Positions 1-64,000 of a DNA stretch of 64,000 bases are shown here, piece by piece (within the stretch, counting starts at the first letter, position 1; each line of letters opens with the position of its first letter). The notes under the pieces were generated by a model. It did no database searches. It was given only the letters and a program-made list of their open reading frames with translations, and was not told where the DNA came from. Both the position numbers and the translations under genes were made by a program. Source of the DNA: Labrenzia sp. 011 (GTDB lineage: Bacteria > Pseudomonadota > Alphaproteobacteria > Rhizobiales > Stappiaceae); the NCBI RefSeq assembly GCF_003075075.1, contig NZ_QCYM01000004.1:1-64000 (forward strand), given 5' to 3'.

Positions 1-71
<71 letters not shown>

Positions 72-82
72 AATCAATCAAA

Positions 83-108
83 GCCGTCCCTAAGGACGGC
101 TTTTTTTT
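83..108 (+). terminator. Rho-independent terminator of the tRNA
   Basis: A perfect 7-bp stem, GCCGTCC/GGACGGC, with a CTAA loop is followed by eight T residues. It starts 12 bases after the tRNA. Confidence 0.95.
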
Positions 109-163
109 GTCAAAATCCCAAAAATACACAGACCAATTGACCTGAGCCCCTGATTATCCGCGT

Positions 164-596
164 CTATAAGTTAGCCCGGTTGAGGTTTTTGCCTTCCTTT
201 GACCGGTTAGCATATTCGCGTGGTGTTAGACCAGCCAGGCTCGTATGCGGGCGGTAATGGTTGAAGTTGATCCTCCAGTTTTCAATGATGTCCCGGGCGT
301 GGCGATAGCTACGGAATTGATGTTTGTTGAGGCATTCATCCCGAAGTCGTCCGTTGAAGCTCTCGACAAAACCATTCTGCATCGGTTTTCCTGGCGCGGT
401 GTAGTGCCATTCAACGCCACGATCCTGCTGCCATTTGAGCATGACGTTTGACGTGAGTTCGGTGCCGTAGCACGTCGGGAATAAGGGCATCGGAGACGAA
501 GTCGAGGGACCAACGCTGATCGGCTGCCTGTGGCACCGTCATCGGGGCACGTGTTCCCAGGGCTCCCCTCCGCAAGGCCACAGTGCCACATCTCAA
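164..596 (-). pseudogene. IS3-family transposase (OrfB) remnant, internally deleted
   Basis: Two pieces of an IS3-type DDE transposase lie in different frames. The upstream piece (about 596-480) contains the typical [10 protein letters not shown] start of the catalytic core. The downstream piece (about 470-164) contains GTELTS, the [21 protein letters not shown] stretch and the [11 protein letters not shown] tail. Compared with intact family members, roughly 45-50 codons between the first Asp and NGTE are missing, and the join shifts the frame. OrfA and the start of OrfB are absent. A possible element end, TGACCTGAGCCCCTG, begins near 138. I saw no matching left end or target duplication. The element is dead, and the tRNA beside it may have been the original target neighbourhood. 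Confidence 0.85.
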
Positions 597-770
597 TCAG
601 ACAGGGGGGGCGGGGACCGAAGTCAGGAGCGCCGGAAGCTTGAGTTTTCCGACGGCTATCACGGCGACGTGCTGGGGATGCCACCGGGGTCATGCATTGC
701 GGTCGGGACGTTGTAACCGATCGCTGAATGAGGTCGTTCCACAGGAATCGGGAAGAAGGTGGCTCCCAGT
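597..770. other. Degenerate non-coding stretch between the IS remnant and mog
   Basis: No ORF here shows a recognisable domain or a ribosome binding site. The sequence is probably more mobile-element debris, but no end or transposase motif could be identified. Confidence 0.4.
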
Positions 771-1304
771 CTAGCGGCTGTTCAACCGTCCAGGCCAGTA
801 GGCCTCCAGGATTGCCGGGTCGGTCTCCATATGGCCGGCACCGATCAGTTGCAGGCAATAGGGAATTGCCGCAAAGACGGCGTTCAGGCAGACGTCGATG
901 CTTGAAGGGGCTCCGGGCAAATTGAGAATAAAGGTCTTCCCGCGCGTTCCTGCGGTTTGCCGAGAGAGGATTGCGGTGGGGACATGTTCGAGACTGGCGC
1001 GGCGCATCAATTCGCCAAATCCGGGAAACTCCTTGGCGAGCACGGCGCGCATGGCTTCCGGTGTAAGATCGCGCGGGGAAGGGCCGGTGCCCCCGGTCGT
1101 CAGAACCATATCGACCGTCTCCCGGTCGCAAAGCGCGATGAGTTCGTCCCTGACCGTTTCGAAACCATCGGAAATGATCTTCCGTGAAATCTCCATCGGC
1201 GTGGTTACGGTTCTGCGTAGCCAGCTGTCGATCGCCGGGCCTCCAAGGTCCTCATAGGCGCCCCGGCTGGCTCGATCCGAAATTGTGAGAATGGTGATGC
1301 GCAT
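771..1304 (-). CDS. mog: Molybdopterin adenylyltransferase (MogA/MoaB family)
   Basis: This 177-residue cytosolic enzyme activates molybdopterin by adenylation before Mo insertion. The N-terminal LTISDRASRG, the central LTTGGTGPSPRDLTPEA loop and the late FILNLPGAP motif are the family's binding signatures, and the length is normal for Mog. A strong GGAGG lies 7 bases before the ATG. The gene lies in the same block as the molybdenum enzyme NarGHI, so it probably serves that reductase. MoaB-type annotation is possible; the substrate motif reads more like Mog. It is transcribed in the same direction as the DUF2478 gene 162 bases upstream, so a shared transcript is plausible. Confidence 0.92.
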   Translation of the reverse strand: MRITILTISDRASRGAYEDLGGPAIDSWLRRTVTTPMEISRKIISDGFETVRDELIALCDRETVDMVLTTGGTGPSPRDLTPEAMRAVLAKEFPGFGELMRRASLEHVPTAILSRQTAGTRGKTFILNLPGAPSSIDVCLNAVFAAIPYCLQLIGAGHMETDPAILEAYWPGRLNSR

Positions 1305-1466
1305 GTCCTGACCTCCAGGTGTCGATCGCGTGCGTGCAATGGCAGACGTGCGGTTGAATTCGATGTGACGGCGTGTTCCGGCGGGTCAATCAGAGCCGCC
1401 ATCATGATGGGACGTGCGGTGTCTTCATTGCCGTCTGGGAGCACGGCCCGTTGCCCGAAAAGCGTG

Positions 1467-2012
1467 TCAGCCATGGGCAGCCCTTGCGAGGGGCGCCTCG
1501 ACCACAGCGGCACACCAGCGCAGAATGCCGGCCGTGTTTTCCGGCAGTTCGACCGACAGAGTTCCGGTGAAGCTGCGCCAGTCTTCCAGATATGGCGGGC
1601 GAACCGCGGTGAGAACGGGAATGTTCCTTTCCACCGCAGCTGCAATCAGTTGCCGGAAGCCCTGACCGTCCTGTTCTCCCTTGCCGAACCGGTTGAGCAC
1701 GAGGAGGTCGGGAAAGGCGTCGAGTTCGCGCATGAGGCGCGCGGTGATCTCTGCGAGACCGCGAGGATCCAGGCGGCAGCCGCGCGAGGCCTTGCCCAGG
1801 GGCTGCGAAATTTCGATGCGTTCACCGGTTGAAAGGAGTTCGAGTCCCATGTCGGCGCAGCATGTATCGACAGCTTCGGCCTGCCGTTGCAATACGCCTG
1901 ATACATGGTGGCCGTTGCGGCGGAGCGTTTCGCAGACATCTTGCAGGAGAACGTCCACGGCGCTGCCTCTGGTGGTGAGAACCGCGGCACAGATCGGTGT
2001 CGTTTCGGTCAT
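1467..2012 (-). CDS. DUF2478 family protein, THEP1-NTPase-like
   Basis: A 181-residue soluble protein with the features of DUF2478: an N-terminal beta strand, the GVLQRQAE region, CRLD at about residues 79-82, and the LVLNRFGKGEQDG stretch in the middle, followed by PVLTAVRPPYLEDW. Family members are often next to molybdenum uptake or cofactor genes, and here mog follows on the same strand. No biochemical role is established, and a classic Walker A is not evident. An FNR-type box at 2153-2166 lies about 140 bases upstream, so oxygen-controlled expression is likely. The family call is by sequence pattern only. Confidence 0.75.
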   Translation of the reverse strand: MTETTPICAAVLTTRGSAVDVLLQDVCETLRRNGHHVSGVLQRQAEAVDTCCADMGLELLSTGERIEISQPLGKASRGCRLDPRGLAEITARLMRELDAFPDLLVLNRFGKGEQDGQGFRQLIAAAVERNIPVLTAVRPPYLEDWRSFTGTLSVELPENTAGILRWCAAVVEAPLARAAHG

Positions 2013-2152
2013 CCGTCTTTCCTTCTCGATGGATGCGATCGGTTGTCCATTTCGTCGTCCGGAACGGGAGGAAGGGGACGCGCAGGGTCTTGTTGCCGCG
2101 GAGCCGCCCCGTTTCCGGTGAGGCCAGAATGCGTGTCGCTGCGGATTTCCTG

Positions 2153-2166
2153 TTGATCTTTGTCAA
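2153..2166. promoter_or_regulatory. FNR-type box TTGATctttGTCAA
   Basis: This is a near-perfect TTGAY-N4-RTCAA dyad. It is centred 147 bases upstream of the DUF2478 start and 156 bases upstream of the Crp/Fnr gene, so it can serve either direction. Confidence 0.75.
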
Positions 2167-2289
2167 GCGTACAGGCGGTTGTCCGGAAAAAAAGCGCGCA
2201 GGGGATCAATATCAAAATACCCGGAATCCGATGGCAAGGGGCACGGTTGCATCCCACAAACCACTAGGGTACTTCTGCCAACCGAGGGC

Positions 2290-2303
2290 TTGATAAACAT
2301 CAA
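2290..2303. promoter_or_regulatory. FNR-type box TTGATaaacATCAA abutting the Crp/Fnr gene
   Basis: A perfect TTGAT-N4-ATCAA palindrome ends 12 bases before the ATG at 2316 and directly abuts the AGGACGAAGG ribosome binding site. That position fits repression or autoregulation better than class II activation. Confidence 0.8.
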
Positions 2304-2315
2304 GAGGACGAAGGC

Positions 2316-3014
2316 ATGCGCACAACCGACATGGAAGTGGTCAGAGGACTGCCGCTGTTCCGCAGCATGAGCGAGCAGGCCTTCGACGATCTGGTGCAGG
2401 CCGCCTACGTCCAGAACTTTCCCGCTCAGCTGGACCTGATCCATGAAGGAGAACCGGCCGATTTCCTCTATGTCGTCCTGGAGGGTCGTGTCGAGCTCTA
2501 CACCAACTGGAACGGGCGGTCGGCGACCATGGGGATGGTTTCCCCTGTCACGACATTCATTCTGGCCGCCGTATTGAAAGACGCGGTCTGCCTCATGTCG
2601 GCGCGCACCTGCGAACGGTGCAAGCTTCTGTTGATACCTGCGGCGAATGTGCGGGCCGCCTTTCATCGCGACGAGGCGTTTTCGCATGCGATCATCATAG
2701 AGCTTGCGGATTGTTATCGAACGGTCGTCAAGGCACACAAGAACCTGAAACTGCGCTCCGGTGTCGAACGTCTGGCCAACAAGCTGCTGCACTACCATAC
2801 GGTTCAGGGCGGGACAGGCCGGATTGTCTTGCCCTATGACAAGAAACTGCTGGCCTCCATGCTGGCCATGACGCCGGAAAATCTCTCCCGGGCCTTCAAC
2901 ACGCTCAAACCCTATGGGGTTGAGGTCAATGGAGCGGAAATCACCTTCACTGATCTCAAGGGCCTCGAAACCCTGGCCAAGCCAAATCCACGCATCGACG
3001 ACCGGCAGGTCTGA
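2316..3014 (+). CDS. Crp/Fnr family transcription regulator (Dnr/NnrR-like)
   Basis: 232 residues: an N-terminal cyclic-nucleotide-binding-type beta barrel (about 10-125), a dimer helix (about 130-165) and a C-terminal winged helix-turn-helix with LPYDKKLLASML and TPENLSRAF as recognition region. The N-terminal four-cysteine Fe-S signature of true FNR is absent, so an NO- or redox-sensing Dnr/NnrR-like role is more likely. NnrS, NorE and NorF lie nearby, which supports nitrogen-oxide control. Two FNR-type boxes lie upstream, one touching the ribosome site, so its own expression is probably controlled by FNR-class regulators. Which regulator binds the neighbouring boxes cannot be told from sequence. 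Confidence 0.85.
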   Translation: MRTTDMEVVRGLPLFRSMSEQAFDDLVQAAYVQNFPAQLDLIHEGEPADFLYVVLEGRVELYTNWNGRSATMGMVSPVTTFILAAVLKDAVCLMSARTCERCKLLLIPAANVRAAFHRDEAFSHAIIIELADCYRTVVKAHKNLKLRSGVERLANKLLHYHTVQGGTGRIVLPYDKKLLASMLAMTPENLSRAFNTLKPYGVEVNGAEITFTDLKGLETLAKPNPRIDDRQV

Positions 3015-3129
3015 AAAGGCGAAATCCGGGAGGAAGGCCCCTGGCAGGACGGTGAGTCCGGCAGCCGGGGGACCGACCGAACGACCTGACCCGGCAGACA
3101 CGCGGCCAGCTCGGTGCAGTATCATCCGT

Positions 3130-4386
3130 TCAGGCCGCCTTGGCATCCCTGGTTGAGCCGGCCGGAGAGCTGTCCGGCGGGCCGGCTTCCATCCGGCTCA
3201 GGTAGGGCCAGAAGGAAACGAGCCAAAGGCAGAAAGACATGGACCAGAGGCTCACGGCAATTCCGTGATAGGGGCCGGGCAGGTCCAGTCCGAAGTCCGG
3301 TGCTACGCGCAGGAAAGCCGACAGGCACAGGCAGAGCGCACCAAGCCGCACCCACCGCGACTGCCCGAGGGCCTGGCCGCTGTGCAGTTTTCCGGCGATG
3401 CAGTACACCGAATAGACCCCAAGTCCGAGTCCGCCGAGAAAGGCAAGATGCAGGCCGGTGACTTCCGCCCAGGGGGCGCCGAGCCTGGCGGCTCCGGCGA
3501 GCATCAGTCCTGTGCCGGCGAAGGCCGACGACCCCGCAAGCATCAGGATTTCCGACTGGAACGCCGCCCTGCCGATGAAGGCTTCTGCGACCCGATCGAC
3601 GAAGGCCGCACCTGCCGCCATCAGGAGAAAGCCCGAGACGCCGGGACTGAGACCGGCAATGTCTCCCGCCATGGCGACGAAAACCAGCCCCGGCGCCAGG
3701 TTGAGACGTCCCGGATGGGGACGAAACGGCGAGGTTGCCTCGCTCGGATCGAGAATGTGGTTGGTCACCGGAACGCTGATGCGGCTCAGCGCCAGGCCGA
3801 GCAGACCGAGATAGGCCAAGCCGACCAGATGTAGGGCCCTTGCGGCAAACTCGACGTGGCCGTTCCAGAAGCCGATACGGACAGACAGGGTGCAGGCGAT
3901 CAGGATCGCCAGCCACAGTGCGAAGGCAAGCAACCGGTCGGTCCTCTGCCGCCACGACAGTTTCAGAAGATAGACGAGGAGCACCGACATCCAGGCGAGA
4001 TCCGCCACCGCTCCGGCGGTTCCCGGCCCGTCCCAGCCGGTCAGGCCACCCGCCCGCCCGGCGAGCCAGAGGGCTGCGAGGAGCCACAGGCCGCGGCCTC
4101 TGATCGGGCTGGTATCGGTCCATTCCGGCGCTGCCGTGGTCAGAAAGCCGATCAGGGCGGCGCCGAACGCGCCGACCAGCATTTCGTGACCGTGCCAGAG
4201 CTGGGGCGGCACGGTCGTGGCGAACGGAAGATCTAAGCCGAAGGCAAGCACCCAGAGAAATGGGGACAGGGCGGCGTAAACGGCTCCGAGCGTAAAAAAC
4301 AGCCGGAAGCCCTCGTCCGCGAGCACGCTCCACAGGCCGGTCGGGATGGGACGGTCGCAGCTCTGGCACGCCGGGCCGCAGCTCAT
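3130..4386 (-). CDS. nnrS: NnrS family multi-pass membrane protein
   Basis: 418 residues with about twelve hydrophobic segments. The N-terminus carries the short Cys-rich CGPACQSC motif followed by the family-typical FRLFFTLGAVYAALS region and the WHGHEMLVGAFGAALIGFL stretch, whose histidines suit heme or metal binding. Known NnrS proteins are heme- and copper-containing membrane proteins linked to NO stress resistance in denitrifiers. It is the last gene of a five-gene minus-strand operon and overlaps the stop of the ABC ATPase by four bases (ATGA). The operon has an FNR-type box at its head, which fits expression during denitrification. Confidence 0.92.
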   Translation of the reverse strand: MSCGPACQSCDRPIPTGLWSVLADEGFRLFFTLGAVYAALSPFLWVLAFGLDLPFATTVPPQLWHGHEMLVGAFGAALIGFLTTAAPEWTDTSPIRGRGLWLLAALWLAGRAGGLTGWDGPGTAGAVADLAWMSVLLVYLLKLSWRQRTDRLLAFALWLAILIACTLSVRIGFWNGHVEFAARALHLVGLAYLGLLGLALSRISVPVTNHILDPSEATSPFRPHPGRLNLAPGLVFVAMAGDIAGLSPGVSGFLLMAAGAAFVDRVAEAFIGRAAFQSEILMLAGSSAFAGTGLMLAGAARLGAPWAEVTGLHLAFLGGLGLGVYSVYCIAGKLHSGQALGQSRWVRLGALCLCLSAFLRVAPDFGLDLPGPYHGIAVSLWSMSFCLWLVSFWPYLSRMEAGPPDSSPAGSTRDAKAA

Positions 4387-5132
4387 GTGATCTGCCTCTC
4401 ATCGACATCGTGGATATGGCGGAACAGCGGATCGCTTGCGAGCGCCGATTGAACCCAGTCGAAATTCGTGGCGTCGGTCCGTTCGGCCGGTGCCGAGGGA
4501 AGGGGCCGGATGCCGAGAACGCCTTTGCCGTGACTGTCCAGGACCGCGATCCTGTCCGCCAGACGCGCGGCTTCCTGCAGATCATGGGTGATGAACAGTC
4601 CGGAAAGCTGGCCACCCGCGCAGGTGTCGATGACGAGATCCTGCATGCGGCGGCGAAGGGCGACGTCCAGCGCCGTGAACGGTTCGTCGAAATAGATGAA
4701 ATCCGGGTGAACCGCCAGGGCGCGGGCGATCGCCACGCGCTGCTTCATGCCGCCGGACAGTTCAACGGGAAACTTCCGCAGGTCTTCCGGCAAGAGCGCG
4801 ACGCGCGCAGCGGTATCGGCGATGCGGGCAGCTCTCTGCCGGCGTGGAACGCCGGCCAGCTTGAGGGAAAAGGCAATGTTGTCTTCGGCGGTTGCCCAGG
4901 GCAGTAGGGCCGGTTCCTGGAAAATCATCGTGTGACGGCGGTAGCCGCGCAGGACCCGTCCCGCGCGTGCCTCGATCAGATCCGCCGCGATATGCGACAG
5001 GGTGGATTTGCCGCAACCGGAGGGGCCAACGAGAGCGACGATTTCCCCCGTGGCGACCGCAAGATCGATCCCGTCGAGCACCGTCCGTCCGAGATAGGCA
5101 TGCCCCACGCCTTGCAGGTTCAGCGCGTTCAT
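4383..5132 (-). CDS. NitT/TauT-type ABC transporter ATP-binding protein
   Basis: 249 residues. The ATPase of a nitrate/sulfonate/taurine-class importer on the inner face of the cytoplasmic membrane. Walker A GPSGCGKST lies near residue 38, the signature LSGGMKQR near 125, Walker B FIYFDEPFTALD follows, and the switch histidine lies in FITHDLQEA. It overlaps the permease upstream and nnrS downstream by four bases each, so translation is coupled. The substrate is unknown. Co-transcription with nnrS and an FNR box suggests a role in anaerobic or nitrogen-oxide metabolism rather than sulfonate scavenging. Confidence 0.9.
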   Translation of the reverse strand: MNALNLQGVGHAYLGRTVLDGIDLAVATGEIVALVGPSGCGKSTLSHIAADLIEARAGRVLRGYRRHTMIFQEPALLPWATAEDNIAFSLKLAGVPRRQRAARIADTAARVALLPEDLRKFPVELSGGMKQRVAIARALAVHPDFIYFDEPFTALDVALRRRMQDLVIDTCAGGQLSGLFITHDLQEAARLADRIAVLDSHGKGVLGIRPLPSAPAERTDATNFDWVQSALASDPLFRHIHDVDERQIT

Positions 5133-5965
5133 CGCCTGATCCCCCAGGGCTGGGCCGCCCGCCGCCAGCGGTCGAGCTCGCCCTTGACCGGGTAGATGAG
5201 CGTGTATTCGACGGCGATCAGCAGGCCCACGGAAACGATGACCCAGGCAAGGGCGTTGGCGATATCGAGATTGGTGCGGGCGTCGGCGAGCGCGCCGCCG
5301 ATGCCTCCGGCATTGGCAAGAAGTTCCGCCATGACCGCCACCTTGAAGGACGTCCCCAGGGCAAGCGCCAGGCCGGGAAACAGGGTGGTCGTCGTCTGGC
5401 GCAGCCCGACGGAGAGGAACCGCCTCAACGGCCCTGCTCCGAAGGCCTGGGCCATCCGGTCGAGACCCCGGTCCCGGGTCAGAATTCCGCGAGCCGCCCC
5501 CAGGAACACGACCGGCAATGCCGCGATCAGAATGACCGTGCGCACCGTTGCATCCGAACCGCCGAACCAGATCATGGCAAGCACGATCCAGGCAATCGGC
5601 GGAACTCCCAGGATGACGGTCACAAGCGGTGAGGCGAGGCGCATCGTGGCAGGTGAATAGCCCGCAACGATCCCCAGTCCTCCCCCCAGGAGCGCGGCCA
5701 GGGCGAATCCCGTGACGGCCCGCTGAAGCGTGGTCAGCGCAAGGGCCCAGGCACGGGGATCGGAGGCCAATGCGGCGGCGGCCTGCAGCGTTTCGACCGG
5801 GGAGGTCAGAATGAAAGGCCCATAGGCTTCATGACCTGCCTGCCAGACGGCGGCCAGGAGGCACATCGCGGCAAGTCCAGCCCAGCCGGACCACAGGAAC
5901 TCCAGAACCCGGCCGATACGGTCGGCAAGGCGCGGGAGGAGAGTGCCGTGACGTCTTGTGGTCAT
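5129..5965 (-). CDS. ABC transporter permease (NitT/TauT class, SsuC/TauC-like)
   Basis: 278 residues with about six membrane segments. The EAA-type coupling loop is visible as AQAFGAGPLRRFLSVGLR at about residues 170-187. The first part holds the typical W-xG-GxAG region and a GIVAGYSPATMR periplasmic turn. It pairs with the ATPase gene, overlapping it by four bases, and with the lipidless binding protein 101 bases upstream. It probably forms a homodimer in the inner membrane. Confidence 0.9.
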   Translation of the reverse strand: MTTRRHGTLLPRLADRIGRVLEFLWSGWAGLAAMCLLAAVWQAGHEAYGPFILTSPVETLQAAAALASDPRAWALALTTLQRAVTGFALAALLGGGLGIVAGYSPATMRLASPLVTVILGVPPIAWIVLAMIWFGGSDATVRTVILIAALPVVFLGAARGILTRDRGLDRMAQAFGAGPLRRFLSVGLRQTTTTLFPGLALALGTSFKVAVMAELLANAGGIGGALADARTNLDIANALAWVIVSVGLLIAVEYTLIYPVKGELDRWRRAAQPWGIRR

Positions 5966-6066
5966 TTGCGAAAGGTCTTCGAAAGTGAGCCGGTCGGCGG
6001 ATGCGGCCGGCTCAGGTTCAGTCTTCTGTCACCTGCGCCCGCATGGCTGCGGGAGGCCGGGTGTCC

Positions 6067-7062
6067 TCACAGGTAGAAGCCGTCGTCCGGGAGCTTGCCG
6101 CCGATCCGGGCCTTGTTCTCGCCCGCCATGGCTTCGAGCATGCGTTCGATGTCGGCACGCGCCTCGCGCGCCGGCCGTGCCACAAGATTGCTGTGCGGGA
6201 TGGACGCGGCCAGCAAGGGCGCGGGCAGTCCGAGCGGCTTGCTCGCATGGGTCGCTGCCTGAGACGGGGTTGCCAGGACCTCCGCCGTCGCGATGCGCAG
6301 CACGGTCAGGACATCCGGGAGCGAGGTGCCATGCGCCTCCAGAAACCCCTGGGTGACCGCCAGTCCCGCCTGCGGCAGGACGGGCGCTGCTCCGGTCATC
6401 TGGCCCCAGGCCGCCTGCAGGTCGATGACCCGCGTCACCGTCTTGCCGGCCTTGCGTCCGCGCAGGATCCCGGCCGTGGTCGACGGCTCGGCGGTGAGGG
6501 CGGCGTCAACCTGTCCGGCGAGCAGAAGCTGCATCGCTTCGATCGGCGTGCCCGCGTAGGCGATGTCCAGATCGGCTTCCGGATCCAGGCCGTTGTGCGC
6601 GAGAAGTTGCGTGAAAATGATCTCCGGCGTGTCGCCGCGGAAGGGGACGGCAACGCGCCGCCCCTTGAGGTCGGGAACCGAGCCGATGGTCTCGTCTTCG
6701 CTGATGACGTAAAGGAGACCATTGGTCATGACATTTGCGAGGCGGATCGGAAATCCCCGGTTGTAAAGGTTCGCGGCGGCCTGAACGGGCACGACCGACA
6801 GGCCGATTTCGCCGGATGTCAGTCCGGCGCGCAGTTCGTCCGGATTCCGCCAGACCGAGAATGTCGCCTCATCGGCGATTTCCTGAAACCCTCCATTGGC
6901 GACGGCGTTGGCGAGGGTTACCGAAGGACCGGCGGGCGGGCCGAAAAGCGAAAGTGTCCCGATCGTCTCCGCTTGCGCGGCGGCGGGCAGCAACGGAACG
7001 GCAACGCCTGCGGCCAGAAGGGAAAGCGCATTGCGGCGGGTCAGCAGGGGCTTGAAGGACAT
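6067..7062 (-). CDS. ABC transporter periplasmic substrate-binding protein (NMT1/SsuA-like)
   Basis: 331 residues. I chose the ATG at 7062 because CCGGAG lies 8 bases upstream; an upstream in-frame start at 7104 has no such site. The N-terminus TRRNALSLLAAG...AAAQA is a signal peptide with a twin-arginine-like start, cleaved after AQA. The body is a two-lobed NMT1-type fold; DLKGRRVAVPFRGDTP marks the hinge and ligand region. It feeds the permease and ATPase downstream. The ligand is not predictable from sequence; the neighbouring nnrS and FNR control suggest a compound relevant to anaerobic growth. Confidence 0.87.
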   Translation of the reverse strand: MSFKPLLTRRNALSLLAAGVAVPLLPAAAQAETIGTLSLFGPPAGPSVTLANAVANGGFQEIADEATFSVWRNPDELRAGLTSGEIGLSVVPVQAAANLYNRGFPIRLANVMTNGLLYVISEDETIGSVPDLKGRRVAVPFRGDTPEIIFTQLLAHNGLDPEADLDIAYAGTPIEAMQLLLAGQVDAALTAEPSTTAGILRGRKAGKTVTRVIDLQAAWGQMTGAAPVLPQAGLAVTQGFLEAHGTSLPDVLTVLRIATAEVLATPSQAATHASKPLGLPAPLLAASIPHSNLVARPAREARADIERMLEAMAGENKARIGGKLPDDGFYL

Positions 7063-7201
7063 TTCATTTTCTCCGGAGTTCCCGGGTCTGGTGCGACATG
7101 CCATCGTTGCAGCCGCTCGCGATCAGGTGCTGCAGGACCGGGGATATGAGGAGCCGCTTTCGGGGCGGCAGGAATGGCTCGCACGAAGCTGGCTGTGGAT
7201 C

Positions 7202-7597
7202 TCAGGCCGCCGGGGAGGGGCGTCCGAGGATGAAAATGGCGGCTCCAGCCATGCACAAGGCCTGAACACAAAGAACCGGCACAGAGACGGACAGGGCCAG
7301 ACTGAGCGCGAAGACGCCCGCCATCATGGCGATCGACAGGAGTTTGAACCGCGGGGCAATCGCGCCGCTTTCGCGCCAGTCGGTTATGACAGGGCCGAAT
7401 ACAGGGTTGCTTTCCAGCGTCGCCTGGATCCGGGGGGCGCTTTTGCCGAAGGAAAAAGCGGCGAGAATGACAAAGGGTGTCGTCGGCAAGATCGGCAACA
7501 CGGCCCCGAGCGCACCCAATCCCAGTGCGGATGTTCCCAGAAACAGCCAGAACGCGCGTCTTGCCGTTGGGACGGCTTCGTTCAGAAGGATTCTCAA
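7202..7597 (-). CDS. YbaN/DUF454 family inner-membrane protein
   Basis: 131 residues from the TTG at 7597, with about four hydrophobic segments. The GxLGAVLPILPTTPF motif followed by a FGKSAPR turn is the DUF454 hallmark. I preferred TTG 7597 over ATG 7633. AAGGA sits 10 bases before the TTG, whereas the ATG has no ribosome site and would lie upstream of the transcription start predicted from the FNR box and the TAAATT -10 element. It is the first gene of the operon leading into the ABC transporter and nnrS. DUF454 has no firmly known function. Its position suggests a role in anaerobic nitrogen-oxide physiology. Confidence 0.8.
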   Translation of the reverse strand: MRILLNEAVPTARRAFWLFLGTSALGLGALGAVLPILPTTPFVILAAFSFGKSAPRIQATLESNPVFGPVITDWRESGAIAPRFKLLSIAMMAGVFALSLALSVSVPVLCVQALCMAGAAIFILGRPSPAA

Positions 7598-7625
7598 GGC
7601 ACTCGATTCCTTTAAGTGGAATATT

Positions 7626-7675
7626 ATAGTCATAATTTAGCAGGCGGCGCACTGCGTTCATTTGACATTGGTCAA
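7626..7675 (-). promoter_or_regulatory. FNR-activated promoter of the DUF454-ABC-nnrS operon
   Basis: A perfect TTGACattgGTCAA box at 7662-7675 is followed on the minus strand by TAAATT at 7639-7634. This gives a start near 7627 with the box centred at about -41.5, the class II activator position. Confidence 0.8.
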
Positions 7676-7751
7676 GTGAGGGGATTTTTCCGGCCGGGGA
7701 GAGGGCGTCTTCTGACCGGGAGGCGCGCGGGTCCGGGATGGCCCGACGCCA

Positions 7752-8336
7752 TCAGCTGTCGGGGCAACCGGTCCAGCGTCGCAAGTGTCCTTCGGGATCC
7801 AGGCCTGCCGTGGCCAGGGCGCGCGCCGCGATCTGCCGGTTCATGTCGTCCAGGTCCGCAAGGCCGGAATAGAATGGCGGAACCGGTGGAAAGACGATGG
7901 CGCCCATGCGGGTGACCTTCAGCATGGCTTCCAGATGCCCTTCGTGCAGAGGGGCCTCGCGCGCGACAAGAACCAGCGGCCGGCGTTCCTTCAGGGTGAC
8001 ATCCGCCGCGCGGGCAAGCAGGCCCTCACCGGTCCCGTAGGCGATCGCCGCCAGACTGCGCATCGAGCAGGGCACAACGAGCATTGCCTCAGCCCTGAAG
8101 GACCCGCTTGCGATCGCTGCGGTCAGATCGGAGGGATGCAGGTCGTGCGTGGCAAGCGCATGGATCTCCGCGCGCGCCTGCGCACCCAGCTCATGGCGGA
8201 TCGTCAGTTCGGCCCCCGCGGTCACCGTCACATGGCGGGCGATCCGCAAGTCCTTCAGGATCCGGAGTGTCTCCAGGGCAAGACCGGCCCCCGAGGCACC
8301 GGAAATTCCCACGACGACGTTTTTGTCTGCGCTCAC
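7752..8336 (-). CDS. ubiX: Flavin prenyltransferase UbiX
   Basis: 194 residues from a GTG start with AAGGA 9 bases upstream. UbiX joins dimethylallyl to FMN to make prenylated FMN, the cofactor of UbiD decarboxylases. The N-terminal VVVGISGASGAGLA is the FMN-binding loop, PCSMRSLAAIAYG is the middle signature, and RRPLVLVAREAPLH is the conserved phosphate-binding region. PPVPPFYSG near the end is also typical. The start overlaps the ubiD stop by four bases (GTGA), so enzyme and cofactor maker are translationally coupled. Confidence 0.95.
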   Translation of the reverse strand: MSADKNVVVGISGASGAGLALETLRILKDLRIARHVTVTAGAELTIRHELGAQARAEIHALATHDLHPSDLTAAIASGSFRAEAMLVVPCSMRSLAAIAYGTGEGLLARAADVTLKERRPLVLVAREAPLHEGHLEAMLKVTRMGAIVFPPVPPFYSGLADLDDMNRQIAARALATAGLDPEGHLRRWTGCPDS

Positions 8337-9877
8337 CTGGCTGTTCCTTCCATGGCCGTCCCGCGCGAGATGGTGGCAAACAGCGCCTCGGCACGGGCAT
8401 CCACATCGTCCGGCATGACCAGCCTGGCCGCGAAGGGCCGGGCTGTTTCGGAACCGACCTTGACCGTCGCGTCGATGCCGAGCTTGCCGCCGAGGCCGAC
8501 GCGCGGACTGGCGAAGTCGAGCTGATCCACCGGGGTCCCCTCGAGCACGATCATGTCCCGCTCCGGATCCGAGCGGGTTGCGACCGCCCACATGACCTCA
8601 TCCCAGTCGCGAAGGTTGATGTCCGGATCGACGGCGATGACATATTTGGTCATGGAGAACTGCGGCAGGAGCGACCAGAAGCCCAGCATCGCGCGTTTGG
8701 CCTGACCGGGATAGAGCTTGTCGATCGCCAGGATGGCCACCCGATAGGAGCAGGTGGCGGGAGGCAGGAAGACGTCAACGACCTCCGGCAGCGCCTGCCG
8801 CAGGATCGGCCGGAACAGATCCGTCATGGCCTCGCCGATGACCGAGGGCTCGTCCGGCGCGCGGCCGGTGAAGGTCGACAGATAGGCGGCATCATCGCGC
8901 ATGCGCAGGCTTCGCAGCCGGAAAAGCGGGTAGGGCGCAGGGTCGTTGTAATAGCCCGTGTGATCGCCGAAGGGCCCTTCCAGAGCCGTTTCCCCGGGCT
9001 GCACCTCGCCCTCGAGAACGATTTCGGCGCTCTCGGGTACATGCATGTCGATCGTGCTGCAGGGAGAAAGGCGCACCGAGGCGTTGTTGAAGATCCCGGC
9101 AAGCGCGAGTTCGCTGATGTTGCCCGGCGCGGGCAGGACCGCGGCCAGCAGGGTTGCGGGATCGCAGCCGATCATGACGGCTACGGGCATCGCCTTGCCC
9201 TCGTCACGCCATTGCCGGTAATGGACGGCGCCGCCGCGGAAGGGGAGCCAGCGGACGATTGCGGTGTCCGGTCCCAGAACCTGCATCCGGTAGATCCCGA
9301 GATTGTAGCTGCGCGGATCGTCCGGCCCCGGCGGGCGGGTCACGACGACGCCCCAGGTGATCAGGGGGCCCGCGTCCTCCGGCCAGCAGGTCTGGACAGG
9401 CAGCCGGGTCAGGTCGGGCGCCACCGTCTTGAGCTTCCTGTCGAAGGATACCCGTTTCGGGCGGGTGTTCAGACCGGCTCTGGCAACGGGAAACAGCTTG
9501 CAGGTTTCGCGCAGGCTCGCCGGAGGTGAGGGTGCGCGCAGGGAGGCAAGGAATTCGCCGAGCGCCGGCAGGTGCTCCGGCGCCAGTCCCAGTCCGTTGG
9601 CGACCCGTTTGCGGGTGCCGAACAGGTTGACAAGAAGAGGTGCGGCAAATTGCTTCACGCCTGCTTTCACGGGTGTTTCCAGCAGGAGTGCGGGGCCGCC
9701 GCGTTCAATCGCCTTCCGGTGCAATGCGGTCGCTTCGAGCTCCACATCCACCGGGTCCCTGACATGCAGAAGTTCCCGGTTTTCGCCCAGGAAGGCGAGA
9801 AATTCCCTGAGATTGCGAAACGGTTGCAGGTCGCGGCTGGACATGAAGGGGACCGTTGGTTCGTGAAAGGCAGACAT
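8333..9877 (-). CDS. ubiD: UbiD family prenyl-FMN-dependent decarboxylase
   Basis: 514 residues, close to the usual 490-500 of 3-octaprenyl-4-hydroxybenzoate carboxy-lyase. The family motifs NLGIYRMQV, then LALAGIFN, the EGPFGDHTGYY loop with acidic residues, and the late GKLGIDAT are all present. It is next to ubiX and divergent from ubiT-ubiU-ubiV, which makes the ubiquinone pathway decarboxylase its most likely role. It shares an FNR-type box (9931-9944) with ubiTUV, which points to an anaerobically induced copy. A second aerobic ubiD elsewhere cannot be excluded. Confidence 0.93.
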   Translation of the reverse strand: MSAFHEPTVPFMSSRDLQPFRNLREFLAFLGENRELLHVRDPVDVELEATALHRKAIERGGPALLLETPVKAGVKQFAAPLLVNLFGTRKRVANGLGLAPEHLPALGEFLASLRAPSPPASLRETCKLFPVARAGLNTRPKRVSFDRKLKTVAPDLTRLPVQTCWPEDAGPLITWGVVVTRPPGPDDPRSYNLGIYRMQVLGPDTAIVRWLPFRGGAVHYRQWRDEGKAMPVAVMIGCDPATLLAAVLPAPGNISELALAGIFNNASVRLSPCSTIDMHVPESAEIVLEGEVQPGETALEGPFGDHTGYYNDPAPYPLFRLRSLRMRDDAAYLSTFTGRAPDEPSVIGEAMTDLFRPILRQALPEVVDVFLPPATCSYRVAILAIDKLYPGQAKRAMLGFWSLLPQFSMTKYVIAVDPDINLRDWDEVMWAVATRSDPERDMIVLEGTPVDQLDFASPRVGLGGKLGIDATVKVGSETARPFAARLVMPDDVDARAEALFATISRGTAMEGTAR

Positions 9878-9930
9878 CGGAAACGCGCCTGCGGGAGCCG
9901 CCGGTATCCGGGAGCGGGATCTGAAGGGCC

Positions 9931-9944
9931 TTGATTATTGTCAA
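9931..9944. promoter_or_regulatory. FNR-type box TTGATtattGTCAA between ubiD and ubiT
   Basis: The box lies in a 120-base divergent gap, 54 bases from the ubiD ATG and 54 from the ubiT ATG. It could drive ubiD-ubiX, ubiT-ubiU-ubiV, or both. A plus-strand start at about -41.5 would fall near 9979, just before ubiT. Confidence 0.8.
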
Positions 9945-9997
9945 GAACTCCGCTTCGGGAGTCGGCATAGGGTCTGTGCCGGAAAGTGAGACCCCGC

Positions 9998-10558
9998 ATG
10001 CAAGACCTACATACAAATCTCAGCCTCCCGCCCGTCGTTTCCACGCTGATCGAACCTCTTCCCAGGTCGCCGATCGAAGCGCTCCTGTCCGTGTTCACCC
10101 GGCGTCTGGTGGCCCGAAGACCGGACCTGCTGCGCCGGCTTGGCGCCGTCGTCCATGTGCCGATCGCGATCGTTCCCGACGACATGCCGCACGCCTTTCT
10201 TCTCTCGCTCGACGCAGACAACTCAAGGGTGGCGATCTGCGAAAAAAACGAGATCGGCGATGCGGAGGCGATCATACGGGCGCCGTTTCTGGTGTTGCTC
10301 GGTCTTCTGGACGGGACCTATGACGGCGATGCGCTGTTCTTCTCGCGCGATCTCAGGATTCAGGGCAGGACCGAATATGTTCTTGCGCTGCGAAATACGC
10401 TGGAAGAAGCCAATCTGACCTGCGGGGAGTTCTTCGGTCTTGCCGATGCGCCCGCCCGCTGGGTCGACGACATCACACGCAGCCTGCTTGCACAGGTCCG
10501 GCATTTCGCGTCCGTTTCAGCGGAGTGGAGCAACCGTGCTCCAGGGCGGCATTCGTGA
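9998..10558 (+). CDS. ubiT: UbiT, SCP2-domain lipid carrier for O2-independent ubiquinone synthesis
   Basis: 186 residues. A sterol-carrier (SCP2) domain spans about 40-150, including APFLVLLGLLDGTYDGDALFFS and the DLRIQGRTEYVLAL strand pair. In E. coli, UbiT binds polyprenyl lipids and is needed for anaerobic ubiquinone synthesis. I chose the ATG at 9998; a GTG at 9986 is in frame but sits inside the ribosome-site region and close to the predicted transcript start. ubiU and ubiV follow directly, so this is a ubiTUV operon. Confidence 0.9.
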   Translation: MQDLHTNLSLPPVVSTLIEPLPRSPIEALLSVFTRRLVARRPDLLRRLGAVVHVPIAIVPDDMPHAFLLSLDADNSRVAICEKNEIGDAEAIIRAPFLVLLGLLDGTYDGDALFFSRDLRIQGRTEYVLALRNTLEEANLTCGEFFGLADAPARWVDDITRSLLAQVRHFASVSAEWSNRAPGRHS

Positions 10559-10563
10559 CTGTG

Positions 10564-11565
10564 ATGAGCGGGAAGCGGATGGAACTGGTCTGTCCGGCGG
10601 GGACACCCGCCGCCTTGCGGGCCGCTGCCGATGCAGGCGCGGACGCGATCTATTGCGGCTTTGCCGACGAGACCAATGCCCGGAATTTTCCGGGACTCAA
10701 TTTCTCGCCCGAGGAACTGTCCCGGGGCGTCGATTACGCGCATGGGCGGGGCGCGAAGGTTCTTGTCGCGATCAACACCTTCGCGCAGGCCGGAAGCACA
10801 GACCTTTGGAAAAACGCCGTCGACAACGCCGCTGATTGCGGCGCGGATGCGATCATCGCGGCCGATATTGCCGTTCTGGATCATGCCGCGACCCGCCATC
10901 CGGATCTTCGCCTGCATCTGTCCGTTCAGGCCGCGGCCAACACCCCGGAGGCGATCCGGTTCTACACCGAGACATTCGGCGTAAAACGCGTGGTCCTGCC
11001 ACGGGTGTTCAGCGTCACCGAAATCGCGGCGCTGAACCGCGAGATCGATGTGGAAACGGAAGTGTTTGTTTTCGGCGGCCTGTGCGTCATGACGGAAGGA
11101 CGCTGTTCGCTGTCGTCCTATGCGACCGGCAAGTCTCCAAATCTGACCGGCGTCTGTTCGCCGCCCGATCATGTTGACTACGCGGAAGACGAAGCAGGGC
11201 GAATGAAGGCGCGTCTGGGCGGCTTCACCATCGACTGTTTCGAACGGGGAGAGCCTGCCGGATATCCGACCCTCTGCAAGGGGCGGTTCTCCGCCCTGGG
11301 GCGCAGCGGTTATCTCTTCGAGGATCCGGTCAGTCTGAACGCCTTTGAACTGCTGGAAGAGCTTGCAAAGGCGGGTGTGACGGCGCTGAAGATCGAGGGC
11401 CGGCAGCGCGGCAAGGCCTATATCGCCGGTGTTGTGGGCGCGTTTCGCAAGGCGGTCGACGGCTTGTCCGGCGGCGCTGACGCGCGTGCCGCGATTTCCG
11501 CGTTGAAAGCCATGTCCGAGGGCGGGCAGCAGACGACCGGTTCCTACAGAAAAACGTGGCGGTAA
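10564..11565 (+). CDS. ubiU: UbiU, O2-independent ubiquinone hydroxylation subunit (U32 family)
   Basis: Up to 333 residues. The conserved start of the family, MELVCPAGTPAAL, begins at 10579, so the ATG at 10579 is as likely as the one at 10564. The four cysteines that bind a 4Fe-4S cluster in E. coli UbiU are present as GGLCVMTEGRC, a third Cys 17 residues later in LTGVCSP, and a fourth in TLCKGRF. KIEGRQRGKAYI closes the protein as in U32 peptidase-like members. UbiU-UbiV hydroxylates ubiquinone precursors without O2, using prephenate. It lies 5 bases after ubiT and 3 bases before ubiV. Confidence 0.93.
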   Translation: MSGKRMELVCPAGTPAALRAAADAGADAIYCGFADETNARNFPGLNFSPEELSRGVDYAHGRGAKVLVAINTFAQAGSTDLWKNAVDNAADCGADAIIAADIAVLDHAATRHPDLRLHLSVQAAANTPEAIRFYTETFGVKRVVLPRVFSVTEIAALNREIDVETEVFVFGGLCVMTEGRCSLSSYATGKSPNLTGVCSPPDHVDYAEDEAGRMKARLGGFTIDCFERGEPAGYPTLCKGRFSALGRSGYLFEDPVSLNAFELLEELAKAGVTALKIEGRQRGKAYIAGVVGAFRKAVDGLSGGADARAAISALKAMSEGGQQTTGSYRKTWR

Positions 11566-11568
11566 TAC

Positions 11569-12480
11569 ATGACGGTCGCATCTCCCATCGAACTTGCTCT
11601 GGGGCCCTGCCTGTTCAACTGGCCGGCGGACCGGCTCCTGGAGTTCTACAAGCAGATAGCCGCCGAAGCGCCCGTGGACCGGGTTTACCTCGGTGAGGTC
11701 GTGTGCGGCAAACGCATGCCGTATAACGATCCCGTCTGGCCGGACGCCATCGCGATGCTGACAGACGCGGGCAAGGAGGTCGTGCTTTCGACGCTTGCCC
11801 AGCCGGTCAACAAGCGGGAGAGGAACATCCTCGCCCAGCAGGCGGCCTATGACATGCCCATCGAAATCAACGACATGTCCATGCTGCCTGCCTGTCGGGG
11901 CCGTCGCTTCGCCGTCGGCCCGTTCCTGAATATCTACAATGAAGCCAGCCTGCGGTTTCTGGCGGAACAGGGGGCGACCAGCTGGTGTCCGCCTGTCGAG
12001 CTCCCGCTTGCCTCGATCCAGAAGATCACCGCGCTTGTTCCAGAAGTCGACACGGAACTATTTGCTTTCGGCAGATTGCCTCTGGCGCTGTCCTCCCGCT
12101 GCTACCACGCAAGGGCACATGGTCTGCGCAAGGATTCCTGTCAGTTCGTGTGTGAGAAGGACCCGGACGGGATGGACATTGCGACCCTCGACGGAACGCG
12201 GTTCCTGGCGGCAAACGGTATCCAGACCCTGTCCGATGCCTGTCACTATTCCGGTCTTTCCGGCGGACAGCTGAAAGCGACGGGCATAAGGCGTCTGCGC
12301 CTGTCGCCGCACTCGCTTGGCATGGTCGAGGTCTTGACCGTATTCCGGACGTTTCTGGATGGCGGCATCGATGCGCAGGAGCTGGAAGCGCGGCTGACCG
12401 CAATGAATTTGCCGGGCCCCCTGTGTAACGCTTATCTTTCTGGAGAACCGGGATGGAAGAAGACAGCCCTTCCTGCATGA
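11569..12480 (+). CDS. ubiV: UbiV, O2-independent ubiquinone hydroxylation subunit
   Basis: 303 residues. The partner of UbiU and also a 4Fe-4S U32-like protein. The ligand cysteines are visible in GEVVCGKRMPYND (about residue 46) and in the SSRC...KDSCQFVCEKD cluster (about 180-197). LGPCLFNWP near the start and EINDMSMLP are family-typical. The final 28 bases overlap a small unknown gene in another frame. With NarGHI downstream, the arrangement supplies ubiquinone for nitrate respiration in the absence of O2. Confidence 0.93.
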   Translation: MTVASPIELALGPCLFNWPADRLLEFYKQIAAEAPVDRVYLGEVVCGKRMPYNDPVWPDAIAMLTDAGKEVVLSTLAQPVNKRERNILAQQAAYDMPIEINDMSMLPACRGRRFAVGPFLNIYNEASLRFLAEQGATSWCPPVELPLASIQKITALVPEVDTELFAFGRLPLALSSRCYHARAHGLRKDSCQFVCEKDPDGMDIATLDGTRFLAANGIQTLSDACHYSGLSGGQLKATGIRRLRLSPHSLGMVEVLTVFRTFLDGGIDAQELEARLTAMNLPGPLCNAYLSGEPGWKKTALPA

Positions 12481-12839
12481 CCGACGACGTGGTGCCCCTG
12501 CGGGATTCCTGCTGTGACGTGGTGGACCAGATCCACCGCGAACTGGCGCGTCTCGACATGCCATGCACCTGCAAGACACAGCTGGACCGCACGATCGTCG
12601 CGATCGAGGTCTGGCGCAAACGGAAACGGCAGAAGGAACTGATCCGGACAATTTCCGCCGACTATGCGCAACTTGGTGCAGGAGTTGAATTCATGTCGGA
12701 ACTCACCCGGATGGAAGAGCAGGCGCTGAGCCCGCAGGAAATGCACGACCATGCCGAGAGCCTGAAATTCCTCGCCGATCTTGCAGATCGCTGTGCGAGA
12801 TATCTGACGGAACTGGCATCGATAACACCTTCACGATGA
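12453..12839 (+). CDS. Small Cys-containing protein of unknown function after ubiV
   Basis: 128 residues, not recognised. Six cysteines fall in the first 40 residues (MEEDSPSC, DSCCDV, MPCTCK), followed by a basic helix rich in Lys/Arg (VWRKRKRQKEL) and an acidic, amphipathic C-terminal half with likely coiled-coil character. It has no signal peptide or membrane span. TGGAG lies 8 bases before the ATG, and the gene overlaps the end of ubiV by 28 bases, which supports real coupled translation. The clustered Cys pairs suggest metal or Fe-S binding. Its place between ubiV and norE suggests a role in anaerobic quinone or nitrogen-oxide metabolism, but this is only context. Confidence 0.65.
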   Translation: MEEDSPSCMTDDVVPLRDSCCDVVDQIHRELARLDMPCTCKTQLDRTIVAIEVWRKRKRQKELIRTISADYAQLGAGVEFMSELTRMEEQALSPQEMHDHAESLKFLADLADRCARYLTELASITPSR

Positions 12840-12916
12840 CCGGTACGTCCTTTCCTGCAAGGGTCGGCTCGAACAGGCTCTGCCGCAGATCACCCCTCAG
12901 CTGACAGGAGAACAGG

Positions 12917-13483
12917 TTGGACGACGGACCTGAAAATGCATCCGCAAACGCGCTGGAGACACTGCCCGGCGATCTCATGATGTGGGTTCTGATCGTCAGC
13001 GAGTTGCTGGTTTTCGGGGCGGGGCTGGCGGCATTCCTGTCCGTCAGGATCACCGATCCGTCCGGATTTTCCCTGGCGCAGGCCAGGCTGTCCCCGACGG
13101 CTGCCGGCATCAACACCATTGTCCTGATCACGAGCGGGTTTCTGGCGGCTCGCGCACTGAACCTGCGGCTGCTGGCGCAACGGTCCGCGGCCCGCTGGCA
13201 CCTGGTCGCGGCCATCGGACTGGGGGCAATCTTCATGGCGCTGAAGATCGACGAATATATGGAAAAGGCGGGAGAAGGCATTTCCACCGAGACCCATCCC
13301 TTCTTCACCTTCTACTACCTGCTGACGGGATTTCATGCGGCCCATGTCCTGGCCGGAATGGTCATTCTCGCTCTGGTCGCCTGGAAGGACGATCCGGGAG
13401 ACATGGAGGCCGGAACGGCCTTCTGGCACATGGTCGATCTCGTCTGGGTTCTTTTGTTTCCCGTTATCTATCTTCTGGGGTGA
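12917..13483 (+). CDS. norE: NorE, cytochrome c oxidase subunit III-like protein
   Basis: 188 residues with five hydrophobic segments. The THPFFTFYYLLTGFHAAHVLAGM helix and the WHMVDLVWVLLFPVIYL end are the subunit III/NorE signature. The start is a TTG at 12917 with CAGGAG 8 bases upstream. NorE helps nitric oxide reductase activity or assembly in denitrifiers. norCB itself is not in this window. norF follows after six bases. Confidence 0.88.
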   Translation: MDDGPENASANALETLPGDLMMWVLIVSELLVFGAGLAAFLSVRITDPSGFSLAQARLSPTAAGINTIVLITSGFLAARALNLRLLAQRSAARWHLVAAIGLGAIFMALKIDEYMEKAGEGISTETHPFFTFYYLLTGFHAAHVLAGMVILALVAWKDDPGDMEAGTAFWHMVDLVWVLLFPVIYLLG

Positions 13484-13489
13484 TCTGCG

Positions 13490-13762
13490 ATGATCCGTGA
13501 TGCCACGACACGTGCCTGGGTGATGCTCATGATGCTGAGCGCGGCATCCGTTATGGTTGCCCTGACGGATGGTGCGGGGTTCGGCGCCAGTAGTGCCGGT
13601 GCCGTCATCCTCCTGTTTGCCTGGATGAAGGCGCGGGTCATTCTCGCCCGCTACCTCGGTCTTTGGCAGGCGCCCGGCTGGCTGAGCGGCTTCAACTGGG
13701 TGCTGGGTCTCTACTGCCTGCTGTTGCTCGGCCTGTTTCTGGCTCCGGGTCTCGTCCGGTAA
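13490..13762 (+). CDS. norF: NorF-like, cytochrome c oxidase subunit IV family protein
   Basis: 90 residues with three membrane segments. The middle part VILLFAWMKARVILARYLGL matches the small prokaryotic subunit IV/NorF family. It lies directly after norE, the standard pairing in denitrification clusters. The downstream gene narR is convergent, so this is the end of the operon. The length is normal for the family. Confidence 0.82.
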   Translation: MIRDATTRAWVMLMMLSAASVMVALTDGAGFGASSAGAVILLFAWMKARVILARYLGLWQAPGWLSGFNWVLGLYCLLLLGLFLAPGLVR

Positions 13763-13828
13763 AAGCGGCTGACACTCCAATGCCGAACATGCGCGCTTCC
13801 GGCCGCAATCAACCTTGAAGTCAGTCGG

Positions 13829-14533
13829 TCATCCCTTGTGCCAGGCTTCGACGGGATCTTCCTCGGAAAAGGTCCGCAACCGTTCAATATCGTCGATTTC
13901 CGCGTGATTGCGGTTGACGCGCACTCCGGCGGACTTGAGACGGGCGAAGGATCGCGACAGGCTTTCGGGTTTCATGCCCAGACGGCCGGCGATCAGGAAC
14001 TTGTCGTAGGGGAGGGTAACCTCGCACTGCCCTTTTTCCTGATCGCACAGTTCCAGGAGGAATTCGGCGACGCGCTGCGGGCCGGTCTGAGCCTTGAGCT
14101 GTTCCAGCTGCGAGACGAGCGAGTGCAGATGGGCAAAGGTGGACGCGATCATGGAGACGGCGATCTCCGGGTCTTTGCGCATGGCTTCCAGCAGCGCGAT
14201 GCTCGGAATGCGCATCACCTCGCAGGACGTAACCGCTTCGGCCGAGACCGGGTAGGCCAGACCGCGGAAGGCGACCGCTTCGCCGAAGCTTTCTCCCCTG
14301 GTGAACACATTGACGATGGCCTCGCCGCCGTTGGGTGAAATCCTGTACAGCTTCACCCAGCCATCCATCACGATGTGAATCGCCTGAGCCGTTTCCCCCT
14401 GCAGGAACAGGGTCTTCCCCCTGTCGTAGGTCGACCAGCTGGACATGCTGAGAACCATTTCCCGGATCTGTTCCGGAAAACTCTTCAGCAACAGCGAGGT
14501 GCGGGCAATCTTTCTCTGGCGTTCGGTAGGCAT
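13829..14533 (-). CDS. narR: NarR, Crp/Fnr family regulator of nitrate respiration
   Basis: 234 residues from the ATG at 14533. The effector barrel spans about 20-140, the dimer helix LHSLVSQLEQLKAQ follows, and the DNA-binding end has LPYDKFLIAGRLGMKPESLSRSFARL. There is no N-terminal cysteine cluster, which separates it from FNR proper and agrees with NarR, a nitrate/nitrite-responsive regulator. It is divergent from narK-narGHJI exactly as in Paracoccus, which is the main reason for the name. An in-frame start at 14596 would add 21 residues not found in the family. Confidence 0.82.
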   Translation of the reverse strand: MPTERQRKIARTSLLLKSFPEQIREMVLSMSSWSTYDRGKTLFLQGETAQAIHIVMDGWVKLYRISPNGGEAIVNVFTRGESFGEAVAFRGLAYPVSAEAVTSCEVMRIPSIALLEAMRKDPEIAVSMIASTFAHLHSLVSQLEQLKAQTGPQRVAEFLLELCDQEKGQCEVTLPYDKFLIAGRLGMKPESLSRSFARLKSAGVRVNRNHAEIDDIERLRTFSEEDPVEAWHKG

Positions 14534-15222
14534 TCCTTGTGACCCTTTCAGTCCACGCGACGGAACAGGCATGAGACATATAGTGATTTTGCACAATAGG
14601 TGAGTAGGGCCACTGACGATGTTTCACATGTCGATGTGCCGCAAGGCCGAAGGCCTGGGACAACGGGCCTGCAGCAGCCTGGCGGATGTCGGGCCGCACG
14701 CCCGCAGTCACGGTTTCAGGGCGAGGGGCGGATGCTGAAGCGCGCTTCGATGGCGCCTGAAACGGGGTCCCTGATCGTGGCCGAAGCGTCGACCGGATCA
14801 AGCGCTGTCCTGAATTCCGCGAAGCCGGCTTTCCGGAAAGGATGTCGGCAAAGCCTCTTTCCGAATTGCAGGCAATTGTTTCCAGGGGGCTCGCTTCGAT
14901 CGTGGAAACCGGTGCCGATGGAGATGTTCGCCGGCAAGGCGAGGCGCCGGATTTCTCGCCATAGGATCCCGGAAGCGGTTGCTTCGGTCGCGTTTAAATA
15001 ACAATTGGCATCTTGATAAATATCAAGAGCCTGATTGATCGGTATTTTCAACTGCTTGATGTTTCGATGGAATTGCCTCGACATGTGTGTCCGCATCATT
15101 TGTTTTGCTGCGTTTCCTGAGACATCTTGATCCAAATCAAGAGCAGCCGGTCCGAAGTCCTCAATCTCCTCAACGTGCTTGAAGAAAGCATGTCGCACAC
15201 GCAGACGCGAGGAGGCAATTTC
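14534..15222. promoter_or_regulatory. Long narR-narK intergenic region with two FNR/NarR-type boxes
   Basis: This 689-base gap has two dyads: TTGATaaatATCAA at 15013-15026 and TTGATccaaATCAA at 15127-15140, 114 bases apart. The second would place a class II start near 15175, 48 bases before narK. The stretch 14600-15000 holds only short ORFs without ribosome sites or recognisable domains. I see nothing else in it. Confidence 0.8.
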
Positions 15223-17940
15223 ATGGACAGTACCGGGACCGTCCGCACCGCGGATCAGAACAGGGCCCTTGGACTGAGTACAATCGCATTTACGGCGTGT
15301 TTTGCCGTCTGGACGATTTTCTCGATCATCGGTGTCGCCATCAAGGCGGAGTTGGGGCTGAACGATACCGAGTTCGGCCTTCTCGTTGCCACACCGATCC
15401 TGACCGGGTCCGTTACGCGCCTGTTCCTGGGTGTCTGGACGGAAAAATACGGTGGCAGGCTGGTCTTTTCGGTCCAGATGATCCTGACGGCTCTGGCCAC
15501 ATGGGCACTCACGCTGGCAGACAGCTACATCATGTATCTGATCGCCGCCCTGGGCATCGGCCTTGCGGGCGGATCGTTCATCATCGGCGTTGCCTATGTC
15601 TCGCGCTGGTACGACGCAGGCCGTCAGGGCACGGCGCTGGGCATCTTCGGTGCCGGCAATGTGGGTGCCGCGGTGACAAAGTTCGTCGCCCCCTTCGTGA
15701 TGGTCGCCTTCGGATGGCACGGCGTGGCCTACGCCTGGGCCGCGGGTCTGGCCATCATGGGCGTGCTGTTCTTTCTTCTGGCGAAAGACGATCCCGAACT
15801 GGTCGCGCGCCGCCAATCCGGTGTCCGGGCACCGTCCCTGGCCGAACAGTTCGCGCCCCTGAAGAATCTGCAGGTCTGGCGCTTCTCGCTTTACTACTTC
15901 TTCGCCTTTGGCGCCTTCGTCGCGCTGGCCCTGTGGCTGCCGCACTATCTGATCGACGTCTATAGCGTGAGCGTCGAGACCGCGGGCATGGCGGCCGCGT
16001 CCTTCAGCCTCGCCGCGTCGGTGTTCCGCGCCTATGGCGGCAAGCTGTCGGATCAGTTCGGGGCACGCAAGGTCATGTACTGGAGCCTCGGCTTCTCGAC
16101 CATTCTGCTGTTCATGCTGTCCTACCCGGCGACCGACTATGTCATCCAGGGACGGAACGGTCCGATCGCCTTTTCCACGAGCATGGGTTTCTGGCCCTTC
16201 GTGATGCTTCTGTTTGCCCTGGGATTCTTCATGAGCCTGGGGAAGGCAGCTGTCTTCAAACACATTCCGGTCTATTACCCCCAACATGTGGGGGCCGTCG
16301 GCGGTCTTGTCGGGATGATCGGCGGACTGGGGGGCTTCGTCCTGCCCATCGTGTTCGGCACGGTCCTGGACCTGACCGGGGTCTATACCTCCTGTTTTGC
16401 CCTGTTGTTCCTGTTGGTTGGAGCGGCTCTCGTCTGGATGCACTTTGCCATCCAGATGATGGAACGCGAGGCACATGGCGTGTCGCGCGACGCCTTGCCG
16501 GAACTGGCCGAACTGGACGGCTTTCCGCTGCCTGAAACCGCCGGGGCGCCTCACACACTTGAGGAATGGGTGCCTGAAAACGCCGCCTTCTGGCAGGCCA
16601 GGGGCCGCCGGATCGCCCGCCGCAACCTGTGGATTTCCATCCCGGCGCTGTTGCTGGCCTTCTCGGTCTGGATGGTCTGGTCGATGGTGGTGGCGAAGCT
16701 TCCGGCAATCGGCTTCGACTTCACCACGACCCAGCTGTTCTGGCTTGCGGCATTGCCGGGCCTGTCCGGGGCGACGCTGCGGATCTTCTACAGCTTCATG
16801 GTGCCGATCTTCGGCGGACGGTTGTGGACGACACTGTCGACGGCTTCGCTGCTGTTGCCCGCAATGGGCATTGGCTATGCGGTCCAGGACGCCGAGACGC
16901 CATATCTCATCTTCCTGGTTCTGGCGCTGCTGTGCGGCCTGGGCGGCGGCAACTTCGCCTCGTCGATGGCCAATATCGCCTTCTTCTTTCCGAAAGCCGA
17001 AAAGGGCAATGCCCTGGCCCTGAACGCAGGTCTGGGCAACCTGGGCGTTTCGGTGATGCAGTTCCTGGTGCCGCTTGTCATCACGATGGGCGTGTTCGGG
17101 GCGATGGGCGGCGACCCGGTTACGCTGGAAGACGGCAGCCAGCTGTGGATGCAGAACGCGGGCTTCATCTGGGTGCCCTTCATCCTCCTGTCGACAGTCG
17201 CTGCATGGCTCGGGATGAACGACATCGCCGATGCCAAGGCCAGCTTCCGCGAGCAGGCGATCATTTTCACCCGCAAGCACAACTGGCTGATGTGCATTCT
17301 CTATACCGGCACATTCGGCAGCTTCATCGGCTATTCGGCAGGCTTCCCGCTGCTGACCCGACTGGCCTTTCCCGAAGTGAATGCGCTGCAATTCGTGTTC
17401 CTCGGGCCGCTGGTGGGGGCTCTGAGCCGGGCCGCCACCGGGTGGGTGTCCGACCGCTTCGGCGGCGGGCGTGTCACCCTGTGGGTCTTTGTCGCCATGA
17501 TCGTCGCGGTCTTCGGTGTCATCACCTCACTGGGAGCGGGCAGCTTCACGGCATTCTTTGCCTGTTTCATGGCGCTGTTCTTCCTGACCGGGGTCGGCAA
17601 TGCCTCCACCTTCCAGATGATACCCGCGATCATGGGGCGCGAAGTGCCGCGCCTGATGCCGGAACTGGATGCGGCCGAAAGCCGCCGCCAGGCGGAACGC
17701 GAAAGCGCCGCGATCATCGCCTTCACATCCGCCATCGCCGCCTACGGAGCGTTCTTCATCCCGCAGGCATATGGCACGTCGATCGCGATGACAGGCTCCG
17801 CCGTCGGCGCGCTGTGGGGCTTTCTGGTCTTCTACGTCATCTGCCTGGTGCTGACCTGGGTCTACTACGCGCGCCCGGGCGGGCTTCTCCATGACATCGA
17901 ACGCGGTCGCGGCGCTGCCGCCGCCCAACCGGCCGAATAG
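15223..17940 (+). CDS. narK: NarK1-NarK2 fusion, nitrate/nitrite transporter
   Basis: 905 residues, about twice a single NarK. Two MFS domains are joined head to tail. Domain 1 (about 20-430) carries a nitrate signature region around GLGGGSFIIGVAYVSRWY. Domain 2 (about 465-890) carries LCGLGGGNFASSMANIAFFFP, the NarK nitrate motif. In Paracoccus such fusions combine a nitrate/proton symporter with a nitrate/nitrite antiporter. The start is the ATG at 15223, preceded by GAGGAGG at 8 bases; upstream in-frame starts run into the FNR box. narG follows after 13 bases, so uptake and reduction share one transcript. Confidence 0.95.
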   Translation: MDSTGTVRTADQNRALGLSTIAFTACFAVWTIFSIIGVAIKAELGLNDTEFGLLVATPILTGSVTRLFLGVWTEKYGGRLVFSVQMILTALATWALTLADSYIMYLIAALGIGLAGGSFIIGVAYVSRWYDAGRQGTALGIFGAGNVGAAVTKFVAPFVMVAFGWHGVAYAWAAGLAIMGVLFFLLAKDDPELVARRQSGVRAPSLAEQFAPLKNLQVWRFSLYYFFAFGAFVALALWLPHYLIDVYSVSVETAGMAAASFSLAASVFRAYGGKLSDQFGARKVMYWSLGFSTILLFMLSYPATDYVIQGRNGPIAFSTSMGFWPFVMLLFALGFFMSLGKAAVFKHIPVYYPQHVGAVGGLVGMIGGLGGFVLPIVFGTVLDLTGVYTSCFALLFLLVGAALVWMHFAIQMMEREAHGVSRDALPELAELDGFPLPETAGAPHTLEEWVPENAAFWQARGRRIARRNLWISIPALLLAFSVWMVWSMVVAKLPAIGFDFTTTQLFWLAALPGLSGATLRIFYSFMVPIFGGRLWTTLSTASLLLPAMGIGYAVQDAETPYLIFLVLALLCGLGGGNFASSMANIAFFFPKAEKGNALALNAGLGNLGVSVMQFLVPLVITMGVFGAMGGDPVTLEDGSQLWMQNAGFIWVPFILLSTVAAWLGMNDIADAKASFREQAIIFTRKHNWLMCILYTGTFGSFIGYSAGFPLLTRLAFPEVNALQFVFLGPLVGALSRAATGWVSDRFGGGRVTLWVFVAMIVAVFGVITSLGAGSFTAFFACFMALFFLTGVGNASTFQMIPAIMGREVPRLMPELDAAESRRQAERESAAIIAFTSAIAAYGAFFIPQAYGTSIAMTGSAVGALWGFLVFYVICLVLTWVYYARPGGLLHDIERGRGAAAAQPAE

Positions 17941-17953
17941 GAAAGGAAACACC

Positions 17954-20900
17954 ATGAGCCATCTGCTCGACAGATTGAACTTTCTGCAGCCCAAGGAACT
18001 CGAACAGTTTTCGGACGGGCACGGACAGGTCACTCGTGAAAGCCGCGACTGGGAGGATACCTACCGCAACCGCTGGCGGCACGACAAGATCGTGCGGTCC
18101 ACGCACGGGGTGAACTGCACCGGGTCGTGCAGCTGGAAGATCTACGTCAAGTCCGGCATCGTGACCTGGGAAACCCAGCAGACCGACTACCCCCGCACCC
18201 GTGCGGATCTGCCCAATCACGAGCCGCGCGGCTGTGCCCGGGGAGCAAGCTACAGCTGGTATCTGTATTCGGCCAACCGGGTGAAAAATCCGCTGGTGCG
18301 CGGCCGGCTGATGAAGATCTGGCGCGAGCTGCGCAAGACGCTGGGCCCGATCGAAGCCTGGACCAAACTGCAGGCAGACCCGGTCCTGCGCGCCTCCTAT
18401 GTCAAGACGCGCGGCAAGGGAGGTTTCGTGCGCGCCACCTGGGACGAGGCGACCGAGATCACCGCCGCCGCCAATGCCTATACGGCCAGGACCTGGGGCC
18501 CCGACCGCGTGTTCGGCTTTTCGCCGATCCCGGCCATGTCGATGGTCAGCTATGCCGCCGGCGCGCGCTATCTCAGCCTTCTGGGCGGCACCTGCCTGAG
18601 CTTCTATGACTGGTATTGCGACCTGCCGCCGGCGTCCCCGATGACCTGGGGCGAACAGACGGACGTGCCGGAGAGCGCAGACTGGTACAATGCCGGTTTT
18701 CTGCTGCTGTGGGGCTCGAACGTGCCGCAGACACGCACGCCGGATGCGCATTTCTACACGGAAGTGCGCTACAAGGGCACCAAGTCCGCCGTGGTCTCGC
18801 CGGACTATTCCGAGGCAGCGAAATTCGGCGATGTGTGGCTGAACGCCCGGCAAGGCACGGACGCGGCTCTGGCCATGGCCTTCGGGCACGTGATCCTGCG
18901 GGAATTCCATCTGGATCGCCAGGTCGACTATTTCGAGGACTATACACGCAAATATTCCGACTTTCCGATGCTGGTCAGGCTGGAGGAACAGGACGGCAAG
19001 CTGGTTCCCGGCCGGTTCCTGCGCGCCGACGATCTGGACGACAAGCTGGGGGAGGCCAACAACCCCGAATGGAAGACCGTCGCCTATGACGAACTCAGCG
19101 GGGGACTGGTCGCGCCGAACGGGTCGATCGGCTATCGCTGGGGGCAGGACGGTGTCTGGAACCTCGAGGAAAAGGCGAAGGATGCCCAGACCCGTCTTCG
19201 GAAGAGCTTTGTGCGCGAGGAAGATCACGATGAGGTTCTCGGCGTCGACTTTCCCTATTTCGGCGGCATGGCCGTCGGCCAGTTTGCCACCAACGCCGAT
19301 CACCCGGATGTTCTGACCCGCAATGTCCCGGTGAAGGTGATCGAGACGAAGGAGGGCAAGGTCCGGGTCGCGACCGTGTTCGATCTTTTCTGCGCCAACT
19401 ACGGTCTCGATCGCGGACTGGGCGGCGACTGGGTCACGAACGACTTTGCCAACGACATGCCCGGCACCCCCGCCTGGGCGGAAAAGATCACCGGTGTGAA
19501 GGCCGACAAGATCATTCATGTGGCGCGCGAATTCGCCTCCAATGCGGCAAAGACGCATGGCAAGTCGATGGTGATCCTCGGTGCGGGGATCAACCACTGG
19601 TATCACATGGACATGTCCTACCGCGGCATCATCAACATGCTGGTGATGTGCGGTTGCGTCGGTCAGTCCGGTGGCGGCTGGGCGCATTACGTGGGGCAGG
19701 AAAAGCTGCGTCCGCAGACCGGCTGGCTGCCACTGTGCTTTGCGCTGGACTGGAACCGGCCGCCGCGCCAGATGAACGGCACCAGCGCGTTCTATGCTCA
19801 TACCGACCAATGGCGGTATGAGAAGATGACCGTGAAGGACATCCTGTCGCCGACGGCACCTGAAGGCGACTGGGACATCTCCATGATTGACTACAACATC
19901 CGTGCCGAACGGATGGGGTGGCTGCCTTCTGCGCCGCAGTTGAAAACCAATCCGCTGGAGGTGGGGAAGGCGGCGAAGGCGGCGGGCAAGGACATTCCGG
20001 CCTATGTCGCGGAGACCCTGAAGTCCGGCGAATTGCAGATGTCCTGCGAAGATCCCGATGCGCCGGAAAACTGGCCTCGCAACATGTTTGTCTGGCGCTC
20101 CAACCTGCTGGGATCGAGCGGCAAGGGGCATGAATATTTCCTCAAGCACCTGCTGGGCACCGACCATGGTGTCCTGGGAGCGGATCTGGGTGAGGAAGGC
20201 GGCCAGATGCCGAAGGAGGCGGTCTGGCACAAGGACGCGCCGCGCGGGAAACTGGACCTTCTGGTGACCATCGACTTCCGCATGTCCACCACGGCGGTCT
20301 ATTCCGACATCGTCCTGCCCACGGCGTCCTGGTACGAAAAGGACGACATGAACACATCGGACATGCATCCGTTCATCCACCCGCTTCAGGCGGCGGTCGA
20401 TCCGGCCTACGAATCCAGATCCGACTGGGAAATCTTCAAGTCTCTTGCCCGGAAACTGCAGGACATCGTCCCCGGCTATCTCGGCAGGGAGACGGACGTG
20501 GTGGCCGTGCCGACGTTGCACGACACGCCGTCCGAGCTTGCCCAGGACCAGGTGAGAGACTGGAAAAAGGGCGAATGCGATCTGATCCCCGGCAAGACAG
20601 CGCCCAATTACGTGCCCGTCGAGCGGGACTATACCGCGATCCATGACCGCTTTGTCACGCTCGGGCCCCTCATGGACAAGCTCGGCAACGGCGGCAAGGG
20701 GATCACCTGGAACACCGAGGATGAAGTCGAAAACCTTGGTGATCTGAACGGGCGGCAGCTGGACGGCTCCGCCGCTGGCCGGCCCAGGATCGACACCGGC
20801 ATCGACGCCTGCGAAACGATCCTGATGCTGGCGCCCGAGACCAATGGCGAAGTCGCGGTCAAGGCCTGGCAGTCGCTGGAAAAGGCGACCGGGCGCGAAC

Positions 20901-21694
20901 ATGCCCATCTGGCCGAAGGTGAGCACCACAACAAGATCCGCTTTCGTGACATCGCCGCCCAGCCGCGCAAGATCATCTCCAGCCCCACGTGGTCGGGCAT
21001 TGAATCGGAGAAAGTCAGCTACAACGCCGGCTATACCAACGTGCATGAACTGATCCCGTGGCGGACGCTGACGGGCCGGCAGCAGCTCTATCAGGATCAC
21101 CTGTGGATGCGGGCCTTCGGCGAAGGCTTCATGTCCTACCGGCCGCCGGTCGACCTGAAGTCGGTGACGGAGGCGGTGAAGGACAAGGGCGACACTCTGG
21201 TCCTGAACTTCATAACGCCGCACCAGAAATGGGGCATCCATTCCACCTATACCGACAACCTGCTGATGCTGACCCTGAACCGGGGCGGGCCGGTGGTCTG
21301 GATATCGGAGGTGGACGCGGCAACCGCGGGCATCGCCGACAACGACTGGATCGAGGTGTACAACGTCAACGGCGCGCTGACGGCCCGGGCCGTTGTGTCC
21401 CAGCGGATCAAGAAGGGCACCACCTTCATGTATCACGCCCAGGAAAAGATCGTGAACACGCCGGGGTCGCAGAAGACCGGCAATCGCGGCGGCATCCACA
21501 ATTCCGTCACGCGCACGGTGCTGAAGCCGACCCATATGATCGGCGGCTATGCCCAGCAATCCTACGGTTTCAACTACTACGGCACGGTCGGCGCGAACCG
21601 GGACGAATTTGTCGTCGTGAGAAAGATGAACAAGGTCGACTGGCTTGACGCCGAGAAGCCGTACCAACCCGCTCAGACGGAGGCCGCAGAATGA
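17954..21694 (+). CDS. narG: Respiratory nitrate reductase alpha subunit
   Basis: 1246 residues, the expected size. The Mo-bisMGD catalytic subunit facing the cytoplasm; it reduces nitrate to nitrite. The N-terminal FS0 cluster ligands are seen as His51, Cys55, Cys59 and Cys94, the same spacing as E. coli NarG. The conserved YCDLPPASPMTWGEQTD region holds the Mo-ligand aspartate. AAAGGAAAC lies just before the ATG at 17954. No twin-arginine leader is visible, so this is the membrane-bound Nar type and not periplasmic Nap. It overlaps narH by four bases. Confidence 0.98.
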   Translation: MSHLLDRLNFLQPKELEQFSDGHGQVTRESRDWEDTYRNRWRHDKIVRSTHGVNCTGSCSWKIYVKSGIVTWETQQTDYPRTRADLPNHEPRGCARGASYSWYLYSANRVKNPLVRGRLMKIWRELRKTLGPIEAWTKLQADPVLRASYVKTRGKGGFVRATWDEATEITAAANAYTARTWGPDRVFGFSPIPAMSMVSYAAGARYLSLLGGTCLSFYDWYCDLPPASPMTWGEQTDVPESADWYNAGFLLLWGSNVPQTRTPDAHFYTEVRYKGTKSAVVSPDYSEAAKFGDVWLNARQGTDAALAMAFGHVILREFHLDRQVDYFEDYTRKYSDFPMLVRLEEQDGKLVPGRFLRADDLDDKLGEANNPEWKTVAYDELSGGLVAPNGSIGYRWGQDGVWNLEEKAKDAQTRLRKSFVREEDHDEVLGVDFPYFGGMAVGQFATNADHPDVLTRNVPVKVIETKEGKVRVATVFDLFCANYGLDRGLGGDWVTNDFANDMPGTPAWAEKITGVKADKIIHVAREFASNAAKTHGKSMVILGAGINHWYHMDMSYRGIINMLVMCGCVGQSGGGWAHYVGQEKLRPQTGWLPLCFALDWNRPPRQMNGTSAFYAHTDQWRYEKMTVKDILSPTAPEGDWDISMIDYNIRAERMGWLPSAPQLKTNPLEVGKAAKAAGKDIPAYVAETLKSGELQMSCEDPDAPENWPRNMFVWRSNLLGSSGKGHEYFLKHLLGTDHGVLGADLGEEGGQMPKEAVWHKDAPRGKLDLLVTIDFRMSTTAVYSDIVLPTASWYEKDDMNTSDMHPFIHPLQAAVDPAYESRSDWEIFKSLARKLQDIVPGYLGRETDVVAVPTLHDTPSELAQDQVRDWKKGECDLIPGKTAPNYVPVERDYTAIHDRFVTLGPLMDKLGNGGKGITWNTEDEVENLGDLNGRQLDGSAAGRPRIDTGIDACETILMLAPETNGEVAVKAWQSLEKATGREHAHLAEGEHHNKIRFRDIAAQPRKIISSPTWSGIESEKVSYNAGYTNVHELIPWRTLTGRQQLYQDHLWMRAFGEGFMSYRPPVDLKSVTEAVKDKGDTLVLNFITPHQKWGIHSTYTDNLLMLTLNRGGPVVWISEVDAATAGIADNDWIEVYNVNGALTARAVVSQRIKKGTTFMYHAQEKIVNTPGSQKTGNRGGIHNSVTRTVLKPTHMIGGYAQQSYGFNYYGTVGANRDEFVVVRKMNKVDWLDAEKPYQPAQTEAAE

Positions 21695-23214
21695 AAGTCC
21701 GCGCACAAATCGGCATGGTGCTGAACCTCGACAAATGCATCGGGTGTCACACCTGCTCTGTCACCTGCAAGAACGTGTGGACCAGCCGCGAGGGGGTCGA
21801 ATACGCATGGTTCAACAACGTCGAAACCAAGCCCGGCCTTGGCTATCCCACGGACTGGGAGAACCAGAAACGCTGGAAGGGTGGCTGGGAGCGTACCAGA
21901 TCCGGCAAACTTCAGCCCAGGCAGGGCGGCAAGTGGCGGATCCTGGCGAATATCTTCGGCAATCCGAACCTGCCGGAAATCGACGATTACTATGAACCTT
22001 TCACCTTCGACTACGACCACCTGAAATCGGCGCCCGAGATGGAGGCCTTTCCGACGGCCCGCCCGCGTTCGGTCATCACCGGCGAGCGGATCGAGAAGAT
22101 CGAGAAAGGTCCGAACTGGGACGAAATCCTGGGCGGCGAATTTTCGAAGCGGTCCGGGGACTACAACTTCGAGGGCATTCAGAAGGAGATCTACGGGGAA
22201 TACGAAAACACCTTCATGATGTATCTGCCCCGGCTGTGCGAACACTGCCTGAACCCGGCCTGCGTATCGTCGTGCCCCTCGGGCGCGATCTACAAGCGCG
22301 AGGAGGACGGCATCGTCCTGATCGACCAGGAAGTGTGCCGCGGCTGGCGCATGTGCGTGTCCGGCTGCCCCTACAAGAAGGTGTATTACAACTGGTCCAC
22401 CGGCAAATCCGAGAAATGCACCCTGTGTTACCCGCGGATCGAGTCCGGCAACCCGACGGTCTGTTCGGAAACCTGCGTGGGGCGTATCCGCTATCTGGGC
22501 GTGATGCTCTATGACGCCGACAAGATCGAGGAAGCGGCCAACATGGAGGACGAGCAGGATCTCTATGATGCCCAGCTCGGCGTTTTCCTGGACCCCAACG
22601 ATCCGGCGGTCATCGAGGCGGCGCGTGCCGACGGCATTCCCGAGGACTGGATCAAGGCGGCGCGCGAAAGCCCGATCTGGAAAATGGCGATGGAGTGGAA
22701 GGTGGCCTTTCCGCTGCATCCGGAATACCGGACGCTGCCCATGGTCTGGTATATCCCGCCGCTTTCGCCCATCCAGAATGCCGCCGAGGCCGGCAAGATC
22801 GGGCTTGACGGCGCCATGCCCGACGTCCGCAACCTGCGTATTCCGGTGCGTTACCTGGCCAATATGCTCACCGCCGGCGATGAGGAACCCGTGATCAGCG
22901 CTCTGGAACGGATGCTGGCGATGCGGTCCTACATGCGTTCGAAGACCGTGGAGGGTGTCATCGACGAAGGCATCGCCGAGCGCGTCGGCCTGAGCGGCCG
23001 CATGATCGAGGACATGTACAAGATCATGGCTCTGGCGGATTACGAGGACCGTTTCGTGATCCCCACCACCCATCGCGAACAGGTCGAGGACGCCTATGAC
23101 CTGCGCGGGGGCTGCGGATTTACCGACTCCAACGGATGTTCGTCGGGCATTTCGACGGGATCCTTGTTCGGCGGGTCCAGAAAACCCCTCAAGATGCCTT
23201 CGGAGGTGCTGTGA
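21691..23214 (+). CDS. narH: Respiratory nitrate reductase beta subunit
   Basis: 507 residues. This electron-transfer subunit carries three 4Fe-4S clusters and one 3Fe-4S cluster between NarI and NarG. The Cys sets are CIGCHTCSVTCKNVW at the start, CEHCLNPACVSSCPSG, CRGWRMCVSGCP, in which Trp replaces a Cys as needed for the 3Fe cluster, and CTLCYPRIESGNPTVCSETC. The start overlaps narG (ATGA), and the stop overlaps the narJ start by one base (TGATG). Confidence 0.98.
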   Translation: MKVRAQIGMVLNLDKCIGCHTCSVTCKNVWTSREGVEYAWFNNVETKPGLGYPTDWENQKRWKGGWERTRSGKLQPRQGGKWRILANIFGNPNLPEIDDYYEPFTFDYDHLKSAPEMEAFPTARPRSVITGERIEKIEKGPNWDEILGGEFSKRSGDYNFEGIQKEIYGEYENTFMMYLPRLCEHCLNPACVSSCPSGAIYKREEDGIVLIDQEVCRGWRMCVSGCPYKKVYYNWSTGKSEKCTLCYPRIESGNPTVCSETCVGRIRYLGVMLYDADKIEEAANMEDEQDLYDAQLGVFLDPNDPAVIEAARADGIPEDWIKAARESPIWKMAMEWKVAFPLHPEYRTLPMVWYIPPLSPIQNAAEAGKIGLDGAMPDVRNLRIPVRYLANMLTAGDEEPVISALERMLAMRSYMRSKTVEGVIDEGIAERVGLSGRMIEDMYKIMALADYEDRFVIPTTHREQVEDAYDLRGGCGFTDSNGCSSGISTGSLFGGSRKPLKMPSEVL

Positions 23215-23939
23215 TGGACCCCCAACTCCAGGATCGCACGCTCAAGGCCCTGTCGCTGGTCCTGAGCTACCCGACACGGGAATTGCAGAAGGCCATGCCG
23301 GAGATCGGTGCCGTTCTGGCCTCCGACACGCGGCTGACCGCCGCCGAGCGGCGGGCATTGCGCCCGCTGGTCGAGGAACTGGCCAGTCGCGACATTTACG
23401 ATCTCGAGGAGCAATATGTCATGCTCTTCGACCGGTCGCGCACCCTGTCCCTGAACCTGTTTGAACATGTCCACGGCGAAAGCCGGGATCGGGGAGGGGC
23501 GATGGTGTCGCTGGTCGAAACCTACCGTGCGGGCGGGTTCGATCCGGTGACACCGGAGCTTCCGGACCATCTTCCGGTCCTGCTGGAGTTCCTTGCCACA
23601 CGTCCGTTCACCGAGGCCCGCGAAACCCTGGCGGATGCGGCGCATATCTTCACCGCCCTGATCGGCCGGCTTTCGCGGCGCGAAAGCAATTATGCGCCGG
23701 TGTTCGGAGCGTTGGTGCAACTGTCCGGGGTGAAGGCAGACAAGGAAGCGGTGGCAGAAATGCTCGACCGGCCCGACGACGATCCCAACGATCTTCAAGC
23801 GCTTGACGAGGTCTGGGAGGAAAGCGAAGTGCTGTTCGGTCCCGATCCGAATGCCGACTGCCCGCAAGTGCGCGACATGCTCGCCAAAATGGATCCCCCC
23901 CAGACGCCCGCGCCGATGCTTCGGCCGGCGGCTGACTGA
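23214..23939 (+). CDS. narJ: Nitrate reductase molybdenum cofactor assembly chaperone NarJ
   Basis: 241 residues, all helical in appearance, of the NarJ/TorD family. LKALSLVLSYPTRELQ at the start and the EQYVMLFDRSRTLSLNLFEHVHGESRDRG core are the diagnostic parts. NarJ binds NarG and lets Mo-cofactor and clusters be inserted before membrane docking; it is not part of the final complex. GGAGG lies 8 bases upstream of the ATG. The acidic Pro-rich tail is normal. Confidence 0.96.
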   Translation: MDPQLQDRTLKALSLVLSYPTRELQKAMPEIGAVLASDTRLTAAERRALRPLVEELASRDIYDLEEQYVMLFDRSRTLSLNLFEHVHGESRDRGGAMVSLVETYRAGGFDPVTPELPDHLPVLLEFLATRPFTEARETLADAAHIFTALIGRLSRRESNYAPVFGALVQLSGVKADKEAVAEMLDRPDDDPNDLQALDEVWEESEVLFGPDPNADCPQVRDMLAKMDPPQTPAPMLRPAAD

Positions 23940-23950
23940 CGGAGGCTCAG

Positions 23951-24685
23951 ATGCATACCTTCATTTTCGGAATCTATCCCTATATCGCCCTGACCGTGCT
24001 CGTGATCGGCAGTATCGTTCGTTACGAGCGCGATCCCTTCACCTGGAAAACGGAGTCCAGCCAGCTGTTGCGCAGCAAACGGCTGATCGTCGGGTCGATC
24101 CTGTTCCACATCGGCGTTTTGACGATCTTCTTCGGGCATGTTGTCGGCCTGCTGACGCCCATTCCGCTGCTGGAAGCGCTGCATGTCGGCCACGAGTTCA
24201 AGCAGATCCTGGCAATTGTCGTAGGCGGGGCCGGGGCCGTATCGGCGCTGATCGGCGGTTTCATCCTGCTGCACCGCAGGCTGTCGGATCCGCGCATCCG
24301 CAAGACCTCCAGCACGATGGACATCGCGATCCTGTCGCTGCTGCTGTTTCAGCTGGTGCTCGGGACCCTGTCGATCTTCGTTTCCCTTGAGCACATCGAT
24401 GGCAGCGAAATGATCAAATTCATGATGTGGGCGCAGGGCATCTTCACGCTCGATCCGAACGCCGCCAGCTATACCGAAGGCACCTCGTGGATCTTCGAGC
24501 TCCATATCCTGACGGGTCTGACGATCTTCGTCCTGTTCCCCTTCACCCGGCTGGTTCACATGCTGTCGGGCATCTTCGTACCTCTGCGATACCTGTTCCT
24601 GCGTCCCGGGTATCAGATCGTGCGGTCCCGCCGTCAGACGACGCCGGCGCAACGGCGCGCCTCCACTCAAACTCCGGCGGAGTAG
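23951..24685 (+). CDS. narI: Respiratory nitrate reductase gamma subunit (cytochrome b)
   Basis: 244 residues with five membrane helices and two b hemes. Ligand histidines are visible at His53 and His63 (FHIGVLTIFFGHVVG), and the second pair lies in the ELHILTGLTIFVLFPFTRLVHML helix. NarI takes electrons from the quinol pool on the periplasmic side. The C-terminal tail is longer and more basic than in E. coli, with no obvious extra domain. It lies 11 bases after narJ. Confidence 0.97.
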   Translation: MHTFIFGIYPYIALTVLVIGSIVRYERDPFTWKTESSQLLRSKRLIVGSILFHIGVLTIFFGHVVGLLTPIPLLEALHVGHEFKQILAIVVGGAGAVSALIGGFILLHRRLSDPRIRKTSSTMDIAILSLLLFQLVLGTLSIFVSLEHIDGSEMIKFMMWAQGIFTLDPNAASYTEGTSWIFELHILTGLTIFVLFPFTRLVHMLSGIFVPLRYLFLRPGYQIVRSRRQTTPAQRRASTQTPAE

Positions 24686-24690
24686 CGATC

Positions 24691-25551
24691 ATGGCAGAAC
24701 CGCTTCGAACAGTCGTAAGCCACAACGGCAAGGCTCTGGGAGGGCAGCAAACGGCTCCCAGGACCGCGGAAACCTCCCTGGTCGTCAACGGCGAAAAGGT
24801 GCCGCATGCCGTTGTCGCCGCCGAAACGCAGAACCACGAGGCCCCGAAGGGAAATCCCGGCATCGCCTGGCGCAAGGCCGCCAATGCGGTCGCCATCCGG
24901 ACCCTGTTGCTGCAGGAAGCCCGGTCGCGCGGGATCGTGGCGGACCCGCAGGAAGTGGGCCCCGGACGTTTCGAAACCGAGGAAGAAGCCCTGATCCGGG
25001 GTCTTCTCGAACGGGTCATCGACGTTCCACTGCCTGACCAAAGCGACATTCGCCTGGAATGGGAGAAGAACCCGGCCCGCTTTCGGGCGCCGCCGCTCTG
25101 GGAAGTGTCGCACATTCTGTGCGCCTGCGATCCCCGCGATGAAGCCGGCCGGACAAAGGCGCTGGCACGTGCCGCCGGAATCCTTGAAGTGGCCCTGGGC
25201 GATCCGAAAGGGTTTGCGTCGCTGGCGGCGCGCGAAAGCGATTGCGGGTCGAAGGCGTCGGGCGGGGCGCTGGGACAGCTGGGACCGGGAGACACGGTCC
25301 CCGAGTTCGAGGCCGCCCTGCGGCAGCTTGCCGAAGGCGAGATCACCGCAGAGCCCGTTCTCACCCGTCATGGCTATCACATCATCCGGATGGACGCCCT
25401 GGGAGAAGGGCAGGTCCTGCCGTTTGAAGCTGTGCGGGAAAAGATCGCCGAGGCCATGGAGAAAACCGCCTGGGCCAGACAGGCGCGTCGGTTTGTCGAT
25501 CAATTGGTGAAAGCTGCGGAAATAGAAGGCGCTGACTTGAACATGGGCTGA
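24691..25551 (+). CDS. Parvulin-type peptidyl-prolyl isomerase of the nar operon
   Basis: 286 residues. A PpiC-like rotamase domain spans about 135-235, with VSHILCACDP at its start, GALGQLGPGDTVPEFEAAL in the middle and HGYHIIRM at the end. No signal peptide is visible, so it is probably cytosolic and may help fold NarG/NarH. The N-terminal 100 residues match the SurA/PpiC helical arm type (WRKAANAVAIRTLLLQEA). It starts 5 bases after narI. nar operons of related alphaproteobacteria also end with such a gene. The direct client is inferred. Confidence 0.9.
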   Translation: MAEPLRTVVSHNGKALGGQQTAPRTAETSLVVNGEKVPHAVVAAETQNHEAPKGNPGIAWRKAANAVAIRTLLLQEARSRGIVADPQEVGPGRFETEEEALIRGLLERVIDVPLPDQSDIRLEWEKNPARFRAPPLWEVSHILCACDPRDEAGRTKALARAAGILEVALGDPKGFASLAARESDCGSKASGGALGQLGPGDTVPEFEAALRQLAEGEITAEPVLTRHGYHIIRMDALGEGQVLPFEAVREKIAEAMEKTAWARQARRFVDQLVKAAEIEGADLNMG

Positions 25552-25566
25552 TCGGGAGGAAAGCCA

Positions 25567-26115
25567 ATGACTGGGGAGGCTGGACGAGGTTTGGCCGCGG
25601 CAGGAGGAGAAACCGCCAGACTTGGAGCATTGGAAAACCCGCTGGACTTCCTGGCCGAAGATCATGCGCGCGAACGGGAGGTCTGCGCGCTGATCGACAG
25701 GCTGGCTGCCGGGGCAGCGGTCGATGACGGCGAGCGCCGCATGCTTCTGGCTTTCCTGAACGAACAATTGCCGCATCATCTCGCGGATGAGGACATCGAC
25801 CTCTTCCCCCTGATGCGGCAACGCTGCACGCCCGACGAGGACATTGATCGGGTGATCCGGCAGCTTCTCGCCGGACACGGGGCAACGCGCTCGGATGCGC
25901 CTGCCATAGCCGACCTGATCGAAGCCAAGGAAAGCGGGCAGGCGGCGTTTTCTTGGAAGATGCAGGTGCGGATGACAGAATTTGCGCGTCATGCGCGGCA
26001 GGACATGATCGTCGAAACCGCGATCATCCTGCCTCTGGCGCGTGCCCATCTGACCGGACACGATCTTGCGACACTGAAAACCCGCATGTTGCAGCGGCGC
26101 AACTCAGGGGCGTGA
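25567..26115 (+). CDS. Hemerythrin-like (HHE) domain protein
   Basis: 182 residues. Candidate di-iron ligands occur in order: FLAEDHARE, LPHHLADEDIDLFP, LLAGHGATRS, and FARHARQDMIVETAIILPLA, in line with the H...HxxxE...H...HxxxE pattern of HHE proteins. GGGAGG lies upstream of the ATG, and the gene is 15 bases after ppiC, so it closes the nar operon. Hemerythrin-like proteins bind O2 or NO or serve in Fe-S repair. Here NO detoxification or protection of the Fe-S-rich reductase is plausible but inferred. Confidence 0.85.
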   Translation: MTGEAGRGLAAAGGETARLGALENPLDFLAEDHAREREVCALIDRLAAGAAVDDGERRMLLAFLNEQLPHHLADEDIDLFPLMRQRCTPDEDIDRVIRQLLAGHGATRSDAPAIADLIEAKESGQAAFSWKMQVRMTEFARHARQDMIVETAIILPLARAHLTGHDLATLKTRMLQRRNSGA

Positions 26116-26435
26116 TTGGGGAACTCGGGGCGTTGAGCGGCCTGCTGTCGAGCAATAGGCCTTGGTCCGAGCAGATTTCCGGGGAACTCCTCTACGGTCG
26201 TTCCTGTCGAGAGGCGTATGTAGCCCCTGCTTTATCCAGGAATAATCATCCCGCAACCAGGTACAAAAGCCTTCCATCAGGGCGGCTTATTTTCCCTGAA
26301 ATCACGCGGGCCAAAAGCCACAGAACATTCCGGCAAAACCGGACAATTCCAAAGCCCTTCGCGAATCGCGACGGGCTTTTTGCGACTTGGATCGCTTCGC
26401 GGAAACAGGCACCGGCAGAACCAGGCAAGGCCCCG
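26116..26435. other. Convergent intergenic gap between hemerythrin gene and yeiH-like gene
   Basis: This is 320 bases between genes transcribed toward each other. Apart from the hairpin at 26351-26381 I find no gene, repeat or promoter here. Confidence 0.6.
26351..26381 (+). terminator. Rho-independent terminator of the nar operon
   Basis: AAAGCCC and GGGCTTT form the outer stem and TCGCG/CGCGA an inner stem, followed by a run of T. It probably also stops the convergent yeiH transcript. Confidence 0.8.
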
Positions 26436-27458
26436 CTAGGCGAAGGAACGGGCGATGAGGTAGCTGACGGCGGTTATCACGAAAAGACTTCCGGTGATGC
26501 CTGAAAGCAGTCTGGGTCCCACTTTTAGCACCACACGCATATCTACGCTCAATCCAAGGCCGGTCATCGCGACGACGAAGAGAATATGGGATGCGCCTGA
26601 ACTCGCGTTACTGAGTGTGGCCGGAACAAAACCCAGATTGGCCATCAGGGCTGCAATTAGAAACCCGGGCACGAACCATGGCACGACCTTCATCAAGAAG
26701 ACCTGCGGCGCCGGTCTCCGGGGAGCCGGCTGCGCCCGGTTTCGCAACAGAACCGGGGCGATCAGCACGGCCGGGACCAGCATCAGGACCCGCAGCAGTT
26801 TTACTGTCGTGCCGATCTGGGCGCTGGCCAGGCTGACCGGCGCAGTTGCTGCCACCACTTGCGGCACGGCATAAACCGTCAGTCCGGCAAAGGTTCCGTA
26901 TTGGAAATCGGACAGGCTCAGGTAGGGGGCGAGATAGGGCAGTCCGATGACGAAGAGAACTCCCAGAATTGCACTGAAACTGATGGCCGCTGCGACGTCT
27001 TCATTGCGCGCCTTGATGGCGGGGGCCACGGCGGCGATGGCGGCATTTCCGCATATGGAATTCCCGCAGGCGACCAGAATGGCCATTTCCTCCCCGATCC
27101 CGACCGCGCGGCAAATCGTGAAACAGGCCAGGATCATCCCGAGAACCAGAAGAAAGACGATGCCGACGAGTTCCAGCCCGCTTTCAATGAGGCCGCTGAA
27201 GTCAACGGTAAATCCGAGCAGAATGACGGCAATTTCCAGGATGCCCGAGGAGCTCAACCGGATGCCTTTCTCGACGGAGCTGTTGAGATGGAAGGCCGAC
27301 CGGACGCAAATTCCAAGCAGGATCGCGCAGGTGAAGGGGTCCATGAACCGACTCCCGGCAAGCCACAGCTCAAGACGGTTGAGGCCAAGCGCGGCAGCCG
27401 CGAGCGAAACGCACAGAACAAGGCCTGGAAGGTGCTCTCGGCCCCTGATACGGTTCAT
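26436..27458 (-). CDS. UPF0324/YeiH family putative sulfate exporter
   Basis: 340 residues with about ten membrane helices. The CGNSICGNAAIAAVAPAIKA loop, GTFAGLTVYAVPQVVAA and the final GLGLSVDMR are the UPF0324 hallmarks. Family members are annotated as putative sulfate exporters because of links to sulfonate and taurine breakdown. Direct evidence for substrate is thin. The ATG overlaps the stop of the reductase gene fpr (ATGA). A sulfur-oxyanion exporter in one operon with ferredoxin and ferredoxin reductase, opposite an AprA-like enzyme, hints that this locus releases sulfite or sulfate. Confidence 0.88.
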   Translation of the reverse strand: MNRIRGREHLPGLVLCVSLAAAALGLNRLELWLAGSRFMDPFTCAILLGICVRSAFHLNSSVEKGIRLSSSGILEIAVILLGFTVDFSGLIESGLELVGIVFLLVLGMILACFTICRAVGIGEEMAILVACGNSICGNAAIAAVAPAIKARNEDVAAAISFSAILGVLFVIGLPYLAPYLSLSDFQYGTFAGLTVYAVPQVVAATAPVSLASAQIGTTVKLLRVLMLVPAVLIAPVLLRNRAQPAPRRPAPQVFLMKVVPWFVPGFLIAALMANLGFVPATLSNASSGASHILFVVAMTGLGLSVDMRVVLKVGPRLLSGITGSLFVITAVSYLIARSFA

Positions 27459-28270
27459 TCGGCGAAGGCACGTTCGATGACGAATTCTGCTGGACGGTTG
27501 TTGGCGCCCTCGGTCAGACCGGCCTTTTCAAGAAGGTTCTTGGTATCCTTGAGCATGGCGGCCGATCCGCAGATCATGCCCCGGTCCGTTTCCGGGTCGA
27601 GAGGCGGTACCTTCAGATCCGAATAGAGCTTGCCGCTTTCCATCAGGTCGGTGATGCGGCCCATGCAGGGATAGTCTTCGCGGGTGACGGAGGTGTAGTG
27701 CCGCAATTTGCCCACATCGACCAGTTCGTTCAGCATATCGTCCGCACGGATCGTCTCGACCAGCTGCTGTCCATACTTGAGCTCGGCCACCTCGCGGCAG
27801 GTGTGTGTCAGGATCAGTTCGTCGAACTTCTCGTAGGTCTCCGGATCGCGGATGAGACTGGCGAAGGGGGCAATACCGGTTCCGGTCGAGAACATGTAGA
27901 GCCTTTTTCCGGGGATCAGCGCGTCGTTGACTAGCGTGCCGGTGGGCTTGCGCCGCATCAGGATGGCATCGCCTGCCCCGATATTCTGAAGGAGCGAAGT
28001 CAGGGGCCCATCGGGGACCTTGATGGAGAAAAATTCGAGCTCCTCGTCCCAGGCCGGACTTGCAATAGAATAGGCGCGGTAAAGTGGCTTGCCGTCGATC
28101 ATCAGTCCAATCATCACGAATTCACCCGACCGGAACCGGAATTCGGACGGTCTGGTCATGCGAAAGCGGAACAGGTGGTCCGTGTAATGGGTGACTTCGG
28201 TCACCGTCTGCACAAAGGTTCCGGCGGGTGCGCAGGCGGACAGCTCTTCCGGGCGGGTCATGACATTCAT
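27455..28270 (-). CDS. fpr: Ferredoxin/flavodoxin-NADP+ reductase
   Basis: 271 residues. The FAD-binding signature RAYSIAS lies near residue 65, and the NADP-binding GTGIAPFASLIRDP and GSAAMLKDTKNLL follow, matching bacterial subclass I Fpr with C-terminal Glu. I chose the ATG at 28270, with TTGGAG 8 bases upstream. It is co-transcribed after the ferredoxin gene (47-base gap), so electrons probably move between NADPH, this enzyme and FdxA. From there they could go to or from the AprA-like module encoded on the other strand. Confidence 0.93.
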   Translation of the reverse strand: MNVMTRPEELSACAPAGTFVQTVTEVTHYTDHLFRFRMTRPSEFRFRSGEFVMIGLMIDGKPLYRAYSIASPAWDEELEFFSIKVPDGPLTSLLQNIGAGDAILMRRKPTGTLVNDALIPGKRLYMFSTGTGIAPFASLIRDPETYEKFDELILTHTCREVAELKYGQQLVETIRADDMLNELVDVGKLRHYTSVTREDYPCMGRITDLMESGKLYSDLKVPPLDPETDRGMICGSAAMLKDTKNLLEKAGLTEGANNRPAEFVIERAFAE

Positions 28271-28317
28271 GATCAAGGCTCCAACTAAAGATTTCCTGGG
28301 TCCGATTGACGGAGGCG

Positions 28318-28653
28318 TCAGACCGCTTCCACAACTGTTTCGCTCAAGAGGTCCAGCTTTCCCGGTTTTCCGTTCCATTCGTCGGCATCCGGGAGGGGCT
28401 CTATCCGCTCGGTAATCACCGGCCATTGCGCGGCAAGGCGGGCATTCAGCTCCAGCCACCTGGCCGCTTCCGGCTCCGTATCCGGCAGAATTGCTTCCGC
28501 CGGACATTCTGGCTCGCAGACGCCGCAGTCTATGCATTCGTCCGGATTGATGACGAGCATGTTCTCGCCCTCGTAGAAACAGTCGACTGGGCAGACCTCG
28601 ACGCAGTCCGTGTACTTGCACTTGATGCAGTTGTCGGTGACGACAAATGTCAT
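28318..28653 (-). CDS. fdxA: Seven-iron ferredoxin FdxA
   Basis: 111 residues with one 3Fe-4S and one 4Fe-4S site. The first motif is [21 protein letters not shown], and the second is [16 protein letters not shown]. The C-terminal extension with [13 protein letters not shown] is standard for FdxA. AGGAG lies 6 bases before the ATG. It heads the minus-strand operon fdxA-fpr-yeiH and is divergent from the DUF971 gene across a gap that contains a palindromic operator-like site. Confidence 0.94.
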
Positions 28654-28708
28654 TGCGAGCTCCTCTTGGATTTCCAGTAGCGCCAGTCATGGCGGCGAAT
28701 CCCGAAGC

Positions 28709-28730
28709 TGTCGGTCAACTAGTTGCTATT
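28709..28730. promoter_or_regulatory. Operator-like palindrome 1 (GTCGGTCAACTAGTTGC region)
   Basis: CAACTAGTTG at 28716-28725 is a perfect 10-bp palindrome in the divergent fdxA/DUF971 gap. Sixteen of 17 bases recur in inverted orientation near 29202-29218. It is a candidate site for the GntR-family regulator encoded 3.5 kb downstream. Confidence 0.55.
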
Positions 28731-28780
28731 GCGGATTTTGGCCGTGTGGTCAGCTGGTCCCAGCGAGAGAGGGACCTGCA

Positions 28781-29209
28781 ATGAAGACTGCTGAAATACA
28801 GCGGAATGATCCGCCGAGCCTGGACAACGGTGCTCGACCTGTGCCGCCACCGATCGAAGTCCGGCGGACATCCCAGAAAAAGGCCCTGGTCCTGACATGG
28901 GAGAACGGACAGGTATCGCAACTGTCCGCCCGGGTCCTGCGGGACAACAGCCAGTCTGCAGGCTCAAAGCGTCTGAGACTGCGTGGCCTGGATGTTCCTG
29001 CCTCGGATGACCTGACCATAGAGGCGATCAGACCCGTTGGTGCCTATGCACTCAATCTCGTTTTTTCGGATGGCCATGACCGGGGAATCTACCCCTGGTC
29101 GCTCCTGCGGGATCTCGTCGGCGGTGTGGAAACGCCCCCCACCGGCAAGGCGCCGGCAGTGGGCGCCGGACGCTTGCTGACGGTCGATGACTTTCTGATT
29201 GGCAATTAG
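28781..29209 (+). CDS. DUF971 (GBBH-like N-terminal) domain protein
   Basis: 142 residues. The DUF971 core spans about 30-120: LVLTWENGQVSQLSARVLR, then LTIEAIRPVGAYALNLVFSDGHDRGIYPWSLLRDL, which holds the diagnostic PVG-YA-FxDGHxxGIYxW pattern. The domain also occurs in gamma-butyrobetaine hydroxylases and beside Fe-S scaffold proteins. Free-standing copies have no defined reaction. GAGAGGGA lies about 7 bases before the ATG at 28781. It is the first gene of the plus-strand arm, 67 bases before the AprA-like gene. A role in Fe-S supply or maturation for that enzyme is an inference. Confidence 0.88.
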   Translation: MKTAEIQRNDPPSLDNGARPVPPPIEVRRTSQKKALVLTWENGQVSQLSARVLRDNSQSAGSKRLRLRGLDVPASDDLTIEAIRPVGAYALNLVFSDGHDRGIYPWSLLRDLVGGVETPPTGKAPAVGAGRLLTVDDFLIGN

Positions 29210-29220
29210 TTGACCGACCC
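29200..29220. promoter_or_regulatory. Operator-like palindrome 2 upstream of the AprA-like gene
   Basis: CAATTAGTTG at 29203-29212 followed by ACCGAC is the inverted copy of site 1, with one mismatch in the shared 17 bases. It overlaps the DUF971 stop codon and lies about 60 bases before the flavoprotein ATG. Confidence 0.55.
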
Positions 29221-29276
29221 TGTTCGGCATTTGGACCTAGCCTCGTTCTCAAAGGCAAATATTTCCGGAGACAGAT

Positions 29277-31013
29277 ATGGACGACCTTCGTGAAGGATTG
29301 AATGAAGTCGAATGCGATCTATTGGTGATCGGCGGCGGGACCGCGGGGCCGATGGCCGCCTACAGGGCGCGGAAGAAAAATCCGAATGCCAAGGTCATCC
29401 TGCTGGAAAAGGCCAACGTCAAGCGGTCCGGGGCCATTTCCATGGGTATGGACGGACTGAACAACGCGGTCATTCCCGGCCACTCCACACCGGAGCAATA
29501 TACCAAGGAAATCACCATCGCGAACGACGGTATCTGCGATCAGGCCGCTGTCTACAAGTACGCTCAGCAATGCTACTCGATCATCGAGGAACTGGACGGA
29601 TTCGGCATTCGTTTCCAGAAGGACGAAAACGGCGAGTACGACGTCAAGAAGGTTCACCATATGGGAACCTACGTCCTGCCAATGCCGAACGGCGATACGG
29701 TGAAAAAGGCGCTCTATCGGCAACTTCGCCGTGCCCGGGTGCTGATCTCCAACCGCTTCATGGCAACCCGTCTTCTGATCGGCAAAAGCGGTCGGGCCGC
29801 CGGAACGATCGCCGTCAATACCAGGACGGGCGAGTTTCTCGTCATCAAGGCAAAGGCGGTCATCATGTGCATGGGCGCCGCGGGGCGCCTGGGGCTGCCG
29901 ACGTCCGGTTATCTTTATGGCACATACGAGAACCCGACGAATTCCGGCGAAGGTTATGCGATGGCCTATCATGCGGGTGCGAAGCTGGCGAATCTCGAGT
30001 GCTTCCAGATCAATCCGCTGATCAAGGACTACAACGGCCCCGCCTGTGCCTATGTCGCCGGGCCGTTTGGTGGCTACACGGCCAACAGCAAGAACGAGCG
30101 CTTCATCGAGTGCGACTACTGGTCGGGCCAGATGATGCAGGAATTCTACAATGAACTGCAGTCCGGCAACGGGCCGGTCTTCCTCAAGCTCAATCACCTG
30201 CACAAGGATACGGCCGATCATATCGAGCACATCCTGCACACCGTGGAACGACCCAGCCGTGGCCGATTCCACGAGCAGCGCGGCACCAAATACTCCGAAA
30301 AGATGATCGAGATGCATATCTCCGAAATCGGCTTTTGTTCCGGTCATTCCGCGTCCGGCGTCTTCGTGGACGAGTTCGCACGCACTTCCGTTGCAGGGCT
30401 TTATGCGGCTGGAGACATGGCAAGTGTTCCGCACAACTACATGCTCGGCGCCTTCACCAATGGCGCAATCGCCGGCGAAGACGCGATCGACTTCGCAGAA
30501 GAAGTCGACTTCGATGACTTTGACAGCGAGGCCGTTGCGCTCGAGCGGGAACGGGTTCTCGCCCCGACCAGACGCGAGGACGGCATTCCGCCAAATCAGA
30601 TCGAATACAAGACTCGCCGCCTTGTGAATGACTATCTTCAGCCGCCCAAGGTGACCGCGAAATATGAACTTTGTCAGCAGCGTCTGGCGGAAATCAGGGA
30701 CGACCTGGAAAACCGCATGGTCGTCCGCGATGCTCACGAGCTGATGCGTTCCATGGAAGTCGCCAGCATTCTGGACTGTGCCGACATGGCGGCCTTTGCC
30801 TCGCTTTATCGCAAGGAGAGCCGCTGGGGGCTTTATCACTATCGTTCGGACTTTCCGGACTCCAATGACGAGGAGTGGAACTGCCACGTCATGCTGTCCA
30901 AGCAGAATGGCAGGATGACCTGCGAGAAACAGGCGGTTCAGCCTTACATCATCCCGATCGCGGACGATGAAAAGGATGCCTATTACAAGCAACGCATTAC
31001 GGCGCAGGCCTGA
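29277..31013 (+). CDS. AprA-like FAD-dependent oxidoreductase (adenylylsulfate/fumarate reductase family)
   Basis: 578 residues. The N-terminal FAD Rossmann motif is LLVIGGGTAGPMAAYRA (about 15-31), RSGAISMGMDGLN is the flavin loop, and GLYAAGDMASVPHNYMLGAFTNGAIAGEDA near residue 380 is the second FAD signature. The C-terminal helical part with RKESRWGLYHYRSDFP is typical of the Apr/Sdh flavoproteins. It is shorter than true AprA (about 640), and no sat or dissimilatory sulfite reductase gene is visible, so APS reduction is not assured. CCGGAG lies upstream of the ATG. The next gene is an AprB-like ferredoxin. Best call: the catalytic flavoprotein of an uncharacterised redox complex. Confidence 0.8.
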   Translation: MDDLREGLNEVECDLLVIGGGTAGPMAAYRARKKNPNAKVILLEKANVKRSGAISMGMDGLNNAVIPGHSTPEQYTKEITIANDGICDQAAVYKYAQQCYSIIEELDGFGIRFQKDENGEYDVKKVHHMGTYVLPMPNGDTVKKALYRQLRRARVLISNRFMATRLLIGKSGRAAGTIAVNTRTGEFLVIKAKAVIMCMGAAGRLGLPTSGYLYGTYENPTNSGEGYAMAYHAGAKLANLECFQINPLIKDYNGPACAYVAGPFGGYTANSKNERFIECDYWSGQMMQEFYNELQSGNGPVFLKLNHLHKDTADHIEHILHTVERPSRGRFHEQRGTKYSEKMIEMHISEIGFCSGHSASGVFVDEFARTSVAGLYAAGDMASVPHNYMLGAFTNGAIAGEDAIDFAEEVDFDDFDSEAVALERERVLAPTRREDGIPPNQIEYKTRRLVNDYLQPPKVTAKYELCQQRLAEIRDDLENRMVVRDAHELMRSMEVASILDCADMAAFASLYRKESRWGLYHYRSDFPDSNDEEWNCHVMLSKQNGRMTCEKQAVQPYIIPIADDEKDAYYKQRITAQA

Positions 31014-31043
31014 TCCCGGCGGAAGACAAGAAGGAGAAAGATA

Positions 31044-31277
31044 ATGCCTCTGGCAAACACCCCCACTTCGGTTCCGGTAGAGGTCGATGAAGGCAAGTGC
31101 ATCGCCGACAAGGGCTGCACCGTATGTGTCGATGTCTGCCCGCTCGACGTTCTGCGGATCAGTGACCTGACAGGCAAGGCCTACATGAAATACGACGAGT
31201 GCTGGTATTGCATGCCCTGTGAGGCGGACTGCCCGACCGACGCGGTTACCGTGAACATCCCGTATCTCCTGCGATAG
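31044..31277 (+). CDS. AprB-like two-cluster ferredoxin
   Basis: 77 residues. Eight cysteines bind two 4Fe-4S clusters: CIADKGCTVCVDVCP near the start and CWYCMPCEADCP near residue 55. The second motif resembles the CWEC/CxxC set of the AprB subunit. AprB's C-terminal tail, which wraps AprA, is missing, so docking must differ; the HEAT-repeat protein next door could fill that role. AAGGAGA lies 8 bases before the ATG. It is 30 bases after the flavoprotein gene and adjacent to the HEAT gene. Confidence 0.87.
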   Translation: MPLANTPTSVPVEVDEGKCIADKGCTVCVDVCPLDVLRISDLTGKAYMKYDECWYCMPCEADCPTDAVTVNIPYLLR

Positions 31278-31286
31278 GTGGACCTG

Positions 31287-32240
31287 ATGGTATTCGAACC
31301 TTTTGAGGAAGAAAGCGATTTCGAGGAACTGGCGGAACGTCTGGACGATCCGGATCCGGCCATACGCCGTGTGGCCGTGTTGAATCTTGCAGATACCGCT
31401 GATCCCGAGGCGATCACCCTGATTGCGAGAGCGATCTCGGATTCGAGTCCGGAAGTGCGCCTTCAGGCGGCAATTGCTCTTGGTGAATTCGATGGGCTGG
31501 AAGCGGCAGCGGCCCTGTGCGAAGCCCTGCAGGATGGTGACAGCGGTGTGTCCAGAGCGGCAGCGGACAGCCTGGCGGAGATCAAGGATCCGCACGCGGG
31601 CGAACCCATGCTGGCGTTGACGTCACACCAGGACCCGAAAGTGCGCGAGGGTGCCCTTCTGGGGCTGAAGCAATTGCGTCGCCCTGATGCCCTGGCAAAC
31701 GGCATCAAGGCAATGAATGACCCGGTTCCGGCAGTGCGCATTCAGGCGGTGGGTGTCGTCGGTTACCTGAAGGCCGAGGAGGCATTGCCAGCCCTGATTG
31801 CCGGATGCCGGGACGATGAACCGGAAGTCCGGCGGACGGCGGTTGGGGCTCTTGCCTTTTCGAAATCAGCCCATGCGGTTGAAGCGCTTGTCAATGCAAC
31901 AGCTGATGACAACTGGACCGTCCGGGAAATCGCTGCGGAAGTTCTCGGCAAGCAGGACTCGGGAACACGGGCTTCCGAACTGATGGGCCTGCTGGAGGAT
32001 CCATTCTGGCAGGTTCGGGTGAAGGCAGTGCGAAGTCTCGGGAAACTGCGCGTTTCGGCTGCCGTGGACAAGATCGCGACGCAACTTGACGAAACCGTCA
32101 GCAATCTGCGCAAGGAGGCTGCCGCGGCTCTTGGTGAAATTGCCGATCCGGCTGCATTGCCTTATCTGGAGAAGCTGGTCGATGACCCGGATCCCGATGT
32201 TCGAAAAAATGTACGTTGGGCATTGGGCCAAATAGGATAG
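31287..32240 (+). CDS. HEAT-repeat (PBS lyase-like) scaffold protein
   Basis: 317 residues made of about nine helical repeats of 30-31 residues. Examples: PAIRRVAVLNLAD, PEVRLQAAIALGE, PKVREGALLGLKQL, PEVRRTAVGALAF, PDVRKNVRWALGQIG. There is no signal peptide. Such repeats form curved binding scaffolds and also occur in phycobilin-lyase-like and Fe-S-enzyme partners. I chose the ATG at 31287 with GGTGG 5 bases upstream; a GTG at 31278, right after the ferredoxin stop, is the alternative. Strict linkage to the flavoprotein and ferredoxin suggests a third subunit or a maturation factor. Confidence 0.88.
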   Translation: MVFEPFEEESDFEELAERLDDPDPAIRRVAVLNLADTADPEAITLIARAISDSSPEVRLQAAIALGEFDGLEAAAALCEALQDGDSGVSRAAADSLAEIKDPHAGEPMLALTSHQDPKVREGALLGLKQLRRPDALANGIKAMNDPVPAVRIQAVGVVGYLKAEEALPALIAGCRDDEPEVRRTAVGALAFSKSAHAVEALVNATADDNWTVREIAAEVLGKQDSGTRASELMGLLEDPFWQVRVKAVRSLGKLRVSAAVDKIATQLDETVSNLRKEAAAALGEIADPAALPYLEKLVDDPDPDVRKNVRWALGQIG

Positions 32241-32241
32241 T

Positions 32242-32260
32242 ATTGCTGCAGAGCAGCAAT
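32242..32260. terminator. Hairpin after the HEAT gene, weak terminator or attenuator
   Basis: ATTGCTGC-AGA-GCAGCAAT is a perfect 8-bp stem directly after the stop codon and just upstream of the gntR ribosome site. No T tract follows, so partial attenuation or mRNA end protection is as likely as termination. Confidence 0.5.
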
Positions 32261-32288
32261 TCTGGAGAGGTTGCGGGAGAGGTCCATC

Positions 32289-33092
32289 TTGGCCGGATTG
32301 GTAAAAGGGAACGGAATTCAGGACGAGCCTGAATATGCGGCGCGCATTGAGAATTGCGCGGGTGCAGCGGGCTCTGCCGCCAATGCTCCCAAATACCAGA
32401 AAATCGGCCATGACCTGATGAAAACCATACTGTCGGGCGGCTTTCCGGCCGGCAGTTATCTTCCGAGCGAGAGTTCGTTGATGCGCACCTACGGTGTCAG
32501 TCGTGTCACGATTCGGCTGGCTCTTGACGTGCTGCGGGAAGCCAACCTGGTGGTGGGGCATCAGGGCAAGGGGTATTTCATCCGCAATCTGCAGGCGGTG
32601 CAGGATCTGGGTCGTCTCCAGGGGTTCGGAGAGCTGATGGCGCCTCTCGGGGTTGAAACCCGTTCCGAGGTGCTTTCAGGTGACTTCGTCGCAGCGCCAC
32701 CGGCGATCGCGACAGCGCTTGATCTGAAAAGAAATTCTGAAGTGGTGAAAATCCGGCGGCTCAGAATTGCTGCGGACGAGACCATGTCACTCGACGTCAG
32801 CTATTTCCCGAAAGACCTGGGGGCGGTGCTGCTGGAGCAGGATCTGGCGAATGTCGACGTGTTCACCCTCATCGAGAGCAATCTTGGTATTGAAATCGGT
32901 TTTGCCGACATTTCCATGACCGTGGTGCCGGCGGAGAGCGACGTTCAAAGGCAGCTCAACATGCAGCCCGGAGAGAGCGTGATCCGCATTGAACGCCTGA
33001 CGTTCAGCGCTGCCGGGCGTCCGATCGATTTTGAATATCTGTATGTCCGTCCGGAAAGTTACAAGTTCAAGGTCAGGGTTCCGAGATGGTGA
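32289..33092 (+). CDS. GntR family regulator, HutC/UTRA type
   Basis: 267 residues from a TTG with GGGAGAGG 6 bases upstream. The winged HTH spans about 35-100 with GSYLPSESSLMRTYGVSRVTIRLALDVLREANLV, followed by a UTRA ligand domain (about 115-260; ERLTFSAAGRPIDFEYLYVRP at the end). UTRA regulators usually repress until a small pathway ligand binds. It sits between the redox genes and the ABC importer. The two inverted GTCGGTCAACTARTTGC sites are its likely targets. Ligand unknown. Confidence 0.9.
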   Translation: MAGLVKGNGIQDEPEYAARIENCAGAAGSAANAPKYQKIGHDLMKTILSGGFPAGSYLPSESSLMRTYGVSRVTIRLALDVLREANLVVGHQGKGYFIRNLQAVQDLGRLQGFGELMAPLGVETRSEVLSGDFVAAPPAIATALDLKRNSEVVKIRRLRIAADETMSLDVSYFPKDLGAVLLEQDLANVDVFTLIESNLGIEIGFADISMTVVPAESDVQRQLNMQPGESVIRIERLTFSAAGRPIDFEYLYVRPESYKFKVRVPRW

Positions 33093-33348
33093 GGCTGAAG
33101 AGTCCGTTCTTGTAGCCAGGATGCGGGGCGGACGGGTTCAGAACTTTCTTGGTCGGACAGCTCTCTCCGGAAGTTGATAACATTATTTACTTGTAAGGCT
33201 CGGAGTTTAATGACTCCGGGCCGTTGCTTGTTCTCGGGCAGCTTCAAGAATTTCCCTGATAATAACTTTTCTTGGCGTGACTTGTATTAGGTCTTTCCGA
33301 TATTTTGTGTTTATTGTGGTGGCAGTTGCTTGTTTGCTGAGCGAGTGA

Positions 33349-33371
33349 GCATGCCCGGTTTTGCGGCATGC
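33349..33371. promoter_or_regulatory. Inverted repeat, possible enhancer site for a sigma-54 activator
   Basis: GCATGCC and GGCATGC flank nine bases. The repeat lies about 120 bases upstream of the predicted sigma-54 start, the usual distance for an upstream activator sequence. Confidence 0.45.
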
Positions 33372-33452
33372 ATTTTCTGGAAATATTTTTCTGTCAATCA
33401 ACATAAGTAAAAACAATGACTTATTAGTTTTTTGGATCTGTTTCCCGCGGAA

Positions 33453-33468
33453 TTGGCACGCTGCTTGC
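33453..33468 (+). promoter_or_regulatory. Sigma-54 promoter, TTGGCACGCTGCTTGC
   Basis: This matches the -24/-12 consensus YTGGCACG-N4-TTGC, with GG and GC exactly ten bases apart. A start near 33480 gives a leader of about 38 bases before the binding-protein ATG at 33518. Confidence 0.85.
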
Positions 33469-33517
33469 GCATAAATGTTCGTCCTGAGATAGGCGGCAAA
33501 CATTGAGGGGAATGATC

Positions 33518-34894
33518 ATGAAACTTGCAAAACTTGCTCTAGGTTTAGGGTTGGGCCTGACGACGGCCCTATCGAGTTTCTCTGCTTTGGCAGAAACGAT
33601 TACCATTGGCATCGGTCATCAGAGCACCGTCACGAACACGGTGCCTGGAGGCATCATTCTTGAGAAACTGGAACTTCTGCAAAAGCATCTGCCCACGACC
33701 GGAAAGTATGCCGACGCCGAGTATGAGGTCATCTACAAGGATTACACGTCCGGCCCTCCGATCACCAACCAGATGCTGGCCGGAAAGCTGGCCTTCGGTG
33801 TCATGGGTGACTACCCGTTGATCGTCAACGGGGCGAAATTCGAAGAGAGTGGATCGGAAGAAAGTCGGTTCATCGCCATCACAGGCTACAATCTCAAAGG
33901 GACGGGCAATGGTATCGTCGTGCCGGTTTCTTCAGATGTCTATTCCATCGACCAGCTGGCCGGCAAATCCGTGTCCACGCCAGTCGGCAGTGCGGCCTGG
34001 GGAATGTTGCTGAAGGTCCTTCGTGACAACGACCTGACCGACAAGGTCACCGTGGTCAACCAGTCACCGCCGGTCGGGGTCAACAACATCGCCCAGGGCA
34101 AGATCGGCGCGCATATCGATTTCTGTCCCTGGTCGGAAGTGATGGAGTTCCGTGGAACGGGCCGCAAGATCTACGACGGCAGCGAGGCTGGCATTCCAAC
34201 GTTCCATGGTACGGTTGTCGCAACGAGCTTTGCGGAAAAGTACCCGGAAATCGTCCAGGCCTATGTCGATGCGACACTTGAAGCTCAGGAATGGATCGCC
34301 GCGGACCCGGTAACCGCTGCCGTCAAGGTTTCGGAATGGACGGGGATCGAGAAGGAAGTCCTGTATCTCTACTTCTCCAAGGGGGGCATCTCGACCTTCG
34401 AGGCATCCGTGAAGCCGCAATGGGTTGATGCCCTGAAGTACGACCACGACTTGCTGGTCAAGGAAAAGGGCATCCCGCCGCTGACTTTCGACAAGTGGGT
34501 CGACGAAACCTATGTCAAGGCTGCCTATGCCGCCAAGGGCGTGGATTACGACACGCTTGCCGCGACGGTTGTCGACACGAAAGAGGCCAATGTCGGCCTG
34601 CCGGTGGAGTTCTGGCACCCGCGTGACGGCATTCAGCAGTTCCAGACAATATCCGAGATGCTGAACGCCATCGCCGAGGTTGGAAACACGGGCTTCAAGC
34701 TCAATGCAATCTATGTCTACGACAAGCCGAGCGGCCTGAAACTCTTCGGCAACACCGCATTCTTCGTCAAATTCGGCGCGGACGAATATGCAGCCTTCAT
34801 GCGCAAGGGGGATGCAGACGCCTTCGCCGCGGAAGCCGAAGGCGAGGTTCTCGACCTGCCGACCGCGGTCGCTGCGTACGTTCCGACCGAATAA
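33518..34894 (+). CDS. ABC transporter periplasmic substrate-binding protein (NitT/TauT class, long form)
   Basis: 458 residues, about 120 longer than common SsuA/TauA proteins. The signal peptide is MKLAKLALGLGLG to ALAE, cleaved near residue 24. The core TITIGIGHQSTVTN and DQLAGKSVSTPVGSAAWGML fit the NMT1/SsuA fold. The extra C-terminal part (about 330-458; VGLPVEFWHPRDGIQQFQ) is not one I recognise. I chose the ATG at 33518 with AGGGGA 6 bases upstream. Transcription from the sigma-54 promoter means the importer needs an enhancer-binding activator. The ligand may be a sulfonate or another nitrogen/sulfur compound, not determinable here. Confidence 0.87.
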   Translation: MKLAKLALGLGLGLTTALSSFSALAETITIGIGHQSTVTNTVPGGIILEKLELLQKHLPTTGKYADAEYEVIYKDYTSGPPITNQMLAGKLAFGVMGDYPLIVNGAKFEESGSEESRFIAITGYNLKGTGNGIVVPVSSDVYSIDQLAGKSVSTPVGSAAWGMLLKVLRDNDLTDKVTVVNQSPPVGVNNIAQGKIGAHIDFCPWSEVMEFRGTGRKIYDGSEAGIPTFHGTVVATSFAEKYPEIVQAYVDATLEAQEWIAADPVTAAVKVSEWTGIEKEVLYLYFSKGGISTFEASVKPQWVDALKYDHDLLVKEKGIPPLTFDKWVDETYVKAAYAAKGVDYDTLAATVVDTKEANVGLPVEFWHPRDGIQQFQTISEMLNAIAEVGNTGFKLNAIYVYDKPSGLKLFGNTAFFVKFGADEYAAFMRKGDADAFAAEAEGEVLDLPTAVAAYVPTE

Positions 34895-34905
34895 CAATGA
34901 CACCA

Positions 34906-34933
34906 GGGATGCCGGGCTTTCGGCATCCCTTTT
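34906..34933 (+). terminator. Terminator/attenuator after the binding-protein gene
   Basis: GGGATGCCG-GGCTTT-CGGCATCCC is followed by four T. It lies inside the importer operon and probably lowers permease and ATPase expression relative to the binding protein. Confidence 0.8.
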
Positions 34934-34982
34934 CGCCTGCAGCCGCACCGTTGGCGCATCGTGGCATCGAGGGAGAATGAGA

Positions 34983-35927
34983 ATGACCATCAGTGGACAG
35001 AGTTCCAGTGCGTTGAAGGACGATCAAACGCCGCTCTCTGAACAGTCCTCCACACAGACAGAACAAGACGCCGGTGTTGCGGACGTGACCATCAACCGGA
35101 ACCTGAACGAGGTTCTTCCTATCCGGAATGTCTTCGCATCTGCGGTGGCGATCATCAGGAAGCATGCTCTGCAGACGAGCATCAGCGTGATGTCCCTGGT
35201 CGTTGGAGTATATCTCTGGCATCTGGCCACGGCCTACAAGGTCGACCTGTACATCAACTTCCAGAATGTTCCGCCTCCGCTGAAAGTCTGGTCGGCGTTT
35301 TGGACCCATATGGGCCAGGCGGACTTCTACATTCACATGGCGGTTTCGATGCAACGCATCCTGACAGCCTATCTGACGGCAGCCGTTCTGGGCATCGTCA
35401 TCGGCGTTCTCATGGGGCGTTCGAGGATCGCCCGGTCAGTGGTCTACCCCTATATCGAGATTCTGCGTCCGATTCCGGCCGTCGCCTGGATTCCTCTCGC
35501 CATCCTCATGTGGCCAACGGAAGAGGGGTCGATCGTGTTCATCACGTTATTGGGGGCATTGTTTCCGATTATCCTGAATACGCTTCACGGCGTCGAGCAG
35601 ACCCCGGAAGTGCTCGTGCGCGCGGCAAAATCCCTGGGGGCCTCCAGGCTTCAGATCTTCCGGCATGTCATCCTGCCGGCTGCACTGCCATCAATTTCCG
35701 CGGGGCTTGCCATCGGGATGGGTGTGAGCTGGTTCTCGCTTCTGGCCGGCGAGATCATCTCGGGTCAATACGGCATCGGCTATTTCACTTGGGACGCCTA
35801 TTCCCTGATCAACTTTCCCGACATCGTTGTCGGCATGTTGGTGATCGGCTGTCTCGGTACGCTTTCGACCTACGCCGTCAGGCTGGCGATGAAACCCTTT
35901 TTGGCATGGCAGAAGCGGTCACGCTGA
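34983..35927 (+). CDS. ABC transporter permease (NitT/TauT class)
   Basis: 314 residues. There is a hydrophilic N-terminal tail of about 60 residues, then six membrane segments. The coupling loop is AAKSLGASRLQIFRHVILPAALPSI, followed by SWFSLLAGEIISGQYGIGY, both characteristic of SsuC/TauC. GGGAGA lies upstream of the ATG at 34983; an ATG six bases earlier is possible. It works with the preceding binding protein and following ATPase. The long tail is unusual but has no recognised motif. Confidence 0.9.
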   Translation: MTISGQSSSALKDDQTPLSEQSSTQTEQDAGVADVTINRNLNEVLPIRNVFASAVAIIRKHALQTSISVMSLVVGVYLWHLATAYKVDLYINFQNVPPPLKVWSAFWTHMGQADFYIHMAVSMQRILTAYLTAAVLGIVIGVLMGRSRIARSVVYPYIEILRPIPAVAWIPLAILMWPTEEGSIVFITLLGALFPIILNTLHGVEQTPEVLVRAAKSLGASRLQIFRHVILPAALPSISAGLAIGMGVSWFSLLAGEIISGQYGIGYFTWDAYSLINFPDIVVGMLVIGCLGTLSTYAVRLAMKPFLAWQKRSR

Positions 35928-35998
35928 CCGGACACGCGCCCATCCGGTCAGGCTCCAGTCATGTCAACAATTCTCAACTGTTCAGAGAGGGGACAGTC

Positions 35999-36853
35999 AT
36001 GAACACCCAGGTCGTCAATTTGAAGGAACACATCAATCCCAGGGACGGGCACCCGAAGAGTCCGGGTAGCGGTCATATCGTGATCGAAGATGTCGAGATC
36101 ACTTTCGGCGCGGGCGCGGAACGGAACCATGCGGTGACGCGGACAAGTCTCGATATCAAACCCGGAGAGTTCGTTTGCATCCTCGGACCGTCCGGTTGCG
36201 GCAAATCCACCCTGCTCAACAGCATCGCGGGTTATGTCAGCCCGACCCACGGCAATGTGAGTGTCGATGACAGGAAGGTCGTGGGGCCAGGGCCGGACAG
36301 GGGAATGGTCTTCCAGCAATATTCCCTGTTTCCGTGGAAAACTATCCGCGACAACATTGCCTTCGGACCTAAGGTGGCTGGCCGCAGCACGGTGGAATGC
36401 GGCTCCATTGCGAACACCTTTCTGGAAATGGTGGGTCTGACAAAATTCGCCAACAAATATCCCGCCGAACTGTCCGGCGGCATGCAGCAGCGTGTCGGCA
36501 TTGCCCGGGCGCTCGCCAATTATCCTTCTGTCCTGTTGATGGATGAACCCTTCGGTGCGCTCGATGCCCAGACACGTCTGGTCATGCAGGAAAACCTCCT
36601 GAACATCTGGGCGGATTTCGGGATTACCGTCGTCTTCGTCACCCACGACGTGGACGAGGCGATCTTTCTAGCCGACCGCGTTTTGATCATGAGCGCCAGC
36701 CCGGGGTCCGTGATTGCGGATCTGGAAGTGCCTCTGCCCCGCCCCCGGGATCCGGCCATGGCAATCTCGGAGGATTTTCTGGAGCTCAAGAAACTCTGCC
36801 TGGAGCGGATCAGGGCGGAAAGCACGAGGGCATTCGAGCAGCAGAATTCGTAA
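35999..36853 (+). CDS. ABC transporter ATP-binding protein (NitT/TauT class)
   Basis: 284 residues. Walker A is GPSGCGKST, the Q-loop lies in MVFQQYSLFPWKT, the signature is LSGGMQQR, Walker B is VLLMDEPFGALD, and the switch His lies in FVTHDVDEAIFLADR. The first 30 residues before the core are extra. GAGGGGA lies 8 bases before the ATG at 35999, which is 71 bases after the permease gene. It energises the importer whose genes precede it. Confidence 0.93.
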   Translation: MNTQVVNLKEHINPRDGHPKSPGSGHIVIEDVEITFGAGAERNHAVTRTSLDIKPGEFVCILGPSGCGKSTLLNSIAGYVSPTHGNVSVDDRKVVGPGPDRGMVFQQYSLFPWKTIRDNIAFGPKVAGRSTVECGSIANTFLEMVGLTKFANKYPAELSGGMQQRVGIARALANYPSVLLMDEPFGALDAQTRLVMQENLLNIWADFGITVVFVTHDVDEAIFLADRVLIMSASPGSVIADLEVPLPRPRDPAMAISEDFLELKKLCLERIRAESTRAFEQQNS

Positions 36854-36895
36854 TTGGGTCAATCAGAATTTTCAACCGGACGCGATGAGGGACGC

Positions 36896-37660
36896 ATGAA
36901 ACATATGTTGGCAGAAACCTCCACTTCTTCCAGGATGGATGCAGGCGAGCGCGACCGGGTTTCGGCGGTCTATTTGAGCGAGGAACTGGGCGATCTGGAC
37001 GAAGGTGCAAATTTCCTGAACCGTCTCTCAGGTGCCGAATTGGAAGCCGCTTGCGCTGCCGGCAGTTCGTGCTCCTTTTCAAAGGGGGAGGGCGTGTTTT
37101 TCCAAGGAGACCAACACAACGGAATCTGGTTGATCGAGGAGGGAGCAGTGCGCACCTTCTATGTCGGGCCGTCGGGCCGGGAGATCACCCTGGCCTATTG
37201 GACGCCGGGTCACTTTATCGGCGGGCCGGAGGTGTTCGGCGGCGGGACACATATGTGGTCCGCTGATGCCCAGACGGATTCCCGTCTTCTCTATCTTACC
37301 GGCAGCAGCATCCGCCGGCTCGTGGATACCATTCCAAGCTTCGCGGTTTGCCTCATCAACGGCCTTGTCGCCAAGGGCAAATGCTATTCCGCGCTTGTGC
37401 AGATGCTGGGGACGCGCTCCGTCACCGAGCGCCTGGCCCAGCTGCTGATCATCCTGGGCGATACGCACGGACGACAGGAGGGTAACAGGCTGCTGATTGA
37501 ACGAAAGATTACCCACGAACATCTGGCAACCATCGTCGGCTCCACCCGCCAGTGGGTAACGATGACCCTCGACAAGTTTCAGAAAAAGGGACTGATCACG
37601 ATTGGGCGCTCACAGATCCGGATCGAGAACTACGAAATGCTCCAGAGCATGGCCTCCTGA
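36896..37660 (+). CDS. Crp/Fnr family regulator closing the importer operon
   Basis: 254 residues. The effector barrel spans about 40-150 (GEGVFFQGDQHNGIWLIEEGAVRTFYVGPSGREITLAYWTPGHFIGGPEVF), with a dimer helix and a C-terminal HTH with ITHEHLATIVGSTRQWVTMTLDKFQ. Cysteines do not form the FNR N-terminal cluster motif. The ATG at 36896 has GAGGGA three bases upstream, so the next ATG at 36905 is a fair alternative. It follows the ATPase by 42 bases with no terminator, so it is likely co-expressed and pathway-specific. Effector unknown. Confidence 0.87.
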   Translation: MKHMLAETSTSSRMDAGERDRVSAVYLSEELGDLDEGANFLNRLSGAELEAACAAGSSCSFSKGEGVFFQGDQHNGIWLIEEGAVRTFYVGPSGREITLAYWTPGHFIGGPEVFGGGTHMWSADAQTDSRLLYLTGSSIRRLVDTIPSFAVCLINGLVAKGKCYSALVQMLGTRSVTERLAQLLIILGDTHGRQEGNRLLIERKITHEHLATIVGSTRQWVTMTLDKFQKKGLITIGRSQIRIENYEMLQSMAS

Positions 37661-37851
37661 TCGCCGGTCGCGTTCGGGGCGGCAATTGTGGTGGGGTTAT
37701 GCCGATGGCTTGTTGGGATACCCGGCCCTTCTCGATGCTGCCGGCCGTCCCCCCGACAATCTCCGGCATCATAAAAAGAATTAGATAATCCCGATCCAGC
37801 AGGTATCGTGCTCCTCAGGTTTTCGGCTGATACCTTGAGGGAACGAATGTG

Positions 37852-38679
37852 ATGCAAGACTTTGTCCGGGCGATATTGGCAACGGCCATCCTGTTATCGC
37901 CATATGCCGGCGTTGCAACGGCGGAGGAAATGCCGCTTTTCGATGCGCATATCCATTACAGTCACGATGCGGTCAAACAGGTGCCGCCTCGTCAGGCGGC
38001 CAAGATCCTCCGCGACGCCGGGATAAGGAAAGCGCTTGTTTCGAGTTCCGACGATGACGGCACCCAGAAGCTCCATGAAGCGGCCCCGGATATCGTTGTG
38101 CCATCGCTGCGTCCCTACCGCCGCCGCGGCGAGACGCGTACGTGGGTGGATGACGAGAGCGTCATTGCCTACATCGAGGACCGTCTCTCGAGGTTCAAGT
38201 ACAAGGCCATCGGAGAATTCCATGCCTATGGGAGCGATATCGACAAACCTGTCGTTCAGCGCATGATTGCCCTCGCGAAGGAAAACGGTCTTCTGCTTCA
38301 TGCGCATTCGGATGCGGATGCGATCGATCGCATTTTCAGCACCTGGCCCGGGGCGAAGGTGCTCTGGGCGCATTCCGGCTTCGAGTCTGCGGAGGAGGTC
38401 GGACAGATGTTGGGCAAACACGAAAATCTCTGGAGTGATCTCGCTTTCCGCTCCGAGCACGGCAGTGGCGGCTCGGTGCCTGCCAACTGGCGCGCGGTGT
38501 TTGAGGCGTTTCCGGAACGTTTCATGATCGGAACGGACACATTTGCCCCGGAGCGCTGGTACTACATCAAGTCGCACGCGGATTTCTCCCGCGCCTGGCT
38601 GAAGGATCTGCCACAGGATCTGGCCCGGAACATCGGGTACAGCAACGCGGAACGCATGCTGGAGGCCGTGGGCCAGTGA
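37852..38679 (+). CDS. Exported amidohydrolase-superfamily protein
   Basis: 275 residues. A signal peptide (about residues 1-25, ending AGVATAEE) is followed by a metal-dependent TIM-barrel hydrolase: PLFDAHIHYS is the first metal site, LLLHAHSDADA and LWAHSGFES give later histidines, and RFMIGTDTFAPERW gives the acidic site. These match the amidohydrolase-2-type fold. The substrate is unknown. The stop overlaps the next start (GTGA). It heads a three-gene set with a FixH-like protein and a di-heme peroxidase, all exported. Confidence 0.83.
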   Translation: MQDFVRAILATAILLSPYAGVATAEEMPLFDAHIHYSHDAVKQVPPRQAAKILRDAGIRKALVSSSDDDGTQKLHEAAPDIVVPSLRPYRRRGETRTWVDDESVIAYIEDRLSRFKYKAIGEFHAYGSDIDKPVVQRMIALAKENGLLLHAHSDADAIDRIFSTWPGAKVLWAHSGFESAEEVGQMLGKHENLWSDLAFRSEHGSGGSVPANWRAVFEAFPERFMIGTDTFAPERWYYIKSHADFSRAWLKDLPQDLARNIGYSNAERMLEAVGQ

Positions 38680-39083
38680 GGAAGCGGGTCTGTCTTGCCG
38701 TCTGTCTTGCGATGGCCGTGCCGGCCTGTGCGCAGGCCGACTGTCCCGTGCCCGAAGGCTGGCTTGCCCTGCAGCCTGTCGGGGCGTCGGATGCGGTCGT
38801 TGCCGTTCAGCTGCCCTCAACGCCATTGCCGGTTGGAGAGCTGTTCGATATCGAGGTCAGCGTGTGCGATCCGCAGGACGGAAACCTGCCGCTTGCGAGG
38901 GCGGATGCCATGATGCCGGCGCACAGGCACGGAATGAACTATCGCCCCGAGATTGCGGGCCATGGTCCAAACCTTCATACGGTCAAGGGATTCATGTTTC
39001 ACATGCCGGGAGCCTGGCAGATCAGCATTGAGCTGGGGGCGGTCGAACGGCAGCGTTTCGTTCTGGGCGTGACGGCGGAATGA
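38676..39083 (+). CDS. FixH/YtkA-like periplasmic protein
   Basis: 135 residues starting with GTG. A signal peptide runs to about residue 22 (AVPACAQA), followed by a single Ig-like beta domain. The ADAMMPAHRHGMNYRPE region and the later GFMFHMPGAWQISIEL are typical of FixH/YtkA-like domains, with His/Met residues that could bind copper. It overlaps both neighbours by four bases, so all three proteins are made together. Function unproven; a metal or partner role for the di-heme enzyme is plausible. Confidence 0.75.
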   Translation: MRKRVCLAVCLAMAVPACAQADCPVPEGWLALQPVGASDAVVAVQLPSTPLPVGELFDIEVSVCDPQDGNLPLARADAMMPAHRHGMNYRPEIAGHGPNLHTVKGFMFHMPGAWQISIELGAVERQRFVLGVTAE

Positions 39084-40219
39084 TCAGGTTTCGCCGTCTT
39101 CTGGCGGGCTTGCTGCTCTTCCTTGGTGCCGGCGCTGCAGGGGCGCAGGGCGTTCTGCTGGATCAGGGGGAAATTGACGCCGCCTTGTTGCACGGTCCGT
39201 GGCCGCCCCCCCGGACCGGCGACCCGAGCAACCGGGTTTCCGGCATCCCCGAGGCCATCGAGCTTGGCAGGATCCTGTTTTCAAGCCCGGCTCTGTCGTC
39301 CGGTGGCCGGCTCAGTTGCGCCAGTTGCCACGATCCTGACAACGGCTTCACGGACGGGCTCGAAACGGCAAGATCGCATGTCGGGCGGCTTGACCGGAAC
39401 ACGCAGGGTCTTTTCAATCTGGCAGGCATGCGCTGGTTCGGCTGGGACGGGCGCAGCGACAGTCTCTGGGCACAAAGCCTGTTGCCGATCATCCGCAGCG
39501 ACGAGATGGCGCTCGATGTCGGCCAGATTGCGGACGCGCTGCAAGACGGACCGCTCCGCGAGCGCTATGAGGGCTTGTTCGGGCCGGCTGACAGTCAGGC
39601 GCCTGACCGGAATCTGGCAAATGTCGGCAAGGCGCTCGCCGCCTATATCGAAACGATCACGACCGGCAAGACACCTTTCGACAGGTTCCGGGATGCCCTG
39701 GAGGCCGGAGACCTGGAGGCTGCGGCCGCTTATCCGGAGGACGCCCAGCGTGGCTTCAGGATTTTTGCAGGCAAGGGCAAATGCACCTTCTGTCATGTCG
39801 GACCGTTGTTTTCCAACAGCGAATTTCACGATGCCGGTGTTCCCTATTTCGTCGAACCCACGCGGGTCGACACGGGGCGTCACGGCGGTATCGAGGCGCT
39901 TCTCGGCAGCCGGTTTACCTTGAGAGGCGCGTTTTCCGACGATCCGGCCAAGACGGGCGCATGGAAAGTGGAGCGACTGGTGCGGTCTCACGACGATTTC
40001 GGAACGTTTCGAACCCCGAGCCTGCGCGAGCTCACCAGGACCGCTCCATACATGCACAACGGCAGCCTTGCGACGTTACGCGATGTGGTGAACCATTACT
40101 CCACCATCGATCTGGAACGCATGCATACGGACGGCGAGGCAATTCTCGAGCCGCTGGATCTGTCAGAGCGGGAGACCGCCGATCTGGTTGCATTTCTGGA
40201 AAGCCTGTCCACACGGTAA
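39080..40219 (+). CDS. Di-heme cytochrome c peroxidase (MauG/CcpA family)
   Basis: 379 residues. The signal peptide ends near AAGAQG. Two c-heme sites are CASCH (about residue 83) and CTFCH (about 235), and the late APYMHNGSLATLRDVV loop is the family signature. It is a periplasmic enzyme that could reduce peroxide or modify a protein partner as MauG does. It is translationally coupled to the FixH-like protein. No methylamine dehydrogenase genes are present, so a MauG role is not supported. Confidence 0.9.
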   Translation: MIRFRRLLAGLLLFLGAGAAGAQGVLLDQGEIDAALLHGPWPPPRTGDPSNRVSGIPEAIELGRILFSSPALSSGGRLSCASCHDPDNGFTDGLETARSHVGRLDRNTQGLFNLAGMRWFGWDGRSDSLWAQSLLPIIRSDEMALDVGQIADALQDGPLRERYEGLFGPADSQAPDRNLANVGKALAAYIETITTGKTPFDRFRDALEAGDLEAAAAYPEDAQRGFRIFAGKGKCTFCHVGPLFSNSEFHDAGVPYFVEPTRVDTGRHGGIEALLGSRFTLRGAFSDDPAKTGAWKVERLVRSHDDFGTFRTPSLRELTRTAPYMHNGSLATLRDVVNHYSTIDLERMHTDGEAILEPLDLSERETADLVAFLESLSTR

Positions 40220-40312
40220 ACCGCCGATCGCCTTTCCGGCCGGCCGGGAATTTCAGCTTCGGTCTGTGGCGATCAGGTGCGGGAGGCGGGCGCGGAGCGC
40301 GATCGCCGGTCC

Positions 40313-40349
40313 CGGTTACAAACGGTTACACTTCAACAAACTCCGTTAC
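40313..40349. repeat. Phased GTTAC repeats upstream of the RND genes
   Basis: CGGTTACA occurs at 40313 and 40323, and CGTTAC again in phase at 40344. The 10- and 20-base spacing places the copies on one DNA face, as for tandem regulator half-sites. An adjacent TTAC...GTAA dyad spans about 40346-40360. Confidence 0.4.
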
Positions 40350-40429
40350 TTGAATTGTAAGGCTTCCGATCGGATAGAAGGGTAAGGATGTTGGTGGGAG
40401 GCTCACTCCAGGATCAGTGAAAAGTTCAA

Positions 40430-41752
40430 ATGAAACATCTCGCAAGTTTTCTTGCCGCTGCGATTCTGATCGCAGGCGTTTATGTCTACCAATTCGGTTT
40501 GCCATCCATTGCAGGGTTGCCGGGGCAGACTGCCGGGGTGTCTCAGGAGACCGCCAGGTCAGGCGCTGCGAATGCGCAGGGGCAACCTGCACGACGCGCT
40601 GCGGCGGGCGGTCCGGGAACAGGTGGTCCGGGCCCCGGCGGCCGCGGACGGGCCCAGGGGGCGACCTATGTGACCACGGCAGCCGTTGTCATGCAGCCCT
40701 ATGCGGATGAGTACAGCGCGATCGGTACCGGTGTGGCGCAAAAGAGCGTCACATTGATTTCCGAAGTGTCCGGCCAGATCAGGGACGTGCTTTTCAAAGG
40801 CACGCCCTTTGTCTCAAAGGGGGATCTCCTGATTCAGCTCGATGACACGAGCGAACGGATCAACGTGGAAATCGCAAAGGCCAATCTGGTAAAGGCCCAG
40901 GACAGTCTGGAACGTTACCAGGCCCTTCAGAAGGTGAACAGCGGTGTGGTACCGCAGGTCACCATAAAGGAAGCGGAAGCCGCGCTCGCCATCGCCAAGG
41001 GCAATCTGGCACTTGCGGAGGAAGCCGTTAAGGACCTGGCCATCCGCGCACCGATAGACGGCAGACTGGGTCTGACCGAATTCGAGACCGGTGACTACCT
41101 GTCCAGCGGCAGCAAAATCGCCGAAATCAACAACACCGACACAATCCTTGTGAATTTCGAATTGCCCGAGCGCGCGATCTCCATCCTGAAGCTCGGCATG
41201 CCCGTGCGCGCGATCACGCTCTCGAAACCGGGGCAGGTGTTCGGTGGCGAGATTACCGCATTCGACAGTGTGATTGACGAAGCGACCCGGACAATCACGG
41301 TCAGGGCGGAAATCGACAACCCGGAAGGTCTGCTCTGGCCGGGCATGACATTCACCATTCACCTGGAAGAAGTCAGTGAGCCTGTCGCGTCCATTCCGGC
41401 CATGGCGATGACCTGGACACGCGAGGGCACCAGGGTCTGGGTCGAGGACGGAGGACGTGTCCAGCCCGTTCCTGTCGTTTTCCGAAAGCGGATCGATGAC
41501 ACGATCTGGGTGGAAGGTGACCTGAAACCGGGCACGAAGGTGGTTGTCGATGGCGTGCACAAGCTGCGCCCGGGGCTTCAGGTGCTGGTCGCCGGACCGG
41601 CGAGCGGAGACAATACCGCGTCGCTCGAGACCTGGCAGGGGGATCAGGCCGCCGGCGGGCAGGTCGCCCGGGCCAGGCTTGCGCAGGTTGTCCCGCCCGA
41701 CGGGACGGTGCAGGAAACGGCCGGGCCGAAAGACGCGGATACCGTCCGATGA
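40430..41752 (+). CDS. RND efflux periplasmic adaptor (membrane fusion) protein
   Basis: 440 residues. An N-terminal membrane anchor or signal is followed by a Gly/Pro/Arg-rich linker at about 48-75. The hairpin and lipoyl parts are GTGVAQKSVTLISEVSGQIRDV and LAIRAPIDGRLGLTEFETGDYL. Residues 200-330 form the beta-barrel. It links the inner-membrane pump with an outer-membrane channel; no TolC-like gene is in the window. The stop overlaps the pump start (ATGA). The Gly-rich linker is longer than usual. Confidence 0.92.
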   Translation: MKHLASFLAAAILIAGVYVYQFGLPSIAGLPGQTAGVSQETARSGAANAQGQPARRAAAGGPGTGGPGPGGRGRAQGATYVTTAAVVMQPYADEYSAIGTGVAQKSVTLISEVSGQIRDVLFKGTPFVSKGDLLIQLDDTSERINVEIAKANLVKAQDSLERYQALQKVNSGVVPQVTIKEAEAALAIAKGNLALAEEAVKDLAIRAPIDGRLGLTEFETGDYLSSGSKIAEINNTDTILVNFELPERAISILKLGMPVRAITLSKPGQVFGGEITAFDSVIDEATRTITVRAEIDNPEGLLWPGMTFTIHLEEVSEPVASIPAMAMTWTREGTRVWVEDGGRVQPVPVVFRKRIDDTIWVEGDLKPGTKVVVDGVHKLRPGLQVLVAGPASGDNTASLETWQGDQAAGGQVARARLAQVVPPDGTVQETAGPKDADTVR

Positions 41753-44700
41753 GCGCCGGGCACTCCTCATTCGGCGGCATGACACGTGTGTTCGTCAGCC
41801 GGCCCATTCTCGCGTTCGTTCTGAACCTTCTGATCATCATCGCCGGCCTTGCCGCCCTGATGGGGCTGGAAGTGCGCGAGATGCCCGATGTCGATCAGCC
41901 GTCCCTTTCCGTGCGCACCACGTATGATGGTGCCGCGGCGGATGTCGTCGACCGCGAGGTCACGTCTGTCCTCGAGGACGCCTTCGGCGCCCTTGACGGC
42001 GTCAAGGCGATATCGTCCACGTCGAGCTACGGGTACAGCAGGATCACGCTGGATCTGACCAGCAACACGGACGTGGATATTGCCGCGAATGAGGCGCGTG
42101 AAATCGTATCCCAGACGTCCCGGGATCTTCCGGACGACATCGATGAGCCGACGGTGCGCAAGAGCGATGCGGATGCCGACCCCATCATCCGGCTGTCCCT
42201 TTCCGGCAACCGGAGCATGGCGGAGCTCACCCTGCTTGCGGAAGGGCGCATTACGGACCGGTTGTCGTTGATCGAGGGCATTGCCGAGGTCACGATCACC
42301 GGCACCCAGGCGGATGAGTTCCGCATCACCGTCTTCATGCCCGCCCTGCTCTCACGCGGGCTGACACTGGAAGATGTCAGCACGACGCTTGAAACCCTGC
42401 GCAATGATTATGCGCTCGGTTCGGTCGACAGCGCCGCCAACACGACGGTTCTTCGCTCCGTCAGCCCGGATGTGACTGCGGAACTGATCGGCGGACTGCG
42501 GATCAATGCCACCACCCGTGTTTCCGATGTGGCACTGGTCCAGTTGACAGGCGAGGAAAGGGATGCCTACGCGCGGTCCAACGGCCGCCCGTCCATCGGT
42601 ATCGATATCGTGCGCCAATCCGTCGGCAACACGCTGACGATCTCTCAGGAGGTGCGCCAGGCGGTTGAGGAACTGAAAACCCAGTTGCCGACCGATGTGA
42701 CGCTGAACGTCATGACTGATGACGGCGTGTTCATCGAGGGTTCCATCAAGGAAGTGACGACCTCCATCCTCATGGCCATCGGCATCGTGATTGCCGTGAT
42801 CTTCCTGTTCCTGCGTTCCTGGCGTGCCACGCTTATTCCGGCCGTGGCCATACCGGTCGCCCTCATCGGCACCCTGGGGGCAATCTGGCTGGTGGGTTTT
42901 TCCGTCAATACCATCAGTCTGCTTGCCCTGGTTCTCGCCAGCGGCATGGTTGTGGACGATGCGATCGTCGTGGTCGAAAACATCGTTCGCAGACGACATG
43001 AGGGCGAAGGCGCCCGCCTTGCGGCGGTGAACGGGTCGAACGAGGTTTTCTTCGCCGTCATTTCCACGACCGCCACGCTCGCTGCCGTCTTCATTCCCAT
43101 TTCTTTCCTGCCCGGTCAGGCGGGAGGGGTTTTCTCCGAATTCGGATTTGTCCTCGCCTTCTGCGTGACGATATCCTCCGTCGTTGCCCTGACCCTGGTT
43201 CCCATGCTCGCATCGATACTGGATCCGGGAGGCAAGCGCTCGAACCGGCCGTCCGGGGAGGAGGGGAATGGGGCAGACGAAAAGGTGGGAACCGTAACCC
43301 GGGCCTTCCTGTGGCTCATCGACCAGTCGATCCGGCTGCCGCTTCTTACCATCGGCATTGCATTGACGATTGCCGTCTTTGCGATCGGGGCCTCGCAGAA
43401 ACTGACGAGCACGCTGACCCCGCCGGAAGACCGCGGCACCTTTTTCACGATCGTGGCGGGTCCGGTCGGGGCGAACAACGATTACATGAGCGAGCAGGCC
43501 GCGCAGGTGGAGGCCATTCTGCAGCCATACCGGGAAAGCGGCGAAGTGGAAGCCGTCCTGTCCCTGATCGGCAGGGGCGGCGGGACCACCGCATTCGTGA
43601 TCGTCCGTCTGGCCGACTGGTCGGCGCGTGAGCGGTCCCAGCAGGAAATCGGTGCTGACCTGAACCGTGATCTGGCGCAGGTGCCGGGTGTCCGGATCCT
43701 GCTGCGTTCTCCCAATTCTCTCGGTATTCGCGGGGGCGGTTCGGGACTGAAATTCGCGGTGACCGGCAATGATTACGGCCGTCTTGAAGCCGGTGCCGCC
43801 GAACTGATTGCCGCGATGCAGGATGATCCGGTCTTTACCAATCCGCAACTGGCGGAGAACGATACCTCCCCTCAGATCAGCGTCGATATCGATCGGGACC
43901 GGGCCCTGGAGCTCGGCATCGAGCCGGAGACGATCGCCGACATGATCTCGGCGGTTACCGAGGGTCTGACGGCGACTTCCGTGTATCTCAACGGCGAGGA
44001 GGTCGATCTTATGATCCGGGTGGGCGGGAAGCCTGTGGACGACGATGGGGACCTGGAGCGCGTGTTTGCGCGAACCGATGACGGAAGCATCATCCCGTTG
44101 TCGTCGGTAACGCACTTTTCCACCGAACTGGCCCAATCGTCCTATGCGCGTGAAAACGGTTCGCTTGCGATCTCGATCAATGCGAACCTGCCTCCGGACG
44201 TGAGCCTGGGTACGGCTGTCGCGCGAATGAACGAACTTGCGGCGGATATCCTGCCTGACGGCGTGGGCGTCACGCTGCTCGGGGAGGCGGCGGAGCTGGA
44301 ATCCGGCAAGTCCGGAACCTACGCCATCTTTGCCATCGCCGGACTGATCGTCCTGCTGGTGCTTGCCGCCCAGTTCGAGAGCTTCGTCAGCGCCACCATC
44401 ATAATGCTCACGGTGCCCTTCGGTCTGGCGGCTGCCATGATGGCGATCACCCTCAGTGGAGGGACGCTGAACTATTACAGTCAGATAGGTCTGGTGATGC
44501 TGATCGGCGTGATGGCGAAGAACGGTATCCTGATCGTCGAGTTTGCCGATCTCCTGCGGGAGAAGGGGCAGGATATCGACAGCGCCATCCGCAACGCGGT
44601 CAGGCTCCGTCTCCGGCCTGTCATGATGACCATGGTCTCCACTGTCTTCGGTGGATTGCCGCTCATCCTGACGTCCGGTGCCGGGGCGGAAGCGCGGATT

Positions 44701-44865
44701 GCCGTCGGCTGGGTTGTCGTTGGCGGTCTCGGATTTGCCACCATTTTCACGCTGTTTCTCACGCCGGTGCTCTATCGGTGGATCGCGCCTCTGGGCGGTG
44801 CGCCCGGCGCGGCACACAGGAAGCTGCTGGCCGAAGTCGGGCAACCGGCTGAAATCAGTGCCTGA
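41749..44865 (+). CDS. RND multidrug efflux pump, inner-membrane permease
   Basis: 1038 residues, standard for hydrophobe/amphiphile RND pumps. There are twelve membrane helices with two large periplasmic loops. The proton-relay motif GMVVDDAIVVVENI (TM4) and the late GVMAKNGILIVEFA (TM10-11) are intact. RPILAFVLNLLIIIAGLAAL forms the first helix. Substrate range cannot be read from sequence. The upstream MauG-like operon and downstream two-component system leave regulation open. Confidence 0.95.
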   Translation: MSAGHSSFGGMTRVFVSRPILAFVLNLLIIIAGLAALMGLEVREMPDVDQPSLSVRTTYDGAAADVVDREVTSVLEDAFGALDGVKAISSTSSYGYSRITLDLTSNTDVDIAANEAREIVSQTSRDLPDDIDEPTVRKSDADADPIIRLSLSGNRSMAELTLLAEGRITDRLSLIEGIAEVTITGTQADEFRITVFMPALLSRGLTLEDVSTTLETLRNDYALGSVDSAANTTVLRSVSPDVTAELIGGLRINATTRVSDVALVQLTGEERDAYARSNGRPSIGIDIVRQSVGNTLTISQEVRQAVEELKTQLPTDVTLNVMTDDGVFIEGSIKEVTTSILMAIGIVIAVIFLFLRSWRATLIPAVAIPVALIGTLGAIWLVGFSVNTISLLALVLASGMVVDDAIVVVENIVRRRHEGEGARLAAVNGSNEVFFAVISTTATLAAVFIPISFLPGQAGGVFSEFGFVLAFCVTISSVVALTLVPMLASILDPGGKRSNRPSGEEGNGADEKVGTVTRAFLWLIDQSIRLPLLTIGIALTIAVFAIGASQKLTSTLTPPEDRGTFFTIVAGPVGANNDYMSEQAAQVEAILQPYRESGEVEAVLSLIGRGGGTTAFVIVRLADWSARERSQQEIGADLNRDLAQVPGVRILLRSPNSLGIRGGGSGLKFAVTGNDYGRLEAGAAELIAAMQDDPVFTNPQLAENDTSPQISVDIDRDRALELGIEPETIADMISAVTEGLTATSVYLNGEEVDLMIRVGGKPVDDDGDLERVFARTDDGSIIPLSSVTHFSTELAQSSYARENGSLAISINANLPPDVSLGTAVARMNELAADILPDGVGVTLLGEAAELESGKSGTYAIFAIAGLIVLLVLAAQFESFVSATIIMLTVPFGLAAAMMAITLSGGTLNYYSQIGLVMLIGVMAKNGILIVEFADLLREKGQDIDSAIRNAVRLRLRPVMMTMVSTVFGGLPLILTSGAGAEARIAVGWVVVGGLGFATIFTLFLTPVLYRWIAPLGGAPGAAHRKLLAEVGQPAEISA

Positions 44866-44959
44866 GCAGGCGTGAACCGCTCCAGATCCGGGTGCCGGTC
44901 GATTGCGACCATGCAACGGGCATGACGGCTGCGCCGGGGCATCGAGGTCCAGACCGGGA

Positions 44960-44985
44960 AGCCCGCAGGAGCTTGCGGGCTTTCT
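44960..44985 (+). terminator. Rho-independent terminator of the RND operon
   Basis: AGCCCGCA-GGAGCT-TGCGGGCT followed by TTCTC. A further GC-rich stem (GCCACCC/GGGTGGC, 45080-45114) lies beyond it and may stop the convergent small gene. Confidence 0.7.
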
Positions 44986-45134
44986 CATCGGATGCTCCCG
45001 TAACCCGGGATCCGCAGCAGCAGCCGGCGACAGCCCTGTTCCGACCCTCTCCATGACAGGTGACTGTCGACGCGTTGCAGCCACCCGGTCACCCCCGGGG
45101 ACCTGCAGGGTGGCGGAGACCCGTCGCACAGCTC

Positions 45135-45488
45135 CTATCCCCCCACCGGGGATGCGGGGAGGTCTTTCCCCGCAGCCCGGGGCGGCATCGCCGGGCCCAT
45201 CAGCGAATGCGAACAACCGCTGACCGTCTGTGCGTCCCGGACGGATGCGGGGATAAATCCCGGCAGCCGGTCCGACTTCTTCAGCGCCGGCATTTCCTCC
45301 AACACTTCGCCGCCGGTTCCGAAGCTCATGCCGGAGTGCAACAGGTCAGCGATGGTCTCGGTGCCTACGTTCTGAAGAATGCTTCCTGCACCGGTCAGAA
45401 AAATGACCAGCAACTTGATCAGGCGTGTCCGGCGCTTGCTGTCCTCTATGGCTTGATAGGTGTTCGGATCACGTTCTTCCGGTTTCAT
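45135..45488 (-). CDS. Small membrane/secreted protein A, paralogue of the 46027 gene
   Basis: 117 residues, not recognised. The basic N-terminus with SKRRTRLIKLLVIFL forms one membrane or signal segment, followed by SGMSFGTGG and a LKKSD stretch. The same layout (KRRTR, hydrophobic helix, SG-GG, AKSD) occurs in the protein at 46027-46443. The C-terminal 45 residues differ and lack the partner's cysteine-rich tail, so this copy may be worn or retargeted. A 31-base element is shared upstream (27 of 31 identical), so both are likely regulated together. Confidence 0.6.
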   Translation of the reverse strand: MKPEERDPNTYQAIEDSKRRTRLIKLLVIFLTGAGSILQNVGTETIADLLHSGMSFGTGGEVLEEMPALKKSDRLPGFIPASVRDAQTVSGCSHSLMGPAMPPRAAGKDLPASPVGG

Positions 45489-46026
45489 CTGCTTGTTCCT
45501 ACGTTCGTAAGCGACTTGCAGGCTGGAAGATGGTCGGCAATTCGCCAGCCAAAGCGCAGGAAATGTGTCTCAAGCGTGATATTTTCGATCAATTGTGATC
45601 GCCCGAAGGTGGTCTCCGGGGACCGGAGACCAGAAGGTCATCCATCAGTCTTTGTGTCGCGAGTTGCGACCAGGCAGGATATGGCGGATGGCTGCCTTGG
45701 GAGCGGCGGGCCGGTTGTGGGGGGCTTCCGGTCGACGGACGCGATACGGCTCCGATGTCGTCGACAGGCCTGAGGGCGGCCGGTCTGATTTCCATCGAGG
45801 GGCCTGGAACCGGTGATCGGGCAAATGGCAAAGCCGTCCGGGGATGCCCCGGGCGGCTTGCTTTTCATGGACGACCATATTCGCCCGGATCAATTGTCCT
45901 GGAGCGCAACCGTCCGAAGGTTCCATTCAGGCCGCATGGGGAAGGCGAGGGTGATCGCGCTGACTGCGCTTGAATGCAACACGCTTCGGGGTTTCCGTCC
46001 GGTCTGTTTTCGTGACGGATGGCAGC
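45489..46026. other. Gap between the two paralogous small genes
   Basis: 538 bases. Only the shared upstream element at 45537-45567 stands out. Several short ORFs cross the gap, but none has a ribosome site, domain or homologue that I can recognise. Confidence 0.5.
45537..45567 (-). promoter_or_regulatory. Shared upstream element, copy A
   Basis: On the minus strand it begins CACATTTCCTGCG, and it lies 48 bases before the protein A start. It differs from copy B at 4 of 31 positions. Confidence 0.6.
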
Positions 46027-46443
46027 CTATCCCCGAGGGGGCGGTGCGTCGTTCGGAAAACAGGCTGAAACTCCCTTCTGAACTTGCGTGCAGGTTCCGG
46101 AGATCGTCTGGTTGCGGCGCGGGTCATTGAAGGAACAGGGTGTTTGTTCCTGCTGGTTCGCACATGCTGCGATCGCTTCTTCGGGAACGCGGCGGGGCCT
46201 CTGGTTATTGGCTGCCATGAGGCCGTCGGACTTCGCCAGTATCGTAAGTCCGTTCAGCGTGCTGCCGCCGGCGGTCGAGCCAGAGTCGAAAAACAGGGTG
46301 TCCTCTCCCCTGACAATGCTTGCCGCCTGTAAGCCGCACCCGGTTACGACCATGAGAGCGATCGCAAATCTGAACCGGCGCGTGCGGCGCTTCCTGCGTG
46401 TGACGTCATTTTTTTCGGCTGGGGTGAGTTCTTCCGGGGTCAT
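46027..46443 (-). CDS. Small secreted Cys-rich protein B
   Basis: 138 residues. The basic start TRRKRRTRRFRF leads into one hydrophobic segment (about 25-45), so it is anchored or exported. The C-terminal part has cysteines in IAACANQQEQTPCSFND, ISGTCTQVQ and VSACFPN, a pattern seen in small exported proteins near YHYH and two-component genes. It lies downstream of the response regulator on the same strand (96-base gap) and carries its own copy of the shared element, so it probably has its own promoter. Function unknown; metal binding is plausible. Confidence 0.72.
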   Translation of the reverse strand: MTPEELTPAEKNDVTRRKRRTRRFRFAIALMVVTGCGLQAASIVRGEDTLFFDSGSTAGGSTLNGLTILAKSDGLMAANNQRPRRVPEEAIAACANQQEQTPCSFNDPRRNQTISGTCTQVQKGVSACFPNDAPPPRG

Positions 46444-46489
46444 GCTTCAGATCCTTCGTTCCGAGGTGTATGCAGCGGGAAAATGAACC

Positions 46490-46520
46490 GCAAATCGCCA
46501 GCGAAAACGCAGGAAATATG
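46490..46520 (-). promoter_or_regulatory. Shared upstream element, copy B
   Basis: On the minus strand it begins CATATTTCCTGCG, and it lies 46 bases before the protein B start. The conserved distance to both genes suggests a promoter or operator. Confidence 0.6.
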
Positions 46521-46539
46521 GCCGAATCGTGTTTTTTAC

Positions 46540-47238
46540 TTATTCCGGATCGAAGGAATATCCCACTCCGTAGACGGAGCGGATCGGGTCCCAGTCTCCG
46601 GTGGATTTGATCTTGTGGCGTATATTCTTGATGTGACTGTCGATCGTCCGGTCAAAAATTTCGCTGTCCTGGGGAAAGGCGAGATCGAGCAGCTGCGATC
46701 TGGAAAAGACACGGCCGGGACGCCTGTAAAGCGCCTCGAGCAGCTGGAATTCGCGTCTGGTCAGATTGAGCAGTTTTCCGTCCAGTCTGGCAATCCAGCC
46801 GGTGGTGTCTATGGAGAGCCTCGAGGAGGAGGATCCGGCTTCCGTTGAAGCGCCACGCGATCTGCGCAGGACCGTGCGGGCCCGGGCAATCAGCTCCCGC
46901 GGAGAAAACGGCTTGCAAAGATAGTCGTCGGCGCCCAGTTCCAGGCCGATCAGGCGATCTATTTCCTCCACCTTTGCCGTGACCATGATGATCGCCACGT
47001 CGGAGGACTGACGGACCTCGCGGCAAATCTCCAATCCGTCCTTGCCCGGCAGCATCAGGTCAAGCACGATCAGGTCGTAGGATCCGCAGAGAATGGCTTC
47101 GACGGCCGGTGTTCCGTGATCCAGATGATCGACAGCCATATCGGCGTCGATGAAATAGTCGCGCATGATTTCCGCAAGGGCGGTTTCATCTTCGACGACC
47201 AGGACTCTCGGAGCTATCTTTTCTTCTTCTTCAGGCAT
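46540..47238 (-). CDS. OmpR/PhoB family response regulator
   Basis: 232 residues from the ATG at 47238. The receiver domain has acidic pocket VEDE, phospho-Asp in LIVLDLMLPG, Thr in IIMVTAK, and Lys in YLCKPFSP. The C-terminal winged helix has LTRREFQLLEALYRRPGRVFSRSQLL and IDSHIKNIRHKI. It overlaps the histidine kinase end by eight bases. Neighbouring satellite genes share an upstream element, which is the best candidate for its binding site. The architecture is BaeR/CpxR-like; the signal is unknown. Confidence 0.94.
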   Translation of the reverse strand: MPEEEEKIAPRVLVVEDETALAEIMRDYFIDADMAVDHLDHGTPAVEAILCGSYDLIVLDLMLPGKDGLEICREVRQSSDVAIIMVTAKVEEIDRLIGLELGADDYLCKPFSPRELIARARTVLRRSRGASTEAGSSSSRLSIDTTGWIARLDGKLLNLTRREFQLLEALYRRPGRVFSRSQLLDLAFPQDSEIFDRTIDSHIKNIRHKIKSTGDWDPIRSVYGVGYSFDPE

Positions 47239-48709
47239 TTCGAAGGTCTTGCAATTGTGCGCTGTGCAGCGGCAGAGTGAGGGCGATACGCAATCCGCCG
47301 AGGTCGGAGAAGGACGCAGCGATAGTGCCGCCGTGGGCCGCGACGATCGTCTCGCAAATGGACAGTCCCAGCCCGGATCCGCCAAAAACACGCGAACGGG
47401 AGGTCTCCTCGCGGTAGAAGCGCTGGAACAATTTGGGCATGGATGTCCTGGCCGGAGACGGAGACGTATCTTCTATCACGAGCTTCGCCCGGTGATCCGA
47501 AACGCTCGCCTGGATCTGGATCTGACCCGGTGCATCGGTATATCGGCGTGAATTTTCAAGAAGGTTGTCCAGCAGTTGCCCGATCCTTGTCGGATCGCAG
47601 GCAATCGAAACGCCAGGCTCCAGGAACAGGGTCAGCGTGAGCCCCTCTTTCTCAATTCTCAATCGCGCCCTTTCGACGGCCTCGTTCACAAGTTTCGACA
47701 GGTCATGCCGGTTCGGATCGATTTCGATGTGACCTTCCTGGGTGCGCGCGAGAGAGTTGAGATCGTGGACAAGGGCGGAAAGACGCATGACGGAGGCGTG
47801 CAGTCCCGCCAGTGTTTTCGGATCCGGTTTCCGGATGCCGTCCTGAAGCGCCTCGATTTCCGCCCGCAGAAGGCTTACGGGCGTCTGGAGTTCATGAGAG
47901 GTGTTTGAGACCCAGAGGCGTTCGGCCTTTTCCTTGTTTTCGAGATTCTCGGCGAGTGAATTGAAATCGTCTATCAGGGCTCCCAGTTCATCCTGACGAT
48001 TGTTGACGATGCGCGTTGCGAACCTTCCATCGGCCAGGGCATTGGCGCCTTCCGCAAGGAGGTTGACCGGTGTCAGAATTTGCCGGGCCAGGACGAAGGC
48101 GGCGATCAACGACAATGCAATGGCGGCCACGGAAACGACTATCAGCGATTTCGTCTGGCCTTCAAGAAAGACGGCATCCGCGGGGCCGGCGCCGCCGAGA
48201 GGGGCGGTCATGCCCAGCCAGCCAAGCGGCCTGGAGCTCGCGCCCGTGGTGCTGTCGGCATTGTCCGGAGCCGGGATCGGCCGTTTGGCGAAGCGGGTGC
48301 CGGAAGGCGCCGAGCCGATGAGGATCTCGCCATTGGCATCAAGGAGGATGATTCGGTCGGACAGCTGTTTCAGGTCAAAAGCCGGCCGCGGCCCGGGAGG
48401 CATCGGTCCTTCGGCACCGGCCGGGGGATGGCGCGGTTCCCCCGTCCTGAAGTTGTCGACGACGAATTCATGCCAGGACGCGTGCGATGCCACGAGATCG
48501 GGCCACCCCGGGTTTTCCGGATCATATGAGGCCGTCAGGGCCTGCTCCAGGGATTGCAGCCGACCAATCTCCTCCTGGAGAACATATTGCGCAAATCCTT
48601 CACGCATGCTCATGACGACAAGGAGCGCCATGGCGGCTACGATTGTCGCGGATGTCGCCCCTATTGCGATGAACAGCTTGCTGGTGAGGGAAAGTTTGCG
48701 CCAAAACAT
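47231..48709 (-). CDS. Membrane histidine kinase (BaeS/EnvZ type)
   Basis: 492 residues from the ATG at 48709. Two membrane helices (about 10-35 and 185-210) enclose a periplasmic sensor of about 150 residues with Pro-rich stretches. HAMP follows, then the phospho-His in SNTSHELQTPVSLL, the N-box LLDNLLENSRRY and the G2-box GGSGLGLSICETIVAAHGG. The G1 box reads DTSPSP, where most kinases have DxGxG, so nucleotide binding may be altered, though BaeS-like enzymes also vary here. It is divergent from the YHYH gene. Confidence 0.92.
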   Translation of the reverse strand: MFWRKLSLTSKLFIAIGATSATIVAAMALLVVMSMREGFAQYVLQEEIGRLQSLEQALTASYDPENPGWPDLVASHASWHEFVVDNFRTGEPRHPPAGAEGPMPPGPRPAFDLKQLSDRIILLDANGEILIGSAPSGTRFAKRPIPAPDNADSTTGASSRPLGWLGMTAPLGGAGPADAVFLEGQTKSLIVVSVAAIALSLIAAFVLARQILTPVNLLAEGANALADGRFATRIVNNRQDELGALIDDFNSLAENLENKEKAERLWVSNTSHELQTPVSLLRAEIEALQDGIRKPDPKTLAGLHASVMRLSALVHDLNSLARTQEGHIEIDPNRHDLSKLVNEAVERARLRIEKEGLTLTLFLEPGVSIACDPTRIGQLLDNLLENSRRYTDAPGQIQIQASVSDHRAKLVIEDTSPSPARTSMPKLFQRFYREETSRSRVFGGSGLGLSICETIVAAHGGTIAASFSDLGGLRIALTLPLHSAQLQDLRNA

Positions 48710-48829
48710 ATGGAACTCGTGACCGGCAATTGTGGAGGGAACATGGAGATCATGTCCGCAAGGGAAGGCGAGCAAGAAAAATGAGCTCTCTTTCAAGAGT
48801 TCTGGGACATGCCGGTGCGGAGATGGCGA

Positions 48830-48860
48830 CATATTTCCTGCATCCTGTCTTCACATTGTC
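48830..48860 (+). promoter_or_regulatory. Shared upstream element, copy at the YHYH gene
   Basis: CATATTTCCTGC at 48830-48841 repeats the start of copies A and B. The rest is less conserved. It lies 34 bases before the YHYH ATG, inside the kinase/YHYH divergent gap. Confidence 0.5.
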
Positions 48861-48894
48861 ATGCAATGTGGCACGCCAACAAAAGGAGCCGGAC

Positions 48895-49902
48895 ATGCAT
48901 TTCAAAAAGCGGATCGCAGTCGCCCTGCTGGTGGCGGGCGGGGTTTCACAGACGGCCTTCGCTGACGATGAGACAGAACGTCTGGCGGAAATCTCCGCCT
49001 ATTTCACGTCAGCGAACCTTCTGAAGCCGATCACGGTGGTCGACTGCACATTGTCCGGGGGCACCACGACCCGCTGTGCGTCCATTACCACCAATGCCGA
49101 ACCGGGCGCCCGGGAAATGGGCCCCTGGTGTCCGGACTCGATCGAAGACGGTGCAGACAAGGGGGGGATATGGCTTGAAAGTGGAAGAAAATATGACGTT
49201 TCGGGCCAGTTCGTAAAACAGCTGGCCGAGTTCTATGAAGACCCGGACTGGCAGCTTTACGATACGCAGACCGGCAAGGTCCACGTCACCGACACGGAAG
49301 AAGCCTGCCGTGCGGCGGCCAGGCCGGATGTGGACGTGAAATATCAAAACTATTGCGTGGAATGCAGCCCCTCCTATCTGGGCGAAGATCATTCGACGAC
49401 TTTTGTCATCCCGTTGGAACCGGTTGAGGCAAAGAAGAGCCTTTGGTTTCTCGATCTGTTCGACAGGCGGAGGCCGCCCGGTTTCGGCGTCGCGTTCGAT
49501 GGTGTGAAACTCGAAGCCCCCGCACCTGTCGATGCGATCCTTGATGCCCATACGCTCGCCCCCTTCGATGACTGTGGTGGGCATGTGAACCCGCATGAGG
49601 GATATCATTATCATGCGGTTACCGGCTGCACGCCCGAGATAGCTGCCGCCGAGGAACATGCTCCGATGATCGGTCTGGCCCTCGATGGTTACGGGATATT
49701 CGCGCAGTTGAACCGGGACGGGAGCGAACCGGCAGGTCTCGATGAATGCCGAGGCCATGAGGAACCGGGGCTCGGATATCACTATCATGCCGACGCGGCC
49801 GGCTCGAACCTGATCATCGGCTGCCTGAAGGCACAACACGGGTGTACGCTGGACGACCCGGACAAAAGCTGCGATGCCAGCGTCAGGCCGGAAAGACCCT
49901 AG
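48895..49902 (+). CDS. Exported YHYH domain protein
   Basis: 335 residues. The signal peptide ends near QTAFAD. Two YHYH motifs are present (HEGYHYHAVTGC and GLGYHYHADAAG) along with ALDGYGIFAQ, the core of the family. At least a dozen cysteines suggest disulfides or metal sites. AAAAGGAG lies 6 bases before the ATG. YHYH proteins have no proven activity; His/Cys content points to metal binding in the periplasm. It is divergent from the kinase and shares an upstream element with the small genes, so it is probably a target of this two-component system. Confidence 0.88.
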   Translation: MHFKKRIAVALLVAGGVSQTAFADDETERLAEISAYFTSANLLKPITVVDCTLSGGTTTRCASITTNAEPGAREMGPWCPDSIEDGADKGGIWLESGRKYDVSGQFVKQLAEFYEDPDWQLYDTQTGKVHVTDTEEACRAAARPDVDVKYQNYCVECSPSYLGEDHSTTFVIPLEPVEAKKSLWFLDLFDRRRPPGFGVAFDGVKLEAPAPVDAILDAHTLAPFDDCGGHVNPHEGYHYHAVTGCTPEIAAAEEHAPMIGLALDGYGIFAQLNRDGSEPAGLDECRGHEEPGLGYHYHADAAGSNLIIGCLKAQHGCTLDDPDKSCDASVRPERP

Positions 49903-50107
49903 GCCGGCAGCCCGGTCAGGCACGCTGATGATACGGGCCGAAGCCGGGTGGGATTCTGATGTTTCGTTCGCGGTCACGGCCTGCCGAGGGGAGACATTGC
50001 GGCGCTCGCCTGAATCGGGCCGGCTGTTGCATCGAGGCGGAAACGAGGCGAACCACCGTCAGACCCTGTCCGGACTTACGGACCCGGCCCGGAGGAGCCG
50101 GTCCCTT

Positions 50108-51106
50108 TCATGTCACCTGCTTCGGTGACAGGCCGAATTCCCGTTTGAAGGCAGTGGAGAAGTTGGCGGGTGAGGAATAGCCGGCCAGATGGGCGGCATC
50201 CGCGATCGTGGCCGAGTCCCGTTCCAGCGCTTCGCGGGCTTTTTCCAGCATGAAGCGGCGGATGAAGCGGGAGGTCGACAGGCCATAGCTGCGCGACAGC
50301 AGGCGCTGCAGGGAATTCTGGCTCATGCCGGTATGCCGGGCGAGTTCTTCCGCCGTCACCCAGTGGCCTTTCTGGCTGCCAAGGTAGTGTTCGATGGCCC
50401 GCAGACGCTGCCGGTCCTGGCCGCTGCCATGGGCTCCCGGATCGCCTTCAGACCGGTTTTCCGAAAAGTGCCGGAAGGCTTCTTCCAGGAGACCGTAGAC
50501 CCGTCCGGCGATATAGAGCCGGTGCTGGAACGGGGACCGGCCCGGTGCGGCGATGATCTGCTCGGCCAGACTGATCGCATGGCTGCTTGGCCACCAGCTC
50601 ATGTGGGTCATGTGTTCCGCGGTGAAGTCCAGGAAGGCCGCATGGTCGGGATCGGTGGCGTCGAGATAGGTCCGCACCCATGCGTGGGACACCGTGATCA
50701 CGACTTTTTTCAGACGGACACCCCGGCGCGCCTGCCGGACAAATTTTTCCGGCCGGTTCTGCGAGTAGACGGTCGCCACCGGCTGCCAGCGCCGGGCGGC
50801 AGCGTCATAGCGCGGCATGGGCACGCGGAACGGCCCCACATAGGCTTCGACTTCCCCCTCGAGGAAGAGCGAGACGCACAAGCGCGGTTCCGTGTCTGAT
50901 TCGATCTTCAGATCATGCAGATCTTCCGCATTGGAACAATGCACGGACAGTCCGTCCTCGATTTTCACGAAATGGATCGCACCGCGCAGAACCGGATCTT
51001 CCGTCTCCAGTCTCGGCCCGAGCCAGCGCACGGGCCGGGTATCCGCATGACGGATAAGGTCTTCCTTGGTGACGTAGTGTCTTTGGTGGTCGGTCGGAAC
51101 AAACAT
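50108..51106 (-). CDS. AraC family regulator, probably of iron-chelate uptake
   Basis: About 332 residues from the ATG at 51106. The C-terminal double HTH spans about 245-330: TAEELARHTGMSQNSLQRLL and TIADAAHLAGYSSPANFSTAFKREFG. The N-terminal 200 residues resemble effector domains of siderophore-type AraC regulators such as PchR, with SLFLEGEVEAYVG in the barrel. No strong ribosome site supports the start; in-frame upstream ATGs (51312) overlap the receptor promoter. It is divergent from a TonB-dependent receptor, the normal layout for such regulators. The ligand is probably the ferric chelate taken up. Confidence 0.85.
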   Translation of the reverse strand: MFVPTDHQRHYVTKEDLIRHADTRPVRWLGPRLETEDPVLRGAIHFVKIEDGLSVHCSNAEDLHDLKIESDTEPRLCVSLFLEGEVEAYVGPFRVPMPRYDAAARRWQPVATVYSQNRPEKFVRQARRGVRLKKVVITVSHAWVRTYLDATDPDHAAFLDFTAEHMTHMSWWPSSHAISLAEQIIAAPGRSPFQHRLYIAGRVYGLLEEAFRHFSENRSEGDPGAHGSGQDRQRLRAIEHYLGSQKGHWVTAEELARHTGMSQNSLQRLLSRSYGLSTSRFIRRFMLEKAREALERDSATIADAAHLAGYSSPANFSTAFKREFGLSPKQVT

Positions 51107-51275
51107 GTCGGTGCCGTATCTCGTGGAGAAAACAAACCGGGATGGTCCGACAATGCCGGTCTGTCCGGCTGTCCAAAGACCCGTCCCGCCGTCCGGTGGG
51201 ATTCGCAAAGGTCTTTGAGTGACAGGCAAACGGATTCGGAATTGTCTGGACCCGGCAAGCCACTTATCAAATACA

Positions 51276-51290
51276 TGAGTAATTAAATCA
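51276..51290. promoter_or_regulatory. TGA-N9-TCA iron-responsive (RirA-type) box 1
   Basis: TGAGTAATTAAATCA matches the TGA-N9-TCA iron-responsive operator. It lies 64 bases before the receptor ATG. ACATGAGTAA is shared with box 2 at 56844. Confidence 0.6.
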
Positions 51291-51353
51291 AGTTTAAGTC
51301 CTGCCGGCATCTCGCATGAGTCAGGTGCCGGGGGATTGTGGTTGGGGTGCAAT

Positions 51354-53327
51354 ATGAAGTGTCGTGTTTCAATTCGGGCGGTAGTTGTGGCGTCTGTCAG
51401 CGGTCTGGCTCTGACAGCGGGGCAGGCAGGCGCCCAGGACGTGCAGCAGCTTGAAACCGTTGTCGTCACGGATGCGGAAGCGGACAAATACGAGGCGCTG
51501 GAAACCAGCGTCAACATCAGCCGTGAAGAGATCGAGGCGCGGCAGCCCGCCGATCTGAAGCAGCTGTTCCAGGGAACCCCTTCCGTGACCACCGCCGGCG
51601 GCAGTCCGGCCTCGCAGAAAATCTACGTGCACGGGATCGACCAGTCCAAGCTCAACGTGACGGTCGACGGGGCCCGGCAGAAAAACAACGTCTGGCACCA
51701 TAACGGCGATCTTGGCATCGATCCGCGCTTCCTGAAGGCCGTCGAGGTCAACGAAGGCGTGGCGCCTGCCGATGGCGGCCCCGGTGCGCTGGGCGGCTCC
51801 GTGGAATTCGAAACGGTGGATGCGGTCGACATGCTGAAGGAGGGGCAGAAGCTCGGTGCGCTCGTTTCCTTCGGCTACGACACCAATTCCATGACGCTTA
51901 CGGGAACCACCGCCGCCTATGGCATTGAACAGGGCTTCGAGTATTTCGGCGCCCTGACACGGGCGGAAGGTCAGGACTACGATGCGGGCGACGGGTTTAC
52001 GGAGCCTGGAACCGCAACGGACCTCTGGACAGGCCTCGGCAAGCTGGCCTACCAGAGCCAGGAAGGGCATCGTTTCGAGGTCTCGGGTGAATATTACCGT
52101 GACAACGGCTATCGGCGGCTGCGTACCAACATGGGAGCGGTCGGCACGGACTTCAACGAGAATCTCTATGAACGCATCACGACGACCTTCAGGTATTCTC
52201 TGGAAGGTGCCGATGGCCAGTTCGACCCGGATGTGCTGCTCTATTACAACCGCAACAAGCTGAGCAGGCCGAACAATTCCGGCTACACGCGGGCGAGCGG
52301 GGATTTCAATTCCGATCTGCAATCCCTCGGCGGCCACATCGAAAACCGTTTTCACTTCGCCATGGGAACGCTTACGGCCGGTGTCGATTTCTACCACGAC
52401 CAGATCGATATCGAGCGGTTCCACTTTTCCACCAATGCCTCTGAAGACATCACCAATATCGGCGGCTACGTGCAGGCCCGGCTCATGCCGGTTCAGGGTC
52501 TCGATGTTTCGACCGGCCTTCGGGCGGATTTCCAGAGCTATCATTCCGTCGATGACCAGACCTTCGACAACGTGGGTCTCTCGCCGAACATCAATCTGGG
52601 CTACGAGATCTTCACCGGCCTGACGGTCAATGGGGGATATTCCTATGTCTTCGGCGGTCTGGAGCAGTCAGAGGCGGCGCTCTACCACGCGCAGGACTAC
52701 ACCTATTCCTCCGATCTCGACCCGACGACGGCGCATAATGCCAAGGTCGGCCTGACCTACCGGTGGAGCGGCCTGACCCTCGGGGCGGACCTGTTCTACA
52801 TCAAGATGCTGAATCCGATCACCTACGACTATGCGACCCTCACGCGCGTCAATGGCGACGACCTGATCTCCAAGGGCTTCGACCTTTCCGCGCGCTTCGA
52901 CTGGGCCAATGCCTATGTGTCGGCCGCCTATACCCATACGGATGTCGAGTATGGCGACCGGATCGCTCTCTTCGGGGATGTGAACTCGGCTGTGCCGGTG
53001 GGCGATATTCTGGCGCTCGGCGCAGGGTATACCTTCGAAGACTGGGACCTGACGCTCGGGGCCGATGCGGAAATCGCATTCGAATATTCCAACCAGGACC
53101 TTGCGGACAACGGCTTCGAGAACCCGATCCCGGGATATGAAGTGGTCAATGTCTTCGCTGAATGGGCGCCCACGTTCGGAGAGACCGATTTCTCCCTGAG
53201 AGCCGAGGTCAACAATATCTTCGACGAGACCTACTACAGCCGGGGCAGCTACAGCGCGACAAGCCGTGTGGTGCCTGTCAATTCGCCGGGACGGAGCTTC
53301 TTCCTGACGGCCTCCGCTAAATTCTGA
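51354..53327 (+). CDS. TonB-dependent outer-membrane receptor 1 (heme/siderophore type)
   Basis: 657 residues. The signal peptide ends near GQAGAQD. A TonB-box-like ETVVVTDAE follows, then a plug domain (about 45-150, with DQSKLNVTVDGARQKNN and GGPGALGGSVEFETVDA) and a 22-strand barrel ending in FFLTASAKF with terminal Phe. It imports an iron chelate or heme across the outer membrane using TonB-ExbBD energy encoded downstream. The plug resembles hemoglobin/heme receptors slightly more than catecholate ones, but ligand choice is not certain. It is paralogous to the receptor at 56964; both genes are 1974 bases long. Confidence 0.92.
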   Translation: MKCRVSIRAVVVASVSGLALTAGQAGAQDVQQLETVVVTDAEADKYEALETSVNISREEIEARQPADLKQLFQGTPSVTTAGGSPASQKIYVHGIDQSKLNVTVDGARQKNNVWHHNGDLGIDPRFLKAVEVNEGVAPADGGPGALGGSVEFETVDAVDMLKEGQKLGALVSFGYDTNSMTLTGTTAAYGIEQGFEYFGALTRAEGQDYDAGDGFTEPGTATDLWTGLGKLAYQSQEGHRFEVSGEYYRDNGYRRLRTNMGAVGTDFNENLYERITTTFRYSLEGADGQFDPDVLLYYNRNKLSRPNNSGYTRASGDFNSDLQSLGGHIENRFHFAMGTLTAGVDFYHDQIDIERFHFSTNASEDITNIGGYVQARLMPVQGLDVSTGLRADFQSYHSVDDQTFDNVGLSPNINLGYEIFTGLTVNGGYSYVFGGLEQSEAALYHAQDYTYSSDLDPTTAHNAKVGLTYRWSGLTLGADLFYIKMLNPITYDYATLTRVNGDDLISKGFDLSARFDWANAYVSAAYTHTDVEYGDRIALFGDVNSAVPVGDILALGAGYTFEDWDLTLGADAEIAFEYSNQDLADNGFENPIPGYEVVNVFAEWAPTFGETDFSLRAEVNNIFDETYYSRGSYSATSRVVPVNSPGRSFFLTASAKF

Positions 53328-53347
53328 AGATAGAATTCATCTTTTTC

Positions 53348-53377
53348 GCGCGGGCCGGTTCCCCCGGCTCGCATTTT
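53348..53377 (+). terminator. Possible attenuator after receptor 1
   Basis: GCCGG-TTCCC-CCGGC with flanking GCG/CGC pairs is followed by TTTT. It could lower expression of the following tonB-exb genes relative to the receptor. Confidence 0.4.
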
Positions 53378-53404
53378 CAGTGTAAAGAACGGACCGCCAG
53401 GGCA

Positions 53405-53707
53405 ATGTTCATCGTCACCACGACGGCAGAGACCGCCTCAGCCTCAAAATATCTTCAGCAGCTTTGCAAGCATTTTGCCCACAAGGTTCCGGCCGAATGG
53501 GATTCTGCGTCCGGCAAGGTGTGTTTTCCGTTCGGTTCGTGCCGGATGGAAGCTTCGCCGACCTCCCTGACGATCCGCTGCGAGGCCGACGAAGAGCAGA
53601 AAATCGACCGCATGAAATACGTGATCGACGATCACCTCGAGCGGTTTGCCTGGAGAGAGAAACTGACACTCGAATGGTGCGGGCCGGACAGTTCCAGGCA
53701 GGACTGA
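53405..53707 (+). CDS. DUF2218 family protein
   Basis: 100 residues, cytosolic. A short alpha/beta fold with ASKYLQQLCKHFAHKVPAEW at the start and the acidic KIDRMKYVIDDHLERFAWRE end, typical of DUF2218. Members recur beside siderophore and TonB genes in alphaproteobacteria. The biochemical role is unknown. It sits between receptor 1 and the exbB block and is likely co-transcribed. His and Cys residues could bind an iron species, which is only a guess. Confidence 0.85.
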   Translation: MFIVTTTAETASASKYLQQLCKHFAHKVPAEWDSASGKVCFPFGSCRMEASPTSLTIRCEADEEQKIDRMKYVIDDHLERFAWREKLTLEWCGPDSSRQD

Positions 53708-53742
53708 CGCCCGCAGGATTGCTCCAACGGGAGAGCTAAGGG

Positions 53743-54162
53743 ATGAAAAGATCTTTGGTTCCGGCACTGGTTTCGGCCTGCCTCCTTGCTAGCGCGGCCG
53801 GCGCGCAGTCGGCCGAGTCGATTTCCATTCAGCTGAATGGCGCCGAGACGGTTGGCGACGCCTGCAGACTCACCTTCGTCATCCGCAACGAACTCCCGAA
53901 ACCGGTCAAGGCTCTCGGGCTCGATCTGGTGATGTTCGACAGGTCCGGAGGGGTGGCCGGCTATGCGGCCGTCGACTTCGGAGACTTGCCTGCCGGAAAG
54001 ACCCGGGTCCGCCAGTATGACGTGGCCAGGGGCGAGTGCTCCGGCATGTCGCGCGTGCTGCTGAACGAGGTCCGGGCTTGCGAAATCGACGGCGAACCGG
54101 CCGGAGACTGCCTGCCCAAACTGCAGCTCAGCACCCGTTCGGAAATCGATTTCATCCTTTGA
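53743..54162 (+). CDS. Small exported protein upstream of exbB
   Basis: 139 residues. The signal peptide runs to about residue 23 (GAQSAES), followed by one beta-rich domain with four cysteines (DACRLTF, GECSGM, RACEID, GDCLPK) that may form two disulfides. Similar periplasmic proteins are found beside exbB in related genomes, without known function. It lies 21 bases before exbB and is probably part of the TonB energy operon. A CARDB-like Ig fold is possible but not proven. Confidence 0.72.
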   Translation: MKRSLVPALVSACLLASAAGAQSAESISIQLNGAETVGDACRLTFVIRNELPKPVKALGLDLVMFDRSGGVAGYAAVDFGDLPAGKTRVRQYDVARGECSGMSRVLLNEVRACEIDGEPAGDCLPKLQLSTRSEIDFIL

Positions 54163-54183
54163 TCCAGATTGTGTTGACCAGAC

Positions 54184-54900
54184 ATGCCCGAAGGCGCTGA
54201 TGTAACGATGCCGCAATTCCTTTCTCCCCTGACCGGCCTGATCGACCAGGGCGGTCCGGTGGTCATTTTCCTGCTTGTACTCTCGCTTGTCGCGGTGGCC
54301 CTGATCGCGGCCAAGATCCTGCAGTTCACCTTTCTTGGCGTCGGACGTTTCGGGGCCGCCCGAAAGGCGCTTGCCGCCTGGCTGGACGGACATCCGGATG
54401 ACGCGAAGGCGATTGCCGCGCGGGGCAGGTCGGTTGTCGCGGACATCATGCTGAAACTGATCCTGGGCAGCGGGGCCGGTTCGGCTCCGGCGGAGGTGCT
54501 GAAAGAGGATGTGGAGCGTATCTGCATCCAGCGGATCAACGCGCTTCGGGCCTATCTGCGCCCGCTCGACATGATCGCGCAGACCGCACCTCTGATCGGT
54601 TTGCTCGGGACCGTGCTCGGCATGATCGAAGCCTTTCAGGCCATGCAGGGCGCGGGGGCCGCTGTGGACCCCTCGGTGCTTGCCGGCGGAATCTGGGTGG
54701 CCCTGCTGACGACGGCGGTCGGCCTCGCCGTGGCGATTCCCGTTTCCGCGGTCGTCGGCTGGCTCGACAGCCGCATCGAGGCGGAGCAGTCCGAGATGGA
54801 AGCGCTGGTGACCGCATTCTTCACCGGCGCGGTCGCCGAGCGAGGGCCCGGGCGGGTCGTGTCTCTCGAAGCGCCACCGGAGACGAGGCATGCAGTTTAA
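54184..54900 (+). CDS. exbB: ExbB, MotA/TolQ/ExbB proton channel subunit
   Basis: 238 residues with three membrane helices. IDQGGPVVIFLLVLSLVAVALIAAKI is the first, and AQTAPLIGLLGTVLGMIEAFQAM with the later GGIWVALLTTAVGLAVAIPV are the family's pore signature. It is TolQ/ExbB type, using proton flow to energise TonB. The ATG at 54211 would be an alternative start. It overlaps exbD by eleven bases. Context with two TonB receptors favours ExbB over TolQ. Confidence 0.92.
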   Translation: MPEGADVTMPQFLSPLTGLIDQGGPVVIFLLVLSLVAVALIAAKILQFTFLGVGRFGAARKALAAWLDGHPDDAKAIAARGRSVVADIMLKLILGSGAGSAPAEVLKEDVERICIQRINALRAYLRPLDMIAQTAPLIGLLGTVLGMIEAFQAMQGAGAAVDPSVLAGGIWVALLTTAVGLAVAIPVSAVVGWLDSRIEAEQSEMEALVTAFFTGAVAERGPGRVVSLEAPPETRHAV

Positions 54901-55264
54901 GCCGAGAACGCGGCGCCGGCCTGTCGGCCTCACCTCGCTCATCGATGTCATTTTCCTGTTGCTGCTGTTTTTCATGCTCGCCTCCAGCTTCACCCGCTAC
55001 CAGGCGCTAGACGTTTCGAGCGGCGGCGAGGGCGGCGGTGCGGATGTCCGGCCGGCCTATCTGCGTATTCACTCGGCCAGCAAGCTTGACCTGAACGGCA
55101 GACCGCTCGTGAAGGCCGAGCTGTCCCAGCGCTTTGCCGAGCTGAAGGAAGACAGTCTCGTCGCGATCTGGTCCGGGCCGGAGGCGAATGTTCAGGATGT
55201 GGTCGACAGCATGTCCGCAGCGCGCCAGACCGGCCTGCGGACCGTTCTGGTAACCGGAAACTAG
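54890..55264 (+). CDS. exbD: ExbD (first copy), TonB energising subunit
   Basis: 124 residues. An N-terminal cytosolic stub, one membrane helix with the essential aspartate in LTSLIDVIFLLLLFFMLASSF, then a periplasmic beta domain. The start lies inside the end of exbB. A second ExbD follows, so the motor may be heteromeric, as in tonB-exbB-exbD1-exbD2 loci of some proteobacteria. Confidence 0.92.
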   Translation: MQFKPRTRRRPVGLTSLIDVIFLLLLFFMLASSFTRYQALDVSSGGEGGGADVRPAYLRIHSASKLDLNGRPLVKAELSQRFAELKEDSLVAIWSGPEANVQDVVDSMSAARQTGLRTVLVTGN

Positions 55265-55272
55265 GTGATTTC

Positions 55273-55671
55273 ATGCGCATGAAAAAACAGCAGCGCCGGG
55301 AACCGCCGGAAAACACCATTCCGCTGATCAATGTCGTCTTCCTGATGCTGATCTTTTTCCTGTTTGCCGGGTCGATCGCCAGGGATGACGCACGGCAGAT
55401 CAAGCCGCCGGTGAATATCCTCGAGGATGAAACCATCCGCTCCACGGGCGCGCTGATCATCGACCCGCAGGGGCGGACCTATGGCGGTGAGATCGAAATG
55501 ACCGTCACCGACTGGCTGGCGCAACGGGAAGAGACGTCCGAAGAAGACGGTCCGATCAAGGTGGCTGCCGACGGTACCCTGAAAGCCGATGCCCTGGAAA
55601 AGGTGCTCAAGGACCTGAAAGAAGCGGGCCGCAGGGATATTGTCCTGATCACCAGAAGGGGCGCGCAGTGA
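55273..55671 (+). CDS. exbD: ExbD (second copy)
   Basis: 132 residues. The same plan as the first copy but with NTIPLINVVFLMLIFFLFAGSI, where Asn replaces the pore Asp of copy 1. Loss of that protonatable residue suggests a structural partner rather than an independent motor subunit. It lies 8 bases after copy 1 and overlaps the tonB start by four bases. Confidence 0.88.
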   Translation: MRMKKQQRREPPENTIPLINVVFLMLIFFLFAGSIARDDARQIKPPVNILEDETIRSTGALIIDPQGRTYGGEIEMTVTDWLAQREETSEEDGPIKVAADGTLKADALEKVLKDLKEAGRRDIVLITRRGAQ

Positions 55672-56741
55672 CTTTCTCCCGTTTCCTGCTGGCGGGTGCC
55701 GTCGTTTCGCTGGTGCTGCACGGTACCGGCGCGGCGTATTTTGCCAAGGATCCGGACGACGTTTCGATCGCCGCCTCCCAGGGCGGTGGCGTTTCCGTGA
55801 TCGGATCGCTCGAGGACCTGGTCGCCGGTGTCCAGGTGGAAATCGTGTCCGAGACCAGGCCGGTGGAGGAGATCGAACCGGATCCCGATCCGCTGGAGCC
55901 TGTCACGGAGCCGGTGAAAATGACCGAGGTGCCACCGGACACAGCGGTGAAACCGGTGGAGATCGCTTCCGTTCAGCCGGCCGCTGCTGCTCCGGTTGTC
56001 GCCGGCGTGACTTCGGCGGATCCGGTAACGGCCGCAAAACCCGTCGAGACCGTTCAGCCGGAAGCCACGCCACCGACCGAAACGGTTCCCGAAGCACCGG
56101 AAACGGTCAGGCCGGTGGAGGCTGTACAACCGACGGAGCCGCAACAGGACCGGACACCGGTCGAGATTGCCAGGGTCGAACCGCCTGTGAGCGTCGAGCC
56201 GGTCAAGCCAGTTTCCGAGGTCCTGCGGCCTGTCGAGGATCCGCTGCAGGATGTGACAGAGACGCCCAGAACCAAGCCGAAACCGCCGTTCCGCACGACA
56301 CGGCCGAAAAAGACACCGGACAAAAAACTCAAGACGGCGCAGACCAGGGGCGCCGAAGCCAGTTCCCGGAAGGGCGGAGAACGGGTCACCAGCAAGACGG
56401 CCCGTTCAAACTCCAACGGACGCAAGGACAGCAAGTCCACGGATGGCGGTACCAGGGCGACCTCGAATTACAAGGGGAAGATCCTGGCAAAGCTGCGGCG
56501 TGCGAAACGCTATCCGCGACAGGCGCGTCGCGAGAATCTCAGCGGAACGGTGCAGGTCGCCTTCACCATCTCCCGAAGCGGGGCGGTGTCGGGCATTCGC
56601 GTCGTCCGCTCCTCCGGTCAACCGGTCCTCGACCAGGCGGCGCTGGACATGGTGCGCCGCGCGGCGCCCATGCCGAAATTTCCCGCCGGGATGACCGTCG
56701 GCAGACTGAGCCTTCAGGTGCCGGTGCGCTTCAGCCGTTAA
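55668..56741 (+). CDS. tonB: TonB energy transducer
   Basis: 357 residues. One N-terminal membrane anchor, a long Pro/Glu/Val-rich spacer (about 55-195), a basic stretch rich in Lys/Arg/Pro, and a C-terminal TonB domain (about 265-357) with KRYPRQARRENLSGTVQVAF and VRRAAPMPKFPAG. It spans the periplasm and contacts receptor TonB boxes. The spacer is longer than in E. coli TonB. It completes the exbB-exbD-exbD-tonB operon. Confidence 0.94.
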   Translation: MTFSRFLLAGAVVSLVLHGTGAAYFAKDPDDVSIAASQGGGVSVIGSLEDLVAGVQVEIVSETRPVEEIEPDPDPLEPVTEPVKMTEVPPDTAVKPVEIASVQPAAAAPVVAGVTSADPVTAAKPVETVQPEATPPTETVPEAPETVRPVEAVQPTEPQQDRTPVEIARVEPPVSVEPVKPVSEVLRPVEDPLQDVTETPRTKPKPPFRTTRPKKTPDKKLKTAQTRGAEASSRKGGERVTSKTARSNSNGRKDSKSTDGGTRATSNYKGKILAKLRRAKRYPRQARRENLSGTVQVAFTISRSGAVSGIRVVRSSGQPVLDQAALDMVRRAAPMPKFPAGMTVGRLSLQVPVRFSR

Positions 56742-56843
56742 CAGCGAAGGACACCTTCGGCCGCTTTCCGTCCATCTGAGGGGCAAGGCGGCGCAGACCA
56801 TTTTGCGGCGTGAGGCAAACGATATTTCAAACAGTGTTTTACA

Positions 56844-56858
56844 TGAGTAAAATTCTCA
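56844..56858. promoter_or_regulatory. TGA-N9-TCA iron-responsive (RirA-type) box 2
   Basis: TGAGTAAAATTCTCA is a TGA-N9-TCA dyad inside a longer palindrome, ACATGAG-N7-CTCATGT, 105 bases before the receptor 2 start. It is the best match in the window. Confidence 0.65.
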
Positions 56859-56963
56859 TGTATACGATCCGGCGTGCCGTGCAAGTGGGGCCGGCACAAG
56901 CCAATCTCGGCTGACCCGCCGGATCCAGCTGCTTTCGAGACATCAAGAACAAGGGGGCTGACC

Positions 56964-58937
56964 TTGCCTGATCGCATGCGTCTATCAATTCTGCTTGCCA
57001 GCACAGTACTATCATCCACGCTGATCGCGGACATGGCCGCAGCGCAGGACAGCTCGTCGTCTTCCTCCGTGTCGGCAGCAGATGACATCACGCTGGAGAC
57101 CATCGTGGTCACGCCAAGCGAAGCGGATCGTTACGACAAGCACCACGGGGCGGCGGACCGCGCGCAGTCGATCTATATTCCGCTCGAGGAGCTGCAGCGG
57201 ACCGATCCGCAGAGTCTGCGCGAGGTCTTCGCGGGAGATGCGTCGATTTCGGTCGGCGGTGGCATTCCGGTTTCGCAGAAGGTCTTCGTCAATGGGATCG
57301 ACGAGGCCAATCTGGCTGTCTCCATCGATGGCGTGCCGCAGGGCAACCGGATCTTTCACCACACCAGCACCAATTACATCGACCCCAGCTTGCTGAAATC
57401 CGTCCGGGTGGATCCGGGGGTCGCGCCGGCCGATGCCGGCTTTGCCGCCCTGGGCGGGTCAATTGTCTATGAAACGGTCGACGTGCAGGATCTCCTGCTC
57501 CCGGACCGCAATGTGGGCGCCTTCGCTTCCGTGAGTTACGACAGCAACGGCAGCACGTTCAGCGAAAGCGGGGCGGCCTATGCGCGCCATGGAATGTTCG
57601 AAATTCTCGGCTATGCAAAATTCGCCGATGGCGACGACTACGAGAACGGTGACGGTTTTACCATTCCGGGAACTGCAGCCGGTTTTCACAGCCTGCTTGG
57701 CAAGGCGGCTGTTGAAGTGGACAACGGTTACCGCTTCGAGGTCAGTGGTCAGCAGGTGTCGGACGATTCCCTGCGTCCCTACAGGGCCAATATCGGCGGT
57801 CTGAACGGCGACTATTCCCTGCGGCCCTATGACCTGAAGCGGACGAATTTCTCGGTTAGCTTCGGCAGAGACGAAGTCGAAGGTCTCTGGAACCCGCAAT
57901 TTGTCGTCGGCTACAGCGAGAACGACTACACAGTGCCTGAACCCTACGGCAGCGAAGGCCTCGGCAGTGCCTGGACCGCCAAGATCGAGAATGTCTTCGA
58001 ATTCAACGAAGGCAACACTCTGACAACCGGTGTCGACCTGTTGTCCCAGATTGGCGACTATTACGACCCTGCGGAGACCTACCGGGAACAGGTCACCAAT
58101 GTCGGCGCCTATGTTCAGGCCCGCCTGCGGCCGATCGACCGGATCAACCTGTCCTTCGGCGGTCGTGCCGACAACAACCGGTTCGAAGGCAAGGACGGCA
58201 CCACGCTGGACAATTCCGGGCTGAGCGGCAACGTCTTCGCGGAGGTCGATGTCTACGGCGGCTTCTCCGTCAATGCCGGTTACTCGAATGTCTTCGGGGG
58301 CATCGATCTGGAGGAAACCTTCGAATACTGGCGGCCCTGGGACTACGGCAATCTGAAGCCGGTCCGTTCGGACAATCTGACCGCCGGTGTCAAATACGAG
58401 CATGCCGGCTGGTTCGCGGAAGGCAACGTGTTCAACACCCGCTTCTGGAACTATCGCGACGGCGACGGCAATACGGATTTCTCCAGCTGGGGCTTCAATC
58501 TCGGCGCCGGATACAATTGGGGCAATGGCTTTGCCAAGATCTCCTATGCGGATACGCGGCTGGCCCTGGCCGACTCGGTGGTTGAATCCTACTACCTGAT
58601 CAATGTCGGCGCCGGTGTCGGTCAGATCATTTCCGGTGAAATCGCCCATACCTTTACGCGCTACGACGTCACGCTGGGGGCATCAGTGGACGCGGCGCTG
58701 GAATATGACGGCTTTGTCTCGGCCGGTTACGAGCCGCTGGATCCCTATACGGTTTTCAACGCCTATGCGGAATACAAGCCGAAACAGTTCGAATATCTCT
58801 CGCTCCGGGTCGAAGCCAACAATATCTTCGACGAGAATTATGCGGACCGGGCGACCTACGGACAGGAGTATGACTCCATCACGCCGCTCTACGAACCGGG
58901 CCGTTCCTTCCGGCTGACCGCCAAGCTGCGCTACTGA
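56964..58937 (+). CDS. TonB-dependent outer-membrane receptor 2
   Basis: 657 residues from a TTG with AAGGGGG 6 bases upstream; an ATG at 56976 is the alternative. The signal peptide ends near MAAAQD, followed by a TonB-box-like ETIVVTPSEAD, a plug with VNGIDEANLAVSIDGVPQGN and AALGGSIVYETVD, and a barrel ending in FRLTAKLRY. It is paralogous to receptor 1 in plug and layout, but several loops differ, so the ligand probably differs. The FecCD-type ABC operon lies next to it, convergent, and probably takes over its ligand in the periplasm. Confidence 0.92.
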   Translation: MPDRMRLSILLASTVLSSTLIADMAAAQDSSSSSSVSAADDITLETIVVTPSEADRYDKHHGAADRAQSIYIPLEELQRTDPQSLREVFAGDASISVGGGIPVSQKVFVNGIDEANLAVSIDGVPQGNRIFHHTSTNYIDPSLLKSVRVDPGVAPADAGFAALGGSIVYETVDVQDLLLPDRNVGAFASVSYDSNGSTFSESGAAYARHGMFEILGYAKFADGDDYENGDGFTIPGTAAGFHSLLGKAAVEVDNGYRFEVSGQQVSDDSLRPYRANIGGLNGDYSLRPYDLKRTNFSVSFGRDEVEGLWNPQFVVGYSENDYTVPEPYGSEGLGSAWTAKIENVFEFNEGNTLTTGVDLLSQIGDYYDPAETYREQVTNVGAYVQARLRPIDRINLSFGGRADNNRFEGKDGTTLDNSGLSGNVFAEVDVYGGFSVNAGYSNVFGGIDLEETFEYWRPWDYGNLKPVRSDNLTAGVKYEHAGWFAEGNVFNTRFWNYRDGDGNTDFSSWGFNLGAGYNWGNGFAKISYADTRLALADSVVESYYLINVGAGVGQIISGEIAHTFTRYDVTLGASVDAALEYDGFVSAGYEPLDPYTVFNAYAEYKPKQFEYLSLRVEANNIFDENYADRATYGQEYDSITPLYEPGRSFRLTAKLRY

Positions 58938-58953
58938 TCCTGGATATAGCGAA

Positions 58954-58991
58954 GACATGCACACCGGCGGTCGGCCGCGGGTGTGCATGTC
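58954..58991. terminator. Convergent hairpin between receptor 2 and the ABC ATPase
   Basis: GACATGCACACC and GGTGTGCATGTC form a perfect 12-bp stem around a 14-base GC-rich loop, overlapping the ATPase stop. It lacks a T run but is placed to stop transcripts from both sides. Confidence 0.55.
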
Positions 58992-59748
58992 ATGCGTGAT
59001 GCAGGGCGATCAGCTTGCCGTCGAGTTCCCGGATACGGACCTCCATGTTGTAGATTGCCGACAACGTCTTTTCGGTCATGAAATCTGCGGTCTTCCCCTG
59101 CGCGGCAACCGTGCCATCCTTCAGCGCTATGATGCGGTCCGCATAGGCGGCGGCATAGTTGATCTCGTGCAGCACGACCACGATGGTCTTGCCGTGGGTA
59201 TCGGCAAGGGAGCGCAACTGCTTCATCAGATCGCGCGCGTAATGCATGTCGAGATTGTTCAGCGGCTCGTCAAGCAGCAGATAGTCCGTGTCCTGGGCAT
59301 AGGCCATGGCCACAAGCACGCGCTGGCGCTGTCCGCCGGACAGCTCGTCGATGAAGCGTCCGGACAGGTCCCCGAGATCGAACATCTCCAGGGCCTCCCC
59401 GACCTTCTCGCGATCATGATTCCCCGGTCGTCCCCTGTGGTGCGGAAAGCGGCCGAAACCGATCATCTCCCGGACGGTGATGCGCGAGGCAATGCTGGTG
59501 ATCTGGCGAAGAATTGCAAGTTTCAGGGCCAACTCCCTGGAGGGGCTTTGCCGAACATCGAGCTCGTCAAAGGTGATCCTGCCGGTCTGCAGCGGCAGCA
59601 GCCGCGCCATCAGCGCAAAAAGGGTCGATTTCCCGGCGCCGTTCGGGCCGATCAGGGCAGTGATGCCGCCTTTTTCGATTGTCAGCGAGATGTCCTTCAG
59701 GACCGGAGCTTTGCCATGACGGAACGAGACATTTTCGATCGTTATCAT
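58990..59748 (-). CDS. Iron-chelate ABC transporter ATP-binding protein
   Basis: 252 residues. Walker A GPNGAGKST, signature LSGGQRQR, Walker B YLLLDEPLNNLD and switch His in VVLHEINYAAAYADR, all of the FepC/YclP type. It is the last gene of the operon and overlaps the permease before it by four bases. With a YclQ-like binding protein it should import a ferric siderophore (petrobactin- or enterobactin-class by similarity; ligand not fixed). Confidence 0.93.
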   Translation of the reverse strand: MITIENVSFRHGKAPVLKDISLTIEKGGITALIGPNGAGKSTLFALMARLLPLQTGRITFDELDVRQSPSRELALKLAILRQITSIASRITVREMIGFGRFPHHRGRPGNHDREKVGEALEMFDLGDLSGRFIDELSGGQRQRVLVAMAYAQDTDYLLLDEPLNNLDMHYARDLMKQLRSLADTHGKTIVVVLHEINYAAAYADRIIALKDGTVAAQGKTADFMTEKTLSAIYNMEVRIRELDGKLIALHHA

Positions 59749-60689
59749 GCGCGCACCTTTCGCAGGATCAACATGAGGAAGACGAGGCCTCCCAGAAATT
59801 CGACGACAAGGCTCAGGCTGCCGCCCATGCCGAGCACCCGCTCGAACAGGGTCTGGCCACCGACAAGCACGATGACGGAGATCAGGACCGAGCCGATCAG
59901 CAGATCGCCGTGATGCTGGCTCCGGATGATCTCATAGGTGAGCGCGCTGATCAGCAGGCCGAAAAAGGCGACTGGCCCGACCAGTGCGGTGGAGGTTGCC
60001 ACGAGAACGGAGACAAGGACCAGTCCGGTAAACAGCTCCCGCCGGTGGTCGAGCCCGAGGCTGATCGCCTGTTCACGGCCGAGGGCCATCACGTCGAGCA
60101 CATGCCGCTTGCGCCAGGCAAGGAGGCTGCACAGGAGAATCAGAGCCCCGGACACCAGCAGCAACTGGGTGTTCGCCTTGTTGAAGCTCGCGAACATGGC
60201 CCCCTGGACGACCGCGAATTCGTTCGGATCGATCAGGCGCTGCAGCAGGGCGGTAAGGCTGCGGAAGAAGACGCCGAATATGACGCCCACGAGCAGCATG
60301 CGGAACAGATCGTTCAGGCCGCTGCCGAGCAGGCTGCCGAAAAGCGCAAGCGCCGCACCGGTCAGCAGCGCCACCTCGAAGGCGAATTTCGCGTCCGCCG
60401 GGATGGCCGCATATCCCAGCCCTCCGAGCAGAAACACCAGCCCGGTCTGGAGCAGCACATAAAGCGCGTCGAAACCCATGATGGATGGGGTCAGGATGCG
60501 GTTGCTTGTCAGAGTCTGGAACAGGAGTGTCGACAGGGCGAGGGCGGTGGCAACCAGAAGGAGGGCGGCGAGTTTCGTCCCCCGGAAGCTCAGTATGAAG
60601 CCCCAGTTTCCGCGCGCGCCGATTGTCATGTAGGCGAGGATGGCCAGACCGGCGAGGACGCCCAGCACGAGCAGTTTCCTAGCGTGCAT
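59745..60689 (-). CDS. Iron-chelate ABC permease, FecCD family (YclO-like)
   Basis: 314 residues, about nine helices. TLTSNRILTPSIMGFDALYVLLQT is the first family signature, and ALVGPVAFFGLLISALTYEII the coupling-loop part. The ATG at 60689 overlaps the stop of the first permease gene by 11 bases. The two different permeases probably form a heterodimer, as in yclN-yclO. Confidence 0.92.
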   Translation of the reverse strand: MHARKLLVLGVLAGLAILAYMTIGARGNWGFILSFRGTKLAALLLVATALALSTLLFQTLTSNRILTPSIMGFDALYVLLQTGLVFLLGGLGYAAIPADAKFAFEVALLTGAALALFGSLLGSGLNDLFRMLLVGVIFGVFFRSLTALLQRLIDPNEFAVVQGAMFASFNKANTQLLLVSGALILLCSLLAWRKRHVLDVMALGREQAISLGLDHRRELFTGLVLVSVLVATSTALVGPVAFFGLLISALTYEIIRSQHHGDLLIGSVLISVIVLVGGQTLFERVLGMGGSLSLVVEFLGGLVFLMLILRKVRA

Positions 60690-61668
60690 GCACCGGCCTC
60701 GCGAACAGGAGCCACAGGAACACGCCGGTGCCGACGACACCGAAGACCGTTCCGGCCGGAATCTCGTAAGGGTAGCGCAGCAGCCGGCCGGCAATGTCGC
60801 TGGCCAGCACCAGGATACCGCCGAGAAGCGCCACAAGGGGCAGAGTCCGGCGGGCGTTGTCGCCATGAAAACGGCTGACGATGTTGGGAACAACGAGTCC
60901 CACGAAGGGCAGCATGCCGACGGTGATGACAGTGAAGGAGGTGATCAGGGCGACGATGCTGAGGCCGATGATCAGTACCTGGCGGTAATTGAGACCAAGA
61001 CCGGTGGCAGCGTCCCGGCCAAGGCCGGCGATCGTGAACCGGTCGGCATACAGATAGGCGACCAGCGCCACCAGTCCGGCGGCCCAGAGCAGTTCGTAGC
61101 GCCCCTGCAGCACCCCGGAAAATTCGCCGTTCATCCAGATGCTGAGATACTGGATCAGATCGTTTTCATAGGCGATGAAGGTTGTGATCGCGGCGATGAC
61201 GCTGCCATAGACGATGCCGGTCAGCGGCACCAGCAGCGGCTGGGATGGCGGCAGTCTCTGGACAAGCGCGAGAAAGACCGCCGTGCCCGCGAAGGCGGCG
61301 CCGCTGGAGACGATCATTTTCAGGAAAATGGAACTTGTCGGCATCAGCATGGTTACGGCCAGAAGGCCGAGTGCGGCGCATTCGGCGGACCCGGCGGTCG
61401 CCGGTTCGACGAACCGGTTGCGTGCCAGCATCTGCATGATGACGCCGGCGACGGCCAGAGAGGCACCCGCCAGGAATGCCGCGAGCGTGCGCGGTACGCG
61501 GCTGATGAGAAAAAGCTCGAGTCCCTCCGGCGTTTGAAGAAGGTCCAACAGGCCGATATTTGCTGCGCCGATGGCGAAGCTTGTCAGGATGAGGCCGGCC
61601 AGAAGGCCGGTCAGCCCGATGGACCACCGGATCGTTGTGGACGGAAATCGGCGTGTGCTCGGGTGCAA
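60679..61668 (-). CDS. Iron-chelate ABC permease, FecCD family (YclN-like)
   Basis: 329 residues starting with TTG and AGAGG just upstream. RVPRTLAAFLAGASLAVAGVIMQMLARNRFVEPA is split across the classic FecCD first motif; GMLPFVGLVVPNIVSRFHGDNAR is the coupling region and PAGTVFGVVGTGVFLWLL the end. It is the partner of the following permease. It begins 15 bases after the binding-protein gene. Confidence 0.92.
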   Translation of the reverse strand: MHPSTRRFPSTTIRWSIGLTGLLAGLILTSFAIGAANIGLLDLLQTPEGLELFLISRVPRTLAAFLAGASLAVAGVIMQMLARNRFVEPATAGSAECAALGLLAVTMLMPTSSIFLKMIVSSGAAFAGTAVFLALVQRLPPSQPLLVPLTGIVYGSVIAAITTFIAYENDLIQYLSIWMNGEFSGVLQGRYELLWAAGLVALVAYLYADRFTIAGLGRDAATGLGLNYRQVLIIGLSIVALITSFTVITVGMLPFVGLVVPNIVSRFHGDNARRTLPLVALLGGILVLASDIAGRLLRYPYEIPAGTVFGVVGTGVFLWLLFARPVHAR

Positions 61669-61683
61669 AGCCTCTTTTACCGC

Positions 61684-62592
61684 TTAATTCGCCTTGGAAA
61701 ACGCGGCGGCAAGATCCGCCATCGTGTCCAGCACGGATTGGTATCCGCCGGCGGAGATATAGATCTTGGCGGCATCCAGATAAATGACCTGACCTTTTTT
61801 CCAGGCGGTCGTTTCCGCAACGAGCTTGTTGTCCAGGGTTTCGGCGGCGGATGCGCCTTCGGCACCGATCGCGGCCGCCCGGTCGATCACCAGCAACCAG
61901 TCCGGATTGACGTCCCGAATGAATTCGAACGACACGCCCTCGCCATGGGTGGAATCTTCGGTGGTCTCGACGGCGGCATCGATGCCGAGCTCCGTATACA
62001 GCCAGCCGAAGCGGGAGCCGGGGCCATAGACGCTGATTTTCGGGCCGTTGGTCAGGACAATGAGGGCCTTGCCTGCACCGGTTGCCTGTGTCCTGAGGCT
62101 GTCGATGGCAGCTGCCATTTCCGCATCCAGCCTCGCGGCCTCCTCCGTCTTGTCGAAGAGTTGACCATATGCGGCCAGCCGGGCCCGGGCCTGATCCAGA
62201 AGACCGTCGCCCCAGATGGTCACGTCGATGGTCGGTGCCAGGGCGGAAAGCGCCTCGACCTGGGACGAAGAACGGCCGCCGGCAATGATCAGATCTGGCT
62301 GCAGGGCGTTGAGGGCCTCGAAATCCGGTTCGAAGAGGGTTCCGATCGGTTCCGCGGATCTGGAGATGTCCTCAAGGTGATCGACATAGACATTTTGCGG
62401 TGCTCCCGCGATGGCGACGCCGAGCGCGTTGAGCGTGTCGATGGCCGCGATGTCGAACACCGCGATCTTCTCCGGGCTGGCGGGAACCTCTACCGGCCCC
62501 TTGGCCGTTTCGATCGACACCGTGCCTGCCAGGGCCTGGGTGCCAAGCACCATTGCAGCCGCCAGAGCGGCGAGGGAAGGAATGCTGCGCAT
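61684..62592 (-). CDS. Siderophore ABC transporter periplasmic binding protein
   Basis: 302 residues. The signal peptide ends at TQALAGT. The FepB/YclQ type-III fold is shown by KIAVFDIAAIDTLNALGV, EALNALQPDLIIAGGRSS and TTAWKKGQVIYLDAAKIYISAGG near the end. There is no lipobox Cys, so it is a soluble periplasmic protein, as usual in Gram-negatives. GGAGACGG precedes the ATG at 62592. It passes the ferric chelate to the two permeases. Confidence 0.92.
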   Translation of the reverse strand: MRSIPSLAALAAAMVLGTQALAGTVSIETAKGPVEVPASPEKIAVFDIAAIDTLNALGVAIAGAPQNVYVDHLEDISRSAEPIGTLFEPDFEALNALQPDLIIAGGRSSSQVEALSALAPTIDVTIWGDGLLDQARARLAAYGQLFDKTEEAARLDAEMAAAIDSLRTQATGAGKALIVLTNGPKISVYGPGSRFGWLYTELGIDAAVETTEDSTHGEGVSFEFIRDVNPDWLLVIDRAAAIGAEGASAAETLDNKLVAETTAWKKGQVIYLDAAKIYISAGGYQSVLDTMADLAAAFSKAN

Positions 62593-62672
62593 CGTCCGTC
62601 TCCGAATATGGACGCCTGGCTGTTCCCGAAAGATGGCTGAGCGTGAAAAAGCGAGATTGCCGCAAGGCCTTG

Positions 62673-62687
62673 TGATCGAAGTGCTCA
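62673..62687. promoter_or_regulatory. Possible TGA-N9-TCA iron box 3
   Basis: TGATCGAAGTGCTCA lies 81 bases before the siderophore-binding-protein start. The flanks do not resemble boxes 1 and 2, so chance occurrence is possible. Confidence 0.3.
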
Positions 62688-62722
62688 CGGCCTGTCCGTC
62701 ATGCCAAATGCGGTCCGGGAAT

Positions 62723-63367
62723 TCAAGCTCCCCGGCTTGTGATTGTCGTCTCCAGGCGCGAAAGATATGCCTTTACGCCCGCAACAAGGAACGCGCGGAT
62801 CGCCCCGACCAGGGCAGGGTTCGATTCTTCCGCCGCCATTGCCTCCATGGCGTCGACGGACGTGGTGAACATCAGCCCGATCAGCACAGGTGCCTGCAGC
62901 ATTTCCCGGTCGATCTGCGGTGTGGTTGCCAACAGCAGGCCGATCAGTCTGGAAATGCCCGGGGCCGTGTAGTCCTGGGCTCTGGTCAGTACGGCTTCCT
63001 GTTCGGAGGAGGCACGCTGGATGAGATAGATGAATGGGTCACGCCGACCCGTTCGGGGATCGAAGCCGAGATTGACCAGGGCGTCGAAATAGGCGCCGGT
63101 CAGTTCGGCGATATCGGGTGCCGTGGTGTTGTTACGTGCGGTGACCGCGTTCAGGCGCTCCAGCAGCTCGGCATCAAGTTGCAGAAACCGGCGTTTCAGG
63201 ATTTCGAGCAGGAGTTCCGTCTTGCTGCCGAAATAATAGTTCACCGCGGCGACATTCGCCTCCGAAGCATCGGTGATTTCGCGCACGGACGTTGCCGCGA
63301 TCCCCTTTTCGGCCATCAGCCGTTCTGCATTGGAAAGCAAGCGCTGGCGTGTGGATTCCGATTCCAT
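62723..63367 (-). CDS. TetR/AcrR family regulator
   Basis: 214 residues from the ATG at 63367, with AGGAGAGG just upstream. The N-terminal HTH has TSVREITDASEANVAAVNYYFGSK. The C-terminal domain (about 60-210) resembles the YbiH/CerR class, with DPFIYLIQRASSEQEAVL. It lies upstream of the siderophore ABC operon in the same direction (130-base gap), so it may control or merely neighbour it. Ligand unknown. Confidence 0.85.
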   Translation of the reverse strand: MESESTRQRLLSNAERLMAEKGIAATSVREITDASEANVAAVNYYFGSKTELLLEILKRRFLQLDAELLERLNAVTARNNTTAPDIAELTGAYFDALVNLGFDPRTGRRDPFIYLIQRASSEQEAVLTRAQDYTAPGISRLIGLLLATTPQIDREMLQAPVLIGLMFTTSVDAMEAMAAEESNPALVGAIRAFLVAGVKAYLSRLETTITSRGA

Positions 63368-63518
63368 GACCTCTCCTCGGTTCATGAAAACGATGTAGAC
63401 GGTTCATGCCGCAAATTCAAACGCCGTTTGACTTCTGCGCGGGGGCCCGGGCCAATTGCCACGGCAGCGGGACGGGTTCGCCGGTTCCGGTTTCGCTGAT
63501 CGGAACCCGATCCCGCTG

Positions 63519-64000
63519 TCAGTCTGTTGCGGTCCCGGCTTCATCCGGGGCATAATTGGCAAGGCACCAGGCCCAGACTGCGTCGACGGTATCGCGCGGG
63601 TGCGGCGAGCGTTTCCGCACGAGGTAGAAATCCGAACCGACCTCGAACCCGGCCGGGCAGACCTTGATCAGTCGTCCCGTATCCAGATCCGCCTGCACGA
63701 AGGCCTGACAGGCAATCGCAATTCCCTGACCCGCAAGAGCGGCATCGAGCGCAAGTGATGTCTGGTTGAAAACAGCCCCGGGCAGTTTCCCGCCCGTGCC
63801 GAAAAACTTTGGCCAGTGATTGTCGGCATCGTGAAGCAGCGGCAGGCTCCTGATCTGCGCGCGGGTCACGGGCAGGCCGACGTCTTTCAGCAGATGCGGG
63901 CTGGCCACAAGAACGAGGTCCTGACGGAACAGCAAATGGGTCTCGAGAGAGGCGGGGAACGGCGGCCGTGTCTGACGCACCGCGATGTCGACCTGTTCAC
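63519..64000 (-). CDS. LysR family regulator, C-terminal part (cut by the window)
   Basis: About 160 residues of a LysR effector domain: VDIAVRQTRPPF at the window edge, then LVLVASPHLL, RSLPLLHDADNHWPKFF and the LALDAALAGQGIAIACQAFV core and VWAWCLANY end. The N-terminal HTH lies beyond base 64000. It resembles GcvA-type members. Its target is probably outside the window. Confidence 0.85.
   Translation of the reverse strand, partial: EQVDIAVRQTRPPFPASLETHLLFRQDLVLVASPHLLKDVGLPVTRAQIRSLPLLHDADNHWPKFFGTGGKLPGAVFNQTSLALDAALAGQGIAIACQAFVQADLDTGRLIKVCPAGFEVGSDFYLVRKRSPHPRDTVDAVWAWCLANYAPDEAGTATD

Follow-up and report, generated by a model that had tools for sequence, protein, structure and literature searches.

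The closest homologues of the flavoprotein considered here (FLAV) are AprA and the PAPS reductase of Methanothermococcus thermolithotrophicus (8a8o), which, like FLAV with its ferredoxin (FER), is of the AprBA type and serves an assimilatory purpose in its host (PMC10322725). A further point of reference is AsfA/AsfB, a reductase/ferredoxin pair required for aromatic desulfonation according to the accessible part of PMC4267179; the asfRAB genes are located on the megaplasmid of strain CH34 (PMC2864759). An operon of Acinetobacter baumannii that appears to be orthologous was published in 2026 under the label 'efflux system'; in the available part of that article (PMC13104710) the operon is induced by H2O2, its mutants are peroxide-sensitive and the GntR counterpart activates its own operon. 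The H2O2 phenotype by itself gives no pointer to sulfur. This is the only study of such an operon found in a literature search that fell short of most subscription papers, and the accessible parts of PMC8557817 and PMC7661421 hold nothing on the FLAV family. Since NCBI models also exist, NF006131 for FLAV and NF010374 for a fusion of FLAV with its HEAT-repeat neighbour, the word 'undescribed', which the original prediction applied to this locus, is weakened in its strict sense; the module is widespread but biochemically unstudied.

A conserved gene module

The window, i.e. the whole stretch of 64,000 nucleotides from Labrenzia sp. 011 that was analysed, contains twelve genes at 26436-37660, which a reading-frame check found open, intact and at or near their predicted positions, in agreement with the gene set proposed for this locus:

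26436..27458, minus strand: YeiH-like membrane protein (PF03601), possible exporter of sulfur oxyanions, optional to the module
27455..28270, minus strand: Fpr-like ferredoxin-NADP reductase, likely ATG start at 28270
28318..28653, minus strand: FdxA, 7Fe-type ferredoxin (NF045490)
28781..29209, plus strand: DUF971 protein (PF06155), likely start at 28781, probable Fe-S maturation helper
29277..31013, plus strand: FLAV, AprA relative, FAD flavoprotein of 578 aa
31044..31277, plus strand: FER, 2[4Fe-4S] AprB-core ferredoxin of 77 aa with a CWYC motif
31278..32240, plus strand: HEAT-repeat protein (PF13646), probable structural subunit
32271..33092, plus strand: GntR/UTRA regulator, open frame whose real start possibly lies further in
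33503..34894, plus strand: periplasmic binding protein, SsuA/TauA-like fold with a C-terminal NosL-like domain of about 100 aa
34977..35927, plus strand: ABC permease, NitT/TauT type (PF00528)
35999..36853, plus strand: ABC ATPase (PF00005), likely start at 35999
36854..37660, plus strand: Crp/Fnr-family regulator, by family scan

The families were recognised by profile scores, Fpr being scanned without its first 12 residues and the ATPase without its first 4. FdxA exceeded its cut-off (174 bits, cut-off 135), the DUF971 protein scored 74 bits and the HEAT protein 190 bits with the Pfam models named above, and the YeiH-like protein matched PF03601 at 215 bits while remaining below the cut-off of TIGR00698 (139 versus 232.6 bits), as did the Fpr-like protein for NF008178 (137 versus 390 bits); the GntR/UTRA regulator, the NMT1 binding protein, the permease, the ATPase and the Crp protein were all matched by family scan.

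FLAV relatives are encoded in at least 589 stretches found by profile scan. All 93 FLAV neighbourhoods compared contain FER, and 92 contain HEAT as a separate gene, the single exception being Tsukamurella, where HEAT is fused to FLAV. FER lies 3' of FLAV on the same strand within 250 bases in 90 of the 93 loci, and HEAT follows FER in the same manner in 73; the adjacency of the three genes is beyond chance, and together they make up a genuine module that is conserved, as expected for the trio from the original prediction. It occurs in alpha-, beta- and gammaproteobacteria, Acidithiobacillus, cyanobacteria and actinobacteria; no DNA match to E. coli genomes was obtained. Within 9 kb of FLAV, an ABC permease was found in 80 of the 93 loci, an ABC ATPase in 82, DUF971 in 75, a Crp/Fnr regulator in 56, a GntR match in 36, FdxA in 28 and a YeiH-like gene in 27, compared to none of 40 random 20-kb stretches for the latter. 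The expected bond of the trio to both YeiH and the importer therefore divides: the importer is seldom absent, YeiH often is, which makes a core role of YeiH less likely. The two cyanobacterial clusters inspected each have a Mrp/NUBPL protein, and neither has a DUF971 match. Neither FNR-type boxes nor shared palindromes were seen between FdxA and FLAV in the window, and 15 relatives yielded no convincing common site.

The flavoprotein, its ferredoxin and their putative electron donors

FLAV scores 1054 bits with NF006131 (cut-off 587), but stays below the cut-offs of the APS-reductase-type model NF005331 (278 versus 557 bits) and of aprA, TIGR02061 (158 versus 641.75 bits). In a tree of 13 FLAV, six AprA, two SdhA and two CH34 rows, it grouped with AprA and not with the two SdhA rows (support 99/99); the program flags long branches, and the point at which the AprA branch attaches, among the FLAV rows, is unreliable as a possible long-branch artefact. 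The FLAV of one locus (L095) was excluded from the alignment because its frame ends early. Plasmid records examined here annotate a FLAV-type flavoprotein as fumarate reductase/succinate dehydrogenase, a name at odds with its place in the tree beside AprA; the scanned genes include no SdhB/FrdB-type subunit or membrane anchor, and the Fe-S partner is the 77-aa 2[4Fe-4S] protein.

In all 13 FLAV rows of the alignment, the active-site Arg of AprA is replaced by Leu (Leu248), the Trp by Tyr (Tyr217) and the APS loop by other residues, whereas both Arg and Trp are kept in all six AprA rows; the active-site histidine is retained as H357 in every FLAV row. Arg, Trp and the APS-loop residues are active-site positions of AprA; for Gln145 the role is given in PMC10322725. 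Because Arg, Trp and APS loop are missing, FLAV is, as judged from these positions, not an APS reductase, and with the Arg lost, AprA chemistry cannot simply be transferred to it. The proposed kinship of FLAV and FER with AprBA, minus the APS site, is supported; FLAV does not group firmly with a characterised enzyme of another pathway, but lies on the AprA branch with a different substrate site. No AprA over cut-off was found in the window's genome, and of the proteins conserved in the cluster only FLAV is a candidate for the catalytic subunit, although catalysis is putative. The catalytic region of its structural model is of low confidence (pLDDT below 50 at residues 55-61 and 207-220).

FER reaches 31 bits with aprB (TIGR02060, cut-off 136). 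A CW(Y/F)C motif is present in 93 of 93 FER proteins, and CWEC in all seven AprB-like frames found. These frames, adjoining AprA genes at seven of eight loci, measure 140-186 aa, compared to the 77 aa of FER, which has no AprB tail; the earlier remarks on a short flavoprotein and a missing tail hold. Fpr occurs near FLAV in 45 of the 93 loci and an Nfn-like fusion in five others, never both together. The presumed NADPH/ferredoxin linkage gains from this mutual exclusion, since some loci without Fpr carry a differently built ferredoxin:NADP-type enzyme, which supports feeding by ferredoxin; 41 loci have neither Fpr, an Nfn-like enzyme nor FdxA within the stretch available around FLAV.

The importer and its surroundings

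A periplasmic binding protein combined with a NitT/TauT-type permease is the architecture of an importer. The top fold matches of the binding protein are SsuA and TauA; bicarbonate/nitrate proteins follow only about 1-3 Z units lower, the nearest being tied with TauA, and the protein scores below the SsuA (90.6 versus 163.5 bits) and TauA (61.1 versus 304 bits) cut-offs. The fold places the importer with those of the sulfonate/taurine type, as originally suggested, with sulfonate binding being putative. The alignment of the binding protein comprised 26 of 30 listed sequences, and its VIA-align rows are hardly any test of the C-terminal domain. This domain was compared in ten aligned C-termini, six of which were scanned with NosL (PF05573, cut-off 24): the window's protein scored 20.2 bits, that of locus L116 25.4, three others 17-22, and one had no match. 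Among the ten sequences, no Cys, Met or His is invariant. A genome search returned no NosL match; it also overlooked the binding protein's own domain and is therefore not very sensitive, and within this limit the genome does not support reading the domain as pointing to N2O reductase.

Organosulfur genes and exporters are enriched near FLAV in 23 loci compared to 40 control stretches, though in small numbers and with reference genes and thresholds chosen by the analyst. The loci derive from 80, reduced to 33 by dropping 47 at 90% identity or more, and then to the 23 of at least 20 kb; the controls come from ten FLAV-bearing genomes different from those of the test loci. None of the oxygenase types searched is conserved near FLAV in the 93 loci. 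Copper-gene clusters occur in 7-10 of the 93, in marine alphaproteobacteria inside the operon.

A possible reductase, its alternatives and known systems

We tentatively propose, as a reading that falls somewhat short of probable, that the module is an uptake-plus-reduction system in which a ferredoxin-driven AprBA-type reductase acts on an imported sulfonate-like anion. The anion taken up by the importer would be small, a sulfonate or a related compound of organic sulfur being the likeliest candidate. Fpr, or its Nfn-like counterpart, would oxidise NADPH, and FdxA would relay the electrons to FER; from the cluster of FER they would move past the tryptophan conserved in the CWxC motif and reach the FAD cofactor of FLAV, which would reduce the substrate. 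On the model of APS and PAPS reductases, sulfite would be the likely product, destined for sulfite reductase or, at high flux, for export via YeiH or TauE-type exporters. HEAT may replace the missing AprB tail and hold FLAV and FER together in a complex, and DUF971, or Mrp in cyanobacteria, may aid the loading of [4Fe-4S] clusters. Module, importer type, AprBA kinship and ferredoxin feeding survive from the original prediction; YeiH as a core part is weakened. A bolder version appears rather unlikely to us as a whole, namely that FLAV-FER-HEAT is a third AprBA-type sulfite-releasing reductase, a reductive, oxygen-independent desulfonase that splits imported sulfonates by means of NADPH-derived electrons, and a major overlooked organosulfur route for cyanobacteria and for bacteria of soil, plants and the sea. 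If the main reading is right, many bacteria of soil, root nodules and the sea, and many methylotrophs, would have enlisted a redox enzyme of the APS reductase superfamily, together with a dedicated importer and electron donors, to liberate organic sulfur, perhaps even in the absence of oxygen, and the Acinetobacter 'efflux pump' would be recast as a nutrient importer. The module is a defined gene set that can be tested on sulfonates.

Equating the module with AsfAB was rejected, because the asfRAB-bearing megaplasmid of CH34 encodes no NF006131 member over cut-off; the probable AsfA is 22% identical over part of FLAV. Rmet_4334 (Rmet_4334/5 being AsfA/AsfB) was placed at about 932 kb by interpolation between citrate synthase genes, and at 928-930 kb lie a flavoprotein and a 111-aa 2[4Fe-4S] ferredoxin; two other flavoproteins of the megaplasmid with iron-sulfur frames nearby (896-897 kb, 794-795 kb) are larger and further off. 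This pair is likely, not certainly, AsfA/AsfB, since no directly adjoining LysR gene was seen. An unlikely alternative is that FLAV-FER is, as proposed for AsfA/AsfB, an electron-transfer arm feeding a desulfonating oxygenase encoded elsewhere. The AsfA/AsfB precedent speaks for it, as do the same architecture of the CH34 pair, near ABC-transporter-like frames as judged by eye, the LLM or TauD genes close to some FLAV loci, and the named hosts of the module, which are mostly aerobic or facultative. Against it can be held the lack of a conserved oxygenase of any type searched, the low identity to the probable AsfA, the grouping of FLAV with catalytic AprA, and the two luciferase-family genes of the window's genome. 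Comparably doubtful is a substrate outside organosulfur. It might be an oxyanion of nitrogen or some different small anion, or be linked to copper, to which the NosL-like domain and neighbours such as SCO1, PCuAC and MbnH-like proteins point; the SsuA/TauA fold, the organosulfur enrichment, the NosL-like domain without invariant Cys, Met or His, the empty, low-sensitivity NosL search and the few loci with copper genes argue otherwise.

That FLAV-FER acts on APS or PAPS or oxidises sulfite, as AprBA in a new context, is highly improbable; its closest homologues and the kept histidine column would fit, but the altered Arg and Trp columns and APS loop, the score far below the aprA cut-off, the absent AprB tail and an importer unneeded for adenylated sulfur do not. 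Efflux by an ABC transporter combined with a role in oxidative stress, the published view of the Acinetobacter operon, appears equally remote for the module. The H2O2-sensitive gntR and permease mutants and the antimicrobial and motility phenotypes, in the available part of PMC13104710, favour it, and locus L046 shares with that operon the gene order, as annotated, and an adjoining chromate transporter. The transporter, however, has an importer's binding protein and permease, the accessible text gives FLAV and FER no role and does not mention HEAT or DUF971, and a lost supply of thiol sulfur might equally cause peroxide sensitivity.

Among known systems, the proposed reductase resembles AprBA: both combine an FAD flavoprotein with a 2[4Fe-4S] ferredoxin bearing a CWxC motif and share a tree group, and the histidine, asparagine and PH positions as well as the C-terminal R-x-E-[ST]-R-W signature are largely kept in FLAV; unlike AprBA, the module has a HEAT protein, its own importer and ferredoxin-NADP-type donors nearby. 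The Methanothermococcus PAPS reductase (PMC10322725) is the best sequence and fold match to FLAV, at 25-27% identity, but its beta chain has 104 residues and it is accompanied by ATP sulfurylase and APS kinase, whereas FLAV-FER is accompanied by an importer. AsfA/AsfB likewise pair a flavoprotein with a 2[4Fe-4S] ferredoxin in what the literature describes as a sulfonate context, yet the probable CH34 AsfA falls outside the AprA-FLAV group. The importer shares binding-protein fold and transporter type with SsuABC/TauABC, from which it differs by its sub-cut-off binding protein with a NosL-like C-terminal domain and by the lack of SsuD and TauD among the twelve genes. A1S_1717-1722 of A. baumannii, in the accessible part of PMC13104710, presents GntR, a FLAV-type protein, a 4Fe-4S protein, binding protein, permease and ATPase in this order; the published six-gene unit, taken by its authors for an efflux pump, does not include HEAT and DUF971, whereas in L046 both genes follow.

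Gene layout of the module and its flanks

The coordinates and gene calls of the original prediction for positions 26436..37660 were correct, all genes having been found, and the module which they form is real, conserved and so far without biochemical characterisation. Its genes are divergently arranged, with three on the minus strand and nine on the plus strand of the window.

Genes of the module
minus strand: YeiH-like protein
minus strand: Fpr
minus strand: FdxA
plus strand: DUF971 protein
29277..31013, plus strand: AprA-like flavoprotein, FLAV (578 aa)
31044..31277, plus strand: AprB-core ferredoxin, FER (77 aa)
31278..32240, plus strand: HEAT-repeat protein, HEAT
plus strand: GntR/UTRA regulator
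33503..34894, plus strand: ABC binding protein
plus strand: ABC permease
plus strand: ABC ATPase
plus strand: Crp-family regulator

The binding protein appears to be a fusion, joining an SsuA/TauA-like fold to a NosL-like domain at the C-terminus (34592-34891), the latter without obvious metal ligands. Upstream of the module lies a nitrate reductase-like region (open frames 17891-24685, read by eye), followed by a 374-aa frame, parvulin-like in look, and by a hemerythrin-domain protein (25567-26115). Downstream of the operon, positions 37849-40219 encode an Amidohydrolase-2 protein, a 135-aa protein that resembles YtkA weakly, scoring below cut-off, and then a MauG/MbnH-like di-heme protein.

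Spread of the flavoprotein and its conserved neighbours

FLAV is a discrete family by sequence: full-length matches share 54-78% identity with the window protein, after which identity drops to 27% (60 best-ranked of 232 plasmid records). At 90-92% FLAV identity, the closest named loci among the matches listed belong to Labrenzia alba, Stappia sp. BW2 and a strain recorded under Rhodobacterales. A member over the model cut-off is present in 21 of the 398 genomes drawn from the phylum, the window's own genome (5.1 Mb) counted in, and, when each species is represented by a single genome, at least 589 stretches encode a FLAV relative, a count in which one gene may match two patterns.

The best 80 of these loci were retained and compared with 12 annotated plasmid loci and the window, and the resulting counts of genes within 9 kb of FLAV (n = 93) are indicative, because many of the 80 are from Bradyrhizobium and some contigs are short: FER was found at all 93 loci, HEAT at 92, the binding protein and the ATPase at 82 each, the permease at 80, DUF971 at 75, the Crp and GntR regulators at 56 and 36, Fpr at 45, FdxA at 28 and YeiH at 27. 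Where full flanks were available (71 loci), FER was seen 71 times, HEAT 70 times and the binding protein 63 times. The sole locus without a HEAT gene is that of Tsukamurella, in which HEAT repeats are joined to the C-terminus of FLAV, and this fusion argues that FLAV and HEAT may function as a single complex.

Marine alphaproteobacterial relatives apparently carry genes for SCO1, PCuAC and cytochrome c inside the operon, between ATPase and Crp (calls made on sequence clusters, one member of each being scanned). A predicted membrane ORF of 227-267 aa likewise seems to lie between permease and ATPase in these loci; none of the three such ORFs scanned gave a Pfam match.

Loci with apparent SCO1, PCuAC and cytochrome c genes and the predicted membrane ORF (L-numbers denote stretches from other genomes or plasmids)
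L058:17156-20534
L095:16918-20366
L097:15463-18666
L110:16689-20158

Electron supply and cluster loading

In five loci, that of Acidithiobacillus caldus and four beta-proteobacterial ones, Fpr is replaced by a large Nfn-like fusion.

Nfn-like fusion
L043:10574-14035: 1153 aa, A. caldus plasmid cluster; relatives in the four beta-proteobacterial loci

Parts of this protein match both NfnI subunits as well as GltD-like models, NfnI being an NADH-dependent ferredoxin:NADP oxidoreductase. FdxA accompanies the fusion in five of five loci and Fpr in none of the five; the C-terminal part of the fusion and Fpr belong to the same broad reductase group, yet the two enzymes differ in build. The strongest evidence that ferredoxin electrons would power the complex, i.e. 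that it would reduce its substrate, is this substitution of one ferredoxin:NADP-type enzyme for another. Within the stretch examined, however, 41 of the 93 loci contain neither Fpr, nor the Nfn-like fusion, nor FdxA.

The DUF971 protein probably is a cluster-loading helper, because in the plant carrier HCF101 a DUF971 domain is part of one protein with an Mrp-type ATPase. Both cyanobacterial clusters examined contain an Mrp/NUBPL Fe-S carrier, and a DUF971 match was found in neither of the two.

Function and relation to known systems

Most likely, the module serves the reductive handling of an imported compound, a candidate being one of the sulfonate type, with sulfite as the putative product. 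The core of the original prediction, a NADPH/ferredoxin-linked enzyme acting on an imported organosulfur compound, is kept in modified form, with YeiH as an optional extra of the module (27/93 loci).

A published Acinetobacter baumannii operon comprises genes for GntR, a FLAV-type protein, a 4Fe-4S protein, a binding protein, a permease and an ATPase, which are co-transcribed, activated by GntR and part of the OxyR regulon; its mutants are peroxide-sensitive, and its authors named it an ABC efflux system (PMC13104710). We identify this operon as a probable counterpart of the present module, matched by gene order and names, also against the compared stretch L046. In contrast to the published efflux label, its binding-protein architecture is that of an importer, and peroxide defence would weaken too if a sulfur supply were lost. 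The ferredoxin A1S_1719 is listed in another study as expressed in biofilms only (PMC3758355).

A probable AsfB/AsfA pair, the ferredoxin and reductase of aromatic sulfonate desulfonation, is encoded in C. metallidurans CH34 (Rmet_4334/5; L051:9882-11863); its surroundings include ABC-transporter-like frames, judged by eye, and a gene of the fatty-acid-desaturase family. FLAV is 22% identical to this probable AsfA, and AsfA/AsfB (PMC4267179, PMC2864759) is a parallel pair with only distant kinship to FLAV/FER.
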